Shown here in pieces: positions 1 through 35,322 of a DNA stretch of 35,322 nucleotides. Both the position numbers and the translations under genes were made by a program. The stretch's first letter is position 1, and the number at the start of each line of letters is the position of its first letter. The notes below the pieces were generated by a model. It was given only the letters and a program-made list of their open reading frames with translations. It made no database searches and had not been told where the DNA came from. Origin of the DNA: Solirubrobacterales bacterium (GTDB taxonomy: Bacteria; Actinomycetota; Thermoleophilia; Solirubrobacterales; Solirubrobacteraceae); contig DAIDJO010000049.1 in the NCBI GenBank assembly GCA_027451345.1, forward strand, positions 1 to 35,322, in the 5' to 3' direction.

Positions 1-142
1 TCTTCGGTCCCTCCACCAGACGCGCGAACGTCGTCTTCATGCCGCGCAGCGTCTCGCCGAAGATGCGGTACGTGCTCGCCGCCGCGCTGCGCGGCGGGTG
101 GCGGATGATCTCGATGACGTCGGAGCCGGGGTCGTAGGGCAT
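1..142 (-). CDS. nuoI: NADH-quinone oxidoreductase subunit I, 5' part only (cut by window edge)
   Basis: Only the first 47 codons are present; the rest lies outside the window. NuoI is the ferredoxin-like subunit that carries two [4Fe-4S] clusters (N6a, N6b) in the peripheral arm of complex I. The visible part has a short leader followed by a segment reading RGMKTTFARL, which resembles the usual NuoI beginning before the cluster-binding domain; the cysteine motifs are not reached. The ATG at 140-142 has an AAGGA ribosome site 8 bases upstream and follows the nuoH stop by 20 bases, so it belongs to the same operon. The identity rests on this N-terminal similarity and on gene order directly after nuoH. 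Confidence 0.85.
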   Translation of the reverse strand, partial: MPYDPGSDVIEIIRHPPRSAAASTYRIFGETLRGMKTTFARLVEGPK

Positions 143-162
143 GAGCCGTGTCCTTCGGAGTC

Positions 163-1182
163 CTAGGCGACCACGATGATCGCGGTGACCAGCAGATTGA
201 GGGTGGCGAGCGGGAGCAGCACCTTCCAGCCGAACGACATCAGCTGGTCGTAGCGCAGGCGGGGCAGGGTCGCGCGGATCCAGATGAACAGCGTCATGAA
301 GAGCATCATCTTGGCCACGACGACGAACGGATCGACCCACCCGGGAGGATGGATCCCGAACGGCAGGAGCCAGCCGCCGAGGAACAGGGTCGTCGCCATG
401 GCCGAGACGACCATCATGTTCACGTACTCGGCGAACAGGTAGGCGACGAACGGCGTGCCGCCGTACTCGGTGAAGTAGCCGCCGACGAGCTCCGCGTCGG
501 CCTCGACGAGGTCGAACGGCGCGCGGTTCGTCTCCGCGAACGACGCCACCATGAAGATCAGGAAGCCGCACAGCTGCGGGATCACGTACCACATCCCGCG
601 CTGCGCGTTGACGATCCCGGTGAGGGAGAGCGTCTGCGCGGTGATCAGCACCCCCACGAGGGAGAGCCCCTGCGAGACCTCGTAGGAGATGAGCTGCGCG
701 GCGGCGCGCATCGAGCCGAGGAACGAGTACTTGGAGCCCGAGGCCCAGCCGCCGAGCAGGATCCCGTAGAACGAGATGCCGGCGAGGGCGAAGACGTAGA
801 GCGGCCCGACGGACACGTCGATCCCGTACAGGCCGACGTTGGTGCCGAGGATGTTCTGCACGCCCCCCCAGGGGATCAGCGCGAGCCCGCCCACCGCGGT
901 GAGGATCGAGAGCGCCGGCGCGAGGTGGAAGAGGAACCCGACCGACGTCGTCGGGCGGAACGCCTCCTTGCGCGCGAACTTGACGATCTCGGCCAGCGGC
1001 TGCATCAGACCGTACGGGCCGACGCGGTTGGGTCCGTAGCGGTGCTGGAAGCGACCGAGCAGCTTGCGCTCGTAGACGGTCAGGATGGGCAGCACCCCGA
1101 AGATGACGGCGAAGATGAGGATCGCCTTGAGGATCTGGATCCACCAGGGCTCGAAGTAGTTGACGTCGGCGAAGACGCTCAT
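163..1182 (-). CDS. nuoH: NADH-quinone oxidoreductase subunit H
   Basis: Membrane subunit of complex I (339 aa), which with NuoB and NuoD forms the quinone-binding chamber and links it to the proton-pumping arm. The protein has about eight hydrophobic helices and the family's conserved stretches: YERKLLGRFQ near residue 50, the RYGPNRVGP loop, the acidic loop AETNRAPFDLVEADAELVGG near residue 220, and RATLPRLRYDQL near the C-terminus. Length is normal for the family. The ATG at 1180-1182 overlaps the nuoG stop by four bases (translational coupling). The frame stays open far upstream of this ATG, antiparallel to nothing real; that extension is an out-of-frame reading of nuoG and is not part of the gene. 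Confidence 0.97.
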   Translation of the reverse strand: MSVFADVNYFEPWWIQILKAILIFAVIFGVLPILTVYERKLLGRFQHRYGPNRVGPYGLMQPLAEIVKFARKEAFRPTTSVGFLFHLAPALSILTAVGGLALIPWGGVQNILGTNVGLYGIDVSVGPLYVFALAGISFYGILLGGWASGSKYSFLGSMRAAAQLISYEVSQGLSLVGVLITAQTLSLTGIVNAQRGMWYVIPQLCGFLIFMVASFAETNRAPFDLVEADAELVGGYFTEYGGTPFVAYLFAEYVNMMVVSAMATTLFLGGWLLPFGIHPPGWVDPFVVVAKMMLFMTLFIWIRATLPRLRYDQLMSFGWKVLLPLATLNLLVTAIIVVA

Positions 1183-3626
1183 CCCTTCGCGACCTCCACG
1201 ACGTCGTCCGTCAGCGCGTTGGCCGAATCGCGGGCGATGCCGGCGGCCAGGAAGAGGGTGCCGGCGGGCACGCCGGTGCGGATCGCGGCACGGCCACTCA
1301 GGCGGGTGCCGTTCTGCGCCACCTGCACCGGGGCCCCGTGCTCGATTCCGAGCGCGGCGGCGTCCTGGGGCGAGAGCTCGACGAGCTGCTCGGCCACCGT
1401 GAACTGCAGCGACGGGGAGACGTCGACCTCGGGCGAGGCCCAGATGGAGCGGTACACGCCGGCGTGGAGGCGCCCGTTGCTCGGCGCCGCGAGCGGCGCG
1501 GCCGGAGCGGGCGGCGTCGGAGGGGACGTCCGGGCGGCGGGCAGGGCGGAGGCGGCGTCGGTCTCCGGCCAGCGCACACCGCGCCCACCGATCGCCTCGA
1601 GCGTGAGCCCCTCGTAGAACGGCACCGCCTCGACCAGGCGGCGGAAGGCCATCCCCGCCGTGAGCACGTGCAGGTCGACGCCGACCGCCCGAGCGATGTC
1701 GGTGAGCACCTGCCAGCCGGCGCGCACGTGGTTCGGTCGCTTGATGGCCGAGCGCAGCCGCTGGACGCGGCCGTCGGGGTGGACGATCGTGCCCTCCTTC
1801 TCGGCGTGGGACTCGGCCGGGAAGACGACGGTGGCGTGGGCGGCGATCCCCTCGGTGAGCACGGCGGCGTGGGCGACGACGAGCTCCGCGCGTGCGAGCG
1901 CGCGCTCCCACGTGCCGCGACCCGGCAGCTCGCGGACCGGGTCGACCTGGAAGAGATACAGGGCGGTGACGTCGCCGGCGGCCGCCGCCGTGGCGATCTC
2001 GGCCGCGCTGCGACCGGCCGTCACCTCCGAGTAGCCCGGCCCGGCGTTGGGCAGCGCACCCGCCTCGCGGATGCCGCGGCCGTTGGCGCCGGAGGGCACC
2101 TCGAGGAGGCCGGCGCCCGCACGGCCGGCGAGGCCGAGCCGGTCGGCGACGCTCAGCAGGGCGGGCAGCGCCTCGGCGCCGAGCGCCTCCCCCCAGAGGA
2201 TCACGACCTCCTCGCCGCCGCCGCGCAGGAGGTTGGCGAGCTGCGCCGCCTCGGGCGAGGCCGCGCCGCCGGCCAGGGCGCCGTCGAGGTCGGCCAGGAA
2301 GGCGGCCCCCCGCCTGGGCGCGTACCGGACGGAGAACGCCGCGTTGGGGTCGAGCGCGCTCGGCCGTTCGGTCGCGATGAGCAGCTGCACGCCGTGGCGC
2401 CGCACGCCCTTGCGGATCCGCAGGTCGAGGATCGGCGAGTCGTCGAGCGGCTCGGTTCCCACCACCAGCACGGTGTGGGCGAACTCGAGGTCGGCGACCG
2501 TCGCCTGGAGGGCGGGCGCGGCGAGGGCGCGTGCCAGGTCGAGCTCGACGGTGGCGTCCCCCGGGCGGACGGCCGGGCTCAGCCGCGAGTCGATGTCCCG
2601 CGACTCCAGCCCCTCGCGCACGATGCGGCCGAGGAGGAACGCCTCCTCGTTGGTGGCCTGGCCGCCGACGAGCGCGGCGGCGCGCCCCCGGTGCTCGGCG
2701 ATGGCGCCGGCCGCCCGCAGCGCGTCGTCCCACGGGACGGGGCGAAGCTCGCCGCTCTCGTCGCGCAGCAGCGGCGTGGTGATCCGCTCGTCGACGTGAA
2801 TGGACTGGTAGGCGAAGCGGCCCTTGTCGCACAGCCAGCCGTCGTCGACGGCCGGGTTCTCGCGCGAGAGGACCCGCAGCACCTTGTCGTCGCGCACGGT
2901 GAACTCGACGTTGCACTGCGACGGGCAGAGCGTGCAGATGCCGCCGGCGCCCTCGATATCCCACGGGCGGGCCCGGAAGCGGTATGGCTGTGAGGTGAGT
3001 GCCCCCACCGGACAGAGCTCGATGATGTTGCCACTGAACGGCGCGACGTAGGGGTGCCCGTCGTGGGTGCCGACGAACGTGTGGGAGCCCCGCTCGGTGA
3101 AGATCAGCTGCCAGTCCTCGGCGATCTCCTGGCTGAACCGGACGCAGCGGTAGCAGAGGATGCAGCGCTCGCGGTCGATCGCGATCAGCGGCGAGAGCGC
3201 GAGCGGCTTGACGAAGTGGCGCTTGGGCTCGATCACCCGGCTGCGGCCCTTGCCCCAGCCGAAGGTGATGTCCTGCAGCGGGCACTCGCCGCCCTTGTCG
3301 CACACCGGGCAGTCGAGCGGATGGTTGACGAGGAGGAACTCGACGATCGAGTTCTGCGCGTCCTTGACCCGCGCCGCCTGCGTGTTGACGACCATGCCGT
3401 CTCGCACCGGCGTCGAGCACGACGTCTGGAGCTTCGGAATCCCCTCGATCTCGACCAGACACATGCGGCAGGCGCCGACGGGCTGCCCGAGCTTCGGCTC
3501 GTAGCAGAAGTAGGGGATCTCGACGTCGGCCGCCTTGGCGGCGTCGACGAGCATCGACCCCTCGACGGCCTCCACCTCGCGGCCGTCGATGGTCAGCTTG
3601 ATGATCTTCTGCTCGGGTCGTGGCAT
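1179..3626 (-). CDS. nuoG: NADH-quinone oxidoreductase subunit G (iron-sulfur, molybdopterin-fold)
   Basis: Large iron-sulfur subunit of the NADH-oxidising arm of complex I (815 aa). The N-terminal ferredoxin domain shows C41, C53, C56, C70 for a [2Fe-2S] cluster. A His-Cys set follows (H102, C106, C109, C115), then C155, C158, C161 and C205 for a [4Fe-4S] cluster. C231-x2-C234-x3-C238-x27-C266 matches the ligand pattern of the extra N7 cluster, found only in some bacterial complexes. The rest is a molybdopterin-oxidoreductase-like fold that in NuoG carries no cofactor. It lies 29 bases after nuoF and overlaps nuoH by four bases. A low-complexity Pro/Ala linker sits near residue 700. Confidence 0.97.
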   Translation of the reverse strand: MPRPEQKIIKLTIDGREVEAVEGSMLVDAAKAADVEIPYFCYEPKLGQPVGACRMCLVEIEGIPKLQTSCSTPVRDGMVVNTQAARVKDAQNSIVEFLLVNHPLDCPVCDKGGECPLQDITFGWGKGRSRVIEPKRHFVKPLALSPLIAIDRERCILCYRCVRFSQEIAEDWQLIFTERGSHTFVGTHDGHPYVAPFSGNIIELCPVGALTSQPYRFRARPWDIEGAGGICTLCPSQCNVEFTVRDDKVLRVLSRENPAVDDGWLCDKGRFAYQSIHVDERITTPLLRDESGELRPVPWDDALRAAGAIAEHRGRAAALVGGQATNEEAFLLGRIVREGLESRDIDSRLSPAVRPGDATVELDLARALAAPALQATVADLEFAHTVLVVGTEPLDDSPILDLRIRKGVRRHGVQLLIATERPSALDPNAAFSVRYAPRRGAAFLADLDGALAGGAASPEAAQLANLLRGGGEEVVILWGEALGAEALPALLSVADRLGLAGRAGAGLLEVPSGANGRGIREAGALPNAGPGYSEVTAGRSAAEIATAAAAGDVTALYLFQVDPVRELPGRGTWERALARAELVVAHAAVLTEGIAAHATVVFPAESHAEKEGTIVHPDGRVQRLRSAIKRPNHVRAGWQVLTDIARAVGVDLHVLTAGMAFRRLVEAVPFYEGLTLEAIGGRGVRWPETDAASALPAARTSPPTPPAPAAPLAAPSNGRLHAGVYRSIWASPEVDVSPSLQFTVAEQLVELSPQDAAALGIEHGAPVQVAQNGTRLSGRAAIRTGVPAGTLFLAAGIARDSANALTDDVVEVAKG

Positions 3627-3655
3627 GTGGGGCTGAAGGTGTGCGGCGTGATGCG

Positions 3656-4959
<1,304 letters not shown>

Positions 4960-4963
<4 letters not shown>

Positions 4964-5685
4964 GGCGTCTCCTCCGGGTTCACCGGTCCGCTGACCGGTG
5001 AACCGGCCACCGCGTCCTCCTGGCCCACCGGCGCGATGCCGTCGAAGCCCTCGACGCGTCCGTGCGCGTCGGCGACCGCCCGGCGGCGGAGCTGCTTGTG
5101 CTCGAGGACGGGGCGTCCAGCCTCGATGTCCTCGACGATCAGTCGGGCGTCGTCGAGGTCGAGCGGCCCGACGTACTCGCCGTTCACCGACGCCATCGGT
5201 CCGATGTCACAGGCCCCGAGGCACTCGAAGCCGCGCACGCCGATGTCGCCGTGGCCCTCGGCGGCGTGGCACATCGCGTCGTAGAACTCGTCGGCGCCGA
5301 GCAGCGAGCAGGAGATGTTCGTGCAGACGTAGACGTCGTGCCGGGGCTTCGGCTGCAGGGCGAACATGTCGTAGAAGCTCGCCACGGAGGTGAGGTAGGC
5401 GGGGGTCAGCCGCATCACGCAGGCGACCTGCTGGATCGCCTCGGGCGAGCACCAGCCGTGGTGGCGCTGGGCGAGGTGCAGCGCGGGGATGGAGGCCGAC
5501 CGGGCGTCGGGATACTTCGCCATCTCCGCCTCGATCGCCCGCCGCAGCTCCTCGGGCACCGGTGTGGTGGCCGGATCGGGGACCGTCGCGGGCGGTTTGG
5601 TCAGGTCGACGGCGTCGTCCCATCCGGGCACGCGCGAGCCGTGCTCGTAGCGCCGGACGGGCGGGCGACGGTCGATCGCGCTCAT
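4960..5685 (-). CDS. nuoE: NADH-quinone oxidoreductase subunit E ([2Fe-2S], thioredoxin-like)
   Basis: 24-kDa-type subunit (241 aa) carrying [2Fe-2S] cluster N1a next to the FMN of NuoF. The thioredoxin-like domain contains the four ligands as C-x4-C (VCTNISCSLLG) and C-x3-C (FECLGACDIG). The ATG at 5683-5685 was chosen because it overlaps the nuoD stop by four bases; the open frame continues upstream only as a shadow of nuoD. Compared with short NuoE proteins it has about 40 extra residues at the N-terminus and a C-terminal tail of about 50 residues with no recognised motif. The tail runs into the nuoF start. Confidence 0.96.
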
Positions 5686-6923
5686 CGGTCGACCCCCCCG
5701 AGGACCGGGTCGATCATCGCGAGCGTCGCGATGAAGTCGGCGATGTAGGCGTCCTTGACCATCGGCGCGGTCGCCTGCAGGTTGACGAAGCTGGGGTCGC
5801 GCATGTGCACCCGCGCCGGCTTGGCGGAGCCGTCGGCCCGCACGAAGCAGCCGTACTCGCCGCGGGGCCCCTCGATCGGGTAGTAGCACTCGCCCTCCGG
5901 CACGCGGAACCCCTCGGTGACGAGCTTGAAGTGGTGGATCAGCGCCTCCATGCTCGTCGCGAGCTCGTGCCGCGGCGGCAGCGTGACCTTGCGGTCATCG
6001 ACGATGTGGGGGCCCTCGGGCAGCCCGTTGAGCGCCTGCTGGATGATCTTGACCGACTCGTAGAGCTCGGCGTGGCGGACCCGGAAGCGGTCGTAGTTGT
6101 CGCCGACGGAGCCGACGGGGATCTTGAAGTCGAACTGGTCGTAGCTCGAGTACGGCTGCGCCTTGCGCAGATCCCACGGCACTCCGGCCGCGCGCAGCAG
6201 GGGTCCGGTGACCCCCAGCCCGAGCAGCGTCTCGGCGTCGAGCGGGCAGGTGTCGCGCAGACGGCCGAGCAGGATCTCGTTCTTCTCGAGCAGATCGGCG
6301 TACTGGTCGGCCCGCCGCGGCATCTCGTCCAGGAACGCCTGGAGCTTGCGCGCGAAGCCGGCCGGGATGTCCTCGATCACGCCGCCGATCTGGATGTAGC
6401 GCGTGTGCATCCGCTGGCCGGAGGACATCTCGAACAGGTCGAGGATCGTCTCGCGCTCGCGGAAGCAGTACCAGAACATCGACATCGCGCCGAGGTCCAG
6501 CGCGCTCGTGCCCAGCCAGACGAGGTGGGACATGATGCGGTTGAGCTCGAGGTGGATGACCCGCAGGTACTGGGCGCGGGGCGGCACCTCGAGGCCGAGC
6601 AGCGTCTCGACGGCGCCGCAGTAGGCCATCGCGTTGAAGTAGTAGGCGAGGTAATCCATCCGCTCGACGACGGGGATCGCCTTCCAGTAGCTCTTGTCCT
6701 CGGCGGTCTTCTCGATGCCGGTGTGGACGTAGCCGATGATCGGCTTGACGTCGCGCAGAACCTCGCCCTCGAGCGTGACGAGGAGGCGCAGCACGCCGTG
6801 GGTGGCCGGATGGTGCGGTCCGAAGTTGAGCGTCAGCAGCTCGTGGGTCTCGCCCATGCCGGCCGGCTCGCTCGAGAAGGTGACCGACTCCTCGCGCTTG
6901 CGGTGATCGCTGAGGAGGCTCAT
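5682..6923 (-). CDS. nuoD: NADH-quinone oxidoreductase subunit D
   Basis: 49-kDa-type subunit (413 aa), related to the large subunit of NiFe hydrogenases but without metal ligands. With NuoB it forms the site where quinone is reduced near cluster N2. Family signatures include NFGPHHPATHGVLRL near residue 33, GYVHTGIEK near 65, and HLELNRIMSHLVWLG near 125. The C-terminus ends in DPVLGGVDR, the expected family ending, so the gene is complete. The ATG overlaps the nuoC stop by four bases and its own stop overlaps nuoE by four. Confidence 0.98.
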   Translation of the reverse strand: MSLLSDHRKREESVTFSSEPAGMGETHELLTLNFGPHHPATHGVLRLLVTLEGEVLRDVKPIIGYVHTGIEKTAEDKSYWKAIPVVERMDYLAYYFNAMAYCGAVETLLGLEVPPRAQYLRVIHLELNRIMSHLVWLGTSALDLGAMSMFWYCFRERETILDLFEMSSGQRMHTRYIQIGGVIEDIPAGFARKLQAFLDEMPRRADQYADLLEKNEILLGRLRDTCPLDAETLLGLGVTGPLLRAAGVPWDLRKAQPYSSYDQFDFKIPVGSVGDNYDRFRVRHAELYESVKIIQQALNGLPEGPHIVDDRKVTLPPRHELATSMEALIHHFKLVTEGFRVPEGECYYPIEGPRGEYGCFVRADGSAKPARVHMRDPSFVNLQATAPMVKDAYIADFIATLAMIDPVLGGVDR

Positions 6924-7468
6924 CGGTCGGCTCCGTAGCCGTCGGTCTCGTTGTGGGTGAAGAGCACTGGCTCACCGCCGGTCGGGAAATCCCGGCGCTG
7001 CGGGAAGCCCTCGTAGTCCTCGGGCATGAGGATCCGGCGGAGGTCCGGGTGACCCTCGAACTCGACGCCGAACATGTCGTAGACCTCGCGCTCCTGGAAG
7101 TCCGCGCCCGGCCACATGAAGGTGACGCTCGCGATCCGAGCATCGTCGGTCGAGACCCGCGCCTTGACCGAGACACGGTCGACCTCCCGCATGTCGAGCA
7201 GCTCGTAGATGACGCCCAGGCGCGGCTCGTGCGGGTAGTAGTCGACCCCGTGCAGGCTGGCCAGGAACGTGTACCCGCGGTCGCGCAGCCACTCGAGCAC
7301 GGGAACGTTCCGGGACGGCTCGATCTGGATCTCGGCGCGACCGTTCACGTGGGTGGTGCCGAGGATGCAGTCGGGATCCGCCTCGCGCAGCGCCTGGGCG
7401 ATCGCCTCGAGCCCGCCTGGATCAGGCACCGGCCAACCCCCGCGGCGTGCCGCCACCGGGGGCGACAT
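6920..7468 (-). CDS. nuoC: NADH-quinone oxidoreductase subunit C
   Basis: 30-kDa-type subunit (182 aa from the chosen start) of the hydrophilic connecting module. The conserved C-terminal signature is clear: [31 protein letters not shown], then PQRRDFP. The start is uncertain. The ATG at 7466-7468 has a GAGGG ribosome site 8 bases upstream but overlaps nuoB by 47 bases. A GTG at 7427-7429, just inside the nuoB stop, would give 169 aa beginning right before the first conserved region and has only a weak G-rich site. Both are plausible; the choice affects only 13 residues. Confidence 0.93.
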
Positions 7469-8081
7469 CGAACTCACCCTCGCCGGGCAGCACCTCCTCG
7501 GTGCCGACGGCGTCATAGCGCTCGCGCCAACCCTCGCGCAGGTTGCCCTGGACCTTGTCGCGCAGCTTGAGGATCCCGTGGGCGAGCGCCTCCGGGCGCG
7601 GCGGGCATCCGGGGACGTGCACGTCGATCGGGAGGAACTTGTCGGCTGGGACGAGCGCGTAGTTGTTGAAGACGCCCATCGAGGAGCAGCAGGCGCCCAT
7701 CGAGATGGCGAACTTCGGCTCGAGCATCTGGTCGTAGATGCGGCGGATGACCGGCGCCATCTTCATCGAGACCCGTCCCGAGAGGATGATCATGTCGGCC
7801 TGACGCGGCGAGGCGCGGAACGCCTCGAAGCCGAACCGCGCGATGTCCAGGCGGGCGGCGACGATCGACATCATCTCGATCGCGCAGCAGGCGAGGCCGA
7901 AGGTGAGGGGATAGATCGAGTTGCCCTGCGCCCAGGCCACGGCGCGGTCGAGCGTCGTCGTCATGACCGCCTGCTCGACGTAGCGGTCGAACGCCTCGCC
8001 CTCGAGGTCGCTGCGCAGCATGTCCCGCGCGAGCATCTGGCGCGAGCGGAACTCCGTCGCGGACTCCCGGGTTATTTCCAT
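7422..8081 (-). CDS. nuoB: NADH-quinone oxidoreductase subunit B
   Basis: PSST-type subunit (219 aa) holding the terminal [4Fe-4S] cluster N2 that reduces quinone. Ligands are visible as the tandem cysteines in [11 protein letters not shown], the MGACCSSMG motif, and [10 protein letters not shown]. The ATG at 8079-8081 overlaps the end of nuoA by ten bases, and the frame upstream of it is a nuoA shadow. The C-terminal 30 residues after the conserved domain are Gly/Pro-rich and overlap the start region of nuoC. Confidence 0.97.
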
Positions 8082-8431
8082 TCGAGCGCTCCCCGTCGCC
8101 AGACGTACACGAAGGCGACCATTAGCAGGATCACGAAGGTCACCGTCTCGCCGAGGGCGAACCCACCGAAGGATCGCAACTCGACGGCGATCGGGTAGAT
8201 GAAGATCACCTCGATATCGAAGAGGATGAAGAGCATCGCGATCAGGTAGAAGCTGATCCCGAAGCGGAAGCCGCGCTGGATCTCCGACGGGAGGCCGCAC
8301 TCGTACGGAGTCGACCGGTTCAGGTTCGGCCGGGTCTTGACGCCGGTCAGCAGGTTCAGGGACGAGAACAGGACGCCGACGGCGCCGCCGAGCACGACGA
8401 AGACGATCGCGGGGAGGTAATCCCGAAGCAC
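8072..8431 (-). CDS. nuoA: NADH-quinone oxidoreductase subunit A
   Basis: Small membrane subunit of complex I (119 aa, normal length), the first gene of the operon. It has three hydrophobic helices and the family loop [11 protein letters not shown] with the conserved YECG, then the acidic helix [13 protein letters not shown]. The GTG at 8429-8431 is the only start that gives a family-length protein; an ATG one base out of phase nearby is not usable. A GGTGGTAG stretch lies about 11 bases upstream, so the ribosome site is weak. The gene is divergent from the membrane-protein gene at 8591, so the operon promoter should lie within 8432-8590. Confidence 0.95.
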
Positions 8432-8575
8432 AGCATGATTTCTACCACCGCGACAGCCCGAACCGTCGCGCGGTCCGGCCGGAGCCGCTAGTGATTTTTG
8501 CCTCAAACACTGGGCTTTGGGCCGCCGACCGCGCTCCGGTGGCGCGGGGCGCATCCGTGTCGTCGCGCCGCGGGG

Positions 8576-8581
8576 TATCGT
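8576..8581 (+). promoter_or_regulatory. Putative -10 box (TATCGT) for a near-leaderless gene
   Basis: TATCGT fits TANNNT and ends nine bases before the GTG at 8591. No ribosome site lies between, so the transcript probably starts at or within a few bases of the start codon. Confidence 0.45.
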
Positions 8582-8590
8582 GCGCGAGCC

Positions 8591-9034
8591 GTGAGGGATG
8601 TCCACATCGCTGTCGGGATCCTGGCGCTCGTGCTGAACGCCCTCGCCTTCCTGCTGGGCTCGATCGCCTGGCTGCGCCGCACCCCGAGCCCGTGGTTCTG
8701 GCGGACGCTGCGCAGCGGACAGGCGGTGGTGGCCCTCGAGGCCGCACTCGGTGGGATCCTGCTGCTGCTCGGCCGCCACGCCGGCAACCTGCACTACCTC
8801 TACGGCGCCCTGCCGCTCGTCGTCGGCCTGATCGCCGAGCAGCTGCGGCTCTCGGCGGCCACGATGGTGCTCGATGCCCGGGAGATCGAGGACGCCCAGG
8901 CCGTGGGCCGCCTGCCGAAGCAGGAGCAACGGGAGATCGTCATGGCGATCATGCGACGGGAGATCGGGTCGATGACGCTCGCCGCGCTCGTCGTCGTCGT
9001 GCTGATCGCCCGCGCCGCCGCCGTCGCCCACTGA
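8591..9034 (+). CDS. Small four-helix membrane protein of unknown function
   Basis: Predicted 147-residue integral membrane protein. Four hydrophobic stretches lie at about residues 3-23, 40-58, 66-84 and 125-145, with a charged segment (EIEDAQAVGRLPKQEQREI) between the third and fourth. I do not recognise a family. The GTG at 8591 was chosen because it directly precedes the first helix and follows a TATCGT box; the open frame extends 93 bases upstream but that part is Arg-rich with no hydrophobic character. Its position divergent from nuoA suggests a possible respiratory or envelope role, but nothing in the protein shows this. Confidence 0.75.
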   Translation: MRDVHIAVGILALVLNALAFLLGSIAWLRRTPSPWFWRTLRSGQAVVALEAALGGILLLLGRHAGNLHYLYGALPLVVGLIAEQLRLSAATMVLDAREIEDAQAVGRLPKQEQREIVMAIMRREIGSMTLAALVVVVLIARAAAVAH

Positions 9035-9050
9035 GCCCACCGAGGAGAGT

Positions 9051-9151
9051 TGAGCCCCGGCGCCGATCTCGAGGTTGCCGCCAGTGAGACGACGCGCACC
9101 ACAGCGAGCGAGTGCGCGAGCGTCACTTCGACCGACGCCGGGGTTGGCTCA
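9051..9151. repeat. Imperfect inverted repeat in the gap before the cytochrome gene
   Basis: The gap 9035-9239 (205 bases) holds no gene. Within it TGAGCCCCGGCG (9051-9062) can pair with CGCCGGGG (9136-9143) plus CTCA (9148-9151), with a four-base bulge, enclosing about 73 bases. It could be a structured leader or chance pairing in GC-rich DNA. Confidence 0.25.
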
Positions 9152-9224
9152 TGGGAGGTATTCGCCGTCAGCGCGACGGCACCTTCTCGCCGACGGGGTG
9201 GCACCCTCCCGCGCGGCGGTTCCG

Positions 9225-9230
9225 TATGAT
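9225..9230 (+). promoter_or_regulatory. Putative -10 box (TATGAT) of the cytochrome gene
   Basis: TATGAT differs from the consensus TATAAT at one position and ends nine bases before the ATG at 9240. There is no ribosome site in between, suggesting a near-leaderless transcript. No convincing -35 box was found. Confidence 0.5.
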
Positions 9231-9239
9231 CCGCCCGGC

Positions 9240-9728
9240 ATGGGCCGCACCATTCGCTCTGCCGCACCGCTGCTCGCCGCGATCGCGGTCGCCTTTGTCG
9301 TGTCCGCCTGCGGCACCAATCGCATCGCCGTTCCGAAATCGGATCCGACCTACGCCGCCGACTCATCGGCCGCCGTGCTGTTCAACCAGCGCTGTGGCGG
9401 CTGCCACACGCTCTCCTACGCGGGAACCCATGGTTCGGGCCAGAACCCGCGGACGTACCTGTCGATCAGCGGCCCGAACTTCAACGTGCGCTGCGAGCGC
9501 CCGGCGATCCGCGTCCTGTACGCGATCGAGAACGGCGGGTTCTCCGGGGCCTACATGCCCCAGAACATCGTCGTCGGCAAGCAGGCGCGGGAGATCGCGA
9601 ACTTCGTCGCGCGCTACGCGGGCCTGCAGGCGCCGATCCAGCCGAACACCACCCCCTGCGCCAAGAAGCCGCAGAGCTCGCTGCCGCTCACCGGGCCTCT
9701 GCCGCAGCTCGCCGGCAAGTCCGGCTGA
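9240..9728 (+). CDS. Monohaem cytochrome c, predicted lipoprotein
   Basis: Predicted secreted, lipid-anchored c-type cytochrome (162 aa). Residues 1-24 form a lipoprotein signal peptide: an Arg-containing start, a hydrophobic core, and a lipobox ending VVSAC with C24 as the lipidated residue. The haem motif is C52-G-G-C55-H56, and M106 in AYMPQN is a good candidate for the distal ligand, as in class I cytochromes. A Pro-rich C-terminal tail follows residue 130. The ATG at 9240 was chosen because it begins the signal peptide and sits just after a TATGAT box. It probably shuttles electrons on the outer face of the membrane; its partner is not shown by the sequence. serS follows after 45 bases. 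Confidence 0.88.
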   Translation: MGRTIRSAAPLLAAIAVAFVVSACGTNRIAVPKSDPTYAADSSAAVLFNQRCGGCHTLSYAGTHGSGQNPRTYLSISGPNFNVRCERPAIRVLYAIENGGFSGAYMPQNIVVGKQAREIANFVARYAGLQAPIQPNTTPCAKKPQSSLPLTGPLPQLAGKSG

Positions 9729-9773
9729 TCGCCCGGCCGCGCGGCGCCGGGCGAGCGATCCCCGAGGAGACGC

Positions 9774-11000
9774 ATGCTCGACATCAGGTTGATCAGGAGT
9801 GAGCCGGATGCCGTGCGCGCCGCGCTGGCGCGCCGGGGCGACGTCGACGCCGATGCGATCGACCGGGTGCTCGAGCTCGACGGCCGCTGGCGCGGACTGA
9901 CGACCCAGCTCGAGGAGCTGCGCGCCGAGCAGAACCGGGCGAGCCGGGGCCGACGCGGTGCCCCCACCCCGGAGGAGCGCGAGCAGATGGCGACGCTCGC
10001 CGCGCGGGGGCGCGAGCTGACGGAGCTGGAGACGAGCCTCCGAGGCGAGCTCGACCAGCTGCTGCTGGGGCTGCCCAACGTTCCGGCCGACGACGCTCCG
10101 CCCGCCGACACGGTGATCCGGGAGGTCGGCGAGGCGGGCCGGACCGGGCGCGACCACCTGGAGCTGGCCGGCCCGATGATCGACATGGAGCGCGCCGCGG
10201 CCCTCTCCGGGTCGCGCTTCGCCTATCTCCGGGGCGGCCTCGTGCTGCTCGAGCTCGCCCTCGTCCAGTACGCGCTCGCGAAGCTGATCGGCGAGGGCTT
10301 CGAGCCCGTGCTTCCGCCCGTGCTCGTGCGCGAGCGGGCGCTGATCGGCACCGGCATGCTGCCCGACACCGAGCAGCAGATCTACCGGCTGCCCGAGGAC
10401 GACCTGTACCTCGTCGGAACCTCGGAGGTGGCGCTCGCGTCGCTGCACCGCGACGAGATCCTCGACGCCGACGCGCTGCCGCTGCGCTACGCCGGGTTCT
10501 CCCCGTGCTTCCGCCGCGAGGCGGGCGCCGCCGGCAAGGACACGCGCGGGATCTTCCGTGTCCACCAGTTCGACAAGCTCGAGATGTTCGCGTTCGTCGA
10601 GCCGGACCGCTCCGCCGAGGAGCACGAGCGCATCCTCGCCATCGAGGAGGCGATCCTCACCGAGCTGGCGATCCCCTACCGGGTCGTCAACATCGCCGTC
10701 GACGACCTCGGCGCCTCGGCGGCCAAGAAGTACGACTGCGAGGCGTGGATGCCCGGCCAGGGCCAGTTCCGCGAGGTCACCTCGTGCTCGAACACCACCG
10801 ACTATCAGGCCCGTCGGCTCGAGGTCCGCTACCGACCGGCCGACGGGCGGCCGGCGACGCTGCACACGCTGAACGGGACCGCCGTGACGTGGCGGCACAT
10901 GATCGCCCTGCTCGAGAACGGCCAGCAGGACGACGGCACGGTCGTCCTGCCGGAGGTCCTCACGCGCTACGGCGCCCCGGCGACCCTGAGCGGGGCGTAG
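9774..11000 (+). CDS. serS: Seryl-tRNA synthetase
   Basis: Class II aminoacyl-tRNA synthetase (408 aa) that charges tRNA-Ser in the cytoplasm. The N-terminal coiled-coil arm (about residues 1-100) is followed by the catalytic core. Motif 2 is CFRREAGAAGKDTRGIFRVHQF near residue 243, with the serine-site TSEVAL before it and SCSNTTDYQARRLEVRY near 340. Motif 3 reads TLNGTAVTWRHMIALLEN rather than the common GSGLAVGR form, a variant I associate with actinobacterial enzymes. The ATG at 9774 has a GAGGAG ribosome site. The gene ends just before a strong hairpin. Confidence 0.97.
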   Translation: MLDIRLIRSEPDAVRAALARRGDVDADAIDRVLELDGRWRGLTTQLEELRAEQNRASRGRRGAPTPEEREQMATLAARGRELTELETSLRGELDQLLLGLPNVPADDAPPADTVIREVGEAGRTGRDHLELAGPMIDMERAAALSGSRFAYLRGGLVLLELALVQYALAKLIGEGFEPVLPPVLVRERALIGTGMLPDTEQQIYRLPEDDLYLVGTSEVALASLHRDEILDADALPLRYAGFSPCFRREAGAAGKDTRGIFRVHQFDKLEMFAFVEPDRSAEEHERILAIEEAILTELAIPYRVVNIAVDDLGASAAKKYDCEAWMPGQGQFREVTSCSNTTDYQARRLEVRYRPADGRPATLHTLNGTAVTWRHMIALLENGQQDDGTVVLPEVLTRYGAPATLSGA

Positions 11001-11002
11001 GT

Positions 11003-11033
11003 CCGCCCGCCCGGCCAGCGGGCCGGCGGGCGG
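11003..11033. terminator. Strong hairpin between convergent serS and fba
   Basis: A 13-bp stem with a single bulged C and a four-base AGCG loop fills the gap between the serS stop (11000) and the aldolase stop (11043). It has no T-run, so it may work on both strands or through Rho. Confidence 0.7.
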
Positions 11034-11042
11034 GTGTGACGG

Positions 11043-12134
11043 TCAGGCGACCGTCACCTCGTTCGCCAGGTAGACGTTCTGGATCGCGTTGAGGATCTCC
11101 ACGCCCTCGGCCATCGGGCGCTGGAACGCCTTGCGGCCGCTGATCAGTCCGGTGCCGCCGGCGCGCTTGTTGATCACCGCGGTGCGCACCGCCTCGACCA
11201 GATCCGAATCTCCCGAGGAGGCGCCGCCGCTGTTGATCAGGCCGGCCCGACCCATGTAGCAGTTGGCCACCTGGTAGCGGCAGAGGTCGATCGGGTGATC
11301 GGTGGTGAGCTCGCTGTAGACCTTCGACGAGGTCTTCCCGTACGAGCCGCCGTTCGCGTTCATCGCCCCGTAGCCGTTGTTGTTCTCCGGGAGCTTCTGC
11401 TTGATGATGTCGGCCTGGATCGTGACCCCGAGGTGGTTCGCCTGGCCGGTGAGGTCGGCGGCGAGGTGATAGTCCGCCTCCGCCGTCTTGAAGGCGGGGT
11501 TGCGCAGGTAGCACCACAGCACGGTGAACATGCCGAGCTGGTGAGCCTCCTCGAAGGCCTGGGAGACCTCCTGCAGCTGGCGCGTCGACTCGTCGCTGCC
11601 GAAGTAGATCGTGGCGCCGACGCCGGCGGCGCCCATCTCCCAGGCGCGGTTGACACTGCCGAACATCACCTGGTCGAAGCGGTTGGGATACGTGAGCAGC
11701 TCGTTGTGGTTGAGCTTGACGATGAACGGGATCCGGTGCGCCCACTTGCGGGCGACGGCCCCGAGCACGCCGAAGGTCGAGGCCACGGCGTTGCAGCCGC
11801 CCTCGACGGCGAGCTCGACGATCCGCTCGGGGTCGAAGTAGATCGGGTTGGGCGCGAAGCTCGCGCCCGCGCTGTGCTCGATCCCCTGGTCGACCGGCAG
11901 GATGCTGACGTAGCCCGTTCCGCCCAGCCGCCCGTGGTCGAACAGCTGGCGCAGCGAGCGGAGGGTGGCGGTGCTGCGATCGGTGTCGAGCATCACCCGC
12001 TCGATGAAGTCGGGGCCCGGCAGGTGCAGCATCGACGCGTCGATCGTCTGGCAGCGGTGCCCGAGGAGGTCATCCGCCTCGGCGCCGAGCAGGCCGGCAA
12101 TCGAGGTCGCGGTGGGTTCGGTCGCGGTGGCCAC
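11043..12134 (-). CDS. fbaB: Class I fructose-bisphosphate aldolase (DhnA/FbaB type)
   Basis: Schiff-base aldolase (363 aa) that interconverts fructose 1,6-bisphosphate with glyceraldehyde 3-phosphate and dihydroxyacetone phosphate in glycolysis/gluconeogenesis. The DhnA-type TIM barrel shows [13 protein letters not shown] near residue 78, [10 protein letters not shown] near 136, and ADIIKQKLP near 241, where K245 is the likely Schiff-base lysine. [12 protein letters not shown] near the C-terminus is the phosphate-binding end. The GTG at 12132-12134 has an excellent AAGGAGG ribosome site. It is convergent with serS and divergent from the acetate module. A TAACCT box at 12168-12173 (minus) could be its -10. 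Confidence 0.95.
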
Positions 12135-12386
12135 GTAGGTCCTCCTTGGGGAGTCGGTCTCCGGCTGAGGTTACCGACCGTCCCGCCCCTACGCCGCGGT
12201 GGGGGCGCTTCCGAGCCCAGGCGTCAAAAGCGCGATCCGTTCAGTGGAACGCCGGTCGTAAGTGACGCTCGGCGCGCCCGGGAGGGCCACCGCAGAGGCC
12301 CCTCGGGGCGACCCGTACAGGACCGCAACAGGATTGGGGATTCCTGCGCGCGAATGCAGTCTGCCCAACGCGGTAACTTGTACGCA

Positions 12387-12402
12387 TGTGACATATGTCA
12401 CG
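12387..12402. promoter_or_regulatory. CRP/GlxR-type palindromic operator upstream of the acetate genes
   Basis: TGTGACATATGTCACG fits the CRP/GlxR consensus TGTGA-N6-TCACA at nine of ten fixed positions. The core GTGACATATGTCAC (12388-12401) is a perfect 14-bp palindrome, and symmetry continues outward to 12385-12404 with one mismatched pair. It lies 25 bases before the satP start in the 292-base gap 12135-12426, which holds no gene and otherwise only the promoters of the divergent aldolase and satP. CRP activates acs in E. coli and GlxR controls acetate genes in corynebacteria, which makes the position meaningful. Whether it activates or represses depends on the transcription start, which I cannot fix. 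Confidence 0.65.
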
Positions 12403-12426
12403 TGTCCTGCGAGGAAGGGAGCAGAG

Positions 12427-13062
12427 TTGGCCACAGTAAGCGAGGAAGGGCTCGCCAGCGGACGTCAGGCGGGCACCTCGAGCATGACCGGCGGCGCGGG
12501 TTGGCTGCCGGCGAATCCGGCGCCCCTCGGCCTCTCGGGCTTCGGCCTGACGACGCTGGTGCTGAGCTTCGTCAACGCCAACATCGTCGGTGGCGGTCCG
12601 GGTTCGTTCCCGATCGTGCTCGGCATGGCGTTGGGGTTCGGCGGCATCTGCCAACTGTTGGCGGGCATGTGGGAGTTTCGGACGGGCAACACCTTCGGCG
12701 CGGTCGCGTTCTCGTCGTACGGCGCCTTCTGGATCTCCTTCTTCATCCTGGTGAGCTTCAACGTCGCGCAGCTCCCCAAGACCGAGGTCCTGTCGCTGCT
12801 CGGGCTCTACCTCTGGATGTGGGGCATCTTCACCGGCATGCTGTTCCTCTGCACATTCGCCTCACCACGGGCCCTGCAGCTGCTGTTCCTGCTGCTGACC
12901 GTGACGTTCATCCTGCTCGGGATCGGGAACTCCGGCAACTCCAGCGGGATGATCCATGCGGGCGGATACGTGGGGATCGCCACGGGCGCCGTGGCCCTGT
13001 ACATCGCCTGCGCGGACATCATGCAGGCCGTGTACAAGCGCTCGGTGCTGCCGGTGGGCTGA
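12427..13062 (+). CDS. satP: Acetate/succinate transporter, GPR1/FUN34/YaaH family
   Basis: Six-helix inner-membrane transporter (211 aa) expected to take up acetate (or succinate) with protons. The family signature NPAPLGLSGFGLTTLVLS lies near residue 31, and a second conserved stretch FGGICQLLAGMWEFRTGNTFGA follows near residue 70. The TTG at 12427 was chosen because an AGGGAG ribosome site sits just upstream and the length then matches the family; an internal ATG at 12484 has no such site. Further upstream the frame runs through the operator region and is not coding. acs follows after 89 bases, so uptake and activation of acetate are neighbours. A CRP-type palindrome lies just upstream. 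Confidence 0.93.
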   Translation: MATVSEEGLASGRQAGTSSMTGGAGWLPANPAPLGLSGFGLTTLVLSFVNANIVGGGPGSFPIVLGMALGFGGICQLLAGMWEFRTGNTFGAVAFSSYGAFWISFFILVSFNVAQLPKTEVLSLLGLYLWMWGIFTGMLFLCTFASPRALQLLFLLLTVTFILLGIGNSGNSSGMIHAGGYVGIATGAVALYIACADIMQAVYKRSVLPVG

Positions 13063-13095
13063 GCGCAAACCAGTACCTGGAGCAACCGCCGTGGA

Positions 13096-13130
13096 CCGCG
13101 CCCGACGACCGTCGGGCGCGGCCGCTTTCT
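13096..13130 (+). terminator. Hairpin with short T-run between satP and acs
   Basis: A perfect 11-bp stem (13096-13106 with 13111-13121), loop GACC, followed by CCGCTTTCT. The form is that of an intrinsic terminator, yet it lies between two genes of one pathway. It may attenuate read-through into acs or protect the upstream message. Confidence 0.6.
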
Positions 13131-13151
13131 GACAGAGGGAGACGCAAGCGA

Positions 13152-15149
13152 ATGGCTACCGAGAACATGACGAGCGGGGAGGGCGAGCTCGAGCGGGAGC
13201 TCACCGGGATGCTCGAGATCGAGCGGTTCGATCCACCGGCCGAGTTCGTGGCCAGGGCGAACCTGACCGATCCCGCGATCTACGAGCGAGCCGAGGCCGA
13301 CTGGCAGGGCTGGTGGGCGAGTCAGGCGGAGCGTCTGCACTGGTTCCGCCGCTGGGACCAGGTGCTGGACGACTCCAACCCGCCGTTCTACAAGTGGTTC
13401 GTCGGCGGGAAGCTGAACGTTTCCTACAACTGCCTGGACCGCCACGTCGAGGCGGGCCTGGGCGGCCGTGTCGCCTACCACTGGCACGGCGAGGAGGGCG
13501 AGGAGGAGGAGATCACCTACGCCGACCTGCTCGCGCGGGTCAAGCGGTTCGCCAGCGCGCTGAAGGAGCTCGGCATCGGCAAGGGGGACGTCGTCGGGAT
13601 CTACATGGGGATGATCCCGGAGGTCGTCGTCGCGATGCTCGCCTGTGCGCGCATCGGCGCGGTCCACAACGTCGTGTTCGGCGGGTTCTCGGCCGAGTCG
13701 GTGCGGGAGCGCATGGAGTTCTCCCAGGCCAGGGCGCTGATCACGGTGGACGGCGCGGCGCGCAAGGGCAACGTCGCCGCGGTCAAGCAGCAGGTCGATC
13801 AGCACATGGGCGACCTCGACCACCTCGAGCACATCATCGTCGTGCGGGCCAAGGGCACCCCCTGCGAGATGCGGGAGGGGCGCGACGTCTGGTACCACGA
13901 GATCGTCGAGGCGGCGGACCCCGAGTGCCCGCCCGAGGAGATGGACGCCGAGGATCCGCTCTACATCCTCTACACCTCGGGATCGACGGCGAAGCCGAAG
14001 GGGATCCTGCACACCACCGGCGGGTATCTCGTCGGCGCGTCGAGCACCCACCAGAACGTCTTCGACCTCCACGCCGACACCGACACCTACTGGTGCTGCG
14101 CGGACGTCGGCTGGGTCACCGGCCACACCTACATCGTGTACGGCCCGCTCGCGAACGCCGCGACGAGCATCATGTACGAGGGCGCGCCGGACTACCCGCA
14201 CCGGGGCATCTGGTGGGAGCTCGTGCAGCGCTACCGCGCGACGATCTTCTACACCGCCCCGACCGCGATCCGGGCGTGCATCAAGTGGGGGCCCGAGCAC
14301 CCCGGCAAGTTCGATCTCAGCTCGCTGCGGCTGTTGGGGACGGTCGGCGAGCCGATCAACCCCAAGGCGTGGCTGTGGTACCACAAGGTGATCGGCGGGG
14401 AGCGCTGCCCGATCGTCGACACGTGGTGGCAGACCGAGACCGGGTCGATCATGATCTCGCCGCTGCCCGGCATCACCTCGACCAAGCCCGGATCGGCCAC
14501 GCGGCCGCTCCCCGGGATCCTTGCCGAGGTGGTGGACGAGCGGGACGGGACGCCGATCGAGGAGGGCCAGGGCCTGCTCGTGCTCAAGCGCCCGTGGCCG
14601 TCGATGCTCCGCACCCTGTACAAGGAGGACGAGCGGTTCGTCGAGACGTACTTCCGGCGCTTTGGCAACGAGACCTACCTCGTCGGGGACGCCGCGCGCC
14701 GGGACAAGGACGGCTACTTCTGGGTGATCGGGCGCATCGACGACGTCGTCAACGTGTCGGGCCACCGCCTCTCCACCGCCGAGCTCGAGTCGGCGATCGT
14801 CGCCTGCGAGGCGGTCGCCGAGGCGGCCGTCATCGGCCAGAGCGACGAGCTCACCGGGCAGGCGATCACCGCCTTCGTCACCCTGCAGGGGGAGCTCGAC
14901 GGCTCCGACGAGGTCGAGTCGCTGGTGCGGGCCGAGGTCGCGGAGCGGATCGGCAAGTTCGCCCGGCCCAAGCGGATCATCTGGGCCGACGACCTGCCCA
15001 AGACCCGCTCGGGCAAGATCATGCGCCGCCTCCTGCGCGACATCGCCGAGGGGCGGGCGCTCGGCGACGTCACCACCCTGCGCGACCCGACGGTGATGGC
15101 CGCGCTCGAGGAGAAGATCCGAGCCGAGCAGGCGTCGATCGAGGAGTGA
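13152..15149 (+). CDS. acs: Acetyl-CoA synthetase (AMP-forming)
   Basis: Cytoplasmic ligase (665 aa) that converts acetate, ATP and CoA to acetyl-CoA, AMP and pyrophosphate. Clear ANL-superfamily motifs are present: the P-loop ILYTSGSTAKPKGILH near residue 275, the acetate-pocket region with DVGWVTGHTYIVYGPL near 317, TWWQTETGSI near 425, and the hinge GRIDDVVNVSGHRLST near 530. The C-terminal motif PKTRSGKIMRR contains K622, the lysine that Gcn5-type enzymes acetylate to switch off Acs in many bacteria. The ATG at 13152 is preceded by GAGGGAGA about 11 bases upstream. Length is normal. It follows satP and ends before two tandem hairpins. Confidence 0.98.
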   Translation: MATENMTSGEGELERELTGMLEIERFDPPAEFVARANLTDPAIYERAEADWQGWWASQAERLHWFRRWDQVLDDSNPPFYKWFVGGKLNVSYNCLDRHVEAGLGGRVAYHWHGEEGEEEEITYADLLARVKRFASALKELGIGKGDVVGIYMGMIPEVVVAMLACARIGAVHNVVFGGFSAESVRERMEFSQARALITVDGAARKGNVAAVKQQVDQHMGDLDHLEHIIVVRAKGTPCEMREGRDVWYHEIVEAADPECPPEEMDAEDPLYILYTSGSTAKPKGILHTTGGYLVGASSTHQNVFDLHADTDTYWCCADVGWVTGHTYIVYGPLANAATSIMYEGAPDYPHRGIWWELVQRYRATIFYTAPTAIRACIKWGPEHPGKFDLSSLRLLGTVGEPINPKAWLWYHKVIGGERCPIVDTWWQTETGSIMISPLPGITSTKPGSATRPLPGILAEVVDERDGTPIEEGQGLLVLKRPWPSMLRTLYKEDERFVETYFRRFGNETYLVGDAARRDKDGYFWVIGRIDDVVNVSGHRLSTAELESAIVACEAVAEAAVIGQSDELTGQAITAFVTLQGELDGSDEVESLVRAEVAERIGKFARPKRIIWADDLPKTRSGKIMRRLLRDIAEGRALGDVTTLRDPTVMAALEEKIRAEQASIEE

Positions 15150-15174
15150 ACCCGGGGCGTGGGTGGCGCTCCGG

Positions 15175-15207
15175 CGTGGGGGCTGAGCCAGCGGGCCAGC
15201 CCCCACG
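15175..15207. terminator. Hairpin downstream of acs
   Basis: An 11-bp stem (15175-15185 with 15197-15207) and an 11-base loop, in the gap between acs and the convergent membrane-protein gene. Confidence 0.6.
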
Positions 15208-15225
15208 GGCGCCGGCCCGGCGCCC
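15207..15225. terminator. Second tandem hairpin, at the end of the convergent gene
   Basis: GGGCGCCGG and CCGGCGCCC flank a single C, giving a palindromic stem that touches the stop codon of the minus-strand gene. Together with the hairpin before it this forms a two-hairpin, two-direction stop region. Confidence 0.5.
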
Positions 15226-16097
15226 TACTTGCGGCGCTTGCGCTTCGAGCGGCCCGCGCGGGGATTGGGCGGGGTCTCGCTCTGCTCGACGGCCGCCAGC
15301 ACGTCCTTGTCCGAGACGCGGCGGGGGCGCTGGCCGCGCTGGCCGCGGGCGGCGCGAGCGTCCGCCCGAGCCTGGGTCGAGGCCGACGGGGGCCACGGCA
15401 CGGCGGTGCCGGACTCCCAGGCGGGCGGGTCGCCGCTCGGCCAGCGGCGGGCGAGCAGGACCGCCGTCGCGGCAAGCCAGAACCCCTGGATGACCGGGGT
15501 CAGGACCGGAACGCCGATGATGAAGAGCGCACCGGAGAGGACACCGGCGTAGCCGACGATGCGGGGGACGAGCCCGACGCGCATGACGCTGAGGGCGACG
15601 AGGATCACCCCGACCGCGAGCAGCAGGTTGCCGAGCTCGAGCACGAGCTGCGGCACGAACCAGAGCGCGGAGTTGAACAGGTGGTCGGCCTGGGGCCAGC
15701 TCTGGTCGCCGGTCGAGACGAACTGGTGCGCCTTGATGGTGAAGAGGACCGTGTAGAGCAGCGCCATCACGGCGGCGAGCACCGCGCCGGCGCTCGCCGT
15801 CCAGCGGGTGGCCGAGCGCAGCTCCGGCTGACGGGCCTGCGCGCGGCGGTGCAGCCAGAAGAGCAGCGCGGCGAGGGCGAGCAACCCGCACATGTCGAGG
15901 GCCGCGCCGATCACGTCGGTCGTCGCCCGTGCGTTCTCGGTGATCAGCGTCACCGTCGCCTCGCTCACCGCGGGCTGGGTGCCGGAGAGCTGCAGAAGCT
16001 GCGAGACGACGAGCAGGACGGCCGCGCCGAAGGCGATCACGGCGTAGCGGAAGCGCAGCCCCGACTCGTACTTCACCTGTTCGGCGACGGTCGTCAT
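15225..16097 (-). CDS. Six-helix membrane protein with basic C-terminal tail, unknown function
   Basis: Predicted integral membrane protein (290 aa). Six hydrophobic segments lie at about residues 15-37, 57-78, 92-115, 130-160, 168-188 and 193-210. A cytoplasmic-looking tail of some 70 residues follows, ending in a run of basic residues (RSKRKRRK). I do not recognise a named family with confidence; the pattern recalls DUF4386-like proteins. The ATG at 16095-16097 was chosen because the first helix follows closely and a TAAGAT box lies ten bases upstream. The frame extends further upstream, but only across the divergent gene. Confidence 0.8.
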   Translation of the reverse strand: MTTVAEQVKYESGLRFRYAVIAFGAAVLLVVSQLLQLSGTQPAVSEATVTLITENARATTDVIGAALDMCGLLALAALLFWLHRRAQARQPELRSATRWTASAGAVLAAVMALLYTVLFTIKAHQFVSTGDQSWPQADHLFNSALWFVPQLVLELGNLLLAVGVILVALSVMRVGLVPRIVGYAGVLSGALFIIGVPVLTPVIQGFWLAATAVLLARRWPSGDPPAWESGTAVPWPPSASTQARADARAARGQRGQRPRRVSDKDVLAAVEQSETPPNPRAGRSKRKRRK

Positions 16098-16107
16098 GTG
16101 AGGCGCG

Positions 16108-16113
16108 ATCTTA
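16108..16113 (-). promoter_or_regulatory. Putative -10 box (TAAGAT) of the membrane-protein gene
   Basis: TAAGAT on the minus strand lies ten bases before the ATG at 16097, with no ribosome site between; the transcript is probably leaderless or nearly so. Confidence 0.5.
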
Positions 16114-16187
16114 GAGCGAGCGGGGCGGGAGCGCGCGGCGGGAGTCTCGAGGATCCCGCGCGGGGCGGGGTCGCCGCCCACGCGGAG

Positions 16188-16193
16188 TACGAT
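16188..16193 (+). promoter_or_regulatory. Putative -10 box (TACGAT), leaderless spacing
   Basis: TACGAT ends six bases before the ATG at 16200, the spacing expected if transcription starts at the A of the start codon. Confidence 0.55.
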
Positions 16194-16199
16194 GAAGGG

Positions 16200-16472
16200 A
16201 TGGAAGGCAGCGGCTTCGGCGGTCTCTTCGGTGACCCCGACGAGATCCAGCGGCGACTCGGTGAGTTCGCCGAGCAGATGCAGGGAGCCCAGCGTCTCGC
16301 CTGGGCGGACAACGCGATCAAGCTGGCGGTCGACCTGACGGTCGCCGCGATGAACCGCGTGAACATCCAGGGCACGACCGAGCAACAGGCCGAGCAGCTC
16401 CGCGCGGTCATGGCGGTCGTGTTCCCGGAGGCGGTGACCCTCGTGCGCGAGGCGCGCGAGGGGCTCTCGTAG
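16200..16472 (+). CDS. Small conserved-looking hypothetical protein
   Basis: A 90-residue soluble, mostly helical protein. It begins with a Gly/Phe-rich segment (GSGFGGLFGDPDEI) and continues with amphipathic helices; there are no cysteines, membrane segments or known motifs. The G/C-biased third positions and the TACGAT box six bases before the ATG support a real, leaderless gene. It is divergent from the membrane protein at 15225-16097 and shares a 102-base control region with it. Function unknown. Confidence 0.7.
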   Translation: MEGSGFGGLFGDPDEIQRRLGEFAEQMQGAQRLAWADNAIKLAVDLTVAAMNRVNIQGTTEQQAEQLRAVMAVVFPEAVTLVREAREGLS

Positions 16473-16522
16473 TCCGCGCAGTCAACCGACGCTGAGACTC
16501 GACCGGACCGTCCGGCGACCGC

Positions 16523-16528
16523 TAGGCT
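16523..16528 (+). promoter_or_regulatory. Putative -10 box (TAGGCT), leaderless spacing
   Basis: TAGGCT ends seven bases before the ATG at 16536. A weak -35-like TCGACC lies at 16499-16504, 18 bases upstream. Confidence 0.5.
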
Positions 16529-16535
16529 GCCGGGG

Positions 16536-17075
16536 ATGGACCGTGAGCGGATCGAGCGTGCGCTGCTCCCGCAACTGCTGCGGCTGCGGCCCTTCCGGCC
16601 CGAGGATGAGTCGCCCGCTCGCGCAGCGCACGCGGCGATGCGGCCCGAGGGGTTCCCGTTCCTGCTCGACTACACCGACGGCGAGCCGTGGCGCCGGTAC
16701 CTGGAGCGTCGCGAGGCCAACCGCCGGGGGGAGCGGCTGCCGGGCCAGTGGGTGCCCTCGACGTTCCTCGCCGCGACGGTCGAGGGTCGACTCGTGGGAC
16801 GGATCTCCGTGCGGCACGAGCTCAACAGCTGGCTGGCGACCTACGGCGGCCACATCGGTTACGCGGTCGTGCCGGAGCTGCGCCGGCGCGGCTACGCGAG
16901 CGAGATCCTCCGTCAGGGGCTCATCATCGCGCGCTCCGTCGGGATCGACGAGGTGCTCGTGACCTGCGATGTGAGCAACGTCGCCTCCGCGGGCGTGATC
17001 GAGGGATGCGGCGGCGTGTTCGAGTCCGTGGCCTCGGGCGATGGGACGCCGAAGCGGCGGTACTGGTTCCGGTGA
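16536..17075 (+). CDS. GNAT-family N-acetyltransferase
   Basis: Cytoplasmic acetyl-CoA-dependent acetyltransferase (179 aa) of the GNAT fold. The acetyl-CoA-binding motif A is visible as GYAVVPELRRRGYASEIL near residue 109 (R-R-x-G-Y-A), followed by the motif B region with CDVSNVASAGVIEGCGG near 146. The C-terminus KRRYWFR is typical of this class. The substrate cannot be told from the sequence. The stop overlaps the following Nudix gene start by four bases, so the two are translationally coupled. Confidence 0.92.
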   Translation: MDRERIERALLPQLLRLRPFRPEDESPARAAHAAMRPEGFPFLLDYTDGEPWRRYLERREANRRGERLPGQWVPSTFLAATVEGRLVGRISVRHELNSWLATYGGHIGYAVVPELRRRGYASEILRQGLIIARSVGIDEVLVTCDVSNVASAGVIEGCGGVFESVASGDGTPKRRYWFR

Positions 17076-17533
17076 GCGGCGAACGGCCGCCCGAGCCGAT
17101 CGCCCCGGCGGGCCCGCTGCCGAGCACGTTCTACCGCGTCTCGGTGAAGGCGCTCGTCTTCGACGGGCGGGATCGCGTGCTCGCCATCCAGAATCGGGAC
17201 GGGACCTGGGAGTTGCCGGGCGGGGGTTGGGAGCACGACGAGACGCTCGAGGAGTGCCTGCGGCGGGAGATCCGCGAGGAGCTGAACGTCGAGGTGACGC
17301 GCATCGACAGCTCGAGGATCCACCCGTGCGTCGGACGGGCGACGAACGGCCGGTACCCGTGGCTCAAGCTCGCGCTCGAGGTGGAGCTGGCCGGCGAGGC
17401 CGTCGACCTCGGGGGCGAGATGCAGGCCGCCCGCCACGTGACGCTCGCGGAGTTCCGCGGGTTGGCGATGCACCGCTCCGACCAGTGCCTGCAGGACAAC
17501 GCCGAGCTGCTGTGGAGCGGGCGGGGCGCCTGA
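17072..17533 (+). CDS. Nudix hydrolase
   Basis: Predicted hydrolase of nucleoside diphosphates linked to another group (153 aa). The Nudix box runs from about residue 49 as G-G-W-E-H-D-E, seven residues, then REIREELNV; all catalytic glutamates of the REUXEE core are present, but the usual glycine after it is Asn. The GTG at 17072 overlaps the GNAT stop as GTGA, giving a family-sized protein; the open frame upstream is a shadow of the GNAT gene. The pairing with an acetyltransferase suggests linked regulation rather than a known pathway. Its stop codon lies inside a hairpin shared with the next gene. Confidence 0.92.
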   Translation: MSGERPPEPIAPAGPLPSTFYRVSVKALVFDGRDRVLAIQNRDGTWELPGGGWEHDETLEECLRREIREELNVEVTRIDSSRIHPCVGRATNGRYPWLKLALEVELAGEAVDLGGEMQAARHVTLAEFRGLAMHRSDQCLQDNAELLWSGRGA

Positions 17534-17555
17534 GCGGAGACGGCCGGCTCAGGCG
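17527..17555. terminator. Symmetric hairpin holding both convergent stop codons
   Basis: A perfect 9-bp stem (17527-17535 with 17547-17555) around an 11-base loop. The left arm contains the Nudix TGA (17531-17533) and the right arm the TGA of the minus-strand gene (17549-17551), so it can act in both directions. Confidence 0.6.
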
Positions 17556-17728
17556 ATGATGTCGAGCGTCGGGGTCGAGGGGTCGGTCGCCTTCGGCTGG
17601 TCGGCCGCCTCGTCCGGGGCGCCGTGCGTGACCAGGAGCGGGACCGGCCGCGAGCCCTGGGCGTGCTGAAAGCTGCGGTACCAGTCGACGATCTGCTGGT
17701 AGGCGGGCGAGATGGCGGGAGTCGACAC
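17549..17728 (-). CDS. Very small hypothetical protein (59 aa)
   Basis: Short soluble protein with a central aromatic segment YQQIVDWYRSF and a Pro/Asp-rich tail; no family recognised. Nearly every codon ends in G or C, as in neighbouring real genes. The start is uncertain: the GTG at 17726-17728 opens at VSTPAISP, while another GTG at 17765-17767 would add 13 residues. No good ribosome site precedes either. Its stop codon lies in the right arm of the hairpin whose left arm holds the stop of the Nudix gene, which supports it as a true convergent gene. Confidence 0.55.
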   Translation of the reverse strand: MSTPAISPAYQQIVDWYRSFQHAQGSRPVPLLVTHGAPDEAADQPKATDPSTPTLDIIA

Positions 17729-17774
17729 GTTGCAGCTATCGGCAGACGCGGGCCGCGGCACGAGCACCGGGCCG

Positions 17775-17780
17775 TAGACT
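17775..17780 (+). promoter_or_regulatory. Putative -10 box (TAGACT), leaderless spacing
   Basis: TAGACT ends six bases before the GTG at 17787; no ribosome site intervenes. Confidence 0.5.
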
Positions 17781-17786
17781 CGGCGG

Positions 17787-17996
17787 GTGCTGACGATCTA
17801 CGGCGCCTGCGCCGTCACCTTCATGATGTGCATGTACGCGCTCGAGGGCCGTCACCGTCGCTACGTCCTCGCCTTCGCACTCGGCTGCCTGATGTCAAGC
17901 GCGTACGGATTCCTGTCCGGCACCTGGCCGTTCGGGGTCGTCGAGACGATCTGGGCGGTGGTCGCCCTGCGGCGCTATCAGCGGCAGGGCGACTGA
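17787..17996 (+). CDS. Small membrane protein (69 aa)
   Basis: Predicted protein with two hydrophobic segments (about residues 3-18 and 28-60, the latter possibly a hairpin with Gly/Trp/Pro in the middle) separated by a short basic loop, and a basic C-terminal end (RRYQRQGD). No family recognised. The GTG start at 17787 follows a TAGACT box by six bases, as in other leaderless genes here. G/C-rich third positions support coding. Confidence 0.7.
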   Translation: MLTIYGACAVTFMMCMYALEGRHRRYVLAFALGCLMSSAYGFLSGTWPFGVVETIWAVVALRRYQRQGD

Positions 17997-18100
17997 GCCG
18001 CGGGTCCGCGGCCCGCCGACCGGTGCCAGGGTCATCCGGAGCCGCCCCACGGGCCGGCTTCCGGACGCGCTTTAACGTGCGCACAGATCTTCGATCTTTC

Positions 18101-18130
18101 ATACGTCGCTGTCGGATACGTCGTTGTCGG
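18101..18130 (+). repeat. Tandem 15-bp repeat upstream of the LCP gene
   Basis: ATACGTCGCTGTCGG (18101-18115) is followed at once by ATACGTCGTTGTCGG (18116-18130), one mismatch in 15. It lies 60-90 bases before the LCP start, where an activator or repressor site could be. The gap 17997-18189 holds no gene. A TGTATA at 18175-18180, nine bases before the ATG, may be the -10. Confidence 0.5.
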
Positions 18131-18189
18131 TCCCCCGAGCCCGGGGGTGGCCGTGCTGCCAGCCGCCCGGGACCTGTATACGCCCGCCC

Positions 18190-20538
18190 ATGAGCCTGCT
18201 GAAGGACCCACCTCGGCCCCCGCGCACCAACCTGTCGCGGAGTGAGCCCCCGCGCCTGCCGCCCGAGCGGCGACCCCGGCGGATCTGGTGGCGGATGGCG
18301 CTCGGCTGCGTGATCCTGCTGCTCGCGAGCGCGGGCGCCGCCGCCGTCTTCGTCCTCGACCAGGTCCACACGTTCGTCCAGGACATCAGCGTCAACAAGC
18401 CACTGGCCGTCAACTCGAGGAGCCTGGCGGCCACGAGCTACGGGCGCCCGGAGACGATCCTCTTCGTGGGGAACGACACCCGTTCGGTGTTCAAGGACTA
18501 CCGGGGCGGCTACGTCCCGAATCTCGCCAACGAGATGCTGCTCGTGAGGTTCGATCCGAGCAAGCCGTGGATCTCGATGATCTCGCTCCCGCGCGAGCTG
18601 TGGGTCAACGTCACCGAGCCAAACGGCGTGACCTACACCAACCGACTGAACTCGGCCTACACCTTCGGCACCACGACGCTCCTGCGCACGATCAAGCAGG
18701 TCACCGGCCTGTCGGTCAACCACGTCATCGCCACGACGTTCACGCAGTTCGAGAACGCGATCAACAAGCTCGGCTGCGTCTACGACACGATCGACGAGCG
18801 CTATTACCACAACAACGCCGACGGCGGGCCCCAGTACCAGAACATCGACCTGCTCCCCGGATACCAGTGCCTGAATGGAAGCGAGGCCGAACAGTTCGTC
18901 TCCTACCGTCACACCGACACCTCGCAGATCCGCGATACGCGCGATCAGAGCTTCCTGCTCGCCGTCAAGCAGCAGTACGGGCCCCGGCTGGCGGGCAACA
19001 TCGGCGAGTTCGAGAAGATCTTCGGGCAGTCCGTGCGGACCGACCCGGGGCTGCGGAGCAGCAGCGAGATTCTGAATCTCGCGAATCTGTTGATCAGCGC
19101 GCAGGGACTCCGGGTCAGGCAGGTCCCGTTCCAGACCACCCCGTGTGACGGTGTCGACTGTCCGACGGCGGATCTCACCGCGACGGCGCAACAGATCCAC
19201 GACAGCGTGCACAACTTCCTCTTCGGGGGCGACATCATCCCGACCCGGCAGGTGGCCGCCATCGGGCACAAGATCCACCGTCACGGAGGGCTCGCGAAGC
19301 TGCCGCTGACGGCGACCCTCAGCTCCAATGTCGCCGCCGAGCGGGCCGCCGCGCCGCATATCCCGTTCACCGCGGAGTTCCCCAGGGTCCAGGATCTGGC
19401 CGGAAGCGCGGATCCCGTCGCGGCCCAGTGCACCACGGTGATGCAGCCCTGCATCCGCAGCTACGTGATCCGGGCTCCCGGTGGCCGTGCCTATCCAATC
19501 TACGTCGAGGTGTTCTCCAACGGGCTGCTCGGCCAGTACTACGACGTGCAGGGCACCACCTGGACCGGCCCGCCGCTGCTCTCGAGGCCAACCCAGACCA
19601 TCCGCGTCGGACGACGCTCGTACCAGCTGTTCTATGACGGCGGCCACCTCGCCACGGTGGCCTGGCGCCAGTACGGCGCCGTCTACTGGGTCCACAACAC
19701 GCTGACCGACGGCCTCGGTAACGGCGAGATCCTCGCCATCGCCGAGCAGACCGAGCCGATCGGCGCCATCCGCCACGCCCACACGTTGCCGATCCGCAGG
19801 GCGGCCTCGGTTCCGGTTCCAGCTGTCGCGACCGACTCCCCCGCTGCCACCGCGACGCCGTTGCTGATTTCCGTCGGGCGGCTGGGTGGACTCGTCGCGG
19901 TCCTGCTGCTGCCGCTCGGCGTGTTCCTGACCTACCGCAACCGCCGGCGTCTCCACGCCCTCAACGAACGAGCGGACACCACCGCACGGGTTGCGGCAAC
20001 CCTCGAGCATCAGCTCCTGGCGGCGGTGGCGGCGCAGCCGGCGTCGGGACGGCTCGCGGTCAGCGGCGCGCCGGGGGGTGCGCTGGGAACCGTCGCCGCC
20101 GGCAGCGGCGTCCGTCTCCACCGATCACGACCGTGGCGGGGGGCCGCCGTGGCGATCGGAATCGCCGTGGGACTCGTGATCATCGCCGCCGGCGTCTACG
20201 TCGCCCTCGGCGCCGGCCGGCCACGGCACGCCGGTGGCGGCGTCACCCGACCGGCACCCACCGCGCTCGTCGCCGTCCTCAACGCGGGGCACACCCCCCA
20301 CGCCGCCCATCACCTCGCCGCGCGCCTCGCCCGGGAGCACATCCGGGTGGCGGCCACGGGCAACCTCACCTCGGGAGCGCCGACGAGCTACGAGATCATC
20401 TACGCCCGCGGCGACCGTCATCAGGCACAGCTCCTGACACGCTTCCTCGCACCCCACCACGTGATCCTCGCCCCGGCCGACCGTGCGGCCGCCCGGATCA
20501 TCGACTCCGGCGCCAAGCTGATCGTCGTCATCCCGTGA
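18190..20538 (+). CDS. LytR-CpsA-Psr family protein with C-terminal LytR_C domain and three membrane segments
   Basis: Large envelope protein (782 aa). LCP proteins transfer glycopolymers from lipid carriers to peptidoglycan. After a basic Pro-rich cytoplasmic leader, helix 1 spans about residues 34-57. The LCP domain follows at about 88-262 (ISLPRELWV, LNSAYTFG and YRHTDTSQIRDTRDQ are recognisable). An extracytoplasmic region of unknown fold runs to about 555. Helix 2 (558-580), a basic cytoplasmic loop, and helix 3 (651-676) precede a LytR_C-like domain (691-782, beginning ALVAVLNAG). In the usual R-S-D-T motif this protein has L-A-N-E, and the usual PRD is PRE, so catalysis may differ. The ATG at 18190 is preceded by no ribosome site. 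Confidence 0.87.
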   Translation: MSLLKDPPRPPRTNLSRSEPPRLPPERRPRRIWWRMALGCVILLLASAGAAAVFVLDQVHTFVQDISVNKPLAVNSRSLAATSYGRPETILFVGNDTRSVFKDYRGGYVPNLANEMLLVRFDPSKPWISMISLPRELWVNVTEPNGVTYTNRLNSAYTFGTTTLLRTIKQVTGLSVNHVIATTFTQFENAINKLGCVYDTIDERYYHNNADGGPQYQNIDLLPGYQCLNGSEAEQFVSYRHTDTSQIRDTRDQSFLLAVKQQYGPRLAGNIGEFEKIFGQSVRTDPGLRSSSEILNLANLLISAQGLRVRQVPFQTTPCDGVDCPTADLTATAQQIHDSVHNFLFGGDIIPTRQVAAIGHKIHRHGGLAKLPLTATLSSNVAAERAAAPHIPFTAEFPRVQDLAGSADPVAAQCTTVMQPCIRSYVIRAPGGRAYPIYVEVFSNGLLGQYYDVQGTTWTGPPLLSRPTQTIRVGRRSYQLFYDGGHLATVAWRQYGAVYWVHNTLTDGLGNGEILAIAEQTEPIGAIRHAHTLPIRRAASVPVPAVATDSPAATATPLLISVGRLGGLVAVLLLPLGVFLTYRNRRRLHALNERADTTARVAATLEHQLLAAVAAQPASGRLAVSGAPGGALGTVAAGSGVRLHRSRPWRGAAVAIGIAVGLVIIAAGVYVALGAGRPRHAGGGVTRPAPTALVAVLNAGHTPHAAHHLAARLAREHIRVAATGNLTSGAPTSYEIIYARGDRHQAQLLTRFLAPHHVILAPADRAAARIIDSGAKLIVVIP

Positions 20539-20551
20539 GCCGCGGGCGTCC

Positions 20552-21493
20552 TCACCCCCCGGCGGATGCCGGGGCGGCGGCAGCGACCGTCCGTGGCTCC
20601 TCCTCGGCCGTCCGGCTGCGGGCGGGAAACGTCAGCACGACCTTGCCGGCCACCTCTCCGGACCGCAGGGCCACGAGCGCTCGGTCGGCGTCACGCCAGT
20701 CGACGGTCACGCCGATCGTGGGCTTCACACGGCCCTGCTGCAGCAGTTCGGCGAGCGCCCGCAGGTCACCGGCGACGCCGTTCGGGTGCGCTTGCGCGTA
20801 GGAGAAGTAGGTCTGGATCCGGGCTCCCTCGTGGCCGATGAAATCGAGCAGGGTGAGGGTCGCCGGCTCGGGATCGGTGGCGCCGAACAGCACGATCGTG
20901 CCGCCGGGTCGGATCGCGCGGACCGCTCGCCCGAGTGACGCTCCCCCCACTCCGTCGAGGACCACATCAAACGCCGACGGCTCGGGCTCCTCGCCCGCCA
21001 GCACGTGGGCGGTCACACGCGCTCCCGCCGCGGCGGCAAGCTGCACCGCGAGGTGGCCGACCCCGCCGCTCGCTCCGAGGATGAGCACCCGCCGGCCGAG
21101 GATCGGGCCGGCGAGCCGCACGATGTTCAGCGCGGTCCGCCCGGCGATCCCGAGCGTGGCGGCGTCCTCGAACGAGACGCCCTCCTCCAGCGCCGTGAGC
21201 CGCCCGGCCGCGACGGCAACCCGCTCCGACCAGGCGCCGCCTTCGGCGACCCCGACGACGCGTGTTCCCACACCCGGCCCCTCACCCGACGCGGCCGCCT
21301 GGGTGACGACCCCGGCCAGGTCCTGCCCCGGCCGCCATCCGTCGGGGCGGGCGGCCAACAGCGCCAGCTCGCCCCGGTTCAGCGAGCTGGCGCGCACCTC
21401 GACCACCGCCTCGTCCTCGGCGGGCTCCGGCTCTGGCACCTCGGCCAGCGAGACCGGTGGGTCAACCCGTCCGTCCCGAATCAGCGCAAACAC
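20552..21493 (-). CDS. Zinc-independent MDR oxidoreductase (quinone oxidoreductase-like)
   Basis: NAD(P)H-dependent medium-chain oxidoreductase (313 aa), likely a quinone or enone reductase. The N-terminal GroES-like domain lacks the zinc ligands of alcohol dehydrogenases (RPGQDLAGVV region), and the Rossmann domain shows the dinucleotide loop LILGASGGVGHLAVQLA near residue 138. The GTG at 21491-21493 was chosen because AAGGAG lies seven bases upstream; a longer frame beginning at 21523 has no such site. It is divergent from a LysR regulator (21605), the classical arrangement of a regulator next to its target. The compound reduced is unknown. Confidence 0.9.
   Translation of the reverse strand: MFALIRDGRVDPPVSLAEVPEPEPAEDEAVVEVRASSLNRGELALLAARPDGWRPGQDLAGVVTQAAASGEGPGVGTRVVGVAEGGAWSERVAVAAGRLTALEEGVSFEDAATLGIAGRTALNIVRLAGPILGRRVLILGASGGVGHLAVQLAAAAGARVTAHVLAGEEPEPSAFDVVLDGVGGASLGRAVRAIRPGGTIVLFGATDPEPATLTLLDFIGHEGARIQTYFSYAQAHPNGVAGDLRALAELLQQGRVKPTIGVTVDWRDADRALVALRSGEVAGKVVLTFPARSRTAEEEPRTVAAAAPASAGG
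20557..20574. terminator. Small hairpin at the convergent LCP/oxidoreductase ends
   Basis: A 7-bp CCCCGGC/GCCGGGG stem with a GGAT loop, lying within the last codons of the minus-strand oxidoreductase and 18 bases past the LCP stop. It could end LCP transcription; there is no T-run. Confidence 0.35.
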
Positions 21494-21577
21494 CTCACCG
21501 CTCCTTTCGTCGTCTGGTTGCACCCGGTAGTTCAGGCCAGCGCGCCCGCATCGGCAATGGCCCCGACGTGCTGGCTG

Positions 21578-21597
21578 CGATCACGTGGCGCTATCGT
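21578..21597. promoter_or_regulatory. LysR-type T-N11-A site overlapping the LysR -10 box
   Basis: CGAT (21578-21581) and ATCG (21593-21596) form an inverted repeat with exactly 11 bases between T and A, the LysR recognition form. It overlaps TATCGT (21592-21597), a -10 box seven bases before the LysR ATG, so self-repression is likely. Confidence 0.45.
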
Positions 21598-21604
21598 CGC
21601 CGCG

Positions 21605-22522
21605 ATGGAGCTGCGCCAACTGGCCGCCTTTGTCGCCGTCGCCGATGAGCTTCACTTCGGCCGTGCCGCCGAGCGCCTGGACGTCGTGCAGCCGGCCGTC
21701 AGCCAGCTCGTGCGCCGCCTCGAGCAGGAGCTCGGCGTCGTCCTGTTCGAGCGCTCGAGCCATCATGTCGCGCTGACCGGGGCGGGGGCGGAGCTGCTGC
21801 CCGCCGCTCGTCAGGCGCTCGCGGCGCGGGATGAGCTCGCCCGCCGGGCGGCGGCGCTCATCCGGGGCGACCAGGGCGTGCTGCGCGTCGGGACCTCCGA
21901 GGGCATCGGCCAGAACCTCAACCTGCTGCTCGCCCGGTTCGCCGAGCGGCGTCCCGGGGCCAGCGTTCGCCTCCGGGCGCTCCACACGCCCGCCAAGCTC
22001 GACGCCGTACGAGCCGGGGAGCTCGACGTCGCGTTCGTTCGCGCCCCCCTCGAACTGACCGGGCTGCGCTCGCTGCCACTGTGGAGCGAGCCCCTCTGCG
22101 TGGCGCTGCCCGAGGGTCACCCACTCTGCGCCCAACCCGAGCTGCGGCTGATCGCCCTCGCGTCGCTGCCGCTGATCCTCGGCCCGCGGCACGCCAACCC
22201 GGGGATCCATGAGGAGCTGCTCAAGCTCTGCCACGACGCCGGCCTGGAACCGCGGCTCGGCCCCGAGCTCCACAACCTCCAGGAGGCGCTGGCCACGATC
22301 GCCAGCGGAACGGCCTGGACCCTGCTCACCGCCAGCAACGCTCCGTACGACCTGCCGGGGATCGCGGTCCGTCCGCTCGCCGAACCCCGGGCATCGACGA
22401 GCGTCGCCCTCATCTGGCGCGCCACCGGAGCAAGCCGGCTCACGCAGGCGTTCGTCGAACTGGCGCGGCACGCCCGGGACCGGGGCGACCTCGGACGCGC
22501 CGCGCCGGATGCGGCGGGCTGA
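21605..22522 (+). CDS. LysR-family transcriptional regulator
   Basis: DNA-binding regulator (305 aa). The N-terminal winged helix-turn-helix is clear (residues 1-60: MELRQLAAFVAVADELHFGRAA, then QPAVSQLVRRLEQELGVVLFERS). The C-terminal periplasmic-binding-like effector domain starts near 90. The ATG at 21605 follows a TATCGT box by seven bases with no ribosome site, so the message is probably leaderless. It is divergent from the quinone-oxidoreductase-like gene, its most likely target, and convergent with a DHA2 exporter. The effector is unknown. Confidence 0.93.
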   Translation: MELRQLAAFVAVADELHFGRAAERLDVVQPAVSQLVRRLEQELGVVLFERSSHHVALTGAGAELLPAARQALAARDELARRAAALIRGDQGVLRVGTSEGIGQNLNLLLARFAERRPGASVRLRALHTPAKLDAVRAGELDVAFVRAPLELTGLRSLPLWSEPLCVALPEGHPLCAQPELRLIALASLPLILGPRHANPGIHEELLKLCHDAGLEPRLGPELHNLQEALATIASGTAWTLLTASNAPYDLPGIAVRPLAEPRASTSVALIWRATGASRLTQAFVELARHARDRGDLGRAAPDAAG

Positions 22523-22551
22523 CTCGCCGCACCGCCGCCCGGCGCACGCCG

Positions 22552-23988
22552 TCAGGGATCCGGCGGTTGCGTCCGGCTTGCGCGGTCACCCCGCAGCGCG
22601 TCACCCGAGCTCGGGTGCATGCGCAGCGTCGTGAGGGTCGCGAGCAGCGCCACGCCCGCGATGAGCCCGAAGGCGACCGTGTACTCGGTGTGGCCGCCCG
22701 GAGCGGCGCCGAACCACCGTCCGACCGGAGTCCCGAGCCGGAGCGCGACCGCGCCCGCGGCGACGCCCCAACTCGCGCCGAGCTGCTGGACGGTGACCAC
22801 GAGCGTGTTGGCGTGGCGCATCTCGCCGGGCGGGATGTCACTGAAGATCACGGTCGAGTAGCCGGTCGCCCCGATCGAGCGGCCGACGCCGCCGAGCACC
22901 AGGATCAGCGCGAGCACGACGATCGGCGTCCCGATGCCGACGACGCCCAGGAGCGCCAGTGACGCCGCCATGCCCGCGGTCGATGCGACCAGCACCGGCC
23001 GGAAGCCGAGGCGCGAGTAGAGCCACGTGGTGACCGGTTTGATCCCGACGTTGCCCACGAAGATGAACAGCACGAGCGAGCCGGCCTTCACAGCGCTCCA
23101 GTGGAACACCTCCTCGAACAGCAGTGGCGCGAGGAATGGGGCGGCGTTCAACGCGATCCAGTGAAAGATCGAGCCGGCGAGCGCCGAGCGGAAGCTGTGG
23201 ATGCGGGTCAGGCGCAGATCGACGAGCGGCGATTCGGCTCGCATGAGATGCACGAGCGCGGCGGCCGACAGCCCGACCGCGGACAGGCCGATCGCGGCGG
23301 TGAGCGTCCAGTCCGTGTGGGCCGTCGCGAGCAGGTCGGCGGCGAACGTCAGCCCCCCGAGCCCGAGCCCGGTCAGGGCCAGGCCGACCAGATCGAGCCG
23401 GCCGGGCGCCGGGAGTGGCGGCGGGTGCACGATGCGCCATGCGATCAGCGTCGCCGCGACGCCGAGCGGGAGGTTGATCAGGAACAGCCAGTGCCAGCTG
23501 GCGTAGGTGGTGATGAGGCCACCGAGGAGGGGCGCCACGACCGGCGAGAGCAGTCCGGGCCAGACGAGCAGCGCAGTCAGGCGGATGAGGTTCGAGGCGT
23601 CTGCCTTGGCCAGCACGAGCAGCCTGCCCACCGGCACCATCATCGCGGCGCCGAGCGCCTGCACGACGCGCATCACCACGAGCTCGGCGAGGCTCGTGGA
23701 CGCGGCGGCGCCAACCGAGGCGAGCGTGAAGATGATGATCGCCGCCAGGAAGGTTCCGCGGCCACCGAAGCGCGCGGCCATCCAACCGCTCAGCGGGATC
23801 AGCACCGCCAGCGTCACCAGGTAGGCGGTGATGACGAGCGCGATGCTGCCGGCCGACACGTGCAGCGCCCGCGCGATCCTCGGCGCCGAGGTCGTGACGA
23901 TCGTCCCATCGAGCATCTCCATGAAGAAGCAGCCGGCGACCAGCAGTGCGACGCGTCGCTGCGCGCGGTCAATTGGCGCCGGAGCCAT
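22552..23988 (-). CDS. MFS drug exporter, DHA2 (EmrB/QacA-like) type
   Basis: Proton-driven multidrug exporter (478 aa) of the 14-helix DHA2 group. The first helix carries MEMLDGTIVTTSAPRIARAL, close to the family D1 motif LDxTIVNxALP. Motif A is GWMAARFGGR near residue 65, and motif C is GLLSPVVAPLLGG near 150. The ATG at 23986-23988 gives a short basic N-terminus before helix 1; the frame upstream is Arg/Ser-rich and unlikely to be translated. It is convergent with the LysR gene and divergent from a cupin gene across 178 bases. Substrate unknown. Confidence 0.9.
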   Translation of the reverse strand: MAPAPIDRAQRRVALLVAGCFFMEMLDGTIVTTSAPRIARALHVSAGSIALVITAYLVTLAVLIPLSGWMAARFGGRGTFLAAIIIFTLASVGAAASTSLAELVVMRVVQALGAAMMVPVGRLLVLAKADASNLIRLTALLVWPGLLSPVVAPLLGGLITTYASWHWLFLINLPLGVAATLIAWRIVHPPPLPAPGRLDLVGLALTGLGLGGLTFAADLLATAHTDWTLTAAIGLSAVGLSAAALVHLMRAESPLVDLRLTRIHSFRSALAGSIFHWIALNAAPFLAPLLFEEVFHWSAVKAGSLVLFIFVGNVGIKPVTTWLYSRLGFRPVLVASTAGMAASLALLGVVGIGTPIVVLALILVLGGVGRSIGATGYSTVIFSDIPPGEMRHANTLVVTVQQLGASWGVAAGAVALRLGTPVGRWFGAAPGGHTEYTVAFGLIAGVALLATLTTLRMHPSSGDALRGDRASRTQPPDP

Positions 23989-24166
23989 GCGCGATACAGA
24001 ACCAGAACGGCGCCACGGCTGCCCGGCGGCGCGACCCGACGCGTCGCCGCCCGCGACCCGAGGGCTCCGTCCGCGGGGCGAAGCTCCAACCCGGCCCGCG
24101 CACCCGGCGGCGCCGGCAGCTAGGGTTCCGCTTCTCTTCTGTTCGCCCGTCACGCCAAGGAGCGCC

Positions 24167-24559
24167 ATGTCCCGGTTCGCGAAGGTCAATCTGCTCGAGG
24201 TCGAGGACTCCGTCGCCGGCCGGGTCGAGGGGCTCGAGGGGCGGTTCGCTCGCGAGCAGCTGGGCTCGCGGGACCTCGGGGTGAGTCTGTTTCGATACGC
24301 GCCGAACCTGCGCAGTCCGATGGCGCACAGCCACCGGGAACAGGAGGAGGCGTATCTCGTCGTGGCCGGCTCGGGACAGATCCTGCTGGACGATGAGATC
24401 GAGGATCTCCGGACCTGGGATGTGATCCGCGTCGCACCCGAGGTGGTCCGGGCCTTTGCGGCCGGCCCCGACGGTCTCGACGTCATCGCGATCGGCGGCC
24501 CGAAGCCGGCGGAGGGCGACGGTGTCCGCGCCGAAGCGAACTGGCCGGTCTCGGGCTAA
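24167..24559 (+). CDS. Cupin-domain protein
   Basis: Small beta-barrel protein (130 aa) with a single cupin domain. HSHREQEEAYLVVAGSGQILLDDE near residue 50 gives cupin motif 1 with H-x-H and a downstream Glu as metal ligands; motif 2 (around residues 85-105) is degenerate and lacks an obvious His. It may be a metal-binding sensor or an enzyme with altered chemistry. The ATG at 24167 has an AAGGAG ribosome site five bases upstream, and TAGGGT at 24121-24126 may be the -10 box. Divergent from the DHA2 exporter and convergent with a LysR gene. Confidence 0.88.
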   Translation: MSRFAKVNLLEVEDSVAGRVEGLEGRFAREQLGSRDLGVSLFRYAPNLRSPMAHSHREQEEAYLVVAGSGQILLDDEIEDLRTWDVIRVAPEVVRAFAAGPDGLDVIAIGGPKPAEGDGVRAEANWPVSG

Positions 24560-24574
24560 CGGGGGCGCGGCGCG

Positions 24575-25507
24575 CTAGAGGCTGGCCGCGGGTGACTGCT
24601 GGGCCGCCGCACGTCGAATGGCATCGCTCAGCACGACGGCGGCCGGAGGCAGCTCGCGATCGCGCGCCCAGCAGAGCGAGAGCGTGCGCGGCGGAACCTC
24701 GTCGCGCAGGGCGAGCCGGCGTAGCCGGGGATCGATCAGGTCGGCCGAGGACAGCGCGCCCAGGCAGGCACAGCCGAGGTCGTTGGCGACCAGGACCTGG
24801 ATCATCAGGTTGTCGTCGGTCCGGTAGATGATGCGGGGCCGGACCCCGCGTTGCCTCCAGAGCCGCTCGAGGTTGGCCTGAGCGCGCCAGCGCTGATGCC
24901 AGGCGATCATGTCCGCACCGTCAAGAGCGTCGAGCGTGATTGAGCTGGAGGCCGCGATCGGGTTGTCCCGGTGGGCGATCACGACCCACGTGTCCTCGAA
25001 CAGCGGGGTGGTCACCACCCGCTCGTCCGCCTCGACGTTGATGTAGAGCCCGATGTCGACCTGTCCGTGGTGCAGCTGCTGCACGAGCGTCTCCGACGTG
25101 GCGGCGTTGATCAACGAGACATCGATGCCCGGACTGGTGCGACGGAGATACGCGAGCGGTGCAGCCACCATCGCGCACGTGCTCTGCGAGAGCCCGATCC
25201 GCAGCGTCCCGCGCTCACCCGCCAGCGCGGCCCGGATATCGGCATCGAGCGCCTGGTTGGCCGCCATCACCCGCTGCGCATGCTGGTAGACGAGCTCGCC
25301 GTGAGGGGTCAGTCCCACCTTGCCTCGCCCCCCGGGACGGACGAACACGGTCACGCCGAGGCGCCGCTCGATCGCCGCGATCTGATGCGAGACCGCGGAC
25401 TGCGTGTAGCCGAGGGAGCGCGCCGCCGCTCGGAACGAACCGGTGTCGGCCACCGCCACCAGCGCCCGGAGCGTGCGCGGGTCGATCGGATCTACGGTTA
25501 CTGACAT
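24575..25507 (-). CDS. LysR-family transcriptional regulator
   Basis: Regulator (310 aa) with an N-terminal helix-turn-helix (DPRTLRALVAVADTGSFRAAARSLGYTQSAVSHQIAAIERRLG, residues 9-51) and an effector-binding domain with TLRIGLSQSTCAMVAAPL near residue 100. It belongs to a different LysR subgroup from the regulator at 21605. The ATG at 25505-25507 opens into an AT-rich control region shared with the divergent DHA2 exporter at 25569, which is the likely target. A TATGAT on the minus strand at 25542-25547 may be its -10, giving a leader of about 28 bases that contains an inverted repeat suited to self-control. Confidence 0.94.
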   Translation of the reverse strand: MSVTVDPIDPRTLRALVAVADTGSFRAAARSLGYTQSAVSHQIAAIERRLGVTVFVRPGGRGKVGLTPHGELVYQHAQRVMAANQALDADIRAALAGERGTLRIGLSQSTCAMVAAPLAYLRRTSPGIDVSLINAATSETLVQQLHHGQVDIGLYINVEADERVVTTPLFEDTWVVIAHRDNPIAASSSITLDALDGADMIAWHQRWRAQANLERLWRQRGVRPRIIYRTDDNLMIQVLVANDLGCACLGALSSADLIDPRLRRLALRDEVPPRTLSLCWARDRELPPAAVVLSDAIRRAAAQQSPAASL

Positions 25508-25514
25508 CGATCAA

Positions 25515-25530
25515 AACTGCCAAAACAGTT
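25515..25530. promoter_or_regulatory. Inverted-repeat operator between divergent LysR and exporter
   Basis: AACTG-N6-CAGTT lies directly upstream of the exporter -35 box and downstream of the LysR -10 box. The position suits activation of the exporter and repression of the regulator. The spacing is not T-N11-A. Confidence 0.55.
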
Positions 25531-25533
25531 CAT

Positions 25534-25562
25534 TTGCGAGCATCATAGTTCGCGCCTAGATT
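25534..25562 (+). promoter_or_regulatory. Complete promoter of the second exporter, leaderless
   Basis: -35 TTGCGA (25534-25539), 17-base spacer, -10 TAGATT (25557-25562), then six bases to the GTG at 25569. This is the best-formed promoter in the window and predicts a start point at the start codon. Confidence 0.65.
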
Positions 25563-25568
25563 GGACGG

Positions 25569-27107
25569 GTGGCCAATTCCGTCCAGCGAACCTCCCTGCA
25601 TCGTCGCCGACGCGGGCACGATCTGGACCTGCGGCGGATGCTGCACCGGCCCGAGCCGCCCCCGGCGGTTCGGGGTGACGCTCGCACGATCCGCAACGCG
25701 CTGATCATCGTCTGCCTCGGGGCCGCCATGTCCGCGGTCGACGCGACGGTGACGAACGTCGCGCTCAACACGCTCGAGCGTGACCTGCACGCGTCGGTGG
25801 CCGGCGTGCAGTGGGTGATCAGCGCGTACCTGCTGACCGTGGCCGGCGTCATCCCGGTGAGTGGCTGGGCCTCCCGCCGTTTCGGCGCGCGCCAGGTGTA
25901 TGTGGCGTCCCTGGCGCTGTTCGGCCTGAGCTCGGCGCTCTGCGCGCTCGCCGGCTCCCTGGAGATGCTCGTCGCCTGCCGTCTGCTGCAGGGCGTGGCG
26001 GGCGGCATGCTGGTCCCGCTCGGTCAGCTCATCGCCGCGGAGGTGGCCGGGACCAGCCGCATGGGGAAGATGGTGAGTCGCATCTGGATGTTCAGCTCGA
26101 TCGGTTCGATGATCGGTCCCTCCCTGGGAGGCGCGATCCTCCAGGGGCTCGGGTGGCGGTGGATCTTCATGGTCAACGTGCCGATCAGCCTGATCGCCAC
26201 CGTCGCGGCGCTCTACCTGCTGCCGCAGACGCCGAGCCGCCCGGCCGGACGGCTCGATCTCGGCGGCCTCCTGCGGCTGAGCCTCGGCGTGCCCGCGATC
26301 ATCTTCGGCCTCACCCAGGCGGAGCAGACGGGCAGCCCGCTCTCCCCGAGCGCGCTCCTGCCGCTGCTCGCGGGAGTGCTGCTGGGTGCCGACTTCGTTC
26401 GTCACGCGCTGCGCTCCGCGCGCCCGCTGCTCGACGTGCGCCTGTTCGCCCGACCGACGTTCGGCGCCGCGCTATCCACCCTCTTCTTCGTCGACGTCGC
26501 CTGGTTCGGCGTGCTGGTGCTGCTGCCGCTCTCCTTCCAGCAGTTGCGCGGGCTCGACCCGCTCTCCGCGGGCCTGCTCATGGCGCCGCAGGGCCTGGGG
26601 ACCGCGGTCGGGATGTGGCTGTGCGGACGCCTGGGTGACGGGCCTCGTGCCCGGGGGCTCGGCGCGATCGGCGCGCTCGTCCTCGTCGGCACGACGATGC
26701 TGGTCGCCCGGTTCGGCGCCACCGCGTCCGCACCCCTGGTCTGTCTCATCCTGCTCGTCGCCGGGTTCGGCGCGGGCGTCAGCTGGGTACCGGCCACGGC
26801 CGCGAGCTACTTCGGTCTCGCGCGCCACGAGATCTCCCATGGCTCGCCGCTGGTCACGGTGACGATGCGGCTCGGCGCGTCGTTCGGCACCGCGATCGCG
26901 GCGATCATGCTGCAGGCGCAGCTGCGCGGCGGCGCCGGTGGCGTCGCGCCCCTGAGAGCCGCCTACCACGCAAGCTTCCAATGGGAGGCCGGCCTCGCCC
27001 TCGTCGGCGCGCTCGCCTACCTCCAGATGTGCCGGGTCGTGGCGCGCACCCCGGCCGCCGAGCCGATCACGGGCGAGTTCCAGCTGCCGGCCGCAGAGAT
27101 CGGCTAG
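25569..27107 (+). CDS. MFS drug exporter, DHA2 (EmrB/QacA-like) type
   Basis: Second proton-driven exporter (512 aa) of the DHA2 group. A basic Arg/His-rich N-terminal tail of about 40 residues precedes helix 1, which carries SAVDATVTNVALNTLERDL, the family D1-type motif. Motif A follows as GWASRRFGARQVYVAS near residue 98; about 14 hydrophobic helices are visible. The GTG at 25569 lies six bases after the -10 box. The stop codon overlaps that of the convergent bcp gene in the shared bases CTAG (27104-27107). Its likely controller is the divergent LysR protein. Substrate unknown. Confidence 0.93.
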   Translation: MANSVQRTSLHRRRRGHDLDLRRMLHRPEPPPAVRGDARTIRNALIIVCLGAAMSAVDATVTNVALNTLERDLHASVAGVQWVISAYLLTVAGVIPVSGWASRRFGARQVYVASLALFGLSSALCALAGSLEMLVACRLLQGVAGGMLVPLGQLIAAEVAGTSRMGKMVSRIWMFSSIGSMIGPSLGGAILQGLGWRWIFMVNVPISLIATVAALYLLPQTPSRPAGRLDLGGLLRLSLGVPAIIFGLTQAEQTGSPLSPSALLPLLAGVLLGADFVRHALRSARPLLDVRLFARPTFGAALSTLFFVDVAWFGVLVLLPLSFQQLRGLDPLSAGLLMAPQGLGTAVGMWLCGRLGDGPRARGLGAIGALVLVGTTMLVARFGATASAPLVCLILLVAGFGAGVSWVPATAASYFGLARHEISHGSPLVTVTMRLGASFGTAIAAIMLQAQLRGGAGGVAPLRAAYHASFQWEAGLALVGALAYLQMCRVVARTPAAEPITGEFQLPAAEIG

Positions 27108-27565
27108 CCCGCCAGCGCGGCGAGCACCTGCTGATCGTGCTCGGCCGGCTTGACCTTGCGGAAGATGTGGCTGATCGTCCCGTCGGCGGCGATCACGAAG
27201 GTCGTGCGCTCGTTGCCCATGTAGGTGCGGCCGTACATCGACTTCTCGACCCACACCCCGTACGCCTCCGCGACGCTGTGATCCTCGTCGGAGAGGAGCG
27301 GGAACTCGAGCCCGTACTTGCCGGCGAACTTGGCGATCGGCTTGACCGGGTCGGGCGAGACGCCGAGCACGGTGGCGCCGATCCGTGCGTAGTCGGCGCG
27401 ATGGTCGCGGATGCCGCAGGCCTGGGTGGTGCAGCCGGGCGTGTCGGCCTTGGGGTAGAAGTAGAGCACGACCGGCTTGCCCCGCAGCGCCGAGAGCGTC
27501 ACGGCGTTTCCCTCCTGGTCGGGCAGGGTGAAGTCGGGAGCGCGATCGCCAACGTTGAGTGTCAT
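27104..27565 (-). CDS. bcp: Thioredoxin-dependent peroxiredoxin, Bcp/PrxQ type
   Basis: Cytoplasmic peroxidase (153 aa) that reduces hydrogen peroxide and organic peroxides with thioredoxin. The active-site motif is ADTPGCTTQACGIRD with peroxidatic C45 and resolving C50, the C-x4-C spacing of the Bcp group. GVSPDP and YGVWVEKSMYGRTYMG are further family stretches. Length is normal. The ATG at 27563-27565 follows a TAAGAT box by six bases. Convergent with the exporter, and next to a stress-response signalling pair. Confidence 0.96.
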   Translation of the reverse strand: MTLNVGDRAPDFTLPDQEGNAVTLSALRGKPVVLYFYPKADTPGCTTQACGIRDHRADYARIGATVLGVSPDPVKPIAKFAGKYGLEFPLLSDEDHSVAEAYGVWVEKSMYGRTYMGNERTTFVIAADGTISHIFRKVKPAEHDQQVLAALAG

Positions 27566-27571
27566 GGGGAC

Positions 27572-27577
27572 ATCTTA
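27572..27577 (-). promoter_or_regulatory. Putative -10 box (TAAGAT) of bcp, leaderless spacing
   Basis: TAAGAT on the minus strand ends six bases before the bcp ATG with no ribosome site between. On the plus strand a TAGGGT at 27594-27599 may be the -10 for the signalling gene, so the two promoters nearly touch back to back. Confidence 0.55.
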
Positions 27578-27694
27578 AAGCCGCGTCGCCCGCTAGGGTT
27601 GGGTCCCTGCCTGCAGCGAGCCGGTCGCTGACGGCTCTCGCGACTGAACCCGCGAGGTTTGCCGATCCGCGGCCGAGGTAGTGGAGAGCTGGTC

Positions 27695-29368
27695 GTGCCC
27701 ACCCAGGACAAGACGGACGCAACCCGACCGGCGAGGCGCAACCTCGGGGTCGGCCAGGTCGCGTTGGAGCTTGACGATTCGATCGTCACCCCGGCGCGGC
27801 AGCTGCGCGACCTCGTCCGGCTGAGCGACCCCGCCCTGTCCGAGCTTCCCTTCGAGGAGCTGCTCGACGAGCTGCTCGTGCGCGTACGCGACCTCCTCGA
27901 CGTGAACACCGCCGCGATCCTGTTGCTCGATCACGAGGCCGACCAGCTCGTCGCCACCGCGGCCCGAGGGATCGAGGAGGAGGTCGAGCAGGGCGTCCGC
28001 GTCCCGGTCGGCCGGGGCTTCGCCGGCCGGATCGCCCAGGAGCGGGTGGCGATCTTCATCGCCGACGTCGACCATGCGGACGTCGTCAACCCGATCCTGC
28101 GCGAGAAGGGCATCCGCTCGCTCCTCGGCGTGCCGCTGATCGTCGAGGGCGACCTCATCGGCGTGCTGCACGTCGGCTCGCTGACGCCGCGACGCTTCGA
28201 CGTGCGCGACCTCGCCGTGCTCGAGCTCGCCGCCGCCCGGGCCGGTCCCGCCATCGAGCGGGCCCGCCTGCTGAGCGCGCTCGTGCGCGAGCACGCCAAC
28301 GCCGTCCTGCTCCAGCGCAGCCTGCTCCCCCGCCAGCTCACCGCCACGGCCGGCATCGCCGTCGCCGCGCGCTACCTGCCCGCCCGCGAGGAGGTGGGCG
28401 GCGACTGGTTCGACCTGATCGACCTCGGCCGGGGTGAGATCGGCATCGCGATCGGTGACGTGGTCGGCCACGGCCTGGCCGCCGCATCGCTGATGGGCCA
28501 GCTGCGCACCGCGTTGCACGCCTACGCGCTCGACCGCGAGGATCCGGCACGCACGCTCGAGCGCGTCGACCGGTTCGCTCGAAGCCTCGGCGATCACGCG
28601 ATGGCGACCGTGGCCTACGCCGTGGTGAACGCCGAGACCGGCACGGTCCGTGCGGCGAGCGCCGGTCACCTTCCCCCCGTCCTCGTGCCCGCCGACGGCC
28701 CACCGCGGCGCGTCGACATCCCGCCCGCCCCGCCGATCGGCGCCTACGACCACCGGACCGTCCCCGAGCACCGCTTCGCGCTCCCCCCGGGGGCCACCCT
28801 GCTTCTCTACACCGACGGCCTGATCGAGCGCCCGGGCGTTCCCCTCACCCACAGCCTGGGCGAGCTGCTCGACGCGGTGAGCGGGTCCCAGACGGCGGAG
28901 GACGCCTGCCTGCTCGCGATGGATCGGCTCGTCCCCCAGCGCGGCCCGCGCGACGACATCGCCGTGATCGCCGTGCAGAACGAGCCGATCCCGGAGCGGC
29001 TCGACCTCGAGCTGCCGGCACAGGCGGCGATGCTCTCGGGCATGCGCCGGATGCTCAACCGCTGGCTCTGGAATCAATCCGTCGACCAGACGGTCGCCAC
29101 CGAGATCCTGATCGCCGTGAGCGAGGCGTGCTCCAACGCCGTCGAGCACGCCTATGGCATCGACGAGGGCGCCCTGCGCGTGCGGGCGCAGCGCGTCGGC
29201 GACACGATCGAGGTGCTCGTCGCTGACCGCGGACGCTGGCGGCCCGCCCGCGGCGAGCACCGCGGGCGCGGGCTGACCATCATGCGCAATGCGATGGACA
29301 CCTGCGAGGTGCGGACCGGCGAGGAGGGCACGGAGATCGTGATGCGCCGGAGGATCGACCGGGCGTGA
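27695..29368 (+). CDS. GAF-PP2C phosphatase-HATPase kinase fusion (RsbU-RsbW-like)
   Basis: Predicted partner-switching regulator (557 aa). A GAF sensor spans about residues 45-200. A SpoIIE/RsbU-type PP2C phosphatase follows (about 205-410), with GGDWFD, GDVVGHG, YTDGLIE and RDDIAV as metal-site motifs. An RsbW/SpoIIAB-like ATPase occupies about 425-555, with SEACSNAVEHAYG (N box) and GRGLTIM (G box). One chain thus holds both the phosphatase and the kinase-type domain for the STAS protein encoded next. The GTG at 27695 has a GGAGAG ribosome site; a TTG at 27659 in the same frame is less likely. The stop overlaps the next start by four bases. Confidence 0.92.
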   Translation: MPTQDKTDATRPARRNLGVGQVALELDDSIVTPARQLRDLVRLSDPALSELPFEELLDELLVRVRDLLDVNTAAILLLDHEADQLVATAARGIEEEVEQGVRVPVGRGFAGRIAQERVAIFIADVDHADVVNPILREKGIRSLLGVPLIVEGDLIGVLHVGSLTPRRFDVRDLAVLELAAARAGPAIERARLLSALVREHANAVLLQRSLLPRQLTATAGIAVAARYLPAREEVGGDWFDLIDLGRGEIGIAIGDVVGHGLAAASLMGQLRTALHAYALDREDPARTLERVDRFARSLGDHAMATVAYAVVNAETGTVRAASAGHLPPVLVPADGPPRRVDIPPAPPIGAYDHRTVPEHRFALPPGATLLLYTDGLIERPGVPLTHSLGELLDAVSGSQTAEDACLLAMDRLVPQRGPRDDIAVIAVQNEPIPERLDLELPAQAAMLSGMRRMLNRWLWNQSVDQTVATEILIAVSEACSNAVEHAYGIDEGALRVRAQRVGDTIEVLVADRGRWRPARGEHRGRGLTIMRNAMDTCEVRTGEEGTEIVMRRRIDRA

Positions 29369-29748
29369 CCGAACCCGCCCTGAGGATCGAGACCGAGCGC
29401 GGGATCGTCTACGTCTCCCTGAGCGGCGACGTCGACCTGTCCAATGTGCCGGAGGTCCGCCGTCAGATCGGGGCGGCGGTGAGCAACCAGGCGCTCGGCC
29501 TGGTGCTCGACCTGAGCGAGGTCGACTACCTCGACAGCGCCGGCATGCACCTCGTCCACAGCCTGCGCGCCGACCTGCGCCGACACGGCCAGCAGCTCGC
29601 CCTCGTCATCCCGGCCGACTCCGTGATCAACGACGCCCTGCGCCTCGCCGGGATCGGCTGGGAGGAGCAGCGGATCGGAAGCCGCGCCGAGGCGGAGCGC
29701 CGGTTCGCGGCGGCTACTTCAGGAGCCGACTCAGCCGCCGGTCCTTGA
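29365..29748 (+). CDS. STAS-domain anti-sigma factor antagonist (RsbV-like)
   Basis: Small protein (127 aa) that in partner switching is phosphorylated by a kinase/anti-sigma factor and reactivated by a phosphatase. The STAS fold shows SLSGDVDLSNVP near residue 18 and DLSEVDYLDSAGMHLVHSL near 49, where S58 in DSAG is the expected phosphorylation site. The GTG start overlaps the upstream stop (GTGA), so it is coupled to the phosphatase-kinase fusion. No sigma factor gene lies in the window. Its last 35 bases overlap the 3' end of the convergent glycosylase gene. Confidence 0.94.
   Translation: MTEPALRIETERGIVYVSLSGDVDLSNVPEVRRQIGAAVSNQALGLVLDLSEVDYLDSAGMHLVHSLRADLRRHGQQLALVIPADSVINDALRLAGIGWEEQRIGSRAEAERRFAAATSGADSAAGP
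29708..29740. terminator. Hairpin inside the overlapping 3' ends of the STAS and glycosylase genes
   Basis: CGGCGGCT (29708-29715) pairs perfectly with AGCCGCCG (29733-29740) around 17 bases. It sits in the tail-to-tail overlap 29714-29748, so both genes carry it within or near their last codons. Confidence 0.4.
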
Positions 29749-30619
29749 GCACCCTGCCGTCGGTCTGGCACACGGGGCAATAACACATCACGTAGTCCTC
29801 GTAGAAGACGGCCTCGATCGTCGTGCCGCAGCGCGGGCACGGCTCGCCGTTGTGCCGGTGCACCGTGAGGGGCAGCGGCAGCTTGTCCGGCAGCGGCAGG
29901 GCGAGGTGCTGCTCGTAGTGGGTGAGCGCGTCGCCGAGGCGCCCCCGGATCGCCTCACGCAGGGCCACCGCCTCGTCGCCCGTCAGGTCGGCCCCGCGCT
30001 TGAAGGGGGAGAGCCGGGCCGTGTGCAGGATCTCGTCGACCCAGGAGCGGCCGATCCCGGCGATGACGTGCTGGTCGCGCAGCACCGCGTAGAGCGGGCG
30101 GGGCTGGTCGAGCCGCCGCCGCAGCTCGTCGGGGTCCGGCGGGTCCGGCCAGGCCTCGGGCCCGAGCTCGGCGAGCGTCTCCTCGCGCTCGACGTCCTCC
30201 CAGCGCAGGAGCTTCACCCACGCCCGCTGCCGGGTCCCGAACTCCCGCAGGCGCAGCTCCCGCTCCCCGCCGGCGAGCCGCAGCAGCACACGCGAGGTCC
30301 GGTCCCGCAGCGACGCGCGCCGCTCGAACAGCTGTAGGCGGCCGGCCGACATCAGGTGGACGAGCAGCGTGTGGGCGGCGGCCGGTCCCGCTGGACCGGC
30401 CGCCGATCCTGAGCTGGCTGGGGGCCCGTCGACGTCGATCAGGAACAGCTTGCCGCGGCGCCGGATGCCGACGATGTGACCGCCGACGAGAGCCTGCAGC
30501 GGAGGGTCGAAGGTCCGGACGGCGTTGATGCCGGGTGTGAGCACCGATTCGATCTCAGCGCCCGCCGTCGCGGCGCCGATCAACCGCGCGGTGATCTCGA
30601 CCTCCGGCAGTTCGGGCAC
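29714..30619 (-). CDS. mutM: Fpg/Nei-family DNA glycosylase, atypical
   Basis: Base-excision repair enzyme (301 aa). The N-terminus PELPEVE supplies the catalytic P2 and E3, and K57 in RRRGKLF matches the conserved lysine. The helix-two-turn-helix reads AGIGRSWVDEIL, where most Fpg proteins have GIGN. The C-terminal zinc finger has C261-x2-C264-x16-C281-x2-C284, but the usual G-R-x-T hairpin before the third cysteine is replaced by YEDYVMCY, and a basic tail extends after the finger. A Gly/Ala/Pro-rich insert lies near residue 70. Substrate range may therefore differ from 8-oxoguanine Fpg. The GTG at 30617-30619 follows TACCCT by eight bases. Confidence 0.9.
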   Translation of the reverse strand: MPELPEVEITARLIGAATAGAEIESVLTPGINAVRTFDPPLQALVGGHIVGIRRRGKLFLIDVDGPPASSGSAAGPAGPAAAHTLLVHLMSAGRLQLFERRASLRDRTSRVLLRLAGGERELRLREFGTRQRAWVKLLRWEDVEREETLAELGPEAWPDPPDPDELRRRLDQPRPLYAVLRDQHVIAGIGRSWVDEILHTARLSPFKRGADLTGDEAVALREAIRGRLGDALTHYEQHLALPLPDKLPLPLTVHRHNGEPCPRCGTTIEAVFYEDYVMCYCPVCQTDGRVLKDRRLSRLLK

Positions 30620-30627
30620 GGGAGTTG

Positions 30628-30633
30628 AGGGTA
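30628..30633 (-). promoter_or_regulatory. Putative -10 box (TACCCT) of the glycosylase gene
   Basis: TACCCT on the minus strand ends eight bases before the GTG at 30619; there is no ribosome site, so the message is probably leaderless or nearly so. Confidence 0.45.
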
Positions 30634-30691
30634 GAGCGAGTTGCGATGGAACTCCTACTCCGCCTTAAGCACCGTTTAACTGACCGGGAGC

Positions 30692-31000
30692 ATGCTCGCT
30701 GACATGAGTGACATCCTCGCCATCCTCGAAGCGACCGACAGCGACGAACAGCTCGTGGAGGAGATCGCCCTGCGCCACCCCCACCGTGTCACGGTCCTCG
30801 TCGAGGACGGCACGGTCGACCCGCGGATGGACGACGGGCCGCGCGGGCGGGCGCTGAGCGACCGGCTCGCCGAACTGCTCGCCGCGATCGAGCAGCGCAC
30901 GGGTGCCGTCGTCGTCGGCCTCGCCGGCAGCCGCGAACAGCTCCGTGGCTGGCGCTTCGACCGCGTCGTCGGCGCCCACGGGGCGCTGCCCGCGCTCTGA
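30692..31000 (+). CDS. Small soluble hypothetical protein (102 aa)
   Basis: Predicted cytoplasmic alpha/beta protein. Acidic helices (ILEATDSDEQLVEEI) alternate with strands (HRVTVLVEDG, GAVVVGLAG); the ending is RFDRVVGAHGALPAL. No family recognised. Two in-frame ATGs (30692 and 30704) are possible: GGGAG is almost adjacent to the first and 12 bases before the second, and a TTTAAC at 30675-30680 could be a -10 box. Third positions are strongly G/C. A very strong hairpin follows the stop. Confidence 0.7.
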   Translation: MLADMSDILAILEATDSDEQLVEEIALRHPHRVTVLVEDGTVDPRMDDGPRGRALSDRLAELLAAIEQRTGAVVVGLAGSREQLRGWRFDRVVGAHGALPAL

Positions 31001-31035
31001 CCCGGCGGAGGCCCCCGCCCCGACGGCTGAACGCA

Positions 31036-31067
31036 CTCGGGCCCCGGTCGGTCGACCGGGGCCCGAG
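31036..31067. terminator. Perfect 15-bp bidirectional hairpin upstream of pstS stop
   Basis: CTCGGGCCCCGGTCG (31036-31050) and its exact complement (31053-31067) enclose two bases. It separates the small plus-strand gene from the convergent pstS and is the strongest perfect stem noticed in the window. Confidence 0.75.
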
Positions 31068-31095
31068 GTGTCGCTGCGGCGTTGGCCGCTCCGAC

Positions 31096-32145
31096 CTAGA
31101 GCCCGTTGATCAGGCGCTGGTCGGCCGCGACGATCTTCTTGGGCAGCGGCACGAAGTCGAGCGAGGCGCCGTACTTCTGGCCGGTGGTCACCGCCCAGTT
31201 CAGGAACGCCTTCAGGTCGGCTGAGCTGATGCCACCGTGCGGCGCGGTGCCCGAGTTCACGATCGCGTACGTGTAGGTCGACACCGGGTAGGCGATCTTG
31301 TACTTCTTCGCCGGGTACTGGATCGGCACCCCGTTTGCACTCGTGAAGGCCGAGCCCTGCGCCGGCACCGTCGAGTTCGACAGCGCCGCGTTGGCGATGT
31401 TCTTCGGGTTCGGGAGCACGAAGTTGTGGGCGGCGTTCTGGACGGCGGCCACCTGGATGTGGAGCTGCAGCAGGTAGTACGCCGAGATGTAGCCGATCGT
31501 GCCCTTGTTGGCGTGGACCTCGCCGGCGACGCCGGAGTTGCCGTTCTCGCCGACGCCGACGGTCGTCGGGAACGAGGTCGACGGGACCGTCTTCCAGATC
31601 TTCGGCGCGCCGTGGTACATGAAGTTCTGGAAGGCGAACGAGTCACCCGAGCCGTCCGAGCGGAAGACCGGGGTGATCTTGCCGGCGCGCTTCAGCGCCT
31701 TGGCGTAGTGCTTGTTCAGCTTGACGATCGCCGGGCTGCCCCAGGTCGTGATCTTGCCGGTGAAGATGCCGGCCAGGACGGGAGCGGTCAGACGCAGGCC
31801 GTTCTTGACACCCGGGACGTTGTAGCCGACGCCGGTCGCCGTCAGCGCCCACGGGATCTCGACCGGCTTGTACGGATCGGACGCGAAGGCGGTCGCGGTC
31901 ATCGGCGCGTCGGAGGCGCCGATGTCGACGAGGTTGCCCTCGATGTCCTTCTGGCCGACACCGGAACCGCCGGCCGCCGGGGCGATCGAGGCGCCGGTGT
32001 AGACCTGCGACCAGCGCGCGACGAGCGGGAACACGAGCGAGGAGCCAGCCTCGTTGATCGTGGCGGCGGAGGCGCTCGCCGCCGCCGTGGACGCGGTCAC
32101 GCCGAACGCGGCGGCGCCCAGGCAGATGATCCTCTTGAGATGCAA
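31096..32145 (-). CDS. pstS: Phosphate-binding protein PstS
   Basis: Extracytoplasmic solute-binding protein (349 aa) that delivers phosphate to the PstCAB transporter. A signal peptide ends near ASASA-AT (residues 23-28) with an A-x-A cleavage site; there is no lipobox cysteine, so the protein seems to be secreted without a lipid anchor. Phosphate-site motifs include EAGSSLVFPL, AAGGSGVGQKDI and DIGASDAPM in the first half and FRSDGSGDSFAFQNF near residue 165. The only suitable start is the TTG at 32143-32145, with AAAGGA nine bases upstream. It is divergent from pstCAB rather than first in their operon. Confidence 0.95.
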   Translation of the reverse strand: MHLKRIICLGAAAFGVTASTAAASASAATINEAGSSLVFPLVARWSQVYTGASIAPAAGGSGVGQKDIEGNLVDIGASDAPMTATAFASDPYKPVEIPWALTATGVGYNVPGVKNGLRLTAPVLAGIFTGKITTWGSPAIVKLNKHYAKALKRAGKITPVFRSDGSGDSFAFQNFMYHGAPKIWKTVPSTSFPTTVGVGENGNSGVAGEVHANKGTIGYISAYYLLQLHIQVAAVQNAAHNFVLPNPKNIANAALSNSTVPAQGSAFTSANGVPIQYPAKKYKIAYPVSTYTYAIVNSGTAPHGGISSADLKAFLNWAVTTGQKYGASLDFVPLPKKIVAADQRLINGL

Positions 32146-32177
32146 GATGCGGTTCCTTTCGGACTGAAGTAGGTCGT

Positions 32178-32208
32178 GACTCGCCGATCGGGAACGTCAT
32201 GGCGAGTC
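32178..32208. promoter_or_regulatory. Inverted repeat in the pstS leader region
   Basis: GACTCGCC (32178-32185) and GGCGAGTC (32201-32208) form a perfect 8-bp inverted repeat 15 bases apart, 33-63 bases before the pstS start. It may be a leader hairpin or an operator. Confidence 0.4.
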
Positions 32209-32266
32209 GAGCGTGTCCGGCCGTTCACGCCTGGGATGAAGCATGTGGCAGGGCGCGCCCTGACTT

Positions 32267-32303
32267 GTTATCAGGTGGTTACTGAGATTTTGAAAGCTTG
32301 TAA
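32267..32303 (+). promoter_or_regulatory. Pho-box-like repeat phased at 11 bp
   Basis: GTTA at 32267 and 32278, TTTG at 32289 and GTAA at 32300 begin exactly 11 bases apart, the period used by PhoB/PhoP-type regulators. The last unit coincides with the -35 box of the pstC promoter, as expected for direct activation. The site lies between divergent pstS and pstC and could serve both. The two central units are good, the outer ones weaker. Confidence 0.5.
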
Positions 32304-32327
32304 CGGGGCGACCGGGCCAAATACCCT
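32298..32327 (+). promoter_or_regulatory. Promoter of pstCAB
   Basis: -35 TTGTAA (32298-32303), 18-base spacer, -10 TACCCT (32322-32327), followed by GTG at 32332. Confidence 0.5.
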
Positions 32328-32331
32328 GGGG

Positions 32332-33327
32332 GTGGTTTCACTACGCTCGCCGCCGGTGTCCTCTCTCGCATCTCAACCCGTGACCCCGAGTCGCGCCCGC
32401 CTCGCGCGCCTCAACCGCCTCGACGCGCGCGCCAGCCGCGCGCTGCGCGGGTTGGCCCTCGCCGGGGGCGCGATCGTCTTCATCGCGCTGATCGCGATCG
32501 TCTACCAGATCATCAACCAGGCCTCGCCGGCGATCAGCAAGTACGGGCTCTCCTTCCTCGCCCGCACGAACTGGAACCCCTCCGCCAACGTCTTCGGCGC
32601 CTGGCCGATGATCTTCGGGACGCTGGTGACGAGCCTCTGCAGCCTCGTCCTCGCCACCCTGCTCGGGGTGGCGATCGGGCTCTTCCTGAGCCTGATGGCC
32701 CCCCGCCACGTCTCGGCCGTGGTCGGCCCGCTCGTCGAGATGCTCGCCGCGATCCCGAGCGTCGTGCTCGGCCTGGTCGGGATCTACCTGATCGCCCCGT
32801 TCGTGCTGCACGACATCGAGGGCTGGCTGCACGCCGGGCTCGGCTTCATTCCCATCTTCGGACCCCCGGGAACCGTGGGCAACTCGGTGTTCACGGCGAG
32901 CCTCGTGCTCGTCATCATGGTCGTCCCGATCATCGCCGCGCTCACCCGTGACCTCTTCCTGACCGTGCCTCGGGAGCTGCTCGACGGCGCGGAGGCGCTC
33001 GGCGCCACGCGCTGGGAGATGATCCGCGGCGTCGTGCTGCCGACGACGCAGTCAGGCATCGTCGCCGCCTGCATGCTCGGCTTCGGCCGAGCGATCGGGG
33101 AGGCGATCGCGGTGACCCAGGTGATCGGCAACATCACCGTCGCCCACCACAACCTCTTCGCCGGCGGCGCCACGCTCGCCTCACTGCTCGCCAACCAGTT
33201 CCTCACCTCACTCAGCGCGCTGAACACGGCGTCGATGTTCTACCTCGCCCTCATTCTGCTCGTGATGGGTCTGGCGACGAACCTGCTCGCCCGCTACGTC
33301 TCCCACCACTTCGGACGGGTGCGATGA
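32332..33327 (+). CDS. pstC: Phosphate ABC transporter permease PstC
   Basis: Inner-membrane permease (331 aa from the chosen start) forming the phosphate channel with PstA. A basic cytoplasmic leader of about 35 residues is followed by six helices. The EAA loop, which contacts PstB, is [23 protein letters not shown] near residue 220; [17 protein letters not shown] near 138 is characteristic of PstC. The start is uncertain: GTGs at 32332, 32356 and 32380 share the frame and none has a ribosome site. The first lies just after the -10 box, which suits a leaderless message. The stop overlaps pstA by four bases. Confidence 0.95.
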
Positions 33328-34220
33328 GCGTCACCGCGGCGGATCCAGCGCACGCGCTCACGCCGACGGGCAACCTGCGGCGGCGGCTCTTGATCAACCG
33401 GCTCTTCGTCGGGGCGACGGTCGGCGCGGCGGGTCTTGCCGTCACGGTGCTGTTCATCCTCATCTACTACGTCGCCAGCCAGGGCGCCGGCAAGGTCAAC
33501 CTGTCGTTCCTCACCTCGCAGCTCCCCCTCGTCTCCTTCGGGACCGTGCAGGGCGGGATCGGGCCGGCGATCGTGGGCTCGGGCGAGATCGTGCTGATCT
33601 CGACGGCGATCGCACTGCCGGTCGGCGTGCTCACGGCGATCTACCTCACCGAGTTCGCGCACCCGCGCGTGGCCACCACGGTCCAGACGGCGCTCGAACT
33701 GCTCGCGGGCCTGCCGACGATCATCGCCGGCATCTTCGTGGCGGGCCTGCTCGTCGATCACTACGGGGAATCCGCCTACGCCGCCGGGCTGGCGCTCTCC
33801 ATCATCCAGGTGCCGCTGATCGCACGGGCGAGCATGGAATCGATGCGCCGCGTGCCCTACACGCTGCGCGAGGCCGCCGACGCGCTCGGCGTCGCGCGCT
33901 GGCGGACGATCACGGGCATCATCCTGCCGACCGCCGCGGGCGGCATCGTGACGGCGACCGTGCTCGCCATCGCGCGGGCGGCCGGCGAGACCGCGCCCGT
34001 GCTGTTCACCTCGAGCGCGTTCGGCACGCACTACCAGCTGAACCCCACCCAGCAGGTGCCGAACCTTCCGGTCGAGATCTACAACCTCGTCAACTCGGCG
34101 AACACGACCGCCATCAGCGACGCCTGGGGCGCCGCCTTCTTCCTGATCGTCCTGATCCTGGCGACGAACGTCGCCGCCCGAGTCTGGCTGCGCCGCAGCG
34201 AAAGGAAGCGTGGACTATGA
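33324..34220 (+). CDS. pstA: Phosphate ABC transporter permease PstA
   Basis: Second permease half (298 aa) of the phosphate importer. Six helices are visible. The family stretch [20 protein letters not shown] lies near residue 128, and the EAA loop [23 protein letters not shown] near 180. [14 protein letters not shown] near 216 is typical of PstA. The ATG at 33324 overlaps the pstC stop and its own stop overlaps pstB by four bases, so the three genes are translationally coupled. Confidence 0.97.
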
Positions 34221-35128
34221 GCCGTACCGATCCGCTCGCCGACACCCGGCCGGACGCATCGACCTCCACCGCCTGGCGGCCGCGCCTGCGACTCTCCCAG
34301 CCTGATGGCCTGGCCGCGGCGCTCGAGGCGAGCGCCGCCGCGTCGGCGCCCGCGGTCGCAACCGAGGACGTCGTCTTCCAGTTCAATGGCGTCGGCGTCA
34401 AGTACGGGGAGAAGCGCGCCGTCGAGGGCATCGACATGGCGATCCACCGCAACCAGGTGACGGCCTTCATCGGGCCGTCGGGTTGCGGCAAGAGCACCGT
34501 GCTGCGCTGCCTGAACCGGATGAACGACTCGATCGTCGGCTTCCGGATCGGCGGTCAACTGCTCTACCACGGGCACGACCTGTACGGCCCGAACGTCAAT
34601 CGCGTCGAGGTCCGCCGCCGCATCGGGATGGTCTTTCAGAAGCCGAATCCGTTCCCCAAGTCGATCTACGACAACGTCGCATGGGCGGCCCGGAACCTCG
34701 GGATGCGGGACGGACTGGATGAGCGTGTCGAGCGCGCCCTGCGCGGCGCCGCCCTGTGGGACGAGGTGAAGGACCGCCTGAAGTCGAGCGCCCTGGGCCT
34801 CTCGGGCGGCCAGCAGCAGCGGCTCTGCATCGCGCGGGCGATCGCCATCGAGCCCGACGTGGTGCTGCTCGACGAGCCCGCCTCGGCGCTCGACCCGATC
34901 GCCACGGCGTCGATCGAGGACCTCGTCCACCAGCTCAAGACGCGCTACACGATCGTGATCGTCACGCACAACATGCAGCAGGCGATGCGCGTCGCCGACC
35001 GGACGGCCTTCTTCAGCCTCGACGACCGGCGCGTCGGCACGCTCGTGGAGTACCGGGACACCGCCGGCCTCTTCTCCCGCCCGCAGGACGCGCGGACGCG
35101 CGACTACATCACGGGCCGCTTCGGCTGA
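34217..35128 (+). CDS. pstB: Phosphate ABC transporter ATP-binding protein PstB
   Basis: ATPase (303 aa) that powers phosphate import. Walker A is GPSGCGKST near residue 90, the Q loop is [17 protein letters not shown] near 140, the signature [14 protein letters not shown] near 195, Walker [14 protein letters not shown] near 216, and the switch histidine lies in VTHNM near 250. The protein has about 45 extra N-terminal residues rich in Ala, Asp and Ser compared with typical PstB (about 255 aa); no ATG or GTG suited to a shorter form is seen, and the ATGA overlap with pstA supports the long start. No phoU follows within the window. Confidence 0.97.
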
Positions 35129-35322
35129 CGGCGCACGCCGGGCGGGGGCACGGCCGCGCGGGCGCCGGACGACTCGCGCGCTAGGCCGAAGTTCCCCCCT
35201 GTGAGCTAGCGGAATCCGCTGTATCCGCAGGGTTTGCGGGCGGTTCGGGGTGGTCGGGTCGTGTCTACCGATCGCCCGTGACAGGGGCGGTCTGGGCGAG
35301 TTCGAGCGCTTGAGCCTGGAGC
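35129..35322. other. Right-end intergenic region with nested inverted repeats
   Basis: No gene can be supported in these 194 bases. Between 35196 and 35287 lie CCCCTGT (35196-35202) with its complement ACAGGGG (35281-35287). Inside are a 13-base palindrome AGCGGAATCCGCT (35208-35220) and CCGCA (35225-35229) with TGCGG (35235-35239). It might be the end of a mobile element or a structured RNA; the window stops too soon to tell. Confidence 0.3.

What the first reader, a model, noticed from the sequence alone, without database searches (positions are those of the whole stretch)
12385..12404. CRP/GlxR-type palindrome controlling the acetate uptake and activation genes
Seen: a 14-bp perfect palindrome, extending to 20 bp with one mismatch, matching TGTGA-N6-TCACA, 25 bases before satP. 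Known: CRP in E. coli and GlxR in corynebacteria bind this motif and control acetate genes. Inference: a CRP-family protein, perhaps cAMP-dependent, links satP-acs to carbon status in this lineage. It is the only such site noticed in the window and sits before the one gene pair where it would be expected. It may also affect the divergent aldolase gene.
Basis: partly seen in the sequence, partly recalled or inferred. Interest (0 to 1): 0.6.

Follow-up and report, generated by a model that had tools for sequence, protein, structure and literature searches.

The report
Conserved CRP-type operator before acetate genes
A short mirror-image DNA sequence just before a soil bacterium's acetate-uptake and acetate-activation genes is conserved in its relatives and looks like a landing site for a CRP/GlxR-type regulator, placed where it would more likely switch the genes off than on; the kind of site is well known.

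Summary
The palindrome is real: GTGACATATGTCAC (12388-12401) is perfect, the 20-mer has one mismatched pair, and 25 bases separate it from the satP TTG start. The exact motif occurs once in the window (0.04 expected). It is an operator rather than chance: six relatives (Solirubrobacterales, including Conexibacter sp. S30A1) keep it 25-27 bp before satP, four exactly and two with 9 of 10 arm bases. Arm columns are invariant in 9 of 10 cases, spacer columns in 0 of 4, upstream columns in 19 of 129, although the window's upstream DNA has been replaced. One CRP-family protein (GlxR-like, G000:C17) and adenylate-cyclase domains exist in this 85%-complete genome. I change the mechanism: the site's centre lies 32 bp before the start codon, with the Shine-Dalgarno in between, so E. 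coli-style CRP activation does not fit; repression, as GlxR exerts on glyoxylate genes, does. Relatives also carry 21-bp-spaced repeats beside a divergent LytS/LytTR-symporter operon, a likely activator; the window lacks both. A second CRP paralogue (type B) is deleted here and has lost its pocket Glu in three relatives. Binding, ligand and direction of control are untested.

The parts
12388..12401 (.). perfect palindrome GTGACATATGTCAC, proposed CRP/GlxR-type operator (core)
   Evidence: arms conserved and spacer variable in six relatives
12385..12404 (.). extended palindrome with one mismatched pair (T12387/G12402)
   Evidence: inverted repeat I3
12413..12424 (+). purine-rich Shine-Dalgarno region of satP, between operator and start codon
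   Evidence: sequence; purine-rich stretch also in relatives
12427..13062 (+). satP, acetate uptake transporter (GPR1/FUN34/YaaH), TTG start
   Evidence: Pfam PF01184, NCBIfam AceTr_1 over cut-off; start codon supported by relatives
13152..15149 (+). acs, acetate-CoA ligase, same direction, 89 bases after satP
   Evidence: NCBIfam TIGR02188 over cut-off
11043..12134 (-). divergent class I fructose-bisphosphate aldolase; not next to satP in any fetched relative

Best explanation
The palindrome is a dimer-binding operator of a CRP/FNR-family (GlxR-like) regulator that sits on the core promoter or the start of transcription of satP-acs. When occupied, probably by the cAMP-bound protein, it most likely represses the genes, and it releases them when acetate has to be taken up and activated. 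In this genome the candidate regulator is the GlxR-like protein at G000:C17:4072-4746 (type A). In relatives, acetate-specific activation probably comes from a LytS/LytTR pair acting on direct repeats further upstream. Shown: the palindrome, its fixed position and conservation, a CRP-family protein with cNMP-binding and Crp-type HTH domains, cyclase domains, and the geometry. Inferred: which protein binds, that cAMP is the ligand, the direction of control, the transcription start, and that satP and acs are one operon.
For: Conserved 25-27 bp before satP in 6 of 6 non-duplicate relatives with at least 69% SatP identity and upstream sequence; four exact, two with 9 of 10 arm bases. Arms invariant 9 of 10, spacer 0 of 4, upstream 19 of 129, Fisher p 1.5e-6. 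Kept although the window's upstream DNA is only 36-42% identical to the relatives'. All sites, including the variant in G123, fit GTG(N)6GNCAC, the Streptomyces Crp motif (PMC10033298, passages). The only G000 protein where the cNMP and Crp-HTH matches coincide is closest to GlxR in the PDB. Type A and B share an RES-x-x-R recognition helix. Three of five type C CRP genes of the genus have TGCGACATTTGTCACA or TGCGACATTTCTCACA 43-45 bp before their own start. Cyclase domains in 8 of 8 genomes. Geometry: centre 32-34 bp before a well-supported start codon in 7 of 7, and a TA(A/T)TGT hexamer overlaps the left arm in 6 of 6 relatives. Precedent: GlxR represses glyoxylate-bypass genes with cAMP high on glucose, and its role depends on site position (PMC3972247, passages).
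Against: No single CRP type accompanies the site: of 8 genomes with it, 5 have type A, 6 type B, and G149 neither. Type A and B genes have no such site upstream. In G123 the variant site lies 60 bp (centre) before the start codon, which would allow activation. The window lacks the TA(A/T)TGT hexamer (GCATGT instead) and no sigma-70-like promoter was found there. In G000 only 2 of 22 one-mismatch sites are intergenic, so no broad regulon is visible. No binding or expression data.
Confidence: 0.5

Rival explanations
1. CRP-type activator site: the regulator, with cAMP, switches satP-acs on as CRP does for acs in E. coli (recalled).
For: Same motif family; in G123 the spacing would allow activation.
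Against: In the window and six relatives the centre is 32-34 bp before the start codon with the Shine-Dalgarno in between, and the start codon is well supported, so a centre at -41.5 or -61.5 (recalled class II and class I distances) would put the transcription start inside satP.
Confidence: 0.17
2. Operator of a dimeric regulator from another family (for example TetR or GntR type).
For: A variable 4-bp spacer with conserved arms suits any dimer; neither type A nor type B fully co-occurs with the site.
Against: The sequence fits GTG(N)6GNCAC and TGTGA-N2-TA-N2-TCACA, published for Streptomyces Crp and GlxR, and a close variant precedes CRP genes of the genus.
Confidence: 0.2
3. An mRNA hairpin in the 5' leader of satP (attenuator or stability element).
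For: The palindrome folds as a hairpin in 5 of 7 RNA stretches; in related genomes some exact matches look like hairpins after genes (L192, L193).
Against: In L051 and L052 the arm change is not compensated and the hairpin is not predicted; no z-score for the seven stretches is below -2.4; no terminator-like site found.
Confidence: 0.08
4. Chance palindrome without function.
For: Looser matches to the motif are not enriched in the window.
Against: Exact motif expected 0.04 times in the window and kept at a fixed position in six relatives with a variable spacer.
Confidence: 0.03

Closest known systems
GlxR sites of Corynebacterium glutamicum
   Same: Consensus TGTGA-N2-TA-N2-TCACA; cAMP-dependent CRP-family regulator that represses two-carbon (glyoxylate) genes on glucose (PMC3972247, passages). 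The window's protein is closest to GlxR in the PDB.
   Different: Here the target is satP-acs in Solirubrobacterales; ligand and binding untested; the window site has one mismatch to the full consensus.
Crp sites of Streptomyces
   Same: GTG(N)6GNCAC (reported for S. coelicolor, seen in PMC10033298, passages) fits the window site and all seven relatives' sites.
   Different: No regulon with this strict motif is visible in G000.
CRP control of acs in Escherichia coli (recalled)
   Same: Same motif family and same gene, acs.
   Different: Position relative to the start codon excludes the E. coli style of activation in the window and six relatives.
LytTR-type promoters, such as YpdA/YpdB of E. 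coli
   Same: Relatives carry a LytS/LytTR pair divergent to satP and 11-nt direct repeats at 21-bp spacing, as in 9-11 nt repeats with 11-13 nt spacers (PMC4847170, passages).
   Different: A separate, second element; missing from the window.

Membership tests
CRP/GlxR-type operator | palindrome of TGTGA-N6-TCACA or GTG(N)6GNCAC type | tested here: met
   one mismatch to the first, exact to the second
CRP/GlxR-type operator | conserved upstream of the orthologous gene in relatives | tested here: met
   6 of 6 close relatives with upstream sequence; generally not beyond about 62% SatP identity
CRP/GlxR-type operator | CRP-family regulator in the same genome | tested here: met
   G000:C17, PF00027 + PF13545, GlxR group best in the PDB; PF00325 not found
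CRP/GlxR-type operator | regulator type co-occurs with the site | tested here: inconclusive
   type A in 5 of 8, type B in 6 of 8, neither in G149
CRP/GlxR-type operator | cAMP-dependent binding of the regulator | not testable with these tools
   only indirect: GE...R(S/T)A pocket motif kept in type A, cyclase domains in 8 of 8 genomes
CRP class I or II activator site | site centred about 61.5 or 41.5 bp before the transcription start (recalled) | tested here: not met
   would place the start inside satP in the window and six relatives; G123 alone would allow it; start site itself not mapped
Global CRP regulon motif | many intergenic sites across the genome | tested here: not met
   2 of 6 exact and 2 of 22 one-mismatch sites intergenic in G000; strict motif only
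LytTR promoter | 9-11 nt direct repeats with 11-13 nt spacer beside a LytTR regulator | tested here: not met
   no repeat in the window and no such regulator found in G000; repeats and regulator are present in several relatives

The most novel reading that the evidence does not exclude
A regulatory handover around a fixed operator. The satP-acs operator stayed in place while its surroundings changed: in the window's lineage the LytS/LytTR-symporter operon and its repeats are gone from beside satP, and the CRP paralogue of the nudix-ASCH cluster (type B) lost its pocket Glu in G051, G107 and G087 and was deleted in G000. A second GlxR-like paralogue (type A, beside a TetR-type regulator and fatty-acid oxidation genes, pocket motif kept) took over the same operator through a near-identical recognition helix.
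Probability: 0.25. Interest if true: 0.5.

Novelty: new member of a known kind. Interest (0 to 1): 0.35.

Why it matters
It gives a conserved, testable CRP-type operator in Solirubrobacterales, a soil lineage for which the one search made here listed no CRP regulon study among its first ten papers. It predicts repression, not activation, of satP-acs by a cAMP-type regulator, the reverse of the E. coli arrangement. The relatives add a second predicted input, a LytS/LytTR pair beside acetate genes, and the window's lineage offers a natural case of an operator outliving one of its candidate regulators.

Tried and rejected
Regulon by motif: GTGACNNNNGTCAC gives 71 sites against 18 for the reversed control in 9 genomes, but most sites whose surroundings I fetched lie in called genes, so the excess is no evidence of a regulon. 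In G000, 2 of 6 exact sites (satP, hemQ) are intergenic (satP), and 2 of 22 one-mismatch sites (19 of them, one, two in the window; the one at 24421 was placed only by ORF). Three 'genic' sites (L161, L166, L167) sit at gene junctions, where my crude gene caller may be wrong. Surroundings were fetched for all exact hits of G000, G051 and G133, for some of those of G087, G123, G149, G069 and G107, and for none of G066.

hemQ as a second conserved target: TGTGACGAGCGTCACA lies about 42 bp before hemQ in G000 and GTGGCAGGCGTCAC in G149, but no such site is seen there in G107, G087, G051, G069, G133 or G123. Autoregulation of type A and B: no close match upstream. mRNA hairpin, chance, activator and other-family readings: see rivals. 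A first tree had a wrong frame for G123 HemQ and was redone.

Papers: PMC10033298, PMC6023979, PMC4227749, PMC4847170, PMC3972247 and PMC4448153 were seen as passages only; all others as search listings. Recalled, from no call: E. coli acs control, CRP class I/II distances, the roles of the CRP pocket and recognition-helix residues.

Full report
Observation. The palindrome is present as described: 12388-12401 GTGACATATGTCAC, extending to 12385-12404 with one mismatched pair. GTGACNNNNGTCAC occurs once in the window (0.04 expected). Looser matches are not enriched (8 found, 6.06 expected). It precedes satP (TTG 12427) and acs (ATG 13152), whose identities are confirmed by Pfam and NCBIfam.

Where it is. 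The window is contig C49 of a 3.31-Mb, 133-contig genome, 85% complete. SatP relatives place it in Solirubrobacterales, near Conexibacter sp. S30A1.

Conservation. A search of 201 genomes of the order for SatP gave 69 with a match, and a named collection gave 54 loci. I scanned the upstream DNA of the 84 loci held (L019-L102); many are one genome held twice. Among non-duplicate loci with at least 69% SatP identity and upstream sequence, all six besides the window have the motif 25-27 bp before the start codon: four exact, two (L051, L052) with 9 of 10 arm bases. L053 has too little upstream sequence to tell. G123 (63%) has the variant GTGGCAAGTGGCAC 53 bp before its start. In G066 (62%) satP lies at the end of the chromosome record, and the DNA just before it reads like the end of an inserted transposase gene (my reading, not searched). 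Below that identity the palindrome is generally absent at this position; L037/L060 have one far upstream and L030/L057 a different palindrome (TTGTAAC...TTACAA). In the alignment of the window and six relatives the arms are invariant in 9 of 10 columns, the 4-bp spacer in 0 of 4, ungapped upstream columns in 19 of 129 (Fisher p = 1.5e-6). The only other 5-4-5 pattern as invariant lies in the conserved start of the coding sequence. The window's upstream DNA is only 36-42% identical to the relatives', and its divergent neighbour is an aldolase not found beside satP in any fetched relative. The operator persisted while everything upstream changed.

Candidate regulators. In G000, PF00325 gives nothing, PF00027 gives 10 matches and PF13545 gives 15; the two coincide in one protein, at C17. 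Its best PDB matches are the GlxR group (4cyd, 4byy, 3r6s; 96 bits). Among 28 genomes of the genus the protein finds relatives in 27, which fall by sequence into three kinds besides lone cNMP domains. Type A (55-74% identical) is in G087, G051, G107, G069 and G177. Type B (about 31-40%) is in most genomes, next to nudix and ASCH genes in G051, G107, G087, G069 and G066. Type C is in G202, G173, G204, G101 and G199; in three of these five the gene has TGCGACATTTGTCACA or TGCGACATTTCTCACA 43-45 bp before its start, which ties the motif to CRP genes of this genus. Adenylate/guanylate cyclase domains are in 8 of 8 genomes tested. Of the 8 genomes with the satP site (G000, G149, G087, G107, G051, G069, G133, G123), 5 have type A, 6 have type B and 7 have at least one; G149 (88% complete) shows neither.

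Loss of type B in this genome. The conserved ASCH neighbour lies at G000:C12:2553-2948. Beside it is the nudix gene and then, with no room for crpB, the gene that stands next to crpB in G123; the stretch holds no N. In G051, G107 and G087 type B has lost the glutamate of the usual GE motif, while G069, G133, G123 and G066 keep it; six of six type A proteins keep GE...R(S/T)A. Both types have an RES-x-x-R recognition helix. A SatP+HemQ tree sets G069, G133 and G123 apart from G000, G149, G087, G107 and G051. This suggests, without proving, that type A serves the operator here.

How it would act. The start codon is well supported: LAT(V/I)SE is conserved, three of six relatives (L049, L054, L055) have no other in-frame start before an upstream stop, and the internal ATG of the window is absent in L050 and L055. 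The operator centre is 32-34 bp from it in 7 of 7, with the Shine-Dalgarno between. A class I or II activator position would put the transcription start inside satP. In six of six relatives a TA(A/T)TGT hexamer overlaps the left arm, as expected if the site covers the -10 region; the window has GCATGT instead and no sigma-70-like promoter was found there. Repression is the better reading. GlxR is a precedent: cAMP-dependent, a repressor or activator according to site position, and a repressor of glyoxylate genes on glucose (PMC3972247, passages). G123's longer spacing would allow activation and is the main counter-example.

Second input in relatives. L050, L051, L052, L054, L055, L057 and L071 have, divergent to satP, genes for a LytS-type kinase, a LytTR response regulator and a sodium:solute symporter; L049 and L026 show the kinase on shorter loci (domains tested in L052 only). 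Repeats such as ACCGTTCGTCG and GCCGTTCGGCG stand at 21-bp spacing in L050, L051, L054, L055, L026 and L057; L049 and L052 show one copy under the strict pattern. This fits LytTR sites (9-11 nt repeats, 11-13 nt spacer; PMC4847170, passages). The window has none, and G000 shows no such regulator (hits cover the receiver part only), subject to 85% completeness.

Regulon. In G000 the exact motif occurs 6 times; two sites are intergenic, before satP and before a hemQ-like gene. The hemQ site is shared only with G149, in altered form. There is no sign of a broad CRP regulon with this strict motif; a degenerate one was not tested.

Verdict. An ordinary kind of element, a CRP/GlxR-type operator, well supported by conservation. 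Interest is moderate because of the position and the apparent turnover of regulators around a fixed operator.

Noticed in passing
L050, L051, L052, L054, L055, L057, about 98-140 bp before satP: Direct repeats at 21-bp spacing beside a divergent LytS/LytTR-symporter operon: a likely acetate- or pyruvate-type two-component control of satP-acs in relatives, missing from the window.
   Followed up: partly
G000:C55:45262-45277 (L107:2263): The only perfect TGTGA-N6-TCACA in the genome, about 42 bp before a chlorite-dismutase/HemQ-family gene; altered form in G149, absent before hemQ in six other relatives.
   Followed up: yes
L129, L131, L132, 43-45 bp before the gene: Type C CRP genes have a CRP-like palindrome before their own start, suggesting autoregulation.
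   Followed up: partly
G000:C12:2553-4781 (L219): The type B CRP gene is cleanly missing between the nudix gene and its usual neighbour.
   Followed up: partly
L170, L171, L172 (type B CRP proteins): The cNMP pocket motif has lost its Glu in genomes that also carry type A (G051, G107, G087), but not in G069.
   Followed up: partly
L030/L057 upstream of satP: A different palindrome, TTGTAACAGGGTTTACAA, stands before a 53%-identical satP that also has LytTR-type repeats; possibly the same design with another specificity.
   Followed up: no
L203 end and L027 start (G066): satP of a complete genome lies at the chromosome record's start, and the preceding DNA reads like the end of a transposase gene, about 11 bp before satP's start.
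   Followed up: no
L192:2244, L193:2275: Exact GTGACNNNNGTCAC matches that extend to long hairpins after genes, likely terminators, so motif counts mix operators with hairpins.
   Followed up: no
G051 (Conexibacter sp. S30A1): TTTGACGAGGATCACA recurs many times in the genome, as expected of a repeated mobile element.
   Followed up: no

What the first reader, a model, noticed from the sequence alone, without database searches (positions are those of the whole stretch)
18190..20538. LCP protein with three membrane segments, an unknown middle domain and an altered active-site motif
Most LCP proteins have one membrane helix and about 300-500 residues. This one is 782 residues: helix, LCP domain, an unassigned extracytoplasmic region of about 290 residues, helix, basic cytoplasmic loop, helix, LytR_C domain. 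The conserved R-S-D-T stretch is L-A-N-E and PRD is PRE, while the later R-H-x-D/R-x-x-R segment is kept. It may bind or sense a glycopolymer rather than transfer it, or transfer a different one.
Basis: partly seen in the sequence, partly recalled or inferred. Interest (0 to 1): 0.6.

Follow-up and report, generated by a model that had tools for sequence, protein, structure and literature searches.

The report
Polytopic LCP paralogue with rewritten active site
This gene encodes a real, strongly conserved side-branch of the bacterial enzymes that attach sugar polymers to the cell wall; in one order of soil actinobacteria this branch has swapped several active-site residues together and gained extra membrane segments, so it is probably a retooled ligase or binder rather than a broken one.

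Summary
Window 18190-20538 encodes a 782-residue LCP protein: TM1, LCP domain, a second extracytoplasmic domain, TM2, basic cytoplasmic stretch, TM3, LytR_C. Three points change. (1) The "unassigned 290 residues" are two things: residues 265-348 finish the LCP fold (Z 24-26 to LcpA/TagT), and about 372-526 are a separate domain. Pfam does not know that domain, but it is ordinary here: found in all 27 Thermoleophilia genomes sampled and none of 269 other Actinomycetota. (2) The motif change is larger than reported: against canonical paralogues of the same genomes, D97→N, T→E, D119→E, R217→S/T/A, D224→S and Q231→D (TagT numbering) change together; D82, R118, R219 and R227 are kept. (3) It is a family: one clade (support 100/100) of at least 38 sequences, only in Solirubrobacterales, all with TM2; about half carry TM3-LytR_C. 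Its LCP domain is at least as conserved as the canonical paralogue's. One 97%-complete genome has it as its only LCP. Best reading: a retooled glycopolymer ligase (about 0.5); rival: a non-catalytic glycopolymer-lipid binder or scaffold (about 0.35). No activity was tested.

The parts
18190..20538 (+). NE-type LCP protein, 782 aa (ATG start; in-frame TTG at 18124 possible)
   Evidence: relatives full length
18301..18357 (+). TM1 (residues ~38-56), N-terminus cytoplasmic (10 K/R against 3 D/E in 1-37)
   Evidence: hydropathy, AF2 helix 30-66, charge count
18400..19233 (+). extracytoplasmic LCP domain (residues ~71-348)
   Evidence: VIA-align Z 26.0 to S. aureus LcpA 6uex (239 aligned, 2.4 A), 24.9 to TagT 6mps; Pfam PF03816
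18475..18477 (+). D96, equivalent of Cps2A D234 / TagT D82, kept in the clade
18529..18534 (+). N114-E115: N replaces the second Mg-binding Asp (Cps2A D246, TagT D97), E replaces Thr/Ala; invariant in the clade
18592..18597 (+). R135 kept (Cps2A R267, TagT R118); E136 replaces Asp of PRD (two members keep D)
18901..18909 (+). S238-Y-R240: first Arg of V-R-x-R (Cps2A R362, TagT R217) lost, second (TagT R219) kept
18922..18945 (+). S245 (for Asp, Cps2A D371), R248 kept (R374, TagT R227), new D249, D252 (for Gln, Q378)
19303..19767 (+). middle domain (residues ~372-526), alpha-beta fold, Thermoleophilia-specific LCP accessory domain
   Evidence: own model pLDDT 85; RseB C-terminal domain Z 8.9-9.2, Tsi3 8.3-8.9; 27 of 27 class genomes, 0 of 269 others
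19861..19917 (+). TM2 (residues ~558-576), present in every intact member of the clade and in no canonical relative
19918..20145 (+). cytoplasmic stretch 577-652: amphipathic helix to ~614 with a conserved basic start (R-R-x-x-L-x-x-L-R), then a disordered linker
20146..20202 (+). TM3 (residues ~653-671), in members with LytR_C
20260..20535 (+). LytR_C domain (residues ~691-782), extracytoplasmic
   Evidence: Pfam 21.7 bits; Rv0431/VirR 2m5y profile E 8.7e-10, Foldseek E 7e-4, Z 7.3

Best explanation
It is a lineage-specific LCP paralogue of Solirubrobacterales that arose once from an LCP-plus-middle-domain protein, gained a second transmembrane helix with a cytoplasmic helical tail (and in part of the clade a third helix with a LytR_C domain), and had its active site rewritten as a unit. 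SHOWN: the anatomy, the single origin, the fixed residue changes and the strong conservation. INFERRED: the extracytoplasmic LCP domain still holds a polyprenyl-linked glycopolymer donor in the LCP tunnel. It still transfers the glycopolymer to a wall acceptor, using the kept D96, R135, R240 and R248, with a new carboxylate (E115 and/or D252) taking the place of the lost second metal Asp. Loss of the R362-D371-Q378 subsite suggests a different donor head group or acceptor from the canonical paralogue. TM2, the cytoplasmic tail and (where present) LytR_C probably dock it to envelope-synthesis partners.
For: LCP fold Z 24-26 to LcpA/TagT/Cps2A. The three Arg whose single mutants each abolish TagT transfer (R118, R219, R227; PMC11337229) are all kept as R135, R240, R248, and D96 is kept. 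The changed positions are uniform: N114, E115, S245, D249, D252 and [STA]238 in all 17 paralogue pairs, against D, T, D, variable, Q, R in the canonical copies. Over 136 genome pairs the new type is more conserved than the canonical copy (LCP 62 against 57%, higher in 96 pairs; pairs not independent). Single clade, 100/100. Of 25 genomes at least 90% complete in the two genera that carry most of it: 10 both types, 5 new type only, 10 canonical only, 0 neither. G208 (97% complete) has the new type as its only LCP. This fits substitution for the canonical enzyme.
Against: One of the two Mg-binding Asp is gone, and both are usually present in LCP structures (PMC11337229). R362, a phosphate-binding Arg of Cps2A (PMC7831098), is lost. 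E115 lies next to N114 on a predicted strand (112-121) and may point away from the site. The 'never both absent' pattern is only suggestive (one-sided exact probability about 0.06 by hand, phylogeny ignored), and a third, shorter LCP is present in most of these genomes. No neighbouring glycopolymer cluster names a substrate.
Confidence: 0.5

Rival explanations
1. Non-catalytic LCP: it binds lipid-linked glycopolymer without transferring it and acts as a receptor, chaperone or scaffold; TM2 and the cytoplasmic tail relay or localise, and LytR_C recruits partners as VirR/Cei are thought to do.
For: Loss of a metal Asp and of R362 with its partners D371 and Q378; TM2 and a conserved cytoplasmic tail in every intact member and in no canonical one; precedents for LCPs lacking site residues: E. 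siraeum 4OBM and Streptomyces Vnz_11555, predicted inactive.
Against: Three catalytic Arg and D96 kept; new acidic residues strictly conserved; present without a canonical LCP-plus-middle-domain protein in 5 of 25 good genomes and as sole LCP in G208; no signalling domain in the tail.
Confidence: 0.35
2. Degenerating paralogue under relaxed selection.
For: Departure from the catalytic consensus.
Against: Same substitutions in all members, one origin, LCP domain at least as conserved as the canonical paralogue, frames open in nearly all members.
Confidence: 0.03
3. An ordinary LCP ligase with the usual substrate and mechanism; the substitutions are neutral drift with little effect.
For: The Arg needed in TagT are kept; TagV carries a Glu for one Asp.
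Against: Several linked, fixed changes clustered in the active site and absent from the canonical copies of the same genomes are not what neutral drift gives; 14 of the 15 NE-carrying genomes at least 90% complete in the two main genera keep another LCP beside it, which suggests a separate task.
Confidence: 0.12

Closest known systems
Canonical LCP ligases (TagT, S. aureus LcpA, Cps2A)
   Same: LCP fold over residues 71-348; first metal Asp and the three Arg essential in TagT
   Different: second metal Asp, the R217/R362 position, D224/D371 and Q231/Q378 all replaced; extra membrane helices after the domain
Canonical LCP paralogues of Thermoleophilia with the same middle domain (e.g. G000:C34, L001)
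   Same: TM1-LCP-middle domain, 36% identity over residues 30-541
   Different: single-pass, ends after the middle domain, intact RSDT/NTDT-PRD-VRxRH-ARQQ
Actinobacterial LCP-LytR_C proteins (C. glutamicum LcpA, Streptomyces CglA)
   Same: LCP domain and C-terminal LytR_C in one chain
   Different: here a middle domain, TM2, cytoplasmic stretch and TM3 lie between them
LytR_C-only proteins VirR (Rv0431) and Cei
   Same: one TM followed by extracytoplasmic LytR_C, like the TM3-LytR_C end; profile match to 2m5y
   Different: here fused to an LCP protein
Multi-TM LCP clusters A2 (Actinobacteria, 2-4 TM) and F3 (CpsA-like, 3 TM) of Hubscher 2008 (PMC2632651)
   Same: more than one TM helix in an LCP protein
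   Different: A2 was reported only from Propionibacterineae, Streptosporangineae and Micrococcineae; F3 has a different accessory domain; membership not tested by sequence

Membership tests
LCP (LytR-CpsA-Psr) family | LCP domain by profile and fold | tested here: met
   PF03816 E 9.5e-20; Z 26.0 to LcpA 6uex
LCP (LytR-CpsA-Psr) family | extracytoplasmic domain after an N-terminal TM helix | tested here: met
   TM1 and charge pattern; topology itself predicted only
Catalytic LCP ligase | two Mg-binding Asp (D234/D246) | tested here: not met
   D96 kept, N114 at the second position in all members
Catalytic LCP ligase | Arg needed for transfer in TagT (R118, R219, R227) | tested here: met
   R135, R240, R248 invariant
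Catalytic LCP ligase | fourth phosphate Arg (Cps2A R362, TagT R217) | tested here: not met
   S/T/A at 238
Catalytic LCP ligase | pyrophosphatase or transfer activity | not testable with these tools
   needs purified protein
LCP-LytR_C proteins of Actinobacteria | C-terminal LytR_C | tested here: met
   21.7 bits, just under cut-off, in this protein; 16 of 34 aligned relatives at E<=0.001; VirR structure
Hubscher cluster A2 multi-TM LCP | sequence clustering with A2 members | not tested
   A2 sequences not at hand
RseB/MucB C-terminal-domain or Mog1/PsbP-like fold (middle domain) | fold match clearly above background | tested here: inconclusive
   RseB Z 8.9-9.2 over 97-99 residues, 3.2-3.4 A; Foldseek none at E<=0.001

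The most novel reading that the evidence does not exclude
An LCP domain that has changed chemistry or role: a membrane-spanning glycopolymer-lipid receptor, or a transferase with a relocated metal site, coupled through TM2 to a cytoplasmic helix and, in part of the clade, fused to a VirR/Cei-like TM-LytR_C module.
Probability: 0.35. Interest if true: 0.7.

Novelty: new variant of a known kind. Interest (0 to 1): 0.5.

Why it matters
It gives a natural, conserved set of substitutions at LCP active-site positions next to an intact paralogue in the same cell, so the open questions of which residues set catalysis and donor choice, and why bacteria keep several LCPs, can be tested by residue swaps. 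The TM3-LytR_C fusion also ties the unexplained LytR_C-only proteins (VirR, Cei) physically to an LCP protein, and the middle domain is a class-wide part of Thermoleophilia LCP proteins that no Pfam family describes.

Tried and rejected
Viral contigs: no relative. Phylum-wide motif scan: one hit (L120) that is not an LCP protein. Conserved gene neighbourhood: none beyond close relatives (L062, L068, L069, L071), so no substrate can be named from context; window neighbours are GNAT, zinc alcohol dehydrogenase, LysR and MFS genes. ORF 17624-18193 overlapping the start codon (ATGA): wrong codon-position GC (0.84/0.65/0.59) and no relatives, so taken as chance. Middle domain by sequence: no Pfam or PDB match (DUF4367 at E 0.078 in one of 33 only). 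LytR_C split off into a downstream ORF in the shorter members: none found. Active-site geometry on the model could not be measured because coordinates are not returned. No paper found pairing LCP with 'pseudoenzyme'; papers outside the open library were not seen.

Full report
The protein. Window 18190-20538 (+) is an open 782-codon gene. Pfam finds PF03816 at 114-262 (E 9.5e-20) and, just under its cut-off, LytR_C at 694-758. AlphaFold2 on 34 aligned sequences (mean pLDDT 78.6) gives a TM1 helix 30-66, an LCP domain, a second alpha-beta domain, a long helix 558-614 that starts as TM2 and runs into the cytoplasm, a disordered stretch 616-652, a TM3 helix 651-675 and a C-terminal alpha-beta domain. 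Hydropathy places the membrane cores at about 38-56, 558-576 and 653-671, and residues 577-652 carry 11 K/R against 3 D/E.

The LCP domain is larger than the Pfam hit: residues 71-348 superpose on S. aureus LcpA (Z 26.0, 239 residues, 2.4 A), TagT (24.9) and Cps2A (24.5).

The middle domain (about 372-526) folds well alone (pLDDT 85, pTM 0.80). No Pfam family or PDB sequence matches it. Foldseek gives nothing at E<=0.001. VIA-align ranks the C-terminal domain of RseB (Z 8.9-9.2), Tsi3 (8.3-8.9), MucB (8.0-8.3), Apa, PsbP and LpqN; this is at the edge of background, so a Mog1/PsbP-like fold is a lead only. A profile of the domain matches all 27 genomes of the window's class (Thermoleophilia, by the names of the named relatives) in a 296-genome phylum sample and none of the other 269. 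In all seven relatives where the flanking sequence could be read through, it follows an LCP domain. It is therefore the normal accessory domain of LCP proteins in this class, not a peculiarity of this protein.

The active site. Sequence alignment to TagT and Cps2A with published residue roles (Cps2A D234 and D246 for Mg, R267, R362 and R374 for phosphate, D371 and Q378 supporting: PMC7831098; TagT R118A, R219A, R227A each abolish transfer: PMC11337229; TagT R95 position dispensable: PMC6381275) gives: D96=D234 kept; N114=D246 lost; R135=R267/R118 kept; S238=R362/R217 lost; R240=R219 kept; S245=D371/D224 lost; R248=R374/R227 kept; D252=Q378/Q231 changed; E115, E136 and D249 new. The equivalences beyond those printed in the papers are mine, counted from the alignments. 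In 17 genomes that carry both types, the new type reads N-E, V-[STA]-x-R, S, R-D-x-R-D at these places and the canonical copy D-T, V-R-x-R, D, R-x-x-R-Q, without exception. PRE is the only soft change: L015 and L017 keep PRD.

The clade. A tree of 76 LCP-plus-middle-domain sequences puts the 38 NE sequences in one clade with 100/100 support and one change of label. All intact NE members have TM2; no canonical relative has it. LytR_C follows TM3 in about half of those examined, and no split-off LytR_C ORF lies downstream of the others, so it was gained or lost more than once. A DNA pattern for the motif hits 33 of 232 genomes of the order, in 4 of 54 genera, with no control hits (the window's own gene misses the exact DNA pattern although its protein fits), and none outside the order in a 396-genome phylum sample apart from one non-LCP chance hit. 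Named carriers include the complete genomes Conexibacter sp. DBS9H8 and S30A1.

Is it alive? Over 136 pairs of genomes, the NE copies share 62% identity in the LCP domain and 54% in the middle domain, the canonical copies 57% and 50% (pairs are not independent). That excludes simple decay. In the two main genera, the 25 genomes that are at least 90% complete split 10 both, 5 NE only, 10 canonical only, 0 neither; the one-sided exact probability of no 'neither' is about 0.06 (worked out by hand), phylogeny ignored. Most also hold a third, shorter LCP without the middle domain. G208 (97% complete, draft) shows the NE protein as its only LCP. Taken together these favour a working protein that can stand in for the canonical one, more than a helper that depends on it. 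This is inference.

Mechanism. The co-loss of R362 with its supporting D371 and Q378, and of the second Mg Asp, removes one half of the pyrophosphate site as a unit, while the half that is essential in TagT stays. New invariant acids (E115, D249, D252) could hold the metal or recognise another head group. I put about 0.5 on a retooled transferase, 0.35 on a non-catalytic binder or scaffold, 0.12 on an ordinary ligase with tolerated changes and 0.03 on decay. Geometry could not be measured here.

Prior work. Multi-TM LCPs (clusters A2 and F3) were described in 2008 (PMC2632651); LCPs with missing site residues are known (E. siraeum 4OBM, TagV with Glu for Asp; Streptomyces Vnz_11555 predicted inactive). 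New here, as far as the open library shows, are the clade, the coordinated set of changes beside intact paralogues, the TM2/TM3-LytR_C layout and the class-wide middle domain. I file it as a new variant within the LCP family, not as a proven LCP ligase.

Noticed in passing
window 18775-18777 and 18868-18870 (residues C196 and C227): Relatives have C196 and the Cys of K-L-C-G; in this protein's own subclade that second Cys sits two residues earlier (C-L-N-G and variants), as if a disulfide partner had moved.
   Followed up: partly
L204 (G220:C10:14246-14544): A canonical LCP-plus-middle-domain gene appears split into two pieces beside an intact NE type in the same genome.
   Followed up: no
G390:C35 and C55; G278:C101 and C145 (L007, L051, L118): Two NE-type copies in one genome.
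   Followed up: no
L078 (CAJCHW010000167.1), 9905-11656: A contig labelled Chlamydiae carries an NE-type LCP nested inside the Solirubrobacterales clade; most likely a mislabelled bin.
   Followed up: no
window 31096-35128: Divergent PstS-like binding protein (minus strand) next to two ABC permeases and an ATPase (plus strand), a likely phosphate transporter set.
   Followed up: no
window 1179-7516: Complex I genes for the 30, 49, thioredoxin-like, 51 kDa and NuoG subunits in order on the minus strand.
   Followed up: no
window 27659-29748: GAF-SpoIIE-HATPase protein followed by a STAS-domain protein: looks like a partner-switching pair.
   Followed up: no
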